NCBI GenBank assembly: GCA_009746045.1
Contig: RPFO01000015.1
Coordinates: forward strand, 2,379,498-2,443,497
DNA from: Mesostigma viride
Lineage: Eukaryota; Streptophyta; Mesostigmatophyceae; Mesostigmatales; Mesostigmataceae
Length of the DNA: 64,000 bases
Reading direction: 5' to 3'
This document shows, piece by piece, positions 1-64,000 of this stretch. The notes beneath the pieces were generated by a model, which saw nothing but the letters and a program-made list of their open reading frames with translations, had not been told where the DNA came from and ran no database searches. The number at the start of each line of letters is the position of its first letter. The first letter of the stretch is position 1. Position numbers and translations under genes: made by a program.

Positions 1-701
1 CCCCCACCGCCTCTGCGGGGCTGATGCACTTGGCGAGCAGAGTGGCGAGCTGCTTCTTTTTGGCGCTGAAGGCGACTGGCGCGTGACTGGCGGCAGCAGC
101 CCGCGGTGTGGGCGTCCCGTCCTCCCCGCGCGCTGCCTGCCCTCCTGTAGCTTTGCGCCCCTTCGGCATTGCTGCTCAGGGCCAAAAATGGCTCCGACAG
201 TACAGGTTCGTCAAACCAGAGGTTCGTTTCCCCTGGCTTGCTGTCGCCGCCCTCGTGAAAAGAAAAGAGGCCGACCTTAGCTAGGTGGGTTTGTTTTTGT
301 CCTTTTTTGCGTGTCATGCGGCCTTGGCCCGGACGGCATTTTTTCGCCACGCAAATGTTGCGTCTGAACAAATGACGCAATGTGGCGTTCTAATTGCCGG
401 CAGCTTACGTAAGGCTGCCGGGGCTATTAGGTCACATATTGCGTGAGAGAAAGAATCTAGATCTAGTTAATCACTACGCCATGAGCCAAGAAACCTAGAC
501 AGTGGCAGGTTTATATCTCAACGTAGCTCCTGCCACCTGGCCAAGAAAAACTGGCCAAAGCTTTGGCCACGACTGATCCGGATCAGGCCGCACCGGCCTC
601 AAAAGGTTTGTCACGTGAACCCAATAACCTAGCTATAGCGGCTACCCTTCCATCTCACTATAAAAAAACTATGTTCAGAGAACCACGATTCAAATTCACA
701 G

Positions 702-809
702 GCCTATGTAGCCCATGGGTCACAAGTGGCCGACAGGTATGTACAGCCAGCCCGGGGCATGTCGCAGACAGTAAGCACTACCGTAGGCCGCGGTGCCGCA
801 CCTCGGCGC
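702..809. repeat. Direct repeat, copy 1 (about 108 bp)
   Basis: This copy is nearly identical to 941-1052. Both start with GCCTATGTAGCCCA and end with GCACCTCGGCGC, giving a period of about 240 bp. The second copy has a few extra bases (CATGCAAG) near the start. The DNA between the copies is unrelated. Confidence 0.8.
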
Positions 810-940
810 AGGTATTTTCAGCTGTACATGCATGGAGAAAAAAACGTGTCTCAATCCAGGGACCCCCGTCGGTTCATGTCTGCAGCCTAGAAAACTGGAG
901 CGATGGAGCCACAACGAACGGGAAATCCGCAATCAAATTC

Positions 941-1052
941 GCCTATGTAGCCCACGGGTCACATGCAAGTGGCCGACAGGTAGATGCAGCCAGCCCCGGG
1001 CGTGTCGCAGACAGTAAGCACTACCGTAGGCCGCGGTGCCGCACCTCGGCGC
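941..1052. repeat. Direct repeat, copy 2
   Basis: Second copy of the 702-809 unit, with small substitutions and a short insertion. Function is unknown. It could be an LTR-internal duplication if this flank is the Gypsy LTR. Confidence 0.8.
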
Positions 1053-1766
1053 TGTAACAAGCAAAAATGACTTTGTTGTTACATCCTTTGTTTTGTGAAT
1101 GTTTGGCTTTTATTCGAGGACTTTTGGATCAGTATTGAGAAAGTTATGAGGTTTCTAAGACGGCGGTACTTGGAGCTGGTACTTTGTCAACCGACTGGTA
1201 GGAGCCCTCATTGGTCGTGGCCTGATCCACGTGGGGTTATAGTTTGTTGGTCGGTACTATTGAGTCTTAAATGCTCCTTTGGGACTTTAGTGCTTACTAC
1301 AGATTCAGAATCTCATGGAAAGATTCTGCCAGGCTGTGTGTGGTGTTGTTCTGTTTTGTGTGACTAGGATGGATACGAAGATCTTGTCTAGAATTCCATG
1401 ATTCTGATTGGTTCTCTTCAGGCTAAGGTTGAAGCAAGTTCGACAAGCACGTCGATATCAAGGACGTGGGGTCGCCATTGTTGCTACGTTGGTTTTGATT
1501 CATCATGGTATAATAAAGCTTGTCTTTGTTGTCCATTCATAAGAGCCCCTTGGCTATAGACGTCCTTCAGTTCCACAGAGGTCGTCTATACACAAGCTTG
1601 TCTTTGTGTCTACAAGGGGTTGTGATTCCCTAAATCACGTGCTGTGGAATTTCCATCTCAACGTTGCTCGGATAGTTGAAGATCTGTAACTCAAGAAAGC
1701 AACCCAGGTAAAAGATCTTTCATATTTGGACTATGGATGATGCTGATGATCATTTTTAGTCGTTAC

Positions 1767-1784
1767 ATTGGTATCGGAGGATCT
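1767..1784 (+). promoter_or_regulatory. Possible primer binding site of the Gypsy element
   Basis: TTGGTATCGGAGGATCTC resembles TGGTATCAGAGC, the initiator-tRNA-Met primer binding site common in plant LTR retrotransposons. It follows a CA dinucleotide (GTTACA), the usual LTR end. It lies about 200 bases before the element C insertion, and after removal of C it sits about 480 bases before the gag start at 38679. The match is imperfect. Confidence 0.45.
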
Positions 1785-1961
1785 CTACTTCGGTGTTTCT
1801 CTTGATGTTGTAACCTTCCGGGTAGTACAACGTTGATCAGATGTCTGTCATCCGAGAAGATTCATAGAGTTGCGGAAAACTTACGGTGATACAGAGAGAG
1901 ACACATCCTTATGTGACTGTCTTGCTCTTTAACACTGGAAGTCAGCCGTAACCGTTGTTTC

Positions 1962-2610
1962 AGTTAGATGAACCAGCCCAGAGCGTGTGAGCTCTTGGTC
2001 TTTCACGCAAAGCTTGAGCCAATTGCTGGGGACAGCAACCTTTAGCCCAAACACCAAGCCACACCTTGTTGGTCACTTCCACGTTCAAGTGGGCAACCAG
2101 AGCGCGTGCTTCCGAGATAGCTTGGCCATCCCCATGACCAAGCTATATGCCTCTTTGTTGCTCCTCGTTCCCATCGGTGTGACGAGGCACATTGCAGGCT
2201 TGCTAGCAAATCCTCAACGTCCACTGGCATCCTTGCAGAGCCAGGACGAACTGGATTTACCTAGCTACCTGCAACCTAGGAAGTACAGGACCTGTCACAA
2301 GCCTGCAAGACCTAGTAGCATCCTTGCAGCCTTGTGCCAGTTCCAGTACCCCACCAGTCGCAGGCTGCCGTCCCTCCTGGTCTACGTGGACTACAGTCAC
2401 GTGATAGTCAGGCTAAGCCTGCGCAGGCACGGCCTGCCACGTGTCCTGTCCACTACCCCAGAAGGCTGCACCCTCGCCGACCGCGGACGGCTAGGACTTC
2501 GGGACCTTATATCTTTCTTGTCCCTTGTCTGTTTCAGGCGGTCAGCACGGCGTTGGAAAGGTCTTTCCAAACGCATCCACTTAGCATATTGGTTGCCCAA
2601 AATGCTAGCT
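1962..2610 (-). repeat. 3' LTR of Copia-like element C (LTR1)
   Basis: This 649-bp LTR begins AGTTAG and ends CTAGCT, a one-base variant of CTAACT. It is preceded by GTTTC (1957-1961). It is nearly identical to the LTR at 37990-38639, which is followed by GTTTC (38640-38644), and clearly less similar to the closer LTR at 9796-10437. I therefore pair it with the distant copy as the two ends of one insertion. The sense strand of the element is minus, so this is the 3' LTR. A purine-rich tract (AAAAGAAGAAAGGG on minus) lies just inside at about 2613-2632 and fits a polypurine tract. Confidence 0.85.
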
Positions 2611-3466
2611 CCGACCCTTTCTTCTTTTGGAGCTGGACCAGCTTGAAACAACCTATCCTAGCTTGTGCCCACGCAGCCACAGATCGCTTGGTCCCTTGAG
2701 GTTGATCAGACCTGTCAGGGCCCAGGTTCCTGCCTTCCTTTTGAGAACACAACATATGTGCCCTTGGAACAGTCTAGGTATACTGGCCAGTGAATCAGAG
2801 GTCACCCCAGGTTATCCCCTGACCCCTTGGACAGCTCCCAACCTTTCCTTGGGAACTTGGTGTTGGATTAATGTCCAGGCACATTACCTAGCTCAATGGC
2901 TGGGATTACAGGATGCCAAGAACGTACTATTGTGAGTTCCTGGTCTTTCACAGTTATCACAGGCGCCCGTTCTTATGGCGCCCGCCTTGGCCAGCCTTTC
3001 CCTTCTGCTCAAAGAACCCAGGTAGCACTTGGATAAATGCTGCCTCCTTGGGGAGCCCATGTCTTCACTGGGTGTTAAGCCCAGGAGTCATTCATGCCAG
3101 GCTGTGGCTCTGCTGGGGAATTGAACCCCACCCCAACCGCCAGGTTTATAGATGACCTGGAACTTCACACAAGACAAACATGACAACCATGTGAACAACA
3201 TGAGAATGACATGATTATGTTTTATTCAAGCATTATATAACCCAGAATGTGGTTCCCTGGCAACCATGTTACATGGTCACACAGCCAGGTTCTTTATTAG
3301 CAACAGGTTGGAAACAAGCACTAGAAAACCATATGTACAGCAACCTGTAAGAACCAGCATTCGGGTTGCCCTTGCATGGCCTAACTGTTTGAGGCCAAAG
3401 GCGTCGACTTAAGTCCTGGCGACTCTTCTGAACCCCATGGGGAGGGCCAGGCATGATTCTCAGCTG
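2611..3466 (-). other. 3' untranslated part of element C
   Basis: Noncoding tail between the pol end of C and its 3' LTR, homologous to 11934-12796 of element B. It ends at 3466, where the CACTA transposon begins, and the same sequence resumes at 26901. It contains GGTTCAATTCC (minus, about 3118-3128), which looks like a tRNA T-arm or Pol III B box. I see no credible ORF. Confidence 0.7.
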
Positions 3467-3477
3467 CACTAGGAAGT
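3467..3477 (+). repeat. Left terminal inverted repeat of CACTA
   Basis: CACTAGGAAGT is the exact reverse complement of 26890-26900. After it the sequence jumps straight into element A (GACATTCC...), so only the first 11 bases of the left arm survive. AGT is shared at the join, which suggests a microhomology deletion. Confidence 0.75.
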
Positions 3478-3617
3478 GACATTCCACACCAACTCCTGTC
3501 CAGGAGGGTGTACCTAACCCTGAAGGACCGGCTGTCAACCAGTAAGCACCAGTCACCACTTGGTACTTTTCTCAAGCAGCCCACTGGGGACACCCAAGCT
3601 GAAGCAAGGCCTGGTCT

Positions 3618-6600
3618 CTATGGCCGCCCGTGTAAGGGGTCCATGAGCCCACGGAGCAGGGGGTACTGCCTCTCCGCCTTCTCCTCCAGCTTGGTGAGGG
3701 CATCTGCAGGGTTGTCCACACCAGGCACATGTTCAATGTGAGCTAGGTAGGACATCTCCTTGAGCAACAAGTAGTCAAGGTCCCTGCTCCTGGCCAGCTG
3801 CCTGTGCACAAATTGCACCATGCCCATGCTATCAGTCCTCACCAGTGTGTGCAGCTGCAACCTACAGGAAGCCACTTGACATAGCTGGTAGAAGAGCTCC
3901 CTCAAGTAAAGAGCAGTATGCAGCCCTTCACAGATTGCCCTGCACTCAGCAATATCACTGCTGGGTGTAACCCTGTTCTGCAACCGACTGTACCAGGTAA
4001 CAAGTGAGGTGTGATCTTGCTCCAGGGTAACTAATGCTGCTGCCCTGCCCCTGACCTCTGTGACCTTCCTATTATCCATAGAACTGTCCACATAGAGAAC
4101 CATGTCAAGGGGCTTGTACAAATCCACAGGACCCAGTATGAGAGGGGGAGACATCATGACAGCCTGCACCACACTCTCAGCACCCACCTCAACCAGCTGG
4201 GAATCAGTAAGTCGACTCAAACCAGCAAGTCAGGGGCACATATACTTGCAAGCCATGCCAGCATGCCCCTGATGGTAGCACACCTAGCCTGCGTGATGGG
4301 CTCCTGCAATGCATCTACAATCTGCTGTGGGTAGTCCTTACCACCCTCCATCCTGATGAACCACGAGCCCTTGGCTTGGAACAACGTAGCCTGCATGCCA
4401 CAGAAGACCATAGGCTCATTCTCCACCATGTGCTGTATCTTACCCAGCTCAAACCGCTTCTGGATCTTAGCCAAGACAGCCTCAACCCAGTCTGGTGGAC
4501 CTATGAGATGCAGGTCATCACCATGCAGTGAGGCAAAGACAGGAAGGCCATTGTGGGACCCTTGGAACAAACAGGGATCCACTGGAGACACAGAAAACCC
4601 ACAAGTATTCTTCAAGAATTTCTCTAGGCTCTTTCTCCAGATAATGGGACTGGACCTGAGACCTTCCAACCCTTTCAGAATTCTCAGGTACCTGGCCTTT
4701 ATCTCTGCTCTCCATACAGCAGGTACAGTCACAAAGAAAGGAGGGATATCTCTCCAAGTCTGCCTAGCCTGATCTTGGTCACCCTTGAGAAAAGCCCTCT
4801 TGAAATCAATCAGCACAGAGCTATAGGGCACACCCTTAACCAGAAAAGACAGAAATATACACAGCAGAATCCTCCACGTGTCATGCAGCATCCCTGGAGT
4901 ATAGAGCTCCTCATCTAACAACTGGCCAGTGCCATGATACTCGGTTACAACTGGTCTGACATGTGGCACCTGGACACCATCTACCTCCTTGAGCTTGAGG
5001 ACAAACATCAATCTGAGCAGCTGGTGAACTTCTGGCAGCTCATCCACAGGTTCTGCACAGTTGGAAACTATCCACTCATGCCCAGAAGCAACAAAGCCAA
5101 GAGTCCATGCCTTAGCCATCTTGGGGCTTGCATCATCTCGACTAGCTGGCGCCAGGGAATAGGACTGTGAGCAGCTATCTGGTACCTGTTTACCCCTAAC
5201 TGCCTTGGATCAAAGGTGGTTGGGATTATCAACAGGTCCTCAGCTATGGGCTCCTGACCTTGAGGACCCTCAGCTGGCTGACTCCTAACAGCCTTACCGC
5301 CACTGCAAGACCCTGGGAATAGTGATATCTTTCAAGGGGGAGGCTGCCCCTGCCTTCTAGTGCCAACTCATCAGAGGTCAAAGTAACCCCTGGCATGCAC
5401 AAGAAGTTCTGACCCAGAATGGCAGGCCCCTGATAGCCCTCTACCACACAGAACGTGGTGGGCACCCCTAAGATAGGCACACTCACTTCCCCAAGGATCT
5501 TCATGGACACCTTTCCTGAGAAATCAGACACAGCAAGGCAACTGGGATGGGACATCTGTAAGCCTACAGCATCCTCTTCCCTGATGACAGACACCTGTGA
5601 GTTGGTATCTACCTCCATTGTAGCTGCCCAGCACGACCCCCACCCCGTGAGCTTGGATACCTTGGGATCATGTTTGCTGCGCATGAGTGCTCGGATGACG
5701 TCCGCCATGAGAGGCCCCCGGGCCTTAGGTGGCTGCCCCGTCCCCTCTGGCCTTGTGACAGTTGCTTCAGCAGCCTCCTCCTGCTCGTCATCTTCCAGCA
5801 GGGACAGACCATCATCCACCACCAGAGGATTGTTAGCTGCTGCTGCCTGGCTCTGGCCTGGCTCCTCAACCCAGCTGGGAGGGCCTGGCCCGTCTGCAGG
5901 CCAGATTGCATGTGGCCTTCTTTCCTTGACATGAGCCCAGGACAACCTGTACACGTGCCTTGGATCCTTTTCCAAAGCCACCAGGCAAGATCTGTTAGCT
6001 TCTCCACACGAGTGACAACCCCATCCTGCCACTTCCCCCGCTTGCCTGGAATAGATGGTTCCTTCCACATCCTGACCTTCAGCCCCACCTGAGGCCTCAG
6101 CACATTCCAGTTCTTGTCCTTACGTCTCAGCTGGGCAAATAACCTATCTGCCTTCCTAAGACTGGCCTGCACCACGTTCTCAGGCAACAAGCTATACTGC
6201 AGGGCCAGGGGAGAGACAGCCACACCATCAAAGTAATAGTTAACCCTGTGGTTCAGCTGCTCTTCTATCCCCTTACACCAGGCTGCCCTCTCTAAGGCAG
6301 ATGCCACAAGTGGCACTGACTCTGCTGCTAGCACCACTGTCTTCACTTCACGTATGGATCTCTCTACAGCCCCTTGCTGCCCATGACTCTCCCTGGGGAC
6401 TACTACCAGCTTACAAGGCAGCTGGTCCTGATGCTTGAGCAAACAGTCAAACTGCAAGTCTGCCTGCACACTCTTGCACACCCCAAAGCCTGGGATCAGG
6501 GCCTTCATACCCAACAACAAGTGGTGCTCCTGCATACCAGGCAGAACGTCTATCAGCCTGTATCTGCTGAACCTGTCCACCCCCACCAATATATACAAGC

Positions 6601-7183
6601 CCCTGATATGCTGGATATCCATCTGGATGTCGCCACGCTCCCTAGCAGGCTCCCTAGCATGGGACTGAGGTGGGTGAACAGCATTCTCCTGGCAACCACA
6701 GTTCTCAGCAGCAGCCTGGCAAGCCTCCCACAAAGGCTCCCTACCTAGCTTCCAAGCAAACATTGCTGCCTGCCCAGAATGCCCAAACATATGATGCAAT
6801 CTATGGCCAGCCTCAGCATAGCTCAGCACTCTCAGTACTGACCTGGCGAGACGTCTGAACCGTGTGTGGGGACACATGATCCACTCCTGAGGTTCCAGGG
6901 CTTCCCTGCAGGCCGTCCTGACGCCCCAAGTCAGGCCCTGCACCCTGGACCGCTCCAGGCCCTTCCAGCAAGGTCCTTGGCCCTCCAGGCCAGCACCTGC
7001 TGGAGACCCACCACCTGCATGAGGCATAGGGAATTCAGCTGCAGCATTGTTATTGCAATCCAGTGGAAGAACAACATCTTTACACCCTTGGTGCTGCACA
7101 AGGGGCACACCCCCGTCCTTATGTACATCCAGCACACCTTCCCCAAGGGGTGATTGACTATTTACAGGGGATGATGTAGCTAG
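3618..7183 (-). pseudogene. pol: Element A pol (integrase-protease-RT-RNase H), frameshifted
   Basis: Same domain order as the intact pol of element C: integrase (HHMFGH, then D-D-E), a protease with DTNSQVS, RT with HGDD, and RNase H ending NPADALTK. The frame follows gag directly after UGA-CUA. Compared with B or C it has single-base deletions near 5999, 5293, 5126 and 4218, each of which breaks the frame. Everything between the breaks is highly conserved at protein level. It may therefore be a recently dead copy or one affected by sequencing indels. Confidence 0.85.
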
Positions 7184-7186
7184 TCA
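7181..7186 (-). promoter_or_regulatory. Gag-pol junction UGA-CUA, probable stop readthrough site (element A)
   Basis: On minus, gag ends CAG CAG TGA and continues CTA GCT ACA in the same frame into pol. UGA followed by CUA is a well-known readthrough context in RNA viruses. The same hexamer in the same position occurs in elements B and C. Confidence 0.6.
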
Positions 7187-8537
7187 CTGCTGCCCAGACT
7201 GGCCTCCTGCCCCAGCAGGCTTGGCCTTCCTGTCAGGACACTCACGACGCCAGTGACCTTCCTTGCCACACACAAAACATGCTCCACCCTTCTTCCCAGA
7301 CCCAGCCCCACCCTTGCCAGGCTTCCCCTGGCCTCCCTGAGGCTGCCCACCCTGCTTGCCCTGGTTGCCTTGAGCTTGGCCCTTGCCTTGCCCTTGGCCA
7401 CCCTTACCCTGCTGACCACCAGCTTGCTGGCCCCCAACCCCTCCTTGGGGACCTGCACCCTTGCCACCCTGAGCCCCCTGCCTCTGGCGCCTGAAGCGCT
7501 TACGCTTGTTGGGCCTTGCCCCATCACGGGCTGGGTACCCGGGGACATCACCTTGGCCCTGCACAGCGGAGGTGGCATTGCTGCCATGGGACTGGATAGC
7601 CTTGCAGGCAGGTTCTGGCTTCCTTATGCTGAGGATTACAAGCTCCAGAGCACGCAAGGAGCCATCAGTCTGGTTAAGAAACATGCGGGCACCGTTCCTC
7701 CCATCCACACTCAAACCCATACGGTCCAGGAAATAGTCTGCCAAGGCCCTATCTGTGACCAGGAAGCCATACTTGGCCCCCTTGTCCCTGATACGGTTGA
7801 GCCTAGCCCATTCCTCTGCCACAGGGCCCACTATCTCAAAGGTGTCATACTGATGCTTGTAGTAGTTGGTGAGGTTGAGAACCTTGTCAGAGAACTCTTC
7901 CCTCAACCCTTCCAGGAACTGTGCCCAGGTTAGCTTATCCTTGACAGCAGTCCTAGCCTTCTCCCTGACACGCTCTGACGAGTCCCTGTTGCACGTGGAC
8001 GAGTGAAACACTTGCACTAGGTTGACAGTGGGGTCCACGGAGCACACAACAAGCTCCATGTCCTCTAGCCACTTGTCCAAAGCTTCCTGTGCTAGTGGTG
8101 GGTTAAGAGGCTTTTGTCCATTCATAACAGTGACAGCACTCATGTGAGGTCTCGACCCTGGCAGCGCCTTCACTGGCTCCACCACAGCGGGTGTCACAAC
8201 AACAGCACCACTTGGTCCAGCAGGCACAGGGGAGAGCACATCCACATGAGGCCTCTTACCATTGCCGTCAGCAGAGGGGTCCCTCTTACGCTTCTCCACG
8301 GCAGGTTGCCCATTTGCCACCGTTATTGCATCAGATGCCCCCAGCGCCCGCGCCTTGCGCGCCTCCTCCACCGAGTCTTCGTGTCGCCTCTTGCTCCCTG
8401 GTCGCTTTCCCCCATCGCCGTCGCTGGCTGGGATCGCCTCTCCCACCAGCGCTCCTTGCCCTTCCCAGGCTCCTGGCTCCTCCAGCCGGTGCCCCCTCCT
8501 CGCCCTTGTCGCCGTCGCCCGGTTTGCCACGAGGCAT
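7184..8537 (-). pseudogene. gag: Element A gag
   Basis: The capsid/nucleocapsid precursor packages element RNA in cytoplasmic particles. The start is taken at MPRGKPGD (8537), which matches the start in C. The reading frame shifts once near 8470 and is then open to the stop at 7184. The N-terminal third is charged and rich in Lys/Arg. The middle (ALDKWLEDMELVV, TWAQFLEGLREEFSD, YDTFEIV) is the conserved gag core. The C-terminal part is a Gly/Gln/Lys-rich tract followed by one CCHC zinc knuckle, CFVCGKEGHWRREC. About 450 residues in total. Confidence 0.85.
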
Positions 8538-8599
8538 TATATACAAGTGGGGACACAACAATAAAGGCGAAGGAAAAAGGAAGAACTGACTCAAGCACT

Positions 8600-9770
8600 G
8601 GCGTCGCTGGGGGATGCCGTGGGCACCGTCCCAGCTACTGACTCAGCACCTGCTTGGTTCGCTGCCTCCAGCTCTCGCTCTGAGCAGTGGCTGCGATGGG
8701 CGTCTCTGGCCGCTCCTCGTCGCTGCCAGCGGCGTCCTCCCCGTCGGCGTAGGGTCCAAACACTCTGCTAACGGGTCGCCCGTCTGCAGACTTCTCCACT
8801 GGGATCCGGGGCTCGCTCCCACTCGGCGATCCCACTCAAGGTTCCTCACCCACCGCGTTCCACCACCCCGCTTGTCGTTGCAAGCCCCACGACCACCGTA
8901 GTCGTGTTCGGGCTCTTGCGGGACGTGCAGCTCAGCACGACGTCGTGCAGCGTACCCTTCTGGTACCGTCGCCTTGATCTATCTGCTGAGATGAACGTTC
9001 GATGATCCCCTCTGGCTGATCAACGAATTGGTAATGGAAGTCTTCTGGCGTTACCTCCCGACCCGTGATGACCTCGACCACTGGATCGTGTGCGTCTGGT
9101 TCCGCCGCCCGCGGTGTCGAGTGTTGACCAAATCCCAAATGGTCGTGTGGTTATCACCCACCGGTCTGCGTTACCCCGTGACTCCTGCAAAAGAATGTTC
9201 ACGAGGTGTTCGCACGTTTGTGAAACCACCTCTGTTGTCGACCAGGGGTTGTCGACTTCGCGCGCCTGCGCTTGCCTGATCACGTCCGGGACTTCAACTC
9301 CCGCGCCCAGCACAGACGTTGCCACCTGATGGTTGAACAGTCGCGCTGCTCCCAGTCCAATGGCCACGATCTGGCCCAGTGCCTCCCGCGCCAAATCCAG
9401 CTGCGACACGGTCACGTGCCCGCCCTGGTGAGCCACCTCCAGACCGTAAATGGTCGAGGACAGCTCGTCCCGTATTGACACAAACTTTTCGACGGCCTCT
9501 CGCGACAATTCGCCGGGAGCTGTCGAAGCCTCAATCTGCATCACAATGGGGTCGCTCGCCGCCGGCCCTGCTGCAGTTCCGCAAACTGCTACCCAACCTT
9601 TCTTCGCCAGCCCCCTTGCCAGGTACGCCGCCTGGACGAAGGTTGATGCGGTGCTCGGATGAGCGTAGGGATGAAAAGGTCGTGATCGCTCCGGGGCCTA
9701 CCCGAAGCTGCGGCTGCGAGCTCTGGCTTTGCGAAGGCTCAATGGCCTGTTCCCTCGGCACGTTGGACAT
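8600..9770 (-). pseudogene. Element A ORF1, extra protein upstream of gag (frameshifted)
   Basis: This ORF lies between the 5' LTR and gag. The start is taken at MSNVPREQ (9770). The frame is broken near 9670 and again near 9110. The conserved core includes FVQAAYLARGL, GGHVTVSQLDLAREALGQ, AARLFNHQVATS, QTCEHLVNILLQESRG and the motif ITTRPFGIWSTLDT. Homologous ORFs sit in the same place in B and C. I recognise no domain, and it has no zinc knuckle or catalytic motif. Its conservation in three copies argues for a real protein. Confidence 0.65.
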
Positions 9771-9795
9771 GAAGAAGTAAGGAGACAATAATACG

Positions 9796-10437
9796 AGTTA
9801 GAAAGAGCTCCCAACGTGTGAGCTCTTGGTCTTTCACAGCGCGTCTTAGCCAATGTTGCAAGGCAGCAACCTTAAATCTGTTCACCAGGCCACGACCACA
9901 ATGGGCACTTCCACGACCAAGGTGGCACCCACGGTTCGTGCTTTCCGAGATAGCTGGTCATCCCCCATGACCAAGCTATATCCTTGCGTTGTTCCTCGTT
10001 CCCATCGGCATGACGAGGCACGTGCAGGCGTGCAGGCAAATCCACAACGTCCACTGGCATCAGTGCAGAGCCAGGACGTACTGGATTTGCCTAGACTCTG
10101 CAACCTAGGAAGTACAGGACCTGTCACAAGCCTGCAAGGCCTAGTATCCTTGCAGCCTTGTGCCAGTGCCAGTACCCTACTAGTCGCAGGCTGCTGCTCC
10201 TCCTGGTCTACGTGGACCACAGTCACGTGATAGACAGGCTAAGCCTGTGCAGGCACGGCCTGCCACGTGTCCTGTCCACTACACCAGAGGACTGCACCCT
10301 AGTCGGCCACGGATGGCTAGGACTTCGGGACTTGATATCTTTCTCGTCCCTTGTCTGTTTCAGGCGGTCAGCACGGCGTTGGAAAGGTCTTTCCAAACTG
10401 TATCCACTTAGCATATTGGTTGCCCAAAATGCTAACT
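9796..10437 (-). repeat. 5' LTR of element A (LTR2)
   Basis: A 642-bp LTR starting AGTTAG and ending CTAACT. It differs from LTR1 and LTR5 over its first 200 bases and from the B LTRs in detail, so A is a separate subfamily member. It is followed directly by CACTA transposase coding DNA (TCCCCATGG...). Its partner 3' LTR is absent from the window. Confidence 0.8.
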
Positions 10438-10896
10438 TCCCCATGGAGCATTCCACGTTCTTGTTTGACAATGGCCCAGAAGTAATCACCGCCATCTGGC
10501 GCTCACCCCATGTCATGCTCCTGCCATCAGGCAGGCCAGCATACCGGATCTGTTCCGCCAAGTGAGATGCAGCATGGACTGATCTTGACATTTCTGACGC
10601 TGGCATAACACACTCTAATGCTACCACCGCACGCACCATCATTTCGCCCACTTCGACTAACTGCGATTGAGTGAGACACCTTGCTGAAAATACAGCATTA
10701 AAGGCCACAGACAGCTGGACAAATGCCGCGCGGGCATCCGGATGCAAACGATTGCGCAACACGACCGGCAACAACAGACACAGGTACTTGTTCTTGTCAC
10801 TTGTTTTCATCGTCTCATCGCTTTTCCCGTCAGCGGCTAGTCCGTGGTACCGCCCAGGCACATAGTCTGGGAGGCGGTCGAACGCCTTTTCCACCT
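10438..10896 (-). pseudogene. CACTA transposase, C-terminal exon (DUF4218-like), truncated
   Basis: The exon starts at 10896 after an acceptor TGCAG. It reads EVEKAFDRLPDYVPG, then LLLPVVLRNRLHP, VQLSVAFNAVFSARCLTQ, ECVMPASEMSRSVHAASHLAEQI and MTWGERQM. This pattern resembles the DUF4218 region that follows the TNP2 transposase domain in CACTA elements. The start phase (one base carried over) matches the end of the exon at 19937-20119, with element B sitting in the intron between them. The exon runs into LTR2 of element A at 10437, so the gene is cut and the remaining C-terminus is lost. Confidence 0.75.
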
Positions 10897-11100
10897 CTGC
10901 ATTCAACAGAAACATGGTATGATACACAGATGTAAACGATCACATCGACAATTTGATTAGAAAATTATGTCAGAGGCGAATTCTCAGAGTGGCCAAACAC
11001 TGTCAGCCCAAATGCTCCGGCAAATCCTGACACTAACCCCATAAATAGTTATTGAAAAAATGAAAGGAAGTCTTACAAGCAACATGTTTACCCTAACAAG

Positions 11101-11933
11101 AGTTAGCGAACAGCCAGAACTGTGAGTTCCTGGTCTCTCGCGCCACACAACGGGATGAGCCAAAGTTGCAAAGGCAGCAACCTTTTAACCCGTGCACCAA
11201 GCCACGACCACGGTGACCTTTCCTTGGGAACTTGGTGCTAGATTAAAGTCAAGGCACATTACCTAGTCCAATGGCTGGGATTACAGGATGCCAAGAACGT
11301 ACTATTGTGAGTTCCTGGTCTCTCGCGCCACACAACGGGATGAGCCAAAGTTGCAAAGGCAGCAACCTTTTAACCCGTGCACCAAGCCACGACCACGGTG
11401 AGCAGTTCCACGTCCAATGTGGGAGCCTCGGTTCGTGCTTGCCAAGATAGCTGGTCATCCCCCATGACCAAGCTATATCCTTTGCGTTGTTCCTCGTTCC
11501 CATCGGCGTGACGAGGCACGTGCAGGCAGGCAAGCAAATCCTCAACGTCCACTGGCATCAGTGCAGAGCCAGGACGAACTGGATTTGCCTAGACTCTGCA
11601 ACCTAGGAAGTACAGGACCTGTCACAAGCCTGCAAGGCCTAGTATCCTTGCAGACCTGCGCCAGTCCTGTATTCCACCAGCCACAGGTTGCTGCTCCTCT
11701 GGTCTACGTGGACCACAGTCACGTGATAGTCAGGCTAAGCCTGTGCAGGCACGGCCTGCCACGTGTCCTGTCCACTATACCAGAGGACTGTACCCTAGTC
11801 GGCCACGGACGGCTAGGACTTCGGGACCTCATATCTTTCTCGTCCCTTGTCTGTTTCAGGCGGTCAGCACGGCGTTGGAAAGGTCTTTCCAAACTGCATC
11901 CACTTAGCATATTGGTTGCCCAAAATGCTAACT
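11101..11933 (-). repeat. 3' LTR of element B (LTR3), with internal chimeric duplication
   Basis: This LTR is 833 bp against 648 bp for its partner. It reads the first ~116 bases of the LTR, then about 90 bases (11217-11306) copied from the element's own 3' untranslated region (homologous to about 12165-12254), then the LTR again from GTGAGTTCC to CTAACT. The second join falls in a shared GTGAGTTCCTG, which suggests template switching during reverse transcription or gene conversion. Confidence 0.85.
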
Positions 11934-12943
11934 CCAACCCTTTCTTCTTTTGGAGCTGGACCAGCTTGAAACAAACCTAACCTTGCTTGTGCCCACTCAG
12001 CCACAGACCGCTTGGTCCCTTGAGGTTGATCAGACCTTTGAGGGCCCAGGTTCCTGCCTCCTTTGGGTAACAACATATCTGCCCTTGGACCAGGCTAGGT
12101 GTACTGGCCAGTGAATCAGAGGTCACCCCAGGTTATCCCCTGACCCCTTGGTCAGCTCCCAACCTTTCCTTGGGAACTTGGTGCTAGATTAAAGTCAAGG
12201 CACATTACCTAGTCCAATGGCTGGGATTACAGGATGCCAAGAACGTACTATTGTGAGTTCCTGATCTTTCACAGTTATCACAGGCGCCCGTTCTTATGGC
12301 GCCCGCCTTGGCCAGCCTTTCCCTTTTATGCTCAAAGAGACTCAGGTAGCACCTGTACAAATACTGCCTCATTGGGGAGCCCATGTCTTCACTGGGTGTT
12401 AAGCCCAGGAATCACTCATGCCAGGCTGTGGCTCTGCTGGGGAATTGAACCCCACCCCAACCTCCAGGTTTATAGGTGACCTGGAACTTTACACAAGAGA
12501 AACATTACAACCATGAGAACAACATGAGAATGACATGACATGATTATGTTTTATTCAAGCATTATATAACCCAGAATGTGGCCCCTGGCAACCATGTTCC
12601 ACATGGTCACACAACCAGGTTCTTTATTAGCAACAGGTTGGAAACAAGCACTAGAAAACATATATACAGCAACCTGTAAGAACCAGCATTCGGGTTGCCC
12701 TTGCATGGCCTAACTGTTTGAGGCCAAAGGCGTCGACTTAAGTCCTGGCGACTCTTCTGAACCCCATGGGGAGGGCCAGGCATGATTCTCAGCTGGTAGG
12801 AGTGACATTCCACACCAACTCCTGTCCAGGAGGGTGTACCTAACCCTGAAGGACCGGCTGTCAACCAGTAAGCACCAGTCACCACTTGGTACTTTGGTCA
12901 AGCAGCCCACTGGGGGCACCCAAGCTGAAGCAAGGCCTGGTCT
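11934..12943 (-). other. 3' untranslated region of element B
   Basis: About 1 kb between pol and the 3' LTR. It contains a purine-rich tract next to the LTR (AAAAGAAGAAAGGG on minus, 11936-11955) and a B-box-like GGTTCAATTCC (minus, about 12441-12451). Small open frames here are not conserved in reading frame between A, B and C, so I do not call genes. Confidence 0.6.
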
Positions 12944-15900
12944 CTATGGCCGCCCGTGTAAGGGGTCCATGAGCCCACGGAGCAGGGGGTACTGCCTCTC
13001 CGCCTTCTCCTCCAGCTTGGTGAGGGCATCTGCAGGGTTGTCCACACCAGGCACATGTTCAATGTGAGCTAGGTAGGACATCTCCTTGAGCAACAAGTAG
13101 TCAAGGTCCCTGCTCCTGGCCAGCTGCCTGTGCACAAATTGCACCATGCCCATGCTATCAGTCCTCACCAGTGTGTGCAGCTGCAACCTACAGGAAGCCA
13201 CTTGACATAGCTGGTAGAAGAGCTCCCTCAAGTAAAGAGCAGTATGCAGCCCTTCACAGATTGCCCTGCACTCAGCAATATCACTGCTGGGTGTAACCCT
13301 GTTCTGCAACCGACTGTACCAGGTAACAAGTGAGGTGTGATCTTGCTCCAGGGTAACTAATGCTGCTGCCCTGCCCCTGACCTCTGTGACCTTCCTATTA
13401 TCCATAGAACTGTCCACATAGAGAACCATGTCAAGGGGCTTGTACAAATCCACAGGACCCAGTATGAGAGGGGGAGACATCATGACAGCCTGCACCACAC
13501 TCTCAGCACCCACCTCAACCAGCTGGGAATCAGTAAGTCGACTCAGAACCAGCAAGTCAGGGGCACATATACTTGCAAGCCATGCCAGCATGCCCCTGAT
13601 GGTAGCACACCTAGCCTGCGTGATGGGCTCCTGCAATGCATCTACAATCTGCTGTGGGTAGTCCTTACCACCCTCCATCCTGATGAACCACGAGCCCTTG
13701 GCTTGGAACAACGTAGCCTGCATGCCACAGAAGACCATAGGCTCATTCTCCACCATGTGCTGTATCTTACCCAGCTCAAACCGCTTCTGGATCTTAGCCA
13801 AGACAGCCTCAACCCAGTCTGGTGGACCTATGAGATGCAGGTCATCACCATGCAGTGAGGCAAAGACAGGAAGGCCATTGTGGGACCCTTGGAACAAACA
13901 GGGATCCACTGGAGACACAGAAAACCCACAAGTATTCTTCAAGAATTTCTCTAGGCTCTTTCTCCAGATAATGGGACTGGACCTGAGACCTTCCAACCCT
14001 TTCAGAATTCTCAGGTACCTGGCCTTTATCTCTGCTCTCCATACAGCAGGTACAGTCACAAAGAAAGGAGGGATATCTCTCCAAGTCTGCCTAGCCTGAT
14101 CTTGGTCACCCTTGAGAAAAGCCCTCTTGAAATCAATCAGCACAGAGCTATAGGGCACACCCTTAACCAGAAAAGACAGAAATATACACAGCAGAATCCT
14201 CCACGTGTCATGCAGCATCCCTGGAGTATAGAGCTCCTCATCTAACAACTGGCCAGTGCCATGATACTCGGTTACAACTGGTCTGACATGTGGCACCTGG
14301 ACACCATCTACCTCCTTGAGCTTGAGGACAAACATCAATCTGAGCAGCTGGTGAACTTCTGGCAGCTCATCCACAGGTTCTGCACAGTTGGAAACTATCC
14401 ACTCATGCCCAGAAGCAACAAAGCCAAGAGTCCATGCCTTAGCCATCTTGGGGCTTTGCATCATCTCGACTAGCTGGCGCCAGGGAATAGGACTGTGAGC
14501 AGCTATCTGGTACCTGTTTACCCCTAACTGCCTTGGATCAAAGGTGGTTGGGATTATCAACAGTCCTCAGCTATGGGCTCCTGACCTTGAGGACCCTCAG
14601 CTGGCTGACTCCTAACAGCCTTCACCGCCACTGCAAGACCCTGGGAATAGTGATATCTTTCAAGGGGGAGGCTGCCCCTGCCTTCTAGTGCCAACTCATC
14701 AGAGGTCAAAGTAACCCCTGGCATGCACAAGAAGTTCTGACCCAGAATGGCAGGCCCCTGATAGCCCTCTACCACACAGAACGTGGTGGGCACCCCTAAG
14801 ATAGGCACACTCACTTCCCCAAGGATCTTCATGGACACCTTTCCTGAGAAATCAGACACAGCAAGGCAACTGGGATGGGACATCTGTAAGCCTACAGCAT
14901 CCTCTTCCCTGATGACAGACACCTGTGAGTTGGTATCTACCTCCATTGTAGCTGCCCAGCACGACCCCCACCCCGTGAGCTTGGATACCTTGGGATCATG
15001 TTTGCTGCGCATGAGTGCTCGGATGACGTCCGCCATGAGAGGCCCCCGGGCCTTAGGTGGCTGCCCCGTCCCCTCTGGCCTTGTGACAGTTGCTTCAGCA
15101 GCCTCCTCCTGCTCGTCATCTTCCAGCAGGGACAGACCATCATCCACCACCAGAGGATTGTTAGCTGCTGCTGCCTGGCTCTGGCCTGGCTCCTCAACCC
15201 AGCTGGGAGGGCCTGGCCCGTCTGCAGGCCAGATTGCATGTGGCCTTCTTTCCTTGACATGAGCCCAGGACAACCTGTACACGTGCCTTGGATCCTTTTC
15301 CAAAGCCACCAGGCAAGATCTGTTAGCTTCTTCCACACGAGTGACAACCCCATCCTGCCACTTCCCCCGCTTGCCTGGAATAGATGGTTCCTTCCACATC
15401 CTGACCTTCAGCCCCACCTGAGGCCTCAGCACATTCCAGTTCTTGTCCTTACGTCTCAGCTGGGCAAATAACCTATCTGCCTTCCTAAGACTGGCCTGCA
15501 CCACGTTCTCAGGCAACAAGCTATACTGCAGGGCCAGGGGAGAGACAGCCACACCATCAAAGTAATAGTTAACCCTGTGGTTCAGCTGCTCTTCTATCCC
15601 CTTACACCAGGCTGCCCTCTCTAAGGCAGATGCCACAAGTGGCACTGACTCTGCTGCTAGCACCACTGTCTTCACTTCACGTATGGATCTCTCTACAGCC
15701 CCTTGCTGCCCATGACTCTCCCTGGGGACTACTACCAGCTTACAAGGCAGCTGGTCCTGATGCTTGAGCAAACAGTCAAACTGCAAGTCTGCCTGCACAC
15801 TCTTGCACACCCCAAAGCCTGGGATCAGGGCCTTCATACCCAACAACAAGTGGTGCTCCTGCATACCAGGCAGAACGTCTATCAGCCTGTATCTGCTGAA

Positions 15901-16513
15901 CCTGTCCACCCCCACCAATATATACAAGCCCCTGATATGCTGGATATCCATCTGGATGTCGCCACGCTCCCTAGCAGGCTCCCTAGCATGGGACTGAGGT
16001 GGGTGAACAGCATTCTCCTGGCAACCACAGTTCTCAGCAGCAGCCTGGCAGCCTCCCACAAAGGCTCCCTACCTAGCTTCCAAGCAAACATTGCTGCCTG
16101 CCCAGAATGCCCAAACATGTGATGCAACTATGGCCAGCCTCAGCATAGCTCAGCACTCTGTCAGTACTGACCTGGCGAGACGTCTGAACCGTGTGTGGGG
16201 ACACATGATCCACTCCTGAGGTTCCAGGGCTTCCCTGCAGGCCGTCCTGACGCCCCAAGTCAGGTCCTGCACCCTGGACCGCTCCAGGCCCTTCCAGCAA
16301 GGTCCCTTGGCCCTCCAGGCCAGCACCTGCTGGAGACCCACCACCTGCATGAGGCATAGGGAATTCAGCTGCAGCATTGTTATTGCAATCCAGTGGAAGA
16401 ACAACATCTTTACACCCTTGGTGCTGCACAAGGGGCACACCCCCATCCTTATGTACATCCAGCACACCTTCCCCAAGGGGTGATTGACTATTTACAGGGG
16501 ATGATGTAGCTAG
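12944..16513 (-). pseudogene. pol: Element B pol, frameshifted
   Basis: Integrase, protease, RT and RNase H in the same order as C. Nearly the whole length is readable in two blocks (16059-14557 and 14560-12944). A single-base deletion at about 14560 separates them, and others near 16050-16130 break the integrase start. Motifs seen are GDIQMDIQ, GAVERSIRE, VDTNSQVS, ILGQNFL, FKRAFLKGD, LHGDDLHL, VDSSMD and NPADALTK. Downstream is the 3' untranslated region; upstream is gag. Confidence 0.85.
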
Positions 16514-17864
16514 TCACTGCTGCCCAGACTGGCCCCTGCCCCAGCAGGCTTGGCCTTCCTGTCAGGACACTCACGACGCCAGTGACCTTCCTTGCCACAC
16601 ACAAAGCATGCTCCACCCTTCTTCCCAGACCCAGCCCCACCCTTGCCAGGCTTCCCCTGGCCTCCCTGAGACTGCCCACCCTGCTTGCCCTGGTTGCCTT
16701 GAGCTTGGCCCTTGCCTTGCCCTTGGCCACCCTTACCCTGCTGACCACCAGCTTGCTGGCTCCCAACCCCTCCTTGGGAACCTGCACCCTTGCCACCCTG
16801 AGCCCCCTGCCTCTGGCGCCTGAAGCGCTTACGCTTGTTGGGCCTTGCCCCATCACGGGCTGGGTACCCGGGGACATCACCTTGGCCCTGCACAGCGGAG
16901 GTGGCATTGCTGCCATGGGACTGGATAGCCTTGCAGGCAGGATCTGGCTTCCTTATGCTGAGGATTACAAGCTCCAGAGCACGCAAGGAGCCATCAGTCT
17001 GGTTAAGAAACATGCGGGCACCGTTCCTCCCATCCACACTCAAACCCATACGGTCCAGGAAATAGTCTGCCAAGGCCCTATCTGTGACCAGGAAGCCATA
17101 CTTGGCCCCCTTGTCCCTGATACGGTTGAGCCTAGCCCATTCCTCTGCCACAGGGCCCACTATCTCAAAGGTGTCATACTGATGCTTGTAATAGTTGGTG
17201 AGGTTGAGAACCTTGTCAGAGAACTCCTCCCTCAACCCATCCAGGAACTGTGCCCAGGTTAGCTTATCCTTGACAGCAGTCCTAGCCTTTTCCCTGACAC
17301 GCTCTGACGAGTCCCTGTTGCACGTGGACGAGTGAAACACTTGCACTAGGTTGACAGTGGGGTCCACGGAGACACAACAAGCTCCATGTCCTCTAGCCAC
17401 TTGTCCAAGCTTCCTGTGCTAGTGGTGGGTTAAGAGGCTTTTGTCCATTCATAACAGTGACAGCACTCATGTGAGGTCTCGACCCTGGCAGCGCCTTCAC
17501 TGGCTCCACCACAGCGGGTGTCACAACAACAGCACCACTTGGTCCAGCAGGCACAGGGGAGAGCACATCCACGTGAGGCCTCTTACCATTGCCGTCAGCG
17601 GAGGGTCCCTCTTACGCTTCTCCACGGCAGGTTGCCCATTTGCCACCGTTATTGCATCAGATGCCCTGTTGCCCGCACCTTGCGCGCCTCCTCCACCGAG
17701 TCTTCGTGCCGTCTCTTGCTGCCTGGTCTCTTTCCCCCATCGCCGTCGCTGGCTGGGATCGCCTCTCCCACCAGCTGCTCCTTGTCTTGCCGAGGCTCCT
17801 GGCTTGCTCCAGCCGGTGCCTCCATCTCGCCCTTGTCGCCGTCTCCCGGTTTGCCACGAGGCAT
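16510..17864 (-). pseudogene. gag: Element B gag, frameshifted
   Basis: Homologue of element A gag, starting at the MPRGKPGD position (17864). It has frame breaks in the first third and near 17395. A one-base difference near the 3' end makes the frame miss the UGA-CUA junction and stop at TAG (16510-16512). The CCHC knuckle CFVCGKEGHWRREC is intact. The UGA-CUA hexamer itself is still present at 16511-16516. Confidence 0.8.
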
Positions 17865-17899
17865 TATATACAGTGGGAGGCAAAACAAAACAGGCGACA

Positions 17900-19060
17900 G
17901 ACAAGGAAAACTGGCTCAAGCGCTGGTGCTGCCTGAAGAAGCCGCTGGCGTTCCTCAGCTATGGCCTCCTCCTCACGCTCCTGCGCTGTGCGTGCCACCG
18001 GTGTCCCCACGCGCGGAACTGAGCGGACCTCCTCCGCGTTGTAAGGACCTAATACCCGGCTCACCGGCCTCCCGGCTGGTGTCTGCTCACCGGCAGCCTA
18101 GGCGCACTACCACGGCGATACCACTGCAGGTTCCTGACCCACCGACTGCCACCACCCCGCCTGTCGTTCCGTGACCCCGACCAATCTCAGCGAAGTCGTG
18201 CTCCGGCTCAAACGGGATATGCAACTCCGCCCTACGCCGAGCTGAGTAGCCTTCGTTTGTGCCGTCCCCTTCGTCAATCTGCTGTGACGAACGAGCTATG
18301 ATGCCCGTGGGGCGATCCACGAACTCGCTGTGAAAATCCTCGTCGGTGACGTCCCGACCGGTGATGACTGTCACCGTTGGCCCACACGCCCCCGGCCTGC
18401 TTTGCAACCTCGGTGTATCCAAGGTCGACCAAATGCCGGCTGGTCGTGTTGTGATCACCCAGTGATCGGCGTGACCACGCGCCTCTTGGATCAAGATATT
18501 GACCAGGTGCTCACACGTCTGAGCCACCACTTCAGCCGAATCCCACGGACTGTCGGCTTCACGCGTCTGCGCGTCCCGTATATATGTGACGCGTCGGTCC
18601 CCTCCCCCAGCGAGCTTGTCGCCACCCAGTGGTTATACAATCTGGTACCACCTAAACAAATGGCCACCAGCTGGCCCAGCGTTTCACGCGCTAAGTCCAG
18701 CGCCTGAATGGTGACGTGCCCGCCCTGGTACGCGACCTCCAAACTGTAGATCAACGAAGCTATTTCGTCGCGAATAGCGACGAGCCGCTCCGTGCAGACC
18801 CGACCCGTCTCCCCTGGCGACGTCGTCGCCCTTATCCTCATCACCACTGGGTCGTTTGCCGACGGCCCTGCTGCGTTTCCAAACACAGCAACCCAACCTC
18901 CTTCCGCAAGACCCCTCGCAACGTAGGCGGCCTGCACAAACGTAGAAGCGTTGGATGGGTGGGAATAGGGGAAAAACGCGTTCTCGCGCGCTGGCGCCTC
19001 GGGAGCTGCTTCGTGCCCTGGGGATGACTCAGGTGTCTCGACCCGAGCCTCGGCCGACAT
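17900..19060 (-). pseudogene. Element B ORF1, extra protein upstream of gag (frameshifted)
   Basis: The start is taken at MSAEARVE (19060), soon after the 5' LTR. Conserved blocks are FVQAAYVARGLAEGGWVAVFG, GETGRVCTERLVAIRDEIA, GGHVTIQALDLARETLGQ and NHWVATSSLGEG, then after a frame change VAQTCEHLVNILIQEARG and ITTRPAGIWSTLDT, and a C-terminal MSRVLGPYNAEEVRSVPRV block. It matches ORF1 of A and C. Function is unknown. About 380 residues if the frame is joined by eye. Confidence 0.65.
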
Positions 19061-19094
19061 GAAAAACCTTGCACAACAGAAATGCAATAGTACG

Positions 19095-19742
19095 AGTTAG
19101 CGAACAGCCAGAACTGTGAGTTCCTGGTCTCTCGCGCCACACAACGGGATGAGCCAAAGTTGCAAAGGCAGCAACCTTTTAACCCGTGCACCAAGCCACG
19201 ACCACGGTGAGCGGTTCCACGTCCAATGTGGGAGCCTCGGTTCGTGCTTGCCAAGATAGCTGGTCATCCCCCATGACCAAGCTATATCCTTTGCGTTGTT
19301 CCTCGTTCCCATCGGCGTGACGAGGCACGTGCAGGCAGGCAAGCAAATCCTCAACGTCCACTGGCATCAGTGCAGAGCCAGGACGAACTGGATTTGCCTA
19401 GACTCTGCAACCTAGGAAGTACAGGACCTGTCACAAGCCTGCAAGGCCTAGTATCCTTGCAGACCTGCGCCAGTCCTGTATTCCACCAGCCACAGGTTGC
19501 TGCTCCTCTGGTCTACGTGGACCACAGTCACGTGATAGTCAGGCTAAGCCTGTGCAGGCACGGCCTGCCACGTGTCCTGTCCACTATACCAGAGGACTGT
19601 ACCCTAGTCGGCCACGGACGGCCAGGACTTCGGGACCTCATATCTTTCTCGTCCCTTGTCTGTTTCAGGCGGTCAGCACGGCGTTGGAAAGGTCTTTCCA
19701 AACTGCATCCACTTAGCATATTGGTTGCCCAAATTGCTAACT
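19095..19742 (-). repeat. 5' LTR of element B (LTR4)
   Basis: A 648-bp LTR, AGTTAG to CTAACT, followed by the ACAAG target duplication. Apart from the 185-bp extra block it is almost identical to 11101-11933, which implies a recent insertion. Confidence 0.9.
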
Positions 19743-19936
19743 ACAAGGGCACTTGGTTTGATGTGGTACACAGAAACCTCTAATGACAGTGGACTACGTC
19801 ATGGGATCTATGGACCAACACAGCAATTAAGCAATCTTGGCAGATGACAACATGAAACACTTATATAAAATACCAACAAACAACATCCAAACCAATTCCA
19901 ATAAAAAAGCATATACACATCCATGCACAGACATAC

Positions 19937-21855
19937 CACGGGTGGCCGCTTTCTCCTCCGACGTGAGTTGACAGGGTGGATGTCGAGAGTTTTTTTTAAT
20001 GCTTATTGTCCGGACACCGTTCTTCGCCACTTTCTCCACCTCTTCCGTGGTAACCCAGAGCTCCTGATTAAGGCCCAGTTGTTGCAGCCTTGCTCGAACA
20101 GCAGCGGTATGAGCTTTCCCTGCACATAATAAAAAAGGCCACAAAGGACAACACAATATCAACGAAACGCACAATCAATAATCAATCAACAAGTATGTAA
20201 CAAAAATTTGTCCCTTGCATATGACAAAGTTTACAAACTGCACACTAGAAAAAAAAAGAACACTGTTGCGTGCTACTTACCGCTGGTGCAGTTGAGTATC
20301 CGGAGCAGGCAGTTCGGGCCAAGGTGAAATTCATCCACCAGATGTCGAATTAACAGCTTGGTCCAGTACGGCAGCTTGCCGAATATTTCAGGTTGCACCC
20401 CCAACTCTTCCCGACAATATTTCAGGTACCCATCATAATCCATTTCTGGAGGGGCAGCTCCAGTCCCGGATGGTCGCGCAGGGTCACCTTCCTTCAAAAG
20501 CGTAGAGTGCCCTAAGTACACAAGCTTCCCATTGGAAAAAAAAGTTGCTTCCCATTCTGGCCCATGTAACATGCAGCCGCAGTATCCAGCATCTGGGATG
20601 TTTAGTGACTTTGCAAAAGCTGGGTAGTCGTGGATTACCCACAGTAGGAGCGCCTGCAGGCGCACAGGTTGTAACTGGCCGCCCTGGTCATCCACGATGT
20701 CGCATACATAAAAACCATTCCACATCGCCACAAGCTCATCAACCGCCAACTCCCAGTACACCTGCATTCTTTTTGGAGCCTTGCCTTTGGCGGCACTTAT
20801 CAGCAGAACCATAGGTGAGAAGTTCTTGTTGACAAATACCCACTCAGGTAAATTGTAGCAAGCCATAAAAGCTGGCCAGCAAGAATAGTTTCCCATAAAG
20901 CTACGCGGACACACTCCGTCAACCGCCATCCCGAATATAAGATTACGCAGCTCAGTACGAAACTGCGGGTAAAGATTTTTTACATGTTGTACAGCCGGAC
21001 AGTCTGCAAAAAGAAACAGGCAAGGAAAGAACAAACCACAGAGAATGCATTGAAGCAACGGTAAGAAATACAGGTACATCACTTAACACGACACTGACCT
21101 TGCCAGGCAAGATTCAATGGCGAGATTCAGGGTTACTAACGTTCTAGCTCTACATACCAAAGTAACGCGGCCTTGTGTAACTCTATCGGCAAGCAAAGAT
21201 AAAAAAAAAACAAGCAATGGCCAGATGTAGAGGCTATGGATTACGAACCTTTGACTCCGTCGACAGTCCGCGTCGGCGAATCTGCATCCTTGTTTTCTTT
21301 CTCTCCTGCATACCTCAGTGCCATTGACATCTTCTCCATTCTGAACCAGCCCCGAACCCTGTCCAGCAAAGAAAAAACTCTGACTTGCCGATAGGGCTTC
21401 CTCGTATTAATCACCATGCCGTCTGTGTCTGTGTATATCTCATAACGAGGTTCGGCGCACTTTGGGCACTGCTGGAGATCCTTATCTTTGTAAACATAAT
21501 CGTCACACTTGCAAGCATCGTATACTTTATACGTCAAGCCCAAGTCTCGCAACAGGCGTCTAGCCGCCTCAACAGAAGCCGGCAAGACATTGCCAGGTGG
21601 TAGGAGAGAACTAAAAAGGGCCAGCTGTGCGTCTGCGAACTTCCGAGTACAACCTCCTTGGCCCCATTGCGTTAGCAATTGTAGGGCCGCCACAACAGCT
21701 GGAACGTTAGATCCTGGGTATAAAGGCGTCTCCAAATGTACTCTGTTTGCAGCAGCATCGAAATTCCTGGCGAATTCCATAGCTGCCTCAGGCCCAGTTC
21801 GGTACTCATCCGCCCATCCCTCCATGAGGAAGTCGTCAAGGCCTTGTTCCTCCAT
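19937..21855 (-). pseudogene. CACTA transposase (TNP2/Transposase_21-like), exons 1-3
   Basis: DNA transposase expected to bind and cut the element ends in the nucleus. Exon 1 (21855-21249) starts MEEQGLDDFLMEGW and holds a CxxC site, QQCPKCAEPRYEIY, as in TNP2 N-termini. Exon 2 (21003-20281) holds the Transposase_21 core: RNLIFGMAVDG, ACYNLPEWVF, ELAVDELVAMWNG, WVIHDYPAFAKS. Exon 3 is 20119-19937. Donors are GTTCGT, GTAAGT and GTATGT; acceptors end in CAG; the phases agree at all joins. The next exon is at 10896-10438, beyond element B. The gene diverges from the plus-strand gene at 22653. As it stands it is dead because elements A and B cut it. Confidence 0.85.
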
Positions 21856-21881
21856 GGTTGAAAATCGCTAAACAACCAATG

Positions 21882-21958
21882 ATGGCGGCAGCAACGGGGA
21901 GGGCCCGCCTTGCCGCCTTGGCGAGGCGGCCGCGGGCCCTCCCCGTTGCTGCCGCCAT
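21882..21958. repeat. Hairpin/foldback in the CACTA divergent promoter
   Basis: Two perfect arms of about 27 bases (ATGGCGGCAGCAACGGGG... and its reverse complement) surround a GC-rich loop. It lies just upstream of the transposase start (21855), between two divergent genes. It could be a small foldback element or a regulatory structure. Confidence 0.8.
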
Positions 21959-22652
21959 GGCTAACCGCCATGGCGGCAGCAGCGAGTTTTGGTGGCCCCC
22001 GGCTGTGTCCTTGCATGCCTAAAACGCAAAGGAACGAAGGGGCACCGACCGCGTCTGACTGTCGAGCTAGCCAACGGACCGCGTGGGCCATTCCCGCGGC
22101 TAGCTATGCGTCAGTTATGTTAACAGTCAAATTTGCCGGGTAATCTATGTAACCGCAGCTTCTTGATGCGGATTCAATCCTACTCGAACATGATGTCAAC
22201 TTTGCACCGTTAAGCACGGCAGTGAGAGGCCCGAATCCGATACTTTGCGCCTTATTAGCCCCTTAGCCTGTCAACGTCACACCAGTGTGTGACCACCTTC
22301 ATTCAGGATTCGGTGATACTTATTTCTTATTTCACCTCTCTGGTTTCTAATTGGATACTAAATATACCGATTTCCCCGAATCCGATACTTTGCGCCATGG
22401 CGTTCAGATCAGCAGGATTCGCTCCTAAAGTAAGATCCTGTCGACTTCCGCCGGGAGAGATGATTGACGGTAGATGGGCCAAGATCGGACGGAGTTCCTT
22501 TTTGCCGCGCAAAATTGACACCCGCAATTAGCACAGTGCCGTTGTGCGGATTCAAAACTTGCGCCTTGTCATTAAGAAATGACAACGGCGCCAAGGATGG
22601 GGCACGCAAACGCGTTAATGTCGGCTGGGGGTGGTCTGGTTAGTGGGGAAGA

Positions 22653-25600
22653 ATGGTGGCCGCCGATCCAGTAAAGTGGGCCAAATTTCGTGCTGCCAAG
22701 GCGGTAGAGGAACAGCCTCTTAAGCATGTGCAAGCCGATTGTCGGCTGCGGACTCTTAGGGAAGTCGTCGCGACGCAATCGAAGGAGTGGTTGCTGGAGG
22801 GTGTAGCAAAGAAGGACCAAGATCAAGAACTGCTGAAGGATGTTTGTGCTCGGATCAAGGCGATTTGTTCTGAATTCTTACCTCTACTGGCCCAGGACGA
22901 GTTAAATGATGCAAAGGCCATGTACTCTGCAGCCGTTGCGGCGGAGAGCAGCAGGAAACTGAATGAAGTCCTAAACGGACCGACAGAGGCCACAACCACA
23001 GTGAAGTCTCTCCCCGATCCTCCTGCTTTGGCTGAGACTGAAGCGATAGTTGAAAGGGAGCTAGCGAGGCGTCTATACATCCGAAAGCACGAGGCGCAGC
23101 TAGCGGCAAAGAGATTGGCCAACAGAGTGGCTAAGGCTGAACAGCAACGTGCCCCGCTTGCCTGCGTAACCAACCAGCCCAAACAGGTAATTAAACAAAG
23201 AATACTCATGAACTGCCGTGTCTTGGTATGCATCCGTTGTGTATGACGTCGTGTTGTTCTTCCCTTCCTCCTTGGGGATGCAAATCATCTTATTGCTGCC
23301 CTGTTTTGAGAAATCTGTATGAGAAACGCTACAGCGCCTGGCAAGCCAAAAAAAAAATTTTCCCCTCGCGGGGGGCTCCGCTACGCCCGCCCAAAGGCGG
23401 CGGGCTCCGCTTTGCCTTTGCCGTTTTCCAGCGCCCCCCGCGAGGGGAAAATTTTTTTTTTGGCTTGCCAGGCACAGTTCTTGTCGTTGCACTCGGAGTG
23501 CAGTCAGCAATCTGTAGTGCAACCGTACTTTCTACTCGCCATCGATAGTTTTCTGATCGAGTGCATTATTATGTTCCTTCGGATGCTGTGCTTTGTTCTT
23601 CATGGTGAACACCACAGCTGGGCGTCCAAAAAGCAAAGAAAACTGCAACCGGCAAGTCGTCGTCAAAAGCCAAGCCTGCTGCAGTCACCGCCGGGACCAT
23701 GCAGCTGCCTGCCAGCCTCGAGGCTGAAAGGGCCGCCAAGATTGCAGCTTTGCAGGCCCAAATGCAGGCCCAAATCGACGCTATCAACGCGCAGTTCGAC
23801 CAGCAGATGAGCGCCGCTCCTTCAAAAGCTCTCGTGGCCATGCCACCACCACCCATGCCAGGCTGTCCATCTGCCCCCGTGGTGGCACGTAAGTTCCCTT
23901 TTTTTCCCCTTTGGTATACGGGCCTTACTGTTGCTTCATGGAAACTTACAACGTATCAATTTGCCTGTATTTACCCTTCAACTTTGTGCATTATTATCTT
24001 TATGAAGTCCCACACGTTTTTTTGTGTATATTGGTTTTCTTTGTGTTTCATTCAAGCTGACTTTTGACTTCTTTAATTGCATGTGTCTTTCCTTTTTCAT
24101 CCAGCCGTGGACCTGGCTGGCACAGTGACACCGGTGCTGGTGCCCATCCTGGCACCTGAACCAGGTCCAAATGTGAAGCCCCACTATTCGAAGAATTTAT
24201 CGCTTCTGCTCGCATGCGAGTCTCCATGTATCGATTCAAAGGCCCTGCCCCAGCCCACTCCGGGGGCTGCTGGTGATGAACCTGTGACGCTGTTTCCGGT
24301 GGTCAGCTCTACTTCGCCCGTGCAGCAGGCCATTCCCTGTAAGTAATATCAGATCACTTCCAATCTGGGTTGTTTTATTCTTGTCTCTTTTTGCATTGGC
24401 ATACCTGTATTTTACTTAGCAAGTATCTCAGTTTCTGCACTGACGATGCACTCTAATCTTCTTTTCGCTCAACCTTATTATGACCTTACTATGTTCGTTT
24501 GCCACCATAGCATACATAACCCCCATTCACCAGCAGCTTCCCCGTTTCCCACTTGTAAATGCATTCCCTGTTTGTTTTTATGATTCCAACAAAGTCTCTC
24601 TTTTGCAATTGATGTGTGCAGTGCCTTCGCAGGCTTCTTCAAAGAGGAAGGGCATGACACCAGCGCCAGTTTCCAAGGCCCGGCGCGGATCAACAGAGAC
24701 CAAGTCCCCATCTGCAACAAATGATCCAGTCCTGCCATCGCCGCAGCCTCTAGAAGAGAACATTGCCGTCCTTCCACAGCCGCAAACAGCACCTAAGACA
24801 CGTGCTCAGTGCCCACCACCTTCAGATCTGGGGTTGATGCACTACATCAAGCAGGTGCTCCCTCAGGCCACTGTGTTGCCTCTTCCAACAGAGGTGACAA
24901 CGACCACCGTACCGGTTGGCACCATCATAGCTCAAAAATGGTTGCTGAAGGCGCGCAAGCAGCTGAGATTGGGGGATGAGTTGGTGTGGGATGTAGGCCG
25001 CATTGCTATGGTCAAGCCACGGAACAAGTCCCCGTGGACGCTTGCGTTTCCTAACGGGGATGAGCCAGAATCAAGGTATTGCTTTGATCTGAGGAAATTG
25101 CACTACGGTGAGGAGGGTTCTGGCGAGCTCTCATGGGTGATGTTGGGCAATGTTACGGTGAACGACCTGCCTGGAAAGGCAGAAGAAACGAACACGAGTC
25201 AAGTGCCTTCCCCCCGGATGTGCCAGCCCCACTGCCACCCTCCACGGCCGTGCCAGCCCCTCCGGCCCCACTGCTGCCACCCTCCACGGCCGTGCCAGCC
25301 CCTCCGGCCCCACTGCCACCCTCCACGGCCGTGCCAGCCCCTCCGGCCCCACTGCCACCCTCCACGGCCGTGCCAGCCCCTCCGGCCCCACTGCCACTCT
25401 CCACGGCCGTGCCAGCCCCTCCGGCCCCACTGCTGCCACCCTCCACGGCCGTGCCAGCCCCTCCGGCCCCACTGCCACCCTCCACGGCCGTGCCAGCCCC
25501 TTCGGCCCCACTGCCACCCTCCACGGCCGTGCCAGCCCCTCCGGCCCCACTGCCACCCTTCACGGGAGGACCAGAGTCATCGGTGGAATCCGTGCTTGCC

Positions 25601-25966
25601 AACATGATGTTGCAGTTGAAAAAAATGCAAGAGGAGCTCGCTGAGAAGAACGCCATCATCAACAAACAAGCGGAGAGATCTGCACCGACAGAATCCTGCT
25701 CAAGCCTACCAATCCCATGTGTAAGTTCCGCAGCTCCTCAGATACGGAAATGTTACCATCTTTATAATTGTTGATGAGTTTGCATTGCGGTTTTGTTGTG
25801 TATTCTTTTTCTGACTACTTGCGCAACCCAATGGTCCAAACTCTCTGCTGTTTGCGTGCAGGAAAATACCCCGGACAGCGCGGCACAAGCAAAACACTGC
25901 GAGCTGCTGAATGGCCAGAAGGCAGAAGGCATGGCATCAAACCGAGTCCAGCCAGTTTTGGAATAG
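22653..25966 (+). CDS. CACTA second gene, five exons, function unknown (TNPA-position)
   Basis: Exons are 22653-23186, 23618-23888, 24105-24338, 24622-25720 and 25862-25963 plus a TAG stop. All introns are GT-AG with donors GTAATT or GTAAGT, and the phases agree (0, 1, 1, 0). The product is about 710 residues. Exon 1 is charged and helical (WAKFRAAKAVEEQ, RLANRVAKAEQQ). Exon 2 has a Gln/Ala coiled coil (AALQAQMQAQIDAINAQFD). Exon 4 has a block, GTIIAQKWLLKARKQLRLGD, then a Pro-rich repeat and a short coiled coil (LQLKKMQEELAEKNAIINKQ). One missing base in the C run at about 25210-25215 shifts the frame before the Pro repeats. Position and coiled coils suggest a TNPA-like accessory DNA-binding protein, but I recognise no domain. 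Confidence 0.65.
23336..23473. repeat. Foldback element inside intron 1 of the CACTA second gene
   Basis: A 138-bp inverted repeat with arms of about 41 bases (GCCTGGCAAGCC, an A run, TTTTCCCCTCGCGGGGGGC and the reverse). Flanks ACAGC and ACAGT may be an imperfect target duplication. It looks like a miniature inverted-repeat element. Confidence 0.75.
25222..25560 (+). repeat. 39-bp coding minisatellite (Pro-rich repeat)
   Basis: About eight tandem copies of a 39-bp unit (two are 42 bp) encoding PPSTAVPAPPAPL. It is inside exon 4 of the CACTA second gene. All three forward frames stay open over much of it, so neighbouring frames give spurious Cys/His-rich ORFs. Confidence 0.9.
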
Positions 25967-26509
25967 CTGTAAGTTTTCACGATCAGGGTGCACAGGATTC
26001 CATTTTTTTGCACTACAAAGCGATTTTTTTGTCTCGTGTACGAGCGTGATTTTTTACTGTCTCGTCATTTTGGATTTGGTGTACATTTGCACATCCTGCA
26101 GCCTTTCTGATTCTGGCCCTGCCTTGCTGCTTTGTCCTTCTTAATTGTGCTCCTACGTGCAGGATGACGTAGAACGAAACATGCGGACTCTGAACAGTAT
26201 GGGAGAGGCATGAGAACTCTTCTCGTGAAGAATTGTGTGAAGATGTACACAAACTTCCCTGATTCCAAGAATGAATCAGTTTTTCCCTTTCAGCAAGACA
26301 TGACTACGAATGTCAGTTGACAGCATGTTTGTTGTGGATGATGTATGCAAGCTGTAACATGATATTTATCAATGTAATAAATGCACTGATTGTGAGTCGT
26401 GCCCCTGTTGTAATCATCTTGCATTGTCGTATTTCTGTCGGTCCCTGATAACACCATTGTTTTGTCCCAGAATGGCTGGAGAATTCGCCTGTGCATGTTC
26501 TTGATTTTC

Positions 26510-26889
26510 TTGAGATTCTACACGTTTTTTTGTCCTGAGATTGTCCTGAGAATTTCTTGAGATTCGACTCGTTTTTTTTGTCCTGAGATTGTCCTGAGAT
26601 TTTGTCCTGAGATTGTCCTGAGATTTTGTCCTGAGATTTTCACTACAAAGTCAAAATCTCAAGACCTGAGTTTTTCACCAGAATCTCAGGACCCGAGGTG
26701 TGCACTTACCAGATTTTGTGAAGACGAAATATCAGGATTATCTCAGGACAATCTCAGGAAAACTCAGGATTAATCTCAGGACAATCTCAAGATATTCTCA
26801 GGACATCTCAGGATTTCTCAGGATTTCTCAAGATTTGTCAAAAAAAAACTCAGGAGAATCTCAAGAGATCTCAGGACGAATTTTTTCCG
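26510..26889. repeat. Subterminal repeats of the CACTA right end
   Basis: Dense copies of TCCTGAGATTGTCCTGAGA (26530-26640) and then of the reverse form TCTCAGGACAATCTCAGGA (26730-26880), in both orientations. Short subterminal repeats next to the inverted ends are the normal binding region for CACTA TNPA-type proteins. They stop just before ACTTCCTAGTG at 26890. Confidence 0.8.
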
Positions 26890-26900
26890 ACTTCCTAGTG
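26890..26900 (-). repeat. Right terminal inverted repeat of CACTA
   Basis: ACTTCCTAGTG, the reverse complement of 3467-3477. Element C resumes at 26901 with TGGTAGGAGTGACATTCC. Confidence 0.85.
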
Positions 26901-27050
26901 TGGTAGGAGTGACATTCCACACCAACTCCTGTCCAGGAGGGTGTACCTAACCCTGAAGGACCAGTTGTCAACCAGAAAGCACCAGTCACCACTTGGCACT
27001 TTGGTCAAACAACCCACCGGGGACACCCAAGCTGAAGCAAGGCCTGGTCT

Positions 27051-30000
27051 CTATGGCCGCCCGTACAAGGGGTCCATGAGCCCACGGAGCAGGGGGTACT
27101 GCCGCTCCGCCTTCTCCTCCAGCTTGGTGAGGGCATCTGCAGGGTTATCCACACCAGGCACATGTTCAATGTGAGCTAGGTAGGACATCTCCTTGAGCAA
27201 CAAGTAGTCAAGGTCCCTGCTCCTGGCTAGCTGCCTGTGCACAAATTGCACCATGCCCATGCTATCAGTCCTCACCAGTGTGTGCAGCTGCAACCTACAG
27301 GAAGCCACTTGACAGAGTTGGTAGAAGAGCTCCCTCAAGTAAAGAGCAGTATGCAGCCCTTCACAGATTGCCCTGCACTCAGCAATATCACTGCTGGGTG
27401 TAACCCTGTTCTGCAACCGACTGTACCAGGTAACAAGTGAGGTGTGATCTTGCTCCAGGGTGACTAATGCTGCTGCCCTGCCCCTGACTTCTGTGACCTT
27501 CCTATTGTCCATAGAACTGTCCACATAAAGGATCATGTCAAGGGGCTTGTACAAATCCACAGGACCCAGTATAAGAGGGGGAGACATCATGACAGCCTGC
27601 ACCACACTCTCAGCACCCACCTCAACCAGCTGGGAATCAGTGAGTCGACTCAAAACCAGCAGGTCAGGGGCACATATGCTTGCAAGCCATGCCAGCATGC
27701 CCCTGATGGTAGCACACCTAGCCTGCGTGATGGGCTCCTGCAATGCATCTACAATCTGCTGTGGGTAGTCCTTACCACCCTCCATCCTGATGAACCACGA
27801 GCCCTTGGCTTGGAACAACGTAGCCTGCATGCCACAGAAGACCATAGGCTCATTCTCCACCATGTGCTGTATCTTACCCAGCTCAAACCGCTTCTGGATC
27901 TTGGCCAAAACAGCCTCAACCCAGTCTGGTGGACCTATGAGATGCAGGTCATCACCATGCAGTGAGGCAAAGACAGGAAGGCCATTGTGGGACCCTTGGA
28001 ACAAACAGGGATCCACTGGAGACACAGAAAACCCACAAGTATTCTTCAAGAATTTCTCTAGGCTCTTTCTCCAGATAATGGGACTGGACCTGAGACCTTC
28101 CAACCCTTTCAGAATTCTCAGGTACCTGGCCTTTATCTCTGCTCTCCATACAGCAGGTACAGTCACAAAGAAAGGAGGGATATCTCTCCAAGTCTGCCTA
28201 GCCTGATCTTGGTCACCCTTGAGAAAAGCCCTCTTGAAATCAATCAACACAGAGCTATAGGGCACACCCTTGACCAGAAAAGACAGAAATATACACAGCA
28301 GAATCCTCCACGTGTCATGCAGCATCCCTGGAGTATAGAGCTCCTCATCTAACAACTGGCCAGTGCCATGATACTCGGTTACAACTGGTCTGACATGTGG
28401 CACCTGGACACCATCTACCTCCTTGAGCTTGAGGACAAACATCAATCTGAGCAGCTGGTGAACTTCTGGCAGCTCATCCACAGGCTCTGCACAGTTGGAA
28501 ACTATCCACTCATGCCCAGAAGCAACAAAGCCAAGAGTCCATGCCTTAGCCATCTTGGGGCTCTGCATCATCTCGACTAGCTGGCGCCAGGGAATAGGAC
28601 TGTGAGCAGCTATCTGGTACCTGTTTACCCCTAACTGCCGTGGATCAAAGGTGGTTGGGATGATCAACAGGTCCTCAGCTATGGGCTCCTGTCCTTGAGG
28701 ACCCTCAGCTGGCTGACTCTTAACAGCCTTCACCGCCACTGCAAGACCCTGGGAATAGTGATATCTTTCAAGGGGGAGGCTGCCCCTGCCTTCTAGTGCC
28801 AACTCATCAGAGGTCAAAGTAACCCCTGGCATGCACAAGAAGTTCTGACCCAGAATGGCAGGCCCCTGATAGCCCTCTACCACACAGAATGTGGTGGGCA
28901 CCCCTAAGATAGGCACACTCACTTCCCCAAGGATCTTCATGGACACCTTTCCTGAGAAATCAGACACAGCAAGGCAACTGGGATGGGATATCTGTAAGCC
29001 TACAGCATCCTCTTCCCTGATGACAGACACCTGTGAGTTGGTATCTACCTCCATTGTAGCTGCCCAGCACGACCCCCACCCCGTGAGCTTGGATACCTTG
29101 GGATCATGTTTGCTGCGCATGAGTGCTCGGATGACGTCCGCCATGAGAGGCCCCCGGGCCTTAGGTGGCTGCCCCGTCCCCTCTGGCCTTGTGACAGTTG
29201 CTTCAGCAGCCTCCTCCTGCTCGTCATCTTCCAGCAGGGACAGACCATCATCCACCACCAGAGGATTGTTAGCTGCTGCTGCCTGGCTCTGGCCTGGCTC
29301 CTCAACCCAGCTGGGAGGGCCTGGCCCGTCTGCAGGCCAGATTGCATGTGGCCTTCTCTCCTTGACATGAGCCCAGGACAACCTGTACACGTGCCTTGGA
29401 TCCTTTTCCAAAGCCACCAGGCAAGATCTGTTAGCTTCTTCCACACGAGTGACAACCCCATCTTGCCACTTCCCCCGCTTGCCTGGAATAGATGGTTCCT
29501 TCCACATCCTGACCTTCAGCCCCACCTGAGGTCTCAGCACATTCCAGTTCTTGTCCTTACGTCTCAGCTGGGCAAACAGCCTGTCTGCCTTTCTAAGACT
29601 GGCCTGCACCACATTCTCAGGTAGTAAGCTATACTGCAGGGCCAGGGGAGAGACAGCCACACCATCAAAGTAATAATTAACCCTGTGGTTCAGCTGCTCT
29701 TCTATCCCCTTACACCAGGCTGCCCTCTCTAAGGCAGATGCCACAAGTGGCACTGACTCTGCTGCTAGCACCACTGTCTTCACCTCACGTATGGATCTCT
29801 CTACCGCCCCTTGCTGCCCATGACTCTCCCTGGGGACTACTACCAGCTTACAAGGCAGCTGGTCCTGATGCTTGAGCAAACAGTCAAACTGCAAGTCTGC
29901 CTGCACACTCTTGCACACCCCAAAGCCTGGGACCAGGGCCTTCATACCCAACAACAAGTGATGCTCCTGCATACCAGGCAGAATGCCTATCAGTCTATAT

Positions 30001-30623
30001 CTACTGAACCTGTCCACCCCCACTAATATATACAAGCCCCTGATATGCTGGATATCCATCTGGATGTCGCCACGCTCTCTAGCAGGCTCCCTAGCATGGG
30101 ACTGGGGTGGGTGAACAGCATTCTCCTGGCAACCACAGTTCTCAGCAGCAGCCTGGCATGCCTCCCACAAAGGCTCCCTACCTAACTTCCAAGCAAACAT
30201 TGCTGCCTGCCCAGAATGTCCAAACATGTGATGTAACCTATGGCCAGCCTCAGCATAGCTCAGCACTCTCTCAGTACTGACCTGGCGAGACGTCTGAACC
30301 GTGTGTGGGGACACATGATCCACTCCTGAGGTTCCAGGGCTTCCCTGCAGGCCATCCTGACGCCCCAAGTCAGGCCCTGCACCCTGGACCGCTCCAGGCC
30401 CTTCCAGCAAGGTCCCTTGGCCCTCCAGGCCAGCACCTGCTGGAGACCCACCACCTGCATGAGGCATAGGGAATTCAGCTGCAGCATTGTTATTGCAACC
30501 CAGTGGAAGAACAACATCCTTACACCCTTGGTGTTGCACAAGGGGCACACCCCCGTCCTTATGTACATCCAGCACACCTTCCCCAAGGGGTGATTGACTA
30601 TTTACAGGGGATGATGTAGCTAG
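27051..30623 (-). CDS. pol: Element C pol: integrase, aspartic protease, RT, RNase H (intact)
   Basis: Open frame of about 1190 codons, entered from gag through UGA-CUA; the first Met is at 30575. Positions below are from that Met. Integrase (about 115-370) has HHMFGH with a CxC instead of CxxC zinc pair, then catalytic D near 173 (GDIQMDIQ), D near 227 (VQADLQF) and E near 258 (GAVERSIRE). The aspartic protease (about 505-585) has VDTNSQVSVI and ILGQNFL, so it lies after the integrase. RT (about 690-935) has DFKRAFLKGD, LRSSPIIW and HGDD in place of YVDD. RNase H (about 1010-1150) has VDSSMD, AECRAI, TDSMG and NPADALTK. Ordinary Copia order is protease-integrase-RT-RNase H. Confidence 0.9.
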   Translation of the reverse strand, partial: LATSSPVNSQSPLGEGVLDVHKDGGVPLVQHQGCKDVVLPLGCNNNAAAEFPMPHAGGGSPAGAGLEGQGTLLEGPGAVQGAGPDLGRQDGLQGSPGTSGVDHVSPHTVQTSRQVSTERVLSYAEAGHRLHHMFGHSGQAAMFAWKLGREPLWEACQAAAENCGCQENAVHPPQSHAREPARERGDIQMDIQHIRGLYILVGVDRFSRYRLIGILPGMQEHHLLLGMKALVPGFGVCKSVQADLQFDCLLKHQDQLPCKLVVVPRESHGQQGAVERSIREVKTVVLAAESVPLVASALERAAWCKGIEEQLNHRVNYYFDGVAVSPLALQYSLLPENVVQASLRKADRLFAQLRRKDKNWNVLRPQVGLKVRMWKEPSIPGKRGKWQDGVVTRVEEANRSCLVALEKDPRHVYRLSWAHVKERRPHAIWPADGPGPPSWVEEPGQSQAAAANNPLVVDDGLSLLEDDEQEEAAEATVTRPEGTGQPPKARGPLMADVIRALMRSKHDPKVSKLTGWGSCWAATMEVDTNSQVSVIREEDAVGLQISHPSCLAVSDFSGKVSMKILGEVSVPILGVPTTFCVVEGYQGPAILGQNFLCMPGVTLTSDELALEGRGSLPLERYHYSQGLAVAVKAVKSQPAEGPQGQEPIAEDLLIIPTTFDPRQLGVNRYQIAAHSPIPWRQLVEMMQSPKMAKAWTLGFVASGHEWIVSNCAEPVDELPEVHQLLRLMFVLKLKEVDGVQVPHVRPVVTEYHGTGQLLDEELYTPGMLHDTWRILLCIFLSFLVKGVPYSSVLIDFKRAFLKGDQDQARQTWRDIPPFFVTVPAVWRAEIKARYLRILKGLEGLRSSPIIWRKSLEKFLKNTCGFSVSPVDPCLFQGSHNGLPVFASLHGDDLHLIGPPDWVEAVLAKIQKRFELGKIQHMVENEPMVFCGMQATLFQAKGSWFIRMEGGKDYPQQIVDALQEPITQARCATIRGMLAWLASICAPDLLVLSRLTDSQLVEVGAESVVQAVMMSPPLILGPVDLYKPLDMILYVDSSMDNRKVTEVRGRAAALVTLEQDHTSLVTWYSRLQNRVTPSSDIAECRAICEGLHTALYLRELFYQLCQVASCRLQLHTLVRTDSMGMVQFVHRQLARSRDLDYLLLKEMSYLAHIEHVPGVDNPADALTKLEEKAERQYPLLRGLMDPLYGRP

Positions 30624-30626
30624 TCA
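30621..30626 (-). promoter_or_regulatory. Gag-pol junction UGA-CUA, probable stop readthrough site (element C)
   Basis: Gag ends CAG CAG TGA and the next codons CTA GCT ACA TCA open directly into pol in the same frame, with no stop for about 1190 codons. The context UGA-CUA is conserved with element A. Confidence 0.7.
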
Positions 30627-31430
30627 CTGCTGCCCAGACTGGCCCCCTGCTCCAGCAGGCTTGGCCTTCCTGTCAGGGCACTCACGACGCCAGTGACCTT
30701 CCTTGCCACACACAAAGCATGCTCCACCCTTCTTTCCAGACCCAGCTCCACCCTTGCCAGGCTTCCCCTGGCCTCCCTGAGACTGCCCACCCTGCTTGCC
30801 CTTCACAGCCACCCTAGTCTTTTCTCGCACACGTTCAGAGGAATCTCGGTTGCATGTTGAGGAATGAAAGACCTGCACTAGATTCACGGTGGGGTCCACA
30901 GAGAGCACCACCAGCTCCATGTCCTCAAGCCATTTATCTAGTGCTTCCTGCGCTAATGGTGGACAGAGAGGCTTTTGGCCATTCATGACTGTCACGGCGC
31001 TCATGTGAGGCCTCGACCCCGGTAACGCCCTAACTGTCTCAGCCACAGGGGGCGTCACAGCAGCGACACCAGCCACAGCGGGCGTCACAGTTACGACACC
31101 ACTTGGGCCAGCAGGGTTGGGGGAGGGCACGTCTACATGACGACGCTTACCATTATCGTCAGAGGACAAGTCCCTCTTACGTTTCTCCAGCGTTGGCTGT
31201 CCGCCAGCCACCAGCACAGCATCTGAAGGCCACTCCGCCCGCGCCCGCTTGGCCTCCTCCATCGCCTCCTCATGTTTGCGCTTGCCTCCCGGCCTCTTGC
31301 TCCCGTCACCGTTGCTAGCAGGGATCGCTTCCCCCGCCATGGGCTCCTTCTCCTTTCGCACTACCTGGCCCGTCTCTGCAGGCCTCTCCTCCTCGCCTTT
31401 GTCGCCGTCGCCGGCCTTCCCACGAGGCAT
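30624..31430 (-). pseudogene. gag: Element C gag with central deletion
   Basis: An open frame of 268 residues starting MPRGKAGDGDKGEE. The N-terminal region and the core block ALDKWLEDMELVV are present. From AVKGK it then jumps to KQGGQSQGG, losing about 197 residues present in element A (roughly the span 7362-7952 there). The CCHC knuckle remains. DNA to the left of 30800 is almost identical to A and B, but DNA to the right is clearly more diverged, so the copy may be a recombinant. The deletion removes most of the capsid core, so the protein is probably not functional alone. Confidence 0.8.
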
Positions 31431-31491
31431 TATAATATGTACAAAGCGACACTGCAACACGCAAGGGTAATATGCAAAAGAAGACAGGAAT

Positions 31492-32207
31492 TCAAGCGTC
31501 GGGCAGCTCCTCTGCCTCGCGCTCTGCCTCAGCGGCGGCTTCTCTTTCCCGCTCTTCAGCAGTGGCAGCCACCGGCGTCCTCACCCGAGGAATAGCTCGC
31601 ACCTCCTCCTCAGAATAAGGTCCAAGAAGGCGACTGACGGGCCTCCCGTCTGTGGTTTGGTCAAACGGTACACGCCTCTCGTTAGGGCGCCTGCCCCACA
31701 CCACGTTACGCACCCAGCGTCCTCCCCCACCTCGTCGCTCGTTGTATGCCCCAGTGCCGTAAGTGCTGTAGTCGTGCAACGGCTCCGGCGGGACGTGATA
31801 ATCTGCACGTTGCCGCTCGGAGAACCCTGCTGCAGAACCGTCTCCCTCGTCCAACTGCTGGGACGAGCGTGCAATAACACCCGACGGGCGGTCAACGAAC
31901 TCGTCGTGCACTGCCTGCGGAGACAGGTCCCAACCTGTGACGATTTCCACCGACGGACCGTATGCACCGGGGGCTCCAACAACACGAGGAGTGTCTAATG
32001 TTGACCAGATGCCGGCTGGACGCGTGGTGATAAGCCACCGATCTGCGTGGCCTCGCGACTCTTGAAGCAAAATGTTAACGAGGTGCTCACAGGTTTGAGC
32101 AACTACTTCTTGCGAGGACCAGGGGCTGTCCTGCTCACGCACCTGCGCGTCACGCACGAGGTGTGAAGCGTTCGTTCCTTCACCGAGGGAACTTGTTGCG
32201 ACCCAAT
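31492..32207 (-). pseudogene. Element C ORF1, C-terminal part (split by YR element)
   Basis: Continues the ORF1 that starts at 37962. It reads WVATSSLGEG, QTCEHLVNILLQESRG and ITTRPAGIWSTLDT, then VDRPSGVIARSSQQLDEGDG and VSRLLGPYSEEEVRAIPRV, and ends in an acidic Glu/Ala helix (EEREREAAAEAEREAEELPDA). This is the only copy of ORF1 without other frame breaks, so it sets the reference of about 380 residues after removal of the YR insert. Function is unknown. Confidence 0.75.
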
Positions 32208-32414
32208 TGGTGAGCTATGCTCATTTTATCTATGACTAACCTGCTGAGCGGAGAATGCAACGCCGTATAGCACCAAAAGAAAAAATAATTTTAGAAAAAA
32301 TATTTTTTGTGCTGGCACCCGTACCCCAGCCACCCAGGTAGGGGTTGGCTGGAGAGGTGGTTGCTATAAAGGGTGGGCTTCCATTCTAGGGAAGCAGGTT
32401 GTTCTCTTTTGCCT
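32207..32414 (+). repeat. A1 direct repeat of the YR element
   Basis: A 208-bp repeat, TTGGTGAGCTATGC to CTTTTGCCT, repeated at 37105-37312 (A2) with no difference that I noticed. It forms the left end of the element. Confidence 0.9.
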
Positions 32415-32482
32415 GAGAACCTCACATGACCACAACACAAAAAACAAAACGCAAGATAACACATCAAGCAGTATAACCTACC

Positions 32483-33585
32483 ATGTCCACAGTGACAGCC
32501 CCAGACCGGAATTTCCTAGCGAAACTCAAGCAAGCAGCCAAGGAGGGATGCACCCCAAAGGAGGCCGCCACTGCGGTTCAAAAGATCCTAGGGGAGGGGA
32601 ACTGGCTAGAGCGGATCCAGAAGCTCACTCCGGGGCGTGCCAAGAACGTCATGGACGTCCTGGAGGAACGGGGGTTTGTCAGCGACTGGGATGGGGAGGA
32701 GGCCCTGGCCGATGTGCTAGCAGCGCAACTGGGGGAGGCTATTGCAGAGCCGGACCCACCAGTGTCAGCAGGTGCGGTGGGAACGGGGGGTGTTCCCCCT
32801 TCGGCAGGTGGAAGCGGAGGGGCGGGGCATGGTGGAGCGGGCGCTGGGGAGGACGATGGCGCTCCTGGGGCGATCGACCAGGCTGTGGCGGACCTGGACC
32901 GAAACCTAGGTCGGCTGCTGGGGACCGAGACGGGCTATGCAACGCCAGCTGGAGGGCTTCCATCCCGGCCGGGCAACGCCCGCACTGGCGGAGATATTGG
33001 CGACCTAATATCGGCTATGTCGAAGCTGCTGGACCAGGCAAAGACTCCAGCAGCTGCAAGCCCAGCCGCAGCGACGACTGCTGGCAGGCTGGCGCGCACG
33101 AAGGGGGTGGCGCTGAGTGGGCATGCAGTGCCGGTGCTGGTGAGCAACATGCTGGAGGCGGTGCTGCCGGGAATGCTGGACTACGCGGAGAGCGTGGGGG
33201 GGAAGTCCATCCGTGCATCGTTAATGCTGACGATGCACGGCAGCTCAGCCAGCGGGGAGAGGCGGATGCTGCTCCTGCAGATGGCAGGAATTCTGGACAC
33301 GATGGTGACAGAATTTGGCTACTGGGCCACGCCACGCTCCGAAGTAATTCTGGAGCTGGCAGCAGCCGAGTACCTGGCAAAGCTGATCACGGCATGCCAG
33401 CTGGTGGATGTGGGGTCGACGGGTGGAAGGGGACGCCGTCGGCAATGCTGCCATTCCAGGAGGGTGGAGCAATGCTGGCGTCTCCGGCGGTGCGGGCGGC
33501 GATGAGCATGGGGAAGCTGCAGCACAAGCTGGAGCAGGGTCCCGGCAAGAAGGGGCAGGGCGGCCCGTCCAACAACAACAAGTGA
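32483..33585 (+). pseudogene. YR element ORF1 (gag-like), one frameshift
   Basis: Starts MSTVTAPDRNFLAKLKQ. An N-terminal helical part (NWLERIQKLTPGRAKNVMDVLEERGF) is followed by a Gly-rich linker and a core with MLEAVLPGMLDYAESVGGKSIRASLMLTMHG. The frame changes near 33415-33430 (the zero frame ends at 33505). In the next frame the protein continues SAMLPFQEGGAMLASPAVRAA to a basic end (KKGQGGPSNNNK) at 33585. It is in the usual gag position of a YR retroelement and has no zinc knuckle. About 365 residues. Homology is inferred from position only. Confidence 0.65.
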
Positions 33586-33724
33586 GGGAGCGGTGCCTTC
33601 TTCCACTACCTCTTCCAGCACCCCTGCCACCTCGTGACTGGTGGCAGCAGGTACGCTCAGGCCGTAGGCGCGATAGGATGAGTCGGGCTTTTAATGCTCG
33701 CACACTAGCCTGTCAGACGGTTAG

Positions 33725-36712
33725 GGCGTTAAACTGGATGGGGGGGGGGGGCGAGACCCGCCTGCTGTAGATTCAGCCCGTGTGCCCGGGCCTCTGCAGC
33801 AGGCGGCCCTAGATGGGATCGATGATGCTTGCAGGTCCTTTGTCCGCCGGAACGGTGGTTCCGTAGCGGCAATGGCAGGATCTGTAGTGGATGGGGGTGA
33901 ATATGCTGAAGGAGCCCCTTACGAACCGTTAGTGGCCGCACGCTTGGCTTTGCCTGGTCCGGGGGAAGGTGGCCAAGTGGATGTGCTGAACTTACTACCC
34001 CCCTCTTGGGGAGCAATTTTGAATGATGAGAGTAGGATGGTACGGACGCTGAGCCCAGCAGAGCGGATCTTGCAGAAGTCGATGCGGATCTCGCGGGGGT
34101 GTAGCATGGAGGAGTTCGCGCGGGTTTGCACGGTGTGTGTGGAGAGGGGGATTTTGGGTGGATTTTTTGAGGAGGAGCCGCCTATGGTGAACGGTACTTT
34201 TGGGGTCGGAAAGCCCGACGGCCGTATACGGCTGATTGTGGACAACCGGCGTGGCAACATGCCACTACCTGATCCTATGCCCGCTTTTTTACCACACCTT
34301 GGCGTGATTTGCGATTTGCCCACGCGCGCTGGGGAGGATGTTTTTGGGGGCGTATCAGATTTGGATTCGTACTACAACAGACTCCGCCTGCCAGTTTGGA
34401 TGCGGCGGTACTGTGCGTGGATGCCGGTGTGGTCGGATCTGGTGGGCCTGAGTGGGGCTCGTCGGAAGGTGTGGCCGTGGATGTTGTGCTGGCCAATGGG
34501 CAACAAGCTGGCCGTCGCGGTGGCCCAGTGTGTGCATCAGTCTGTGTTGTACCGCTGTGGCCCCAAGCCGCCGTTGGAGGCTAGTCGTGGGCTGAGCATC
34601 AACATGTCCGCGCTGATCCTGGTGGCGGAGGCCAACGAGGCGGGGGAGACCGTCCGGCTGAGGCTGGAGGAGGACCCTGCTGCGCCCTTGGCGCCCTCGC
34701 CGTGCTTCGAATCTCGGCAGGATCTGGAAGGTATGCATGCTGTGACGATCGATGACCTCCATTTCACCCACTGTGCGTCGGTGGATGGGGTGAATCAGCA
34801 GCTAGATCGTGTTCAGGCTGCCTACGCCGCTGTTGGGCTGGTGCAGAAGTCTGACAAGGTGGTACGGGCGACAGCAGAGCAGACTGGTGTGCAGGCGGTG
34901 GGGGTCATTCACCAAAGGGATGGTGACGTGGTGCCTGTTCCTGAGCGTGTGGTGGCAGTTATCGCCGCTACTCATAGAATCTTAGATCGCGGGTTTACAT
35001 ACTACCGCGAACTTAGTTCTGTGCTTGGGAAGTGGGTGTGGATGCATCTGCTGTGCCGCCCCATGCTTTCGGTGTGGTCTGAGACGTACCGGCTGCTAGC
35101 AGCCATGAATGCCTCCCTGCCTGGGCGCCGCTGGCGCCTCCCTGCGGGGGCCCGCCAGGAGCTTCAGGCGGCGATCGACCTGGCCCCCTTTTTGAGGGCG
35201 GCCAGGGCCCGGCCCCTTTCTGACCGGGTCGTCGCAAGTGATGCGAGCGGCTCCGGCGGTGGGGTGGTCTACAGGGACCTGCCTGGGGCCGATTGTGCCC
35301 GGCTGGCGACCCGGCGCGAAGCGCGGGGGTGGCGGACGACAGCTTTAACGTCTGGGGAGGACTGGGACCTGGAGCGCATGGAGGAGGGGGACTACAGCCT
35401 GCTGGATAGTGGCCACTGGCGTACGGCACTGTCCTACCGGTGGCGGGGGCAGCCTAACCACATCAACGTCAAGGAGGCGATTGCTGCGACACAGGGGGTC
35501 GAGTGGTCGTGCCGGACCAAGGCGTGTCGGGGTAAGCGAGTCGTCCGGCTCGTAGACTCCAGTGCTGTGGTGGGGGCGTTTGTCAGAGGGCGGTCGTCTT
35601 CCTACCGTCTCAACCAGCTGGTTCGACGCTACTGCGCTCTGTCACTGGCTGGCGACATGCAGAGCCACTGGGTCTGGGTGGCTACCGACCACAACCCAGC
35701 TGACAAGGCCAGTCGGCGTGGCGCTTGGGTTCCTGACTTGACCCGGTGTGGTGACGTGCATCCCAACCCTGGGCCTGAGGGGGCGCGACGCCCTCGGGAC
35801 TTGGCACTTTTGGAGGGCACAGTCAACCCTGTGTCTACCTTGCCAGCGTACCGACGTGCGGCGGCTGTCTACGTGGCGTGGGCGCCACCTGGCCCTGTCG
35901 ACCCAGCTGACGCCGAAGCCATTTTCTGTGAGTGGATTTCTGCTGTCTACCATGCCAGAGGCGGGCGGGGGCGTACCTTATGCCAGCATGCCAAGGCCTG
36001 TCTGCACCTGTACTACCCCGACATTGTTCGGAATTGGGTACTGGCGGACCGCCTGCTAGCAGGTTGGCAGCGGCTTGTTCCGGCTGTCAGCCCTCCGCCT
36101 ATGCCCTGGCGCCTTTGCTATTTCACTGCCCTGTTGCTAGTTTCACGTCGACAGGTGCATTTGAGTGCGTTGATTATTATTGCTTTCCAGCAGTATTTAC
36201 GCATTAGCGAGGCGCTAGGGCTGCGGGTTCGGGATGTGGCTCATCCCGGCCACCCCCTTCTCGAGCCAGGGCCCATGGTCGGTGCCCTTGTGCTGCGCAA
36301 CCCCAAAACTGCGCAGGGGGCGGCCCAGCACGTCCTCGTCCGGGATCCACTTTCTTTGTGGCTCCTGCGACGTCTGACGGCTGGCCAGCCCCCGGATGCA
36401 CTCCTCTTTCGAGGCTTAACGTACAGCCAGGCTAGGCAGCAGTGGGAGGCTGTGCAGGCCCGCATGAGCATCCCAGGGATGTTTTCTTTTCACAGCCTCC
36501 GGCATGGGGGGGCGACGCACGACGCCATCGCTGGCGAGTCGCCGGAGGCCATCCAGCTGCGCGGCCGGTGGGCTTCGGCCCTCTCGGTCACGCGCTACAT
36601 TGGCCTCCACCGCAGCCTCCTGGGGCGCGACATCCCACCCGCCCTCTGGGCTCAGGCCCTGGGTTTTGACCCAGCGGCTTTCCGGCGCCACTTCGGTGGC
36701 GTCGAGTTTTGA
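33725..36712 (+). CDS. pol: YR element ORF2: RT, RNase H, 2A-like motif, tyrosine recombinase
   Basis: The frame opens at 33725, passes a run of 12 G and includes a GTG at 33782; residue numbers below count from that GTG. RT (about 70-430) has FGGVSDLDSYYNRLRLP and IDDLHFT at the YxDD position. RNase H (about 475-645) has SDASGSGGG, INVKEAIAA, VDSSAVV and HNPADKASR. A 2A-like GDVHPNPGP follows at 657-665. The recombinase (about 790-960) has catalytic Arg807 (RISEALGLR), His904-x-x-Arg907 (HSLRHGG) and Tyr939 (RYIGLH). I see no methyltransferase domain. The true start is unclear: no ATG lies in this frame before residue 30, so a slip in the G run or a shift from the preceding frame is possible. 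Confidence 0.85.
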   Translation, partial: GVKLDGGGGRDPPAVDSARVPGPLQQAALDGIDDACRSFVRRNGGSVAAMAGSVVDGGEYAEGAPYEPLVAARLALPGPGEGGQVDVLNLLPPSWGAILNDESRMVRTLSPAERILQKSMRISRGCSMEEFARVCTVCVERGILGGFFEEEPPMVNGTFGVGKPDGRIRLIVDNRRGNMPLPDPMPAFLPHLGVICDLPTRAGEDVFGGVSDLDSYYNRLRLPVWMRRYCAWMPVWSDLVGLSGARRKVWPWMLCWPMGNKLAVAVAQCVHQSVLYRCGPKPPLEASRGLSINMSALILVAEANEAGETVRLRLEEDPAAPLAPSPCFESRQDLEGMHAVTIDDLHFTHCASVDGVNQQLDRVQAAYAAVGLVQKSDKVVRATAEQTGVQAVGVIHQRDGDVVPVPERVVAVIAATHRILDRGFTYYRELSSVLGKWVWMHLLCRPMLSVWSETYRLLAAMNASLPGRRWRLPAGARQELQAAIDLAPFLRAARARPLSDRVVASDASGSGGGVVYRDLPGADCARLATRREARGWRTTALTSGEDWDLERMEEGDYSLLDSGHWRTALSYRWRGQPNHINVKEAIAATQGVEWSCRTKACRGKRVVRLVDSSAVVGAFVRGRSSSYRLNQLVRRYCALSLAGDMQSHWVWVATDHNPADKASRRGAWVPDLTRCGDVHPNPGPEGARRPRDLALLEGTVNPVSTLPAYRRAAAVYVAWAPPGPVDPADAEAIFCEWISAVYHARGGRGRTLCQHAKACLHLYYPDIVRNWVLADRLLAGWQRLVPAVSPPPMPWRLCYFTALLLVSRRQVHLSALIIIAFQQYLRISEALGLRVRDVAHPGHPLLEPGPMVGALVLRNPKTAQGAAQHVLVRDPLSLWLLRRLTAGQPPDALLFRGLTYSQARQQWEAVQARMSIPGMFSFHSLRHGGATHDAIAGESPEAIQLRGRWASALSVTRYIGLHRSLLGRDIPPALWAQALGFDPAAFRRHFGGVEF
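35750..35776 (+). other. 2A-like ribosome-skipping motif between RNase H and recombinase
   Basis: Codes for GDVHPNPGP, which matches the 2A consensus D-V/I-E-x-N-P-G-P except for His at the Glu position. It lies exactly at the border of two enzymatic domains, where separation of RT-RNase H from recombinase would make sense. Activity is not shown by sequence. Confidence 0.6.
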
Positions 36713-37537
36713 CGTCCTCCTGTTTTTACCTCTCGTCTTTTAGCTATCAACTGACCTCACCCTTGTGTGGGAGGTCAGGGGGGAAATGGTTTAACTAACC
36801 CGAGGGTGAACCTGGGTTGGGACAAAGTACCCCCATAGCTAGGTAGTTTAAGTTTTCTTTTTTGCATGTCCTACGTATTTTCGGCTGTTAGCCATGTAAG
36901 GAGATGTGGGTAGAGCAGGGGCACAGCTGCTGTGGGCTGGCCCTGCACATTCACATAGTGTGCTCACCCTAGCATACAGATGGCCGTGTTGCCATCTGGT
37001 AGACATGTCTGTGTTATTCCACCGTATAGAGCTAGCACACATATTGTAATAAATTTGATGTTTTGTGGTGATGCATGCAAAGCAAGGCAAGGCCAGAAAT
37101 GGATTTGGTGAGCTATGCTCATTTTATCTATGACTAACCTGCTGAGCGGAGAATGCAACGCCGTATAGCACCAAAAGAAAAAATAATTTTAGAAAAAATA
37201 TTTTTTGTGCTGGCACCCGTACCCCAGCCACCCAGGTAGGGGTTGGCTGGAGAGGTGGTTGCTATAAAGGGTGGGCTTCCATTCTAGGGAAGCAGGTTGT
37301 TCTCTTTTGCCTCCCACCCGCCCACCCTGGCAAAAGGGGTAGAGCAGGGGCACAGCTGCTGTGGGCTGGCCCTGCACATTCACATAGTGTGCTCACCCTA
37401 GCATACAGATGGCCGTGTTGCCATCTGGTAGACATGTCTGTGTTATTCCACCGTAATAATAGAGCTAGCACACATATTGTAATAAATTTGATGTTTTGTG
37501 GTGATGCATGCAAAGCAAGGCAAGGCCAGAAATGGAT
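36713..37537 (+). repeat. B1-A2-B2 terminal block of the YR element
   Basis: After the ORF2 stop come about 195 bases of noncoding DNA, then B1 (36908-37104), A2 (37105-37312), a short linker, and B2 (37337-37537). B2 has a 4-base insertion relative to B1 (CGTAATAATAG against CGTATAG). B1 and B2 both end GAAATGGAT, joining A2 and host DNA respectively. Confidence 0.9.
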
Positions 37538-37962
37538 TGGTTAAATAATCGGGCGGCACCAAGGCTGATGGCGACCAGCTGTCCCAACGCCTCTCGAGCA
37601 AGATCCAAACCGTGCAGCGTGACGTGACCACCTTGATAGGCGATCTCAAGGCTGTAGATAAGCGCTGCGACCTCGTCTCTCAGCGCAATCAAGCGCTCCA
37701 CCGTCACACGACTCGTCTCCCCCGGAGAAGTCGTGGCCCGCACACGCATCACAACAGGGTCGTTGGCAGACGGCCCTTCCGAGTTGCCGAAAACAGCCAC
37801 CCAGCCTCCCCGCGCCAAGCCCCTCGCCAGATGCGCAGCTTGTACAAACGTGGACGCGGTTTCTGGCTGGCTGTATGGGTGCAGAGGTCCTTCTGCCTCC
37901 TGCCGCGGCACTGCGGCTCCTTGGCTTGGCGATTGCTCAAGCGCCGGAATTTCTTCCGACAT
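37538..37962 (-). pseudogene. Element C ORF1, N-terminal part (split by YR element)
   Basis: Starts MSEEIPALEQSPS at 37962, 28 bases after the 5' LTR in sense. It contains FVQAAHLARGLARGGWVAVFG, NDPVVMRVRATTSPGET, VTVERLIALRDEVAALIYS and LDLAREALGQLVAISLGAARLFN, and is then cut by the YR element. It resumes at 32207 with the Trp-Val-Ala-Thr block. Confidence 0.75.
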
Positions 37963-37989
37963 GAAATGCGCCACGGAACCAATAGTACG

Positions 37990-38639
37990 AGTTAGATGAA
38001 CCAGCCCAGAGCGTGTGAGCTCTTGGTCTTTCACGCAAAGCTTGAGCCAATTGCCGGGGACAGCAACCTTTAGCCCAAACACCAAGCCACACCTTGTTGG
38101 TCACTTCCACGTTCAAGTGGGCAACCAGAGCGCGTGCTTCCGAGATAGCTTGGCCATCCCCATGACCAAGCTATATGCCTCTTTGTTGCTCCTCGTTCCC
38201 ATCGGTGTGACGAGGCACATTGCAGGCTTGCTAGCAAATCCTCAACGTCCACTGGCATCCTTGCAGAGCCAGGACGAACTGGATTTACCTAGCTACCTGC
38301 AACCTAGGAAGTACAGGACCTGTCACAAGCCTGCAAGACCTAGTAGCATCCTTGCAGCCTTGTGCCAGTTCCAGTACCCCACCAGTCGCAGGCTGCCGTC
38401 CCTCCTGGTCTACGTGGACTACAGTCACGTGATAGTCAGGCTAAGCCTGCGCAGGCACGGCCTGCCACGTGTCCTGTCCACTACCCCAGAAGGCTGCACC
38501 CTCGCCGACCGCGGACGGCTAGGACTTCGGGACCTTATATCTTTCTTGTCCCTTGTCTGTTTCAGGCGGTCAGCACGGCGTTGGAAAGGTCTTTCCAAAC
38601 TGCATCCACTTAGCATATTGGTTGCCCAAAATGCTAACT
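37990..38639 (-). repeat. 5' LTR of element C (LTR5)
   Basis: A 650-bp LTR, AGTTAG to CTAACT, followed by GTTTC (38640-38644). Near-identical to LTR1 at 1962-2610, with which it shares the target duplication. Confidence 0.9.
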
Positions 38640-38678
38640 GTTTCTACTAGGCAGACGATCGCGACTTCATGTGGTAGT

Positions 38679-40438
38679 ATGAGTAGTTCGAAGACACAAT
38701 CACCTTTACCCCCTACTAATCAAGGTACAAGCGATCCGTCATCATCTCTTGAACCCATTGCTAGGGAAGGTGCTGAGACAACTACCCATACTCCACGGCG
38801 TCAACTTGATTTCAATCGTACTTCTTTGTCTGAAGTGAGGCGGCCCTCGTTGTCTAATATAATATAGGGCCCAAGTTTTCCGTCATTGCATCTGGTCTCC
38901 AACCAGGCGAGCCATCGCTGACAGGCGTGGGTCGAGGAGGGTCACTGTCGCCCAGGATCACAAGCGCGCGAACGAGTCCTGTGCCGAGTGCATCATCATC
39001 ATTCCTCTTTCCGATTGATACCACGTCAGCACGAGACGGGACCAGACTAGCAGCGGATCGCCTCTCGGCAGCTAAAATCAGATTACAACAAGATGAACAA
39101 CACGCAGCACTGTATAGAAAGATGGTGGAGGAGGTGGAACAGGATGTGGGAAGACTTCGTCAGAGAATTGAGGAGGAGGAGGCAGCCATGCGTGACATGG
39201 TTGCTGGAGTGGGGAGAGAGGCTCCTCGGTTGGGTGACAGAAGGGTTTTACCTTATAGTACCGCAGCTACTACGAGGAATGAGACGCAGGATAGCGATAG
39301 GCAGGATCCAGCGCAGACGACCGCGGTCACCTTCACCACGCCCGCCAGCGACGTCCCAGTGACCGTCACTATACCACCGCATCAAGGTTCCGCCCCACCC
39401 TTTCCAAAAATCGAATCCGTAGATAAGCTGTCGCTCACCAATCTAACCCATCGCAGCTTCGATCATTTTTCTACTCGATTTCAGGACGTGTTCGCTATCC
39501 ACTTTGCCAACTACGGCAAACGAGCGGAAGAACGACTTTCCCTGGACATCCAGAAGAAGATGGTGCGACAGCGAATGAGCGACAGTGCAGCCGACAGGTT
39601 TGATGAGTTTTTACGATCCACAGCAGGTAATACTTGCAAGGATTTGCCGTCTCTCATGCTTTCATTTCGACGTTTTCTACTTCCCCAGGACCAGCTCCGT
39701 CTGGACCGGGACGCGTTGGCCAACTGTACCCAGGCAGGCCTGACGCTATCACAATACGTGGAGACGTTTACCAACCTGAGGGCCAAAATCCCCCAGTGTT
39801 CTGATTCTGAAGCTCTTCACCGGTTTCTTCATGGGCTCTCCCCTCAAGTCAGGGTGGATATTGACAAGCATTTCTCGCCTTACGACTATGTCGAGTGGAA
39901 GTGGGATACTGTGCTGTCTTATGCCCTTACGCTGTGCCGTGTACCAGACTTTTCCCTCAAGTGGGAGCCCACTGCAGGCAACCACGCGTCTGCTGTCAAG
40001 AAGCCCCTGAACCAGCTGAACGCTGTGATGGAGGAGCTCAATGCCCTAGAGCAGTCCAAGGGAGCCTGCTTCACATGTGGCCAGTTAGGGCACTTTGCAA
40101 GGGATTGCCCCAAGCGAGACCAGTTTCCTGTCGACACCAAGGGTCCCCAAGGGGTGCTTCCGTTTACCAGGCCATCCATCTTCCCTCCTGGGGTGAACCA
40201 GAGCGACCACAGGGCACAGCCTGGGTTCAGACCCAACTTCCAGGCTTCGGGCAGGGGACCATTCCAGCCCAAGGGTTTCAGCAGACAAGACAGGCGTAGG
40301 ATGGTCAACGCCCTGTGGCACCTTCTAGCAGAGGAGGAGGAGGGAGAAGGGGAGGAGGACGGCATAGAGGAGCAGCAGGTGCAGCCTTCAGCGGGAAGCT
40401 CGTCTTCAGACCACCCCCCTGAGCTGCCAAAAAACTAG
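38679..40438 (+). pseudogene. gag: Gypsy chromovirus gag
   Basis: The likely start is ATG at 38679 (MSSSKTQSPLPP). The frame shifts once in an AATATAATATA stretch near 38862 and then runs open to the TAG at 40436. A coiled-coil segment (RLSAAKIRLQQDEQHAALYRKM) precedes the retrotransposon gag core (TRFQDVFAIHF, DEFLRSTAGNT, LTLSQYVETFTNLRAKI, RFLHGLSPQVR). Then comes one CCHC knuckle, CFTCGQLGHFARDC, and an acidic tail. The last sense codons CCA AAA AAC before TAG form a -1 frameshift site into pol. About 585 residues. Confidence 0.85.
40429..40435 (+). promoter_or_regulatory. Predicted -1 ribosomal frameshift site A AAA AAC
   Basis: In gag frame the codons are CCA AAA AAC TAG, so the heptamer fits X XXY YYZ exactly and abuts the stop. 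Slipping back one base gives CTA GTG GAG CCC and enters the pol frame, which is open for about 480 codons. No other start codon with a good context lies nearby. Confidence 0.75.
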
Positions 40439-41877
40439 TGGAGCCCCCAGGACTACGTCCAGCGGTGGAGTTAACTGGTTTGCCTGCTGTGCATGTCCGT
40501 CCTGTGAACAACTTGTCTGCCTCTGATTTTGCCACCCCATTGGGCCCTCCTATTCCCAGTCAGCTCTTGAAGTTTCAGGCTAGGCTGTTGAACGTGCCAG
40601 TCCCTTTGGCTCAGCCTTTATGTCTCTTCATGATTGACTCTGGTGCAGGGAGTAACTACATTTCCACTTCCTTGGTGCAGGAGATGCATTTACCAGTGCT
40701 TCCTCATCCTGTGCCTGTCAAGGTCCAATATTCTGATGGTAGGCAGAGTAACTCACCTGGCTACGTGCAACTGCTTTTTCAAGTGTGCTCACGTCAAACC
40801 TTGTCAGTCACAGCAGACGTCATTCCACTCACTGCTGCTGATGTGATTCTGGGGATGCCATGGTTGGAGTCTGCTAATCCTGCCATCTTGTGGTCTGAGA
40901 AGGTGGTGCAGTTTCAGGATGGGTCAGTGTGGGACGCCACCACTGTGGTTAAGGGGGGAGAAAGACCAGTCACAGAGTGCTGTTCTACTAATGAGGCTGT
41001 CAATGATGGGAGAGGGGTTGCAGGTGCCAAGGAAGACGTCAAGGTGCCTTCACTGGAAGAGAAACGTGCTGCATTACTTAAGCATGTATGGTCTGCCAAG
41101 CACACCCTGTCTTATCTGGCTACTTACCCAGAGGACCACGTCTTCCTCTTACATCTGGTTCCCAACTCACCCTCTGATGAGACTCATGGCCACACGGTGA
41201 ATGCTGTGAACCCAGTACCAGCTGTCACGGAGGAGGAGCAGAAGCTGCATGAGGCCCTTTTGGACAGGTTTGCTGCCATTTTTGAAGACAAGATGCCACA
41301 GTACCCTCCTGAAGGGCCAATCACCCATGTCATCAAGCTTATGGATGGTGCCAGGCCCCCTTTTGTTCCCATGTACAGGATGGGGCCAGCTGAGATGGCA
41401 GAGCTGAAGGTGATTTTGACAGGATTGTTGGAAGCTGGACTCATTCTTCCTGCCAATAGTCCTTTCAGTTCTGGGTGTTTGCTTGTCCCCAAGCATGATG
41501 GTGGATGGCGGTTGTGTATTGATCTGAGAGGCCTGAACAAGGTCACTGTGAAGTCCAAGTACCCACTGCCACGGATTGATGAACTGCTAGAGAGGACAGC
41601 TGGAGCATCTTACTTCACCAAGTTTGACCTCAGGCACGCTTTCTGGCAGATCAGGATAGCCACTGAAGACATTCCAAAAACTGCATTCTCCACACCATGG
41701 GGTCAGTTTCAGTGGACTGTGATGCCCATGGGGGCCTCTAACAGCCCAGCTACCATGCAGATGTTTGTGAATGCTATCTTTGGCCATCTGACAGGGAACT
41801 CTCTGCGTCAAATCTCCCCTGATCTCAGGAATCCTAGGTTCAAGGATATTGCCCATTTGTGTGATCCTGCAAGACCT
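40435..41877 (+). pseudogene. pol: Gypsy pol part 1: protease and first part of RT
   Basis: Entered by -1 frameshifting from gag. The protease has FMIDSGAGSNYIS and ILGMPWL. RT motifs are PMYRMGPAEMAELK, GWRLCIDLRGLNKVT, KFDLRHAFWQIRI, KTAFSTPWGQFQW and MPMGASNSPATMQMFVNAIFG. An additional block of about 30 residues (HLTGNSLRQISPDL...CDPAR) follows IFG. At 41878 a DNA transposon interrupts; the RT resumes in the same frame at 47207 with PVFRTCVVAYMDG. Confidence 0.88.
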
Positions 41878-41997
41878 CCCTAAGCACACCTGGAATTGTA
41901 CTACGTTTTTCAAAATATACTTCAGTTTTGAAAGTTGCATTTTCATGCATTTAAAGTTTCAACTTAAGTCTTTGAGGAAAAAAAAGTTCGTCGGCGG

Positions 41998-42765
41998 CCG
42001 GCACACCGGCACACCGGCACACCGGCACACCGGCACACCGGCACACCTCAAATTGCATATATGCACACACCTTTGCACATGCAATTGTTATCCATGGGAT
42101 TTATGTAGGTGGATGGGTCATGCAAGGGTTACCTAGATGCTCATGACACCGTGGCACCGTGGCATCGTGCCACCGTGCCACCGTGCCACCGTGCCACCTC
42201 AAAAGTTGCATATAAACACACATATTTGCACATACAATGGTTATCCATTGGGATTTATCAAGGGTAATGGGTCATGCAAGGGTTACCTAGACATGCTCAT
42301 GACACCGTTGCATCGTGGCATCGTGCCACCGTGCCACCGTGCCACCGGCACACCGGCACACCGGCACACCGGCACACCGTTGCACCTCAAATTGCATATA
42401 AACACACACCTTTGCACATACAATTGTTATCCATGGGTTTTATGTAGGTGGATGGGTCATGCAAGGGTTACCTATAGATGCTCATGACACCATGGCACCG
42501 TGGCATCGTGCCACCGTGCCACCGTGCCACTGTGCCACCTCAAAAGTTGCATATAAACACACATATTTGCACATACAATGGTTATCCATTGGGATTTATC
42601 AAGGGTAATGGGTCATGCAAGGGTTACCTAGACATGCTCATGACACCGTGGCATCGTGCCACCGTGCCACCGTGCCAGGTGCCGTGCCACCGTGCCACCG
42701 TGCCACCGTGCCACCGTGCCACCGTGCCACCGTGCCACCGTGCCACCGTGCCACCGTGCCACCTC
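41998..42765. repeat. Higher-order tandem repeat with octamer minisatellites
   Basis: Four to five units of about 165-175 bp share the block TTGCATATAAACACAC...GGTCATGCAAGGGTTACCTAGA...CTCATGACACCGTGGCA. Each unit also carries a variable-length array of 8-bp repeats, either CACCGGCA or CACCGTGC types. Arrays seen are 42000-42048, 42143-42198, 42310-42382, 42490-42540 and 42640-42763. Confidence 0.85.
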
Positions 42766-43099
42766 CACAACGGTATGAAAGTGCCAAAAAATGCCCTTAT
42801 AAGCCCTACAGGGAGCAAATTGAGTCCAAACATGCTAGATATTGGTAAGCAGCATGTCCAGGACACCAGTAGAAGGAATTTGACTTTCCAGAATTTTCCG
42901 ACATCGGTTGGTCTATTTTTGGCATGTCTATTTTTAGCAACTTTCCAGATTTTAATATAAACAAATACCATTTAGTATGCAAATAAAGAGCTCCTGGCCT
43001 GGCTATTTGCAGGTAAGCTAATGCTCATGTCTACCAACTGTGCACCAGGTCCCATGGTCATCTGACCTCATTTGGTGACAAACTCGGCCACCAAAAAAT

Positions 43100-43600
43100 G
43101 CTAGCAAAAACGCACTGTTTCACCACATCTCATTGCAGTTTCCATAGAAGGTGTGTTCAGTCGAGGCTGGAAATTTGCAATAACATTGCACATCATAAAT
43201 GTAGACATGGCACAAAAAATCAGGTCCATCGCACTGTATTTGGTAACAAAATGCCACCAAATGCTAGCAAAAATGTGCGTTTTTCGCGTTTTTTAGACAC
43301 ATTTCATGACAGTTTTCATACAAGATGTGCTCAGTTGGGGCTGGATACTTGCAAGCATATTAAATATCATCATTGTAGACATTGCACAAAAATTCAGGTC
43401 CGTTGTACTTCATTCATTGACAGCTCGCTACCAAATGTGAGCAAAAATGTGCGATTTTTGCATTTCCGCCACATTTCTTGCAGTTTCCCATGCCAGGTGT
43501 GCTCAGTTGAGGCTGAAAACAAGCGCGCATGTTAATCATCATCATTTCAGACATTGCACAAAACTTAATTCAGGTCCATCAAGTGTCATTTGGTTCACTG
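43100..43600. repeat. Degenerate tandem repeat of about 165 bp, three copies
   Basis: Repeated blocks include CATTGCACA...CAGGTCC, the GTGYTCAGT(T/C)GRGGCTG motif, GCAAAAATGTGCG and CCACATTTC near 43120, 43300 and 43470. Divergence is high. No coding signal. Confidence 0.6.
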
Positions 43601-44851
43601 GTCCATGCAACACCTGCCAGTTTCCAGCTAATCACTCAACCTTGGATGCAAAGTTCTTTTGTAACGGTACGGCCAACTCCCACCAACTGTGTTGCTAACT
43701 GTTCAGACCTTGCACAGATAATATAACACAACTTTTGTGACACATAGACAAAGATATATGAATAAGAACAGTGGCTAGACATGGCTGTATATATGTGCAT
43801 GTGGCCATGCTCAGGCAATTTTCAAGTAGGGGCTTGTTAGACATAAGAACTGCCAGCTGTCACGTTCGCTAGCATGATCAGTTCAAACCCACAGCATGCA
43901 CGGTAGTCGCAAACTCAGCTTGGCAATGTAATAATCTAATCATGCCAGGCATCTTGGCCGTTGGCATGGCTGCGATGTGTTTTGTGCGCCTTGATTCGGT
44001 AGCAGCACATCCCTTAATTGGCAACCGGCCCGCCTGACTAAGGTTGCCACACATGGTCCTCTGCATCACCATGGATGTCCCCATGTCCCTGTCTCTGTTA
44101 TAGGGGTTCACGTTGCTGGCGATGCAGCTTCCAAGTTGGACTAGATCTCCTCAGCCAGCGCTGTGGTGCATAGCCAGACAGCTCATACACTGCTCAGTTG
44201 CTACCTCGAGGTTGCCGGCTTGAAATGTGCCACCAAAGGACTGCACTTGGCCGCCATCATACCTAGCATGAAGAAGCCACTGCACAACCCCGGTGAGCCG
44301 CTTGGCCACCATACCGCAGTTGTCTTCAACAGATAGTGCAAGGCCAATGGCCTCTTCACAGGCACGTGCCTTGTGCTCATGCCCTTGCTGTGGCCCTTGT
44401 CAGCATGAGATGCATGCCCTTGCATGCTTCACCATGTTTCTCCAAGCCATCCGTGACTACTTGCTTCAGATATGTCATTCAACTCCTGCACGTCCTCAGC
44501 CACCAGACTGTCAAACTAGCTGGTGCCCCATCCCTCACTTTGGTGAGGACTGCGATTCTGGCTAGCAGCTTAGCGATCGTGCGTGGTTGTGCCCGAGTTT
44601 CTGGGTGAGTGGCAGTGGCATTGGAGCCAGAGTTGTTGAGCATGTGCGTGTGTCTATCCTCTTGACAAACAACCCCTCGCACCCCTGACATTGAGGAGTT
44701 TGGCCATGTGCCAGGTTGCCAGAATCCCGCAAACATGCATCATAGGGAAATAAAGGATGGCTGGTTGTGCACACGACATGAGAAAACAAAACACACATAC
44801 CTATCAGGAGGGCAGGCTTGGGTTGCTTCATTGGCGCTGGTTGCAGCGTGC

Positions 44852-44917
<66 letters not shown>

Positions 44918-45654
44918 GCCCGCCATTGGCTCATCCACCCGACGGTGCCCTTGGCAACCACGCACAGCCTGAACTGCATGAACTGCATGGATGCGGCCGT
45001 CCAGGATGCCCTCTGCTCATCATTCAGGGGTGTGAAGGCAGCTTCAATGGGTGCTGGCGTGTAAGGCAGCTTGGGTGCTGACGTGCAAGGCAGCTTGTGC
45101 ATCAGTGTTTGCCGCCCGGCCATGTGGCAGCACATGAGGTAGCTGGCCTAGCCCGGTCACTGTCCTCTCTCCGCTCTCACGCAATATGCCACCCTCTCCA
45201 CAAACCATGACAGTTCTCATGTGCATGCATGTCTTAAGATGCTTGTTGAAGGCAGATGCTTTCAGCTTAGAGATGGTGGGCACGTATGCAGTGGGTGTTA
45301 TGGACTCACAAGCATGTACGTGTAGCCATCAAGCATCCAAGAAAGCCACCAATTGCTTCTGGGTTTTCCATCAATCTTCGTGGTCAACCATGTCATGCAA
45401 CATTACAGTACTTGCCGTGAGCACAATGCCAATGAACTGCTAAGTGCCGCAGCACAGGACGCATCCGTGGTGCATTTCGCCAAGACGGCGGCAGCGCTAA
45501 GACGGAGCCCTCGTCTCGCCATGACGAGCAACACGACCACCAGGACAAGCAGCGAGAATAGCATTCCAAAAACCTGCGCCCCCGCAGCGGGCTCCATAAT
45601 GCCCAGGCCCTTCATGGCTTTAGGAACTGCGTAATATTATACGGTCGCTTGCTT
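43601..45654. other. Interior of the DNA transposon, nothing recognised
   Basis: About 2 kb with only short open frames and no recognisable domain, apart from the TAA microsatellite at 44853-44918. It might contain remnants of a captured gene, but I cannot support one. Confidence 0.4.
44853..44918. repeat. (TAA)n microsatellite
   Basis: About 22 uninterrupted TAA units. The long runs of Ile or Asn in open frames here are artefacts of this repeat. Confidence 0.95.
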
Positions 45655-46420
45655 TTTTTTTTTTCATCATCTACACCTGTCACGGATACAGGGCCTGTAT
45701 CCATGGTCAGGTTCTCTTGCCCCGGTGGTGCAGGGCCGGGATCCATTGTGTCCGGTGGGGCTACTGCGTCCCTTTCCATCGCTGGTGCTTCCATCGCTTC
45801 CATCGCTGGTGCTTCCATCGCTGGTTCATTATCCCCTACAAAGACCATCGTAAAGACCATCGGGCATTCTGGAGTACAATTTGGTGGTGTGCCGGTGTGC
45901 CGGTGTGCCGGTGTGCCGGTGTGCCGGTGTGCCGGTGTGCCGGCCAGTGATTGGCCCGTTGCTGATTTGCTGACATGCAGCCTAATAAAAATTGGCCGCA
46001 AATTCGTCCGGTCGCACGTGGGCACAAGATTTGCGGCCAATTTTTGCTAGGCTGCATATCAGAAAATCAGCAACGGGCCAATCACTGGCCGGCACACCGG
46101 CACACCGGCACACCGGCACACCGGCACACCGGCACACCGGCACACCGTGCCACCACCAAATTGTACTCCACCGGTGTGCGGCGTGGGACACAACAACAAC
46201 AACAACAATGGCGGCGTGCCACCACCATTAATTTTGTACTCCGTGCCACCACCATTTGGTCTTTACATGTAGGGGATATCGGAAAGCACCAGCGATGGAA
46301 AAGGACGCAGTAGCCCCACCAGACACAATGGATCCCGGCCATGAACCACCGGGGCAAGAGAACCAGACAAAGGATACAGGCCCTGTATCCGTGACAGGTG
46401 TAGATGATGAAGAAAGGAAG
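45655..46420. repeat. Large imperfect palindrome with mirrored coding-like arms
   Basis: Centre near 46012. The inner arms (CAGTGATTGGCCCGTTGCTGA... and its reverse) are nearly perfect. They are flanked by octamer arrays in opposite orientation (45886-45944 and 46087-46150), then by GGAGTACAATTTGGTGGT and its reverse. The outermost part is about 190 bases that code, on opposite strands, for the same peptide (DAVAPPDTMDPG, then GPVSVTGVDDE). Arms total about 350-400 bases each with small indels. Confidence 0.85.
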
Positions 46421-46540
46421 AAAATGCAAGCGGCCGTGTATCACAGGGGCGCAGTGAATGAACTTGAGAGAATACTTTCCTCTGGTGCTTCGGATGATGA
46501 AGCCGACCGTGTCACTGGGAAATCTGAGGTAAATTTATGA
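46421..46540 (+). pseudogene. Possible captured exon fragment beyond the palindrome
   Basis: The right-arm frame (from about 46290) continues past the palindrome as MQAAVYHRGAVNELERIL, then SSGASDDEADRVTGKSE. It is followed by GGTAAATT-like sequence that could be a splice donor. It is acidic with a short helix. No family recognised; it may be a fragment of a host or transposon gene. Confidence 0.3.
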
Positions 46541-46579
46541 CAGGGGAAAATATGGGTTTTCGGATTGATGTGTGTGTCA

Positions 46580-47092
46580 AGACATGGCACGGTGGCACGG
46601 TGGCACGGTGGCACGGTGGCACAGTGGCACCCCACGTTGGGCAGTGCTTGTGGGCAATATAACAGTAGTATTGGACGTTATGTTACCTCGTGACACCATA
46701 CAAAATCATAAAATGGTAGTTTTATGGTGGCATGGTGGCACGGTGGCACGGTGGCACGGTGGCACAGTGGCACCCCACGTTAGGCAGTGCTTGTGGACAT
46801 TATAACATTAGTATTGGACGTTAGGTTACCTTGTGACACCATACAAAATCATAAAATGGTAGTTTTATGGTGGCATGGTGTGCCGGTGTGCCGGTGTGCC
46901 GGTGTGCCGGTGTGCCGGTGGCACAGTGGCACACCACGTTAGGCAGTGCTTGTGGACATTATAACATTAGTATTGGACGTTAGGTTACCTTGTGACACCA
47001 TACAAAATCATAAAATCGTAGTTTTATGGTGTGCCGGTGTGCCGGTGTGCCGGTGTGCCGGTGTGCCGGTGTGCCGGTGTGCCGGTGTCAAA
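46580..47092. repeat. Tandem repeat of about 140 bp with octamer arrays
   Basis: Three copies of a unit containing CACGTTRGGCAGTGCTTGTGG...TATTGGACGTTA...CACCATACAAAATCATAAAATSGTAGTTTTATGGTG. They are separated by arrays of GGTGGCAC (first two) or GGTGTGCC (last two) octamers. The spacer stays conserved while the octamer type switches. Confidence 0.85.
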
Positions 47093-47206
47093 ACATGATG
47101 AGACACTTACCTCCTAGCTTTGGACCTAAGGGAGGTACAAAATAACAAAGTTGAAAAAAAGTCAAATTGTACTAGTGGTGGAGTACAATTCCAGATGTGC
47201 TTAGGG

Positions 47207-48320
47207 CCTGTGTTCAGAACCTGCGTGGTGGCCTACATGGACGGCATTCTGGTGCACTCAAGGACTTTCAAGGAGCATCTGGAGAACGTGGAGGAGGTCC
47301 TGAAGGTCATCCAGCAGTACCACTTGTCCGTCAAGAGGTCTAAGGTGGAGTGGGGCCGGGCATGAAGTGGGTTTCCTAGGGTACAAGTTGAGCTCCTTGG
47401 GTATGACACCTGACAATGCTAAGATTGCTGCCATCCTTGAGTGGCCTGTGTTGCAGTCTGCACATGATGTCAAGTCCTTCCTGGGCATGCATGGTGGGAT
47501 GGTAGAGGCGTTTTATCCCTGACATGGCTGCCATCTCCACCCCCTTGCTTGAGTTGATCAAGAAGGATGTTCAGTTTGAGTGGACAGATAGGTGCCAGCA
47601 GGCCTTTGACCTGTTGAAGCAGAAGCTCACCTCCACCCCTGTGCTATGTAGTGGGTCCCAATCCTGATCTACCTTATCAGGTTAGGTCAGATGCCTCTCA
47701 AGGCGCCATAGGTGCTGTGCTGATGCAAGACCATGGTTATGGACCACAGCCAGTAGAGTACATGTCTAAAACCATGAGCTCAGCTGAACGCAACTACCCT
47801 GTGCACGAGCAGGAGTTGTTGGGCTTAGTGATGGCATGTCACAAGTGGGAGCATCTGTTGAAGGGAGCTCAGTTTTCTGTTGCTAGCAGTGCTACAGATG
47901 GGCTAGGGCAAGAGTCTATCACACTGATGACTGACCACAGACCCTTGGTGCATGTGCTAGAACAGAGTAGGATGAGCAAGAGGATGGCAGGGTGGATGGA
48001 GTACCTAGGTGGATTCTATCCTTTCTCTGTGCAGTATGTCCCAGGCTCACAGAATGTGGTGCCAGACGCCCTCTCCAAGAGAAGGGATCTGATGGGAGCA
48101 TTTCACGAGGATCTGGATATTTGTGCTGCCATGGTTTCTGTGGTTGAGTGTGGTGCTGTCACTAGAGCACAGGCAGCTAGTCAGCAAACCTCCCAGCTGA
48201 GTCCACCCCCTGTAGGGGCTAGTTCTAGTCACGAGATGCTCATCATTGACCAGGGCAGCCTCTGTCCCAGGGTTGACAGGCGTCCAGGTGGGTGGCCAGT
48301 CACTGCAAGGCAGTCCTAGG
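47207..48320 (+). pseudogene. pol: Gypsy pol part 2: end of RT and RNase H, degenerate
   Basis: Resumes as PVFRTCVVAYMDGILVHSRTFKEHL. The YxDD box reads YMDG, so the second catalytic Asp is replaced by Gly. Frame breaks occur near 47362 (before VGFLGYKLSSLGMTPDN), near 47495 (with a TAG before RRFIPDMAAIS) and near 47650. RNase H follows: VRSDASQGAIGAVL, NYPVHEQELLGLVMACHKWEH, LMTDHRPLVHVLEQ, NVVPDALSKR. Sequence 48320-48640 is a linker without clear motif. Confidence 0.85.
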
Positions 48321-48639
48321 GGGGGTTCTGTTGGTGGCCAGTCCACTCCCGCAACGCAGCCAAGAGCAGAGAATCACAGGAGGGGGAGGGGAAGGCCCAG
48401 GAAGTGGATACTGGAGCCAGGGATGCTGACAGTCCAAGTCCAGAGAATTGGCAGCTGAGATCAAGGGGAAGTCACGTATGCCTGTGGCCGGCTGATGTTC
48501 TGTCATCCAAGCATCTAGTCACTAGTCACCTGCAGGAGGATGAGGTGCTGCAGCTGCAGCCCTTAGGACCTGCAAACAGCTAGTCCTGCCCAATCCTATG
48601 AGTATTGCCCTGCTAGATGTGATCAAGGCTTTCACTAAC

Positions 48640-49206
48640 TAAAACTGAGGACCTGGCCACCAAGGCCATTCAGGAAGGAAGTTTTGGTAACAGGCCTGTG
48701 GAGTACTGGGAGGGAGTCCTTTATGTCCACACCCAGAATGCTGATCATGATCATGTAGTGACCAGGAAGGTATACGTGCCAGAAATGGCCATCCCTACTG
48801 TGTTGCACTGCTTTCATGATGACGTGACTGCGTGTCATCCTGGGTATGCCAGGCTTCTCCATGAGGTACAAGAGAGGTTTTGGTGGCCTGGCATGTTTGA
48901 TCGTGACATCAGAGCCTATGTGGCCTCCTGTGACTCCTGCCAAAGGAATAAGGTTAGGACTCAGGCTGTCCCCATTTTTCCTATGGCCATGCCTATTCCC
49001 TTGCGACCCTGGATCAGTGTGACCATGGACTTCATCTGTGGCTTGCCTGTGTCTGATGCTGGTAATGACAGGATATTGGTGGTGATGGACAGGCTCTCTA
49101 GAATGTGCCATCTCATCCCCTGCAATGCCCATCTGACTGCTGCCCAGTGTGTAGAGTTGTTCATGAAGGAGGTGTACAGGTTGCATGGCATGCCACGGGT
49201 GATCAT
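48640..49206 (+). pseudogene. pol: Gypsy integrase part 1
   Basis: Zinc-binding H2C2 region with HDDVTACHPGYARLLHEVQERFWWPGM and CDSCQRNK, then the catalytic core with the first Asp in VTMDFICGLPVSDAGNDRILVVMDRLSRM. It reads to GMPRVII and is interrupted by element E, which duplicated ATCAT. The frame resumes at 56956 with TDQDP. Confidence 0.88.
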
Positions 49207-49725
49207 AGTTAATGCACTTGTGCAATGAAAGCGAACGTGTCTTTGATTATGGAATGGCTGGCATATATCAATCCATGCAAGCTTGCCAACCTGGCTTGCA
49301 TGGGCACGTAGGTTAGGGTAACCTAGCTATCCTGCACTAGTGCTAACCAATGAGGTGCTGGCTCCGTCCAGCTAGATCTACTCCAGCTAGGACTGATACG
49401 ATGCCCACAGGCACCGACTGCCTAACAGCACTACGTGGATGGTCCTGGACCTCCCCTAGGACCTCCGTACAGGACTAGCACTGCAACCACCTTGTGGTCT
49501 GCATCACAGCTCGTAAACCCTACCACGTGAATACCCACGTGCGTGTGCCTACATATCTCAGTGCTAATATCTAGCACCCACGTGCCCAATATGGCACGTG
49601 CGGATCTAAATCCTAGTAGAGATATGTCCAGTGTACTACACCACCGTCCATGTCCGTATCCCACTTGGGAGACGGGGACAACGCCACGTGTACTGATAGT
49701 CTAGGCCTGAAGCCCTAGAATAACT
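49207..49725 (-). repeat. 3' LTR of element E
   Basis: 519 bp. On minus the sequence just inside it (AAAGAAAAGTAATAATGGG) is purine rich and fits a polypurine tract. Confidence 0.92.
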
Positions 49726-50100
49726 CCCATTATTACTTTTCTTTGGGGAGTGAGGGGAAGACTCTTCCCACAACCCACTCATATGCCAACCACTACTGAT
49801 AAGCAAGGTTCCCCACAGGGACAACCAGGACACTGAAAGAGATGCATTTATAAAAGCGCCCATAGCTCCTCCGTGTTGGATACAACATCCCCACTGGTTG
49901 GGTGCCTGTGTTGGGAAAACCATTGTCAGAAAAATATGACCACACGTTTTATTGACAAAGAACAAGCCATCAATAAAGGAGGACCCTTCTGACCTCAATC
50001 TTTAATGACGCAAAGAGAGTCTTACGGGTGGGACACTTCAGACCCTGCCACCCCATGACCACCCTCCTATCTGGTGCTAATAGCCCTAGGCTGAGGCACT
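49726..50100 (-). other. 3' untranslated region of element E
   Basis: About 375 bases between the RNase H stop and the 3' LTR. No gene or strong structure seen. Confidence 0.6.
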
Positions 50101-52439
50101 TCACCCTCTGCCGTTATATGGGTTCATCAGCGTGTATAGGACTCTGTACTGAGGCCCTGCAGCCTGTGGCACTTTTGTGAGTGCATCTGCTGCATTGTCA
50201 GGGTCTCGGATGTGAGTCTTGGACTCCAGATAGGTACACTCCTGCTTGAGGACAATCCAGTCCAAATCGGTGTGCACAGCCAAGGGGTTGTCCAGGAAAG
50301 AGAGAAGGGATTGACTGTCAGTCAGCAGATGGGATTTGACACCAGCATAACTACCAGCCTGATGCTGCAACCACACCAGCAGATGGTTCAAGTACCTGGC
50401 ATGCAACACAGCTGATACCACAGCACGGCATTCAGCTACATTGCTGCTGACTGCCTTGCGCTTGTGGAGTCTGCTGAACCAGGAAACCAAAGATTGCTTG
50501 CCAGTGGGGTTAGACAACATAAATAGCCTGCCTCTCTGGCTTGTACCTTAGTGACTACCCGTGACTCCATGGAACTGTCCATCATGCATGTGATGTGGAT
50601 GGGTTGGAACAGATCCAAGGCATGAAGAATAAGGGGAGGGCCATCATGCAACACCTGTTTAATAGCCCTAGACCCTACCTCCATGAGGACATCATCATCC
50701 ACTCTGCTGACCACTGCCAGATGAGGAGCACAAGTGGCACACAGCCAACCTAGCTTACCCCTAATAGTGGGACAGAGATCAGGAGTGATGTCAGAGGGAA
50801 GAACATCTTTGCAAGACATGACATACTCAGGGGATGCTTTGAGAGAACACACCCACTCCTTCTGCTCCTTAAACAGGTTCAGAATGATGCCACAGAACTT
50901 GACAGGATCTTTCCCCAGCTCCAGCTGCTTGCCTAATTCAAAGCTAGCAGACACTTGAGCAATGAAATCCTCCACAGCTGCCCTGGGACCAGTAATGAGC
51001 TGATCATCCCCATGCCACACAAACATCATCATACCAGCAGGATGAGGGATGGTGAAGAAACAAGGGTCAATATCATCATACTGGGCCCCCAGCTTCAGGA
51101 AGACCTCTTGGGCAGACAGCCTAAAAATTTTAGGTGCTGACTGAAGCCCTTCTACCCCCAAGTTAGGCCTTAGATGAGGTTCCTTGATGTCCCCAGACCA
51201 GACTTTGGGAGTGTTTACCACATAGACTTGACCCCTCCACACCTTTTGGGCTATGTCAGGGTTGCCTTTAAGGAAGGCACGCTTAATGTCAGTGGCTTTA
51301 CACACGTAGTCCTTACCAGCATTCAGATGGTGAAGGAAAGTGGCCAACAGGACCTTAAGAGACGTCTGCTGAATACCAGGGGTATACAGTTCAGCCTCTG
51401 TTAGCTCAGTGGAGCCCCTGAACTCCGTGACACAAGGTCTGGCATGAAAAATGGGAGGTGTCCCATCTGCCTGGGGTTTATGCTTGCAGACAAACTTCAG
51501 TCTGAGCTTTCTGGCCCCTTGTGGCAGTGCCTCAATCGGTGTTACAGGTGGTACCTGGGACTTGCTACGTGGATCAGGACAAACCCATTCCTCTCTAGCC
51601 CTGTTAAAGGCTTCCATCCATTTCAGAAAACCAATCTGCGTTTGACAGTCTTTGACCACATCATCATAGGACAAGGGAGACATGGACGCAATGTCCCATC
51701 TACCAAGCCCAAACGCAGAGGGGTGTAGCTTCTGAGAATGAATGAGGGAATCAACACAGGGTTCCTGACCTGGGAGGTATTTTATGTTGACAGCATTGAT
51801 GGCTGCTTCCAGGCCATCACTGATCTGTGTTAAAGGAATTTTGAAATGGTCCAGGGTGACCTGCCCCACCCCAGTCACACTCAACCTCCCAGCTGAGATG
51901 ACTACTCCAGGGTATGAGACAAATGGTTCCCCCAGCAGTGCATTCCCCTTGTAGCCCTCTACTACCTGGAAGGGAGTGGGCACACCCAGAATGGGAATTA
52001 GCACTTGGCCTTTGACTGCCATTTTTGTTTTGCCTGAAAAATCTGACACTCTAGCCCAGGGCGAGCGTTGCAGACTTAGGCCAGATACAGCTTGTGCACT
52101 GATGATGCTCACCTGTGCCTGTGTGTCTACTGCCAGAATACTGGGATCCTGGTTAGATTCACCCACAGCATTGACTTGTGCTGCACCTGCTGCCATTTGT
52201 GCCTTGGCAGTGTGTGCTCTATGTAGAGCTTTTAGAGCCTCAGCAAATTTATTCCTGGGGACAACAGGATCTGCTGCTTCGTGTGGCTGTTCCTGAGATG
52301 AGGGAGGAGCGACCTGCTGCTCATCCAGTGCACGTTCCTCCTGCCCAGTTGGACCAGTGGGCTGTGGTGGGGCTGCACCACTGAGGAACACAGGAGCGTC
52401 TATGGTTGTGTTGCTTGCATCAGCTATGTCCCTGGCCAT
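50101..52439 (-). pseudogene. pol: Element E pol part: aspartic protease, RT, RNase H
   Basis: The frame from 52439 holds a protease motif LAVDTQAQVSIIS with VEGYKGNALLGEPF, then RT with ATDIKRAFLKGNPD, VEGLQSAPKIF and VWHGDDQLITG. RNase H begins with MMDSSMESR. Near 50520 the frame shifts, and RNase H continues (SSNVAECRAVVSAVLHARYL, LLTDSQSLLSFL, DPDNAADALTK) to 50101. The protease is directly before RT and after the integrase, as in A-D. The catalytic tripeptide is DTQ here and DTN in the others; the RT box is HGDD in all. Confidence 0.85.
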
Positions 52440-52499
52440 TCACTGGGTGAGACCAACCCACCAGACTGAGGCTCTGAATCCATGTCCAAGAATTCTACC

Positions 52500-53541
52500 C
52501 CTGACACGTCTGCCAAAGGAGGGTAATAAAGCTTCAGTCTATGCTTGCCAACCATTCGCTCTCTGTGATGCTGAATAGTCACCGTGTCACCTGTTTCTGA
52601 CAACCTGATGATTTCAGCTGGACCATGCCATCTACCAGAGTGGGCTTTGTTCCCTTCCCCTCCCTATAGTAGAGTACCTGATCCCCCACTTCAAACACAG
52701 GCCTGGCATTACTTTATCCTTTTTTGCCAGCAACTTGGCCAAGTGTTGCCTTTGCGTGTTGTAGTGGTCTAGTACCTCCTGAGAGTAGCTACCTGATTGC
52801 AGGCCAATTGTGTGATTTCACCAAAAGGAGAAGACATGAGGGGCTTGGTGTTCAGAGTTCTGCACACCTCAGCTGCCCACGCTGTCCTATCAGCATAGCT
52901 CCCAGACTCTGCTGTCCTGGACTCATTTTTCTTTATGAGGTCCCTGATAGCACGCATGGTACGTTCAATCATCCCCTGGCGTTCATGATCTTGAGCCCCA
53001 GCAATGTCTATCTTGGGCAGATCAGGATAATCTTGTATCCACGTGAACTGCTGATCCAGCATTAATTTTTCCTGAGGATGATACCGTGCTAGTGCAATCA
53101 GCAGGGCTCTGTGCAGTTGTTCATTGGCCATGCCTGGCAAGGGTTCTATCACCACAAACCTAGACCAGGCATCTTTTAGGACCAAGTAATACACCGTGTC
53201 CTTCACCAGTGTATCACATCCCCTACTAGCTTTCCTCTAGCCAGTGGTGGGGTGGCCACATGCCATCTCTTGGGTTTAGGTGCATGCAGTTGGCACGCTT
53301 CACAGTGCTTCCTGACATGCCTGCACATCTGTTCCAGGTCACGGCCATCAATTTTGTTGGCCAGCCTTTCTGCCACTGCCTCATGCCCCATTGCCTTGTG
53401 TAGCTGTTGGGCTAACCTGGCATAGGATATAACCTTATCTGCTGCTGCATCTAAGGAGGCTATAGTGGGATCTTGGGCCACCTGTGCTAACGTCATGTCA
53501 TAAGCCAGGTCCCAATCCACTTCCTCACTGTCAGGCAACAC
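52500..53541 (-). pseudogene. pol: Element E integrase
   Basis: Zinc-binding part QLHKAMGHEAVAERL with CEACQLHAPKPKRWH (here a normal CxxC), then GDVIHW. A TGA follows at about 53203, then KDTVYYLVLKDAWSRF. The second catalytic region is KLMLDQQF, and the Glu helix is HERQGMIERTMRAIRDLI. The frame is lost near 52770, and the C-terminal part (52500-52770) is only partly readable. It precedes the protease, as in element C. Confidence 0.75.
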
Positions 53542-55105
53542 AGAGCAAATAGAGGTACACGGCCATTGAGAAACCAGGGTACAGGAGACTTACAGTCGTC
53601 CTGAGTGCTGGCTTGTTTGTGGGGCGCCCCGTCGAGGCTCCCTTCCTGGGCTTGTTGCAGCGTCCCCCTGCAGGTAACGGGTGGCGGGGCTCCCAGCAAC
53701 CTGGGCACACATCCACATCAGATCCAAGTTCGGGTTTGCCCTTCCAGCAATCATCCCTCTCATGCCCCTTGCATGAGCACCTGGTGCAGTACAGGGTGGA
53801 GTCATGAGGCTTACCTTTCTGACTAGGCCCCTGGGAGGGCCCTGCCTTACTGCCTGGGTTCCCCTTTCCCCCCTTGTCTGATTTCCCCTGCTGCTTGGAT
53901 GACCCCCCTGCCTTCTTACCTTGCTGGGGACCCTTGAACACCGCCTTGACCTGAGCTACCACCTCCTTGATGAGCTTCTTCCTGCTAGGACCTGCACCGT
54001 CCTGACTACCCCCCCTTGGACCTTGTTAACCTTGGGTTCCTTGACAGTGGAGAAGGGTTCTAGGCTCTGCTGAATGAACAACATGGCCCCCCTAAAATCA
54101 TCCCACTTGTCTTTAAGGCCAGCCAGCAGAACTGCATTGGTGTTCTTGTCCAGCTCAGCTTTGGTGAGCCACTGATGGATCAGGTACTTAGAGTTGAGTT
54201 TCTTCAACTCCTCGTCCCTGTCTATGTACAGGACATACTGTTTGTTGTCACGTACGTAGTCAGACTTGTTGACTTTGTACGAGGCCAACCAGTTGAACCC
54301 CTTGAGAGCCTGCAGGTGTTCCCCCTTGGTCAACAGCCCTTTTAGGTCTGCTATGAATTCTGTGAAGATTTGCACCTCCTCTGCCCCAGGTGTGCTGGCC
54401 CTCCTCTCATACATCTGACCATTTGTTTTATGCTAGGTGCAGATTGGTGGATCGTGTTAGACACCCTAAGAGCAGGAAACCAATCACGGATGTTATCATG
54501 GGACCAGGAATGTTCTATCTTGAAAAGAAACTCAAGTGCATCCTCCTGCACAAACCCTCAGCTAGACCTGGGAAGGTAATCCTATCTTCCCTACGGGATG
54601 CATCAAACCTGGGTCGCTGTGGTACAGCGACAGCCGCTTGTGGTTGAGGTTGCTGCTGCTGCTGCTGCTGCTGCGGTTGCTGTTGCTGTGCTGCCGCTGC
54701 TGCTGCTGCTGCTGCTGCTGTTGCTGATGCTGTGGCTGCTGCTGCTGCTGGGTTGTCGCTCCAGCGTTGCTGCCGCCCGCCATACCCCCGGTGCTTGCTG
54801 GTGCCCCTCCCCCTGGTGCTCCCCCGTCCTTCCCCTCGTCACCATCCTCCTCTGGATGCGACCGCTGGGGCGTAGACGATGGTCCACACCCCTCCTGCCA
54901 CTTTCCTTGGCGGACCCGCTTGGCGGCCCTCAGCAGTTGCTCTACTGCCTCTGCTGCCCGCGCCCGCTTGGTCGGGTTGGCCTCCGCTGCGTCCAGCTCC
55001 TGGTGGAGTAGTGCAGCGATGCGGTCCAGCTCCAGTCCGTGTCGGTCTGCAAAGTGGTTTTGGGTGTGGGGGTGGGGGGTGGTGTGTCTGCACCAGCGCG
55101 TACGC
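53531..55105 (-). pseudogene. gag: Element E gag, heavily frameshifted
   Basis: Readable blocks in sense order: an N-terminal helix (LELDRIAALLHQELDAAEANPTK), a Gln/Ser/Asn low-complexity tract encoded by CTG/CAG-like repeats (54650-54760), a core (ALEFLFKIEHSWSHDNI, then EFIADLKGLLTKGEHLQALKGF and LIHQWLTKAELDKNTNAVLLAGLKDKWDDF), and a Lys/Gly-rich tail. One CCHC knuckle, CTRCSCKGHERDDC, is followed by a second Cys/His cluster (CPGCWEPRH). Breaks occur near 55040, 54565, 54400 and 53960. The start codon is uncertain. Confidence 0.7.
54645..54760. repeat. CTG/CAG trinucleotide-rich tract
   Basis: Impure (CTG)n with CGG and TTG variants inside element E gag. It gives poly-Gln or poly-Ser depending on the frame, which makes frame assignment here weak. 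Confidence 0.85.
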
Positions 55106-55107
55106 GC

Positions 55108-56381
55108 TCACGCGCGTTTAACAAGGCCGCTCCTCGCTGTGCTCGCTGGCTGCGGGGTGCGCATGAAGTCCAGTACCGCGTCCTCGGGCAACGGCTCATG
55201 GGGCGCCAGACCACGCTCAAACGGATGGCGTCTCCGAACTCGCCCTGCAGAGCCCAGGTCCTGGCCGCCTCCTGATACCGGCGGAGTGCCCTCTCCTCCT
55301 TACGCATGCGCCTGTCCAGGGCGCGTGCGTTCCGCCTGCTCTTCCTCGCCAGCCTGGCCTCCTGCTCCCTCCTAGCCGGGCCCACCATCGCTACCAGTGC
55401 CGCCTCCGACCGCTTCATGGCTGCGTCCAAGCGCGCCTGATGACGCCGGGTCTTCTCCGTGGCGTCGTGCGCCTTCGCCCGAAGTCGGCGCAGCTCCCGA
55501 TGCTGTGCCTCCCTGGCTGCACGCTCCCGTGCCAAGCTATTCTCCGCCATGGACCTGACCATCGCCCGCTTTGCCTTACGCTGGCAATGTCGGGTGTACT
55601 CGATCTTGGCCAGTCTCTCCGCCTCGACCATGGCCGGGTCCATCAAGACCAGTTCCTCACCCCGCGCTCCTTGCTGCATCTCGACCGAGGAGTCTGTTTC
55701 CTGCAATACATCCCCTGCCATGCGCCGAAAGTTGCGCGCTGTGCGCCGGTGAGCAAAGGTGAAGAGCTCGTTCTTCTTGCGTAGCACGTAGGGGGGCGCC
55801 TCGCGCGCACCTGTTGGTCCCGCGCGCAAGCCAGCCCTAGCCACTCGATCCCGCTCCTGCTGCCTCTCCGCGAGCTCCCGGGCTATCCTGTCTATCTCCG
55901 TCTCCGCCCGCAGCTGAGCCTCGCGCTGAGCCTCCAGCTCGCGCTGCTGCTCCAGCTCCTTGCGCAGCTGGGCCTCCTGCCGAAGGCGTTCTGCCTCTCG
56001 GCGGAGCACCTCCTCTCGCTTCGCCCTGTCCTCAGGCAACTCGAGATCCACGAGGTCTTCATCCTCGTCGTAGCCATCCGACGGGATATCCCCCAGAACC
56101 GGCACCACCCTCCCCGGTCCAGTAACCAGCTCGGGTGCCGTGGGCTGCCCTTCAGCCGGTGGCGCATTGGGGCGCCAGACATTGTATGTCGGCGGCCTCG
56201 CCGCCAGTTGATCCAGGTACCGCGGGTCCTCGTCCGAGGACGAGCGACCACTGCCGGCATCGCTGCCAGCGTGATCACCCCTACCCTGCCGGCCCCTCAC
56301 TGCCGCCCGGTAGTCCAAATCTTCGGACGACGGGGACAGGCTCGACTCCGAAGAGCCATCGTGATCGGAAACGTTCGACAT
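55108..56381 (-). pseudogene. Element E ORF1, long coiled-coil protein upstream of gag
   Basis: Starts MSNVSDHDGSSESS just inside the 5' LTR. It has an acidic N-terminus (SDGYDEDEDLVDLELPED), a long charged helix predicted as coiled coil (REAERLRQEAQLRKELEQQRE...), a conserved-looking block PYVLRKKNELFTFAHRR, and a second Arg/Ala-rich helix. One frame change near 55230 leads to the end LPEDAVLDFMRTPQPAS at 55108. About 420 residues. It occupies the same place as ORF1 in A-C but I see no sequence similarity. Function unknown; a structural or nucleic-acid-binding role is a guess. Confidence 0.65.
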
Positions 56382-56430
56382 TTTAAAATGATAGAGTAGT
56401 ATAAAAACTGTGAGAGTTTTTATTAATGCA

Positions 56431-56950
56431 AGTTAATGCACTTGTGCAATGAAAGCGAACGTGTCTTTGATTATGCAATGGCTGGCATATATCAATCCAT
56501 GCAAGCTTGCCAACCTGGCTTGCATGGGCACGTAGGTTAGGGTAACCTAGCTATCCTGCACTAGTGCTAACCAATGAGGTGCTGGCTCCGTCCAGCTAGA
56601 TCTACTCCAGCTAGGACTGATACGATGCCCACAGGCACCGACTGCCTAACAGCACTACGTGGATGGTCCTGGACCTCCCCTAGGACCTCCGTACAGGACT
56701 AGCACTGCAACCACCTTGTGGTCTGCATCACAGCTCGTAAACCCTACCACGTGAATACCCACGTGCGTGTGTCCTACATATCTCAGTGCTAATATCTAGC
56801 ACCCACGTGCCCAATATGGCCCGTGCGGATCTAAACTCTAGTAGAGATATGTCCAGTGTACTACACCACCGTCCATGTCCGTACCCCACTTGGGAGACGG
56901 GGACAACGCCACGTGTACTGATAGTCTAGGCCTGAAGCCCTAGAATAACT
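56431..56950 (-). repeat. 5' LTR of element E
   Basis: 520 bp, AGTTA to TAACT, about 99% identical to 49207-49725 and followed by ATCAT. Confidence 0.93.
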
Positions 56951-56955
56951 ATCAT

Positions 56956-57934
56956 CACTGACCAGGATCCCTTGTGGATGTCTGGGTTCTGGAAGTCTTT
57001 CTTTGACATCCTGGATACCAAGCTGGCCTTTGGGGTAGCGTACAGGTGTGCCAGCACGGGGGCTGTGGAGAAGCTGAACCGTATTGTACGGGAATGCCAG
57101 AAGCATTACTGTACCCATGATAACAAGGAATGGGACAAGAGACTTCCCTTCATAGAGTTTGCTATCAACAACTCACCCCTGGCTCCTCACCAAATGTCTC
57201 CCTTTGTCATTTGCCATGGCCAGTGCCCTTTGACCCCATTCGACCTGGAGCTGCCTGATAGGGATGCTGAAGGCCCTATCAGAAGACGCCTAACCTCAGT
57301 CCAACAGCTGATAGCATCCTTCCAGGAAGCTCACAGTGTGGTTGCTGCTCAGATGCTGCATGCACAAGACAAGTATTTGAACAATGCTTGGCAACAGATG
57401 CTGGCTACTCACACTTTTGTGGCCCCTGGTGACTTGGTGCTTCTGGAGGCTAACCACGGTGTGCTACCTGAAAAGGAGCAATGCAGGAAACTTCAACCAT
57501 TGTGGTTGGGACCTTTCCCTGTACTGGACACCTTCCACTATGGGACTGTGGTTCAAGTCCAGGTGCCTTCCCACTGGAGGCTCAAGACCAATGTGTTTCA
57601 CCTGGCCCAGCTCAAGTTGTACAAACGTAACACCTTGCAGGGACGCCTCTCTGCTCCCTTACCATTTGAGCTGGATCCCGAGGGGGAGAGGATATATGAA
57701 GTGGAGCAGCTGTTGGCTCACAGAGTCAAAGGAAAGGGTAGGACCAAGCAGCTTCAGTTCAAGGTGCATTGGAAAGGAGAGTTAGAGTCTACTGCCACGT
57801 GGTTGTGGTTGTCTGACTTGACTCACTGCCATGAGGTGGTCCAGGAGTATTGCCAACAGAAGGGCCTCACTCTTCCTTCTTGGTATACTGAGTTGGTGAG
57901 GACCACTGCTCCCCTTCCTATATCTCAGGACTAA
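56956..57934 (+). pseudogene. pol: Gypsy integrase part 2 with chromodomain
   Basis: Continues the integrase core after element E: TDQDPLWMSGFWKSFF (second Asp) and GAVEKLNRIVRECQ (catalytic Glu). The C-terminal part has PGDLVLLEANHGVLPEKEQCRKLQPLWLGPF. A C-terminal chromodomain (YEVEQLLAHRVKGKGRTKQLQFKVHWKGE, then TWLWLSDLTHCHEVVQEY) identifies a chromovirus; such domains direct insertion to marked chromatin. The stop is at 57932. The frame is open throughout this part. Confidence 0.92.
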
Positions 57935-57969
57935 CGAATGGTTTCCTTGTGCATGCTGTATGGTCCCAG

Positions 57970-59122
57970 ATGGAGGAGGAGTCCCTGTACACCAACTGGG
58001 CCTTGGGAGCCACCACGGAGGAAGGGGTCACGGGTATGCATCCAGAGGCCTCCAACCCCATGAGTTATGTGGAGTCCCTGTTTGACACTATTGTCAGGCG
58101 TGACCTTAGGAGGGGTCAACAGATGGATACCATTAACAAGCTCTTGCATGCTGTGATCTCCAAGCAGGATAAGCTACAGGAGCTTCTTCAGGGGTTGTCC
58201 TTGTCCCAGCCCCAGATGGGGAGTGGTTCTAACATAGCTCTCAGCCCTAGCAGCACTCCCATCATTCAGATTCCTCGTCACGTGGTACCTGTCAAGAATG
58301 TGGTGGCCTATGTGGATCACAGGAAGTGCACGGGGCCCTGTGAGCACTGTGAGACGTTGGCCAAGGCGTTGGCTGCCCTTAACAGGGAAGAGGGGGAGGT
58401 GAGCCCTGAGGGTTTTGTGGAGGAGGTCTTGTCTCAGTTGCACACCAGCTTGTACGAAATTGGCTCTCCCTTTGTGGCTCACCTGCTGCACAGGATGTTT
58501 GCCTTGACCCCAGGACCTGAGATTGACATGAGGCCTGCTGAGGGGCAGGATATGTTGACAGCCTTGCCTGAGGCTTTGAAGGGAGCCTTCACTCAGTTCA
58601 AGCCAGTGAGTATGGGTGAGGCTTCCTACATGGAGTTGTTGGAGTTTTCGGTCCAGCAGGGGGACTTTGATTTGGCTCCTTCTTGATCCTCCAGCTCGGT
58701 CAAGGGGTGCTTCCCTTTGGAGACATCCAACCTTTTCTGCAGTCCAGGGTTGCCTAAGTACACCATGGAGCTCAAGGTTCGTCTGACCCCATTGAGGGTG
58801 TTGGTGCCTCTGATAGGTGCTAAGTGGTCAGTGGTCAAGACCTTTCTCCAGTTCTGGTGGGCGTACAGGTCATGGGTGAGCAGGCACAAGACGTCCTCTA
58901 CTTGGTTGGGTGATGGATCCTGAGAGTCAGTCTGTGGTGCTTCTCTCCTACCCAGGGACATGCCTGCGTTATGTTGCCCAGATGGCGGCAGGGGCTGCTG
59001 AGGCGTGCATGGTGCTGCAGGTCAGCAGGAACTGGCCAGAATTGGCTCACATGGTGGAGCAATTTCCCCTGTTTGGGACCAAGGGCAAGGATGGCGTGAA
59101 TGGGGATTGGTATAGCCTGTGA
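57970..59122 (+). pseudogene. Gypsy accessory ORF after the chromodomain, unknown
   Basis: An ORF in a different frame from pol, with likely ATG at 57970 (MEEESLYTNWALG). It has a helix (LRRGQQMDTINKLLHAVISKQDKLQELLQGL), a Cys/His cluster (HRKCTGPCEHCETLAKAL) and Leu-rich helices. A TGA at 58684 is followed by 79 more codons in the same frame (to 58923). A one-base shift then gives MDPESQSVVLLSYPGTCLRYVAQMAAGAAEACMVL up to 59122. Joined, it would be about 385 residues. It sits where some elements have env-like genes, but no signal peptide or transmembrane segment is evident. Confidence 0.55.
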
Positions 59123-59357
59123 GAAACAGAGCTGAGAAGGAAGACGGTGGGGGGAGGATGATGGAAGATCATGGAAGGTGCTTTGGATTGTGGTGCGAGG
59201 GGGGGATTCCAGGATGGATGATGGGGGAGCTCCAGTCCAGTTCTGATGTTCCAGTCCAGAGTTCCAGGTTCCAGAATGCAGAATGGAAGAACTTTCATTA
59301 TTGCTGTGTTTATCTGGGTTTGTAGTAGATATAAGGAAGTGACTTGTCTGCTGTAAG
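59123..59357 (+). other. 3' end of the Gypsy element, LTR not defined
   Basis: Contains purine-rich GGTGGGGGGAGGATGATGG (about 59148), a candidate polypurine tract. It probably continues into the 3' LTR, which element D interrupts at 59358. No matching 5' LTR sequence was found by eye, so this remains open. Confidence 0.35.
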
Positions 59358-59985
59358 AGTTAACGAAACTGTGGCTGAACTGTGGTTCAGCCTGCACTGA
59401 TTAATATCTACAGAGGAAGTAGTTATATTAATCAATAGGTTTACGTTGCTGGTTATGGCTACCAGCACAGAACGCACGAGGCACGTGAGAACCGTCGCCA
59501 AAGGTGCGAGGACACAGGTGCAGGGAAAGTGGTGCTACCAAGTGGCAGCGTCCTGCTCGTTATATACTAATTGTGACGCAGTCACATCCAGATGACTGAT
59601 AGGACAGATCATCTCACATTATTGCTGTCCTTCACTCTGGACCAGCAGATCTCGACTCGTTATCCATAAATAGTCACATCAGTGTCCTGTCGCACAAGTC
59701 CTGTCACTATTTGTTACGTCTAATCAATAGCATTGAATAGACCGCAGTGTCGGAGACTAAATGTCCTATCGTACACTGTGACAAGACGCCGTATGCCACG
59801 CGTCACTTGAAGAACCACCGTAGAATCACCGAATCCAAGTAGAATGTAGTAGAACAGTATCTTGCTCATATCTCGAGCAATACTCATCAGAATGAACCCG
59901 TTTCTGGATTGTAGTAACCGGAAGTAGAATCTCTACAAGCCAAGTAGCTTAGTAGAATAATATTGCTTGCCAGGCAATATTAACT
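59358..59985 (-). repeat. 3' LTR of element D
   Basis: Starts AGTTAAC, ends ATTAACT, 628 bp. The polypurine tract AAAAGAGAAGAAAGGGCTGG (minus) abuts it. The LTR border plus this tract is repeated once more at 60024-60061. Confidence 0.75.
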
Positions 59986-60761
59986 CCAGCCCTTTCTTCT
60001 CTTTTAGAGCTTGGACGTAACAGCCATATTAACTCCAGCCCTTTCTTTCTTTTAGAGCTGTTAGGCTTGGCAACACATATATAGAAACAACATGCATAGC
60101 ACTTGACATCCCTCCCAGCTCTCTGTAGTCTCTGCTCGGGATTAATCAAGCACCAGATCACAACACATCTCAGCCATGACGAATTACAATGAATTCCCTA
60201 TCCACTGGAAGTAGAAAGCCAAGTGTTTGGAGTAGCAGCTTGTGGCTAACCAGAATAATGACCAAAATGGAATCACCACCATAATGGCTCCTGATTGGAA
60301 CCCCACAAGTTACCCACAAGACCTTATCAGGTAGACATTGATAGTTATCAGAACTGGCGCCCACCATGGACTGAGAAATAGCACATCACAAAATATATTA
60401 AGCACATGACAAACTACATTCCTCTGTCTGGGACAAAACTAGGGGGACCTGTCGCCACCTCACCAGCAAGGTTGATGGGCCAGCCAATCCGGGAAAATCC
60501 GCCTAAGCAGCCCCAGGGAATCGAACCCTGCCCTATAAAATCCCTTTGGTTGAGACAAACCTCAAACTGAGGACAAACCCCCAACCAACATCATGCTCCA
60601 TGACTGAGCATTACATAGAATACAGTATTATACACATATGTACACAGAGCATTACTGCCCTCAGAGCATCACAGCTCTCAGCATAACAGAGCCCAGCTCT
60701 ATGTTAGCTCTTCTCACCCAATCAGTCACCAAACTCAAAGCTCCAACTGGAATTGCTCAAC
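59986..60761 (-). other. 3' untranslated region of element D
   Basis: Contains the duplicated LTR-border/polypurine segment (59972-60012 and 60024-60061) and a perfect Pol III B box, GGTTCGATTCC, on minus (60518-60528). No coding region seen. Confidence 0.6.
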
Positions 60762-63700
60762 TCACACAGAGGAGCTCATCAGCTTGTAAAGAAGCTTATA
60801 TTGCTCAGCAGACTTGTGAGGCAACTTGGTCAAGGCATCAGCAGGATTCTCAGAACCTGGAAGATGTTGAATATCCACCAGACCTGCCAACTCCTTCAAC
60901 AGGAGATAATCCAGATCTCTGCTTCTGGCCAACTGCTTGTGCACAAACTGGACCATGCCCATGTTATCTGAAAGGATCAAGGTCTCCAGCTGAAGAGTAT
61001 GAGGAGTAACTGAAGCCATAGCTAGCAACAGCTCCTTGATGTACAAACTAGACTGAATCCCTTCACAAATGGCTCTGCACTCAGAGACATCTGAACTCAC
61101 AGCAACCCTTCTTTGAAGACGACTGTACCAGGCCACAAGACTAGGCCTATGTTGCTGAAGCACAAACAAGCCAGCTGACCTGCCTCTGACCTTAGAAACT
61201 TGCCTGCTATCCATGGAGCTATCAACATAGATATCCAAGGAAAATGGCAAAGACAAATCAATCCCAGCTAAAGTAATACCAGGAGACTTGTTAACATGTG
61301 CAATAATCTGGGAAGGCTCCTCCAGAATTAGCACATCATCAGGGGATCTGCTATGGACCATCATGTCAGGCCCACAAATGCTGCCATACCAGGCCAACTT
61401 GCCTTTCAGCTCAGGTGCAATGGATGACGTCATGACCTCTGGAACAGATTGAAGAATGGTACTCTTGTAGTCATTGCCCGCCTGCAGCCTAATCAGCCAC
61501 TGACTCCCCTCCTGAACCAATGTAGCCTGCATTCCACAGAACGTGACAGCCTCTCCAGGCTTCTGCCACAATTCTTTTCCCAAAGGAAATGCATCATTAA
61601 TGATGGGCACAAACTGACTCAACCACTTAGTGGGAGCAATCAAGTGCAAGTCATCACCATGCAGACTAGCATACACAGGTAAATCATGCCACCTACCCAG
61701 CAATAAACATGGGTCCACAGATGACACCTTCAACCCACAGTGTTTAGTCAAGAAGTCTTCCAAGGTGAGCCTCCAAATGATGGGACTGGACCTGAGACCT
61801 TCTAGACCCTTCAGAATCAGCAGGTAGCTAGACTGGAGCTCTGCCTGCCAGGCTACAGGAACTGGCACATGAAATGGAGTTTCACAATGCCACACCTGCT
61901 GAGCCACACTGGGATCACCTTTCAGAAATGCTCTCTTGAAATCTAGCAGAACTGAAGACATATCAGCACCCTGGTTCAGCATACCGACATACAGGCACAA
62001 TAAAATACGCCATGTATCATGTAGCATCCCAGGTGTATACAACTCCTCGCCCAGAAGATCCCCAGTACCACGGTATTCATTGAGAACTGGACGCACATGG
62101 GGAACAGACACCCCCTCCACCTCCTTCCGCTTGATGACGAATCTGAGCTTCAACCGTGTACTGTATGGGGGAACTTCATTCACAGGCTGACAGCAGTCAA
62201 ACTGCAACCACTCCTCTAGAGCCTTGGCAAATGCTAGCCTCCAGGCCTCAAACATCAGAGGAGAACTCATTTCCTGGACAAGCTGATCATAGCTAAGAGG
62301 AGAATGAGCAGCCAGTGATCTCTTAGTAATACCAATACTGCTAGGGTGTAGAGCAGCTGGCATAACAAGACTGGAAGCCACAGGAATCTGATCCTCAGGC
62401 CACTGCACATTCCTGATCGCTTTCACAGGCTTAAATACACTGGTAAGGGAGGCTTTGAAGTTGACCAATGGGATACTGCCCCAGCCAAACTTTCTCAGCT
62501 TATCATGTGCCACAACAATTCCAGGAGAGCTTAGAAAATTTTGACCCAAGATGATAGGGCCATCATAATCTTCAAGCACAAGAAATGTGACATCCTCACC
62601 CATAAAGGGTACCAGCACCTCTCCCAATACCATAATGTGTGTCCTGCCACTAAAGTCAGACACCCAAGCACAACTAGGCGAAAGCACCTGCCGTTGACCT
62701 GTATGTTGAGATCCCATAACAGAAACCTCAGCATTGGTATCTACCTCTAGGACAGCATCCTCGGACTCCTCCAACTGGCTGAGCTTGGACACCCGAGGTC
62801 CTTGCTTGGCTTTTTGCATAGCCAGCACCACATCTTTCAGGCCCACACCTCTATGCTTAGTGAGGCTAGAGGGGACCACATCTGCCTGTCCAATGACTGG
62901 AGAGCTAACCGATCCAGGGGTCTGGCCAGGACTTGCCCGGGGATTACCTCCACTTTGAACGTGATGATCAGGGATGACGTCATGACCAACTGGCAAGGTT
63001 GTCACATCAGGAGTTACTGCCTCTGCTTCAGCACCCCTTAGACGTACATATGACCACGACAGACGGTGCACATTCTGGGGAGGATCCTCCATCTTCACCC
63101 AGCACTTGTGCCCAGCTAGTTCCACCCTGGTCACTACTCCAGGGTGCCAGCTACCAGTGACGCTTGCCTGCAAGCTTGGGCTCTTTCCACACAATTACCC
63201 TCTGGCCAACAACAGGTTGCAGAACACTCCAGCCCTTGTCTTTCTGCCTCAACTTGGCAAACTTGAACATAAGGCTATCTTTCCAGGCTTGCTCAACCTC
63301 AGTAGGGAGCTCCCGAAGATGCAATGATAATGGAGCCACAGGGACCTCTCCAACATACATGGGTGCCCTGACATTCAATCTGTCCTCAACTGACCTTAAC
63401 CAGGCCGTCTTGATAATAGCTGGAACCAATCTTGGAATCTTCTTCTCCGTCAGCAGAATAGTCTTGAGTTCTCTGATTGTCCTCTCCACCACGCCTTGAC
63501 TGCCATGGGACTCCCTGTGTACAACAAATAACTCAGGGAGGTCTTCATTCCCCATGCAGCACTCAAATTCTAAATCACACTGCAGCTGGATCACTGGTTT
63601 CATTCTGGATCTGATAGCCTGGAGCCCAGCCACCAAACATGGCTTAGACTTGTCTTGCAACAGCTCCAGCACCTTGTACTTGGTATATCTGTCAACACCA

Positions 63701-63950
63701 ACCAACAAAATCAGTTTCCTGATTTCTTGGATATCACATTGTACATATCCAGGCTGCAACACAGGTTGTCTGACATGAGACTTCTTAGGCTTGGGAGCAA
63801 CCAGCCTACAGGAACAAGCCTCAGCAACCTGTTTTACTGCATTAAACAAAGATGTCCCTCCCAGCCTCCTTGCAAACTGGAGTGCCTGGGCAGCATGACC
63901 AAACATGTGATGCAATCTCAATGCAATGTTTGACACAAGAGTTAGATGAG
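60762..63950 (-). pseudogene. pol: Element D pol: integrase, protease, RT, RNase H
   Basis: Integrase (63936-63170) has HHMFGH, ACSCR (CxC as in A-C), VQCDIQEI, QLQCDLEFEC and GVVERTIREL. A single frame break near 63175 leads into an 810-codon frame: protease VDTNAEVSVM with IILGQNFL, RT LDFKRAFLKGD, LRSSPIIW and LHGDDLHLI, and RNase H VDSSMD, SECRAICEG, LSDNMGM and NPADALTK, ending at 60762. Same domain order as C. The integrase start and gag are beyond reach: upstream of about 63950 the frame closes or runs off the window. Confidence 0.88.
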
Positions 63951-64000
63951 ATGCTTAGGCTGACACACGGATTTCCGGCCTGCGCGCCGCGTATTGCCTA

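Follow-up and report, generated by a model that had tools for sequence, protein, structure and literature searches.

The streptophyte alga Mesostigma viride carries a copia-related lineage of LTR retrotransposons whose pol is ordered integrase (INT), protease (PR), reverse transcriptase (RT) and RNase H (RH), and this reading, taken as a whole, is very probably the right explanation of the sequences described here. This domain order is read in single uninterrupted frames, in many copies and in several families. It goes together with an integrase fold, with an RT and an RNase H that are of the copia type by profile, with LTR ends of the form AGTTA...TAACT and with target duplications of 5 bp. 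The lineage is real, multi-copy and copia-related, with a new pol order; it has probably been active recently, and most likely works like other LTR retrotransposons.

In the window, that is, the whole stretch of 64,000 nucleotides that was analysed, the pol of element C (P0001; 27051-30623, minus strand, as are all its domains) is an intact stop-to-stop frame of 1190 residues. Its integrase (29349-30269) has an HHCC finger (His 131, Cys 163), the residues D190, D243 and E275 (VQADLQF at 240 and QGAVER at 271, with the first Asp placed by alignment) and a C-terminal beta domain. The retropepsin-like protease domain (28779-29078) follows, with DTN at 29037-29045 (EVDTNSQVSV, residue 525) and ILGQNFL at 28836-28856 (residue 590). 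The copia-like RT (27744-28478) has DFKRAFLKG at residue 795 and the active box HGDD at 889, and aligns to the canonical copia RT with an hhalign probability of 96. The copia-like RNase H (27099-27533), with VDSSM at 1034, AECRA at 1081 and DNPADALTK at 1159, does so with a probability of 96.7 (E 3.5e-10). Pfam gives rve (residues 185-223, E 0.12), gag-asp_proteas (523-596, E 0.28) and RVT_2 (717-918, E 1.6e-4) in the order that the first-pass annotation had read in this frame, though each match is weak and under its curated cut-off; the positions of the catalytic motifs confirm the same order through to RNase H. The HGDD of P0001 and its relatives replaces the usual xVDD, which is HVDD in the four canonical copia RTs examined.

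Four other members of the lineage lie on the minus strand of the window, all interrupted by frameshifts or stops. Element A (internal part, 3470-8601, frames broken) and element B (11101-19742) belong to the same pol family as C; B has an INT-PR frame at 14557-16068, an RT-RH frame at 12944-14566 and AGTTAGC...CTAACT ends. Element D (49207-56950) has a PR-RT frame (P0005, 50436-52439), integrase pieces at 52424-53589 and LTRs (49207-49725 and 56431-56950) that are 98.8% identical and run AGTTAT...TTAACT. Element E (60762-63954) consists of an INT frame (P0010, 63151-63954) and a PR-RT-RH frame (P0004, 60762-63194). Scanning the window for motifs yields five DTN/DTQ...LG pairs, each of them on the minus strand. 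These fit elements A to E, and the earlier claim that A, B, D and E have the order of C is confirmed. Since C is 47% identical to E and 36% to D, three distinct families are present, as had also been proposed.

The window holds further repeats. The left LTR of B (11101-11937) is interrupted and partly duplicated (11121-11216 equals 11306-11401), and a tandem array of a 39-base unit lies downstream of the C pol at 25184-25579. A PAT/Ngaro-like tyrosine recombinase element on the plus strand (32207-37541; P0003, Phage_integrase E 2.8e-6; RT by eye) sits between the C LTR and the C gag, flanked by split direct repeats (32207-32414 equals 37105-37312; 36908-37109 equals 37337-37541). Gypsy-type gag, protease and partial RT (P0006, P0007) are found on the plus strand at 38858-41883 and 48623-49228, with a partial integrase, read by eye, farther on. 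Long arrays of 8-base units (CCGTGCCA, CCGGCACA) at 41966-42805 and 45856-47117 occur in both orientations and form large inverted repeats.

Beyond the window, P0001 matches at least 41 rows in the Mesostigma genome, and at least 19 of them extend over 1186 residues or more free of stops. With P0009 as query a further family, F, is found, in which 38 of 38 listed rows are open and 63-64% identical to P0009; these copy numbers are lower bounds, taken from the best-scoring candidates. D1 (L036) has a single frame of 2110 residues in which the gag zinc knuckle is followed by integrase, then protease, then RT and then RNase H. The motif pattern found no integrase Glu in D1; the window copy of D has QGMIER at that place. 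D2 (L039) has a pol of 1287 residues, 81% identical to D across the matched part. P0009, from a 6224-base ENA contig, has the domain order of P0001; of the 7989 candidates scored, out of 5.8 billion, no other protein reached an E of 1e-5 or lower. By motif positions the INT-PR-RT-RH order is present in C, F, D1, D2 and P0009, so that other copies and families have it in intact frames too. Further protein searches added P0012 and P0013, both fragments, the former reported as 100% identical to the C RT; P0015, a chimeric gene model whose RNase H is of the D type; and P0014, which is a remote copia protein. Scans of viral and prokaryote contigs with P0001 as query turned up no relative. In L036 and L015 the D1 copy is followed downstream by another broken member, which has DTNSQVSIIGTR...VSDFSG and thereby differs from C, D, E and F. 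That intact pol copies are nearly identical suggests that the lineage was active recently.

The 5′ LTR of the C insertion (37990-38639, minus strand) runs AGTTAGC...CATCTAACT and has the outer flank GAAAC. An LTR at 1962-2610 (minus strand), 36 kb away, is 99.7% identical to it and has the same outer flank; it is likely to be the 3′ LTR of the same insertion, with other elements between, and its inner end reads AGCTA (AGCTAGC). AGTTA...TAACT ends are found in 30 of 32 D rows (L006, L015 and L021 are at places already represented by other rows), the remaining two being alignments that end early. They are also found in C and B of the window and in F (AGTTAACG...CGTTAACT in L049), and in E at the start only. 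Self-comparison yielded no LTR pair for F, and its 3′ LTR was read from the shared ends. C-type loci, E and F resemble one another in the tract ahead of the 3′ LTR, AGAAAGG..TGG. All three LTR pairs with matching outer flanks have 5-bp duplications: ATGAT in D, CTTGT in B and GAAAC in C. No partner LTR was found for the right LTR of A (outer flank GGGGA). In Pseudoviridae, TG...CA ends are usual, though not strictly defining, and the 5′ LTR is followed by a primer site for a tRNA, usually initiator tRNA-Met. The sequence after the 5′ LTR is CGTACTATTGG in C, TGCATTAATAA in D and TGGTATCGGAG in a canonical copia element of the genome (L048).

The 3′ gag frame of C (P0002; 30627-31580, minus strand) has a zinc knuckle at 30675-30722 (zf-CCHC E 2.1e-6) and is, by eye, missing about 160 residues of the gag frame of B. 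Between this frame and pol an in-frame TGA (30624-30626, minus strand), followed by CTA, is a candidate readthrough stop; UGA CUA is a leaky stop context. The knuckle-bearing frame ends in TGA CTA in five of five C-family loci (L001-L005, L001 being the window copy) and in TGA CTT in four of four F loci, with pol in the same frame throughout. The other arrangements are a fused frame in D1 and overlapping frames in D2. The open codons ahead of the junction TGA number 318, 233, 104, 145 and 104 in the C loci and 206, 73, 138 and 5 in the F loci, and the short runs imply that several copies have a gag that is broken, shifted or replaced. In pol, 26901-30802 matches 3470-7362 and 12794-16691 at about 98% or more, while near the gag-pol border the gag side differs sharply, a pattern that recurs in L049 relative to L045-L047, as if gag modules had been swapped between subfamilies.

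The relationship to copia is seen in the RT and RNase H. RVT_2 is matched by C (E 1.6e-4), E (E 0.033) and D (E 2.8e-8, the only one above the curated cut-off), and Pfam finds no RVT_1 match in P0001, P0004 or P0005. By hhalign, RT aligns to canonical copia with 95.9-96.9% probability and RNase H with 96.7% (E 5.5e-9 to 1.3e-10); the canonical copia RT matches that of P0014 far more strongly (E 9.6e-40). In a 12-row RT tree, seven rows of the new lineage form one group against five canonical rows (support 100/100) on a very long branch; the tree has no outgroup and carries a program warning about the meeting of long branches, the P0014 row is itself long, and P0013 is nearly a copy of F. These profile matches and the tree together support the term copia-related. 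The integrase has the retroviral integrase fold, and a PDB search with its profile has an integrase as top match (E 0.13). Its profile aligns to four canonical copia integrases with 0.3% probability and to P0014 with 1.0%; in the controls, canonical copia against P0014 reaches 97.6% and canonical copia against a partial gypsy integrase gives no signal. The canonical controls (L041-L044, four of 150 RVT_2 match rows of the genome) have their protease ahead of the integrase, matching Pol_BBD at 6.9e-11 to 8.2e-17. A fuller copy of one of these frames (L048) has LTRs 99.5% identical, with TG...CA ends and an AAATG duplication by reading.

The domain that separates the integrase from the RT can be aligned with retropepsins in register, and the fold prediction for the DTN region points to a retropepsin fold, as the first-pass annotation had supposed. 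Its further suggestion that this protease looks Gypsy-like gains weak backing from the best Pfam families (gag-asp_proteas, Peptidase_A2_2 and Asp_protease_2, all weak matches), while all four canonical copia proteases tested from the same genome match Pol_BBD instead. The catalytic triad reads DTN or DTQ, and never the D-T/S-G of retropepsin (A2) proteases, in 51 of 51 motif rows, among which window copies are counted a second time as loci; 49 of these rows have the LG motif. A PDB search with the protease profile matched two unrelated chains, and one with P0001 alone gave no match. Comparison of the protease profile with canonical copia gave no signal, which says little because the controls (copia against gypsy, copia against P0014) failed too.

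That this domain keeps the retropepsin fold without proteolytic activity, as a spacer or dimerisation module in a polyprotein that a host protease processes or that is not processed, is rather unlikely. The replacement of DTG by DTN or DTQ in every motif row and the weak Pfam scores would fit such a loss, but six representatives all share the Asp-Thr and, in the second motif, the LG, and the domain is about as conserved between C and F (46% identity) as the integrase (42%). Moreover, three of the four canonical copia proteases examined in the same genome also lack the Gly, reading DSA, so that the third place of the triad is loose in Mesostigma. It is very improbable that these are ordinary copia elements with a usual upstream protease too divergent to be seen and an unrelated region downstream. 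Residues 1-118 of P0001, ahead of the integrase, are poorly conserved (21-30% identity) and lay outside the fold prediction, and a missing Pfam match is no proof of absence, since P0014 also lacks a protease match. However, P0001, P0002, P0009, P0011 and another nine frames from the gag side of B, C and D have no match to Pol_BBD or any other Pfam protease upstream of the integrase, in agreement with the earlier statement that neither gag nor the region before the integrase shows a protease motif; all four canonical copia proteases tested from the same genome score 6.9e-11 or better, and the downstream domain is the one in register with retropepsins.

A join of different elements by nested insertion, recombination or misassembly is brought to mind by the window, which is a nest of elements in which C has only pol in common with A and B and differs on the gag side. 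Such an artefact is extremely improbable, since the order lies within single intact frames at many places in the genome, recurs in P0009 from another source and is common to families only 36% identical. The lineage could also have been catalogued already, for example in a repeat database, with its order unremarked; this is improbable, though the 60339 LTR retroelements given in the genome paper (PMC6947507) imply that the copies were probably masked as repeats. The main text of that paper does not contain the words copia or integrase. The INT-PR-RT-RH order, for which the first-pass annotation knew of no described lineage, is stated nowhere in the literature searched, which was mostly titles and abstracts and lay outside most subscription papers and the repeat databases; a search on unusual LTR ends likewise found nothing. 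A plant survey by Neumann and others (2019; PMC6317226) gives the copia order as GAG-PROT-INT-RT-RH, and describes dropping elements of unexpected order as likely prediction errors and scoring TG/CA ends only, a blind spot in which such elements would go unnoticed.

For the new copia-related lineage, a ribosome that sometimes reads through the UGA at the gag-pol border of C and F would yield Gag and a Gag-Pol fusion. The internal protease would dimerise in the particle and free the integrase and the RT-RNase H, and the integrase would insert the cDNA using ends other than TG...CA. In evolutionary terms, the copia-type protease (Pol_BBD) before the integrase would be absent, and a different protease of the A2/Gypsy type would adjoin the RT. 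The PR-RT-RNase H core is common to gypsy, BEL and retroviruses, and CA LTR ends are near-universal. A more tentative reading, possible but on balance doubtful, is that the lineage is of superfamily rank, having split before the sampled copia diversified, kept the PR-RT-RNase H core and independently joined an integrase in front. If so, it would survive as an intermediate that reveals how the copia order came about, with an integrase that recognises ends other than CA.

LTR elements are sorted and detected by features that include the order of the pol domains, the type of protease and the ends of the LTRs. A departure in all three, with RT and RNase H of the copia type kept, shows that the modules are freer than thought, and the new lineage is a datum on the origin of the copia order. 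With recent activity suggested by the nearly identical intact copies of pol, direct assays could address the activity of the protease, readthrough of the UGA and the choice of ends by the integrase.

The ICTV profile gives Pol of Pseudoviridae as protease, integrase and RT-RNase H (PMC8515867). The new lineage resembles these Ty1/copia elements in its RVT_2 RT and RNase H by profile, its LTRs, its zinc-knuckle gag and its 5-bp target duplication, as in the canonical L048 of the same genome. It differs in having INT-PR-RT-RH in place of PR-INT-RT-RH, in a protease without the Pol_BBD match found in all four canonical controls (though undetected in P0014), in an integrase without detectable profile similarity, in its AGTTA...TAACT ends and in its HGDD box. 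Because a different order and protease type were found when these were compared, it is not filed in Pseudoviridae. With Ty3/gypsy (Metaviridae) it shares a protease of the gag-asp_proteas or A2 kind (weak matches) adjoining the RT, but its integrase precedes RT-RNase H rather than following it, and its RT matches RVT_2, not RVT_1. The Gmr1-like elements (PMC2774666) are a precedent for a moved integrase in LTR elements; they are, however, gypsy elements with a copia-like integrase position, whereas the new lineage has a copia-like RT and a protease after the integrase. Troyka offers a precedent for a deep LTR lineage whose definition rests in part on unusual ends, but it has CG...CG ends, 3-bp duplications and the usual gypsy order, in contrast to the AGTTA...TAACT ends and 5-bp duplications of the Mesostigma lineage.
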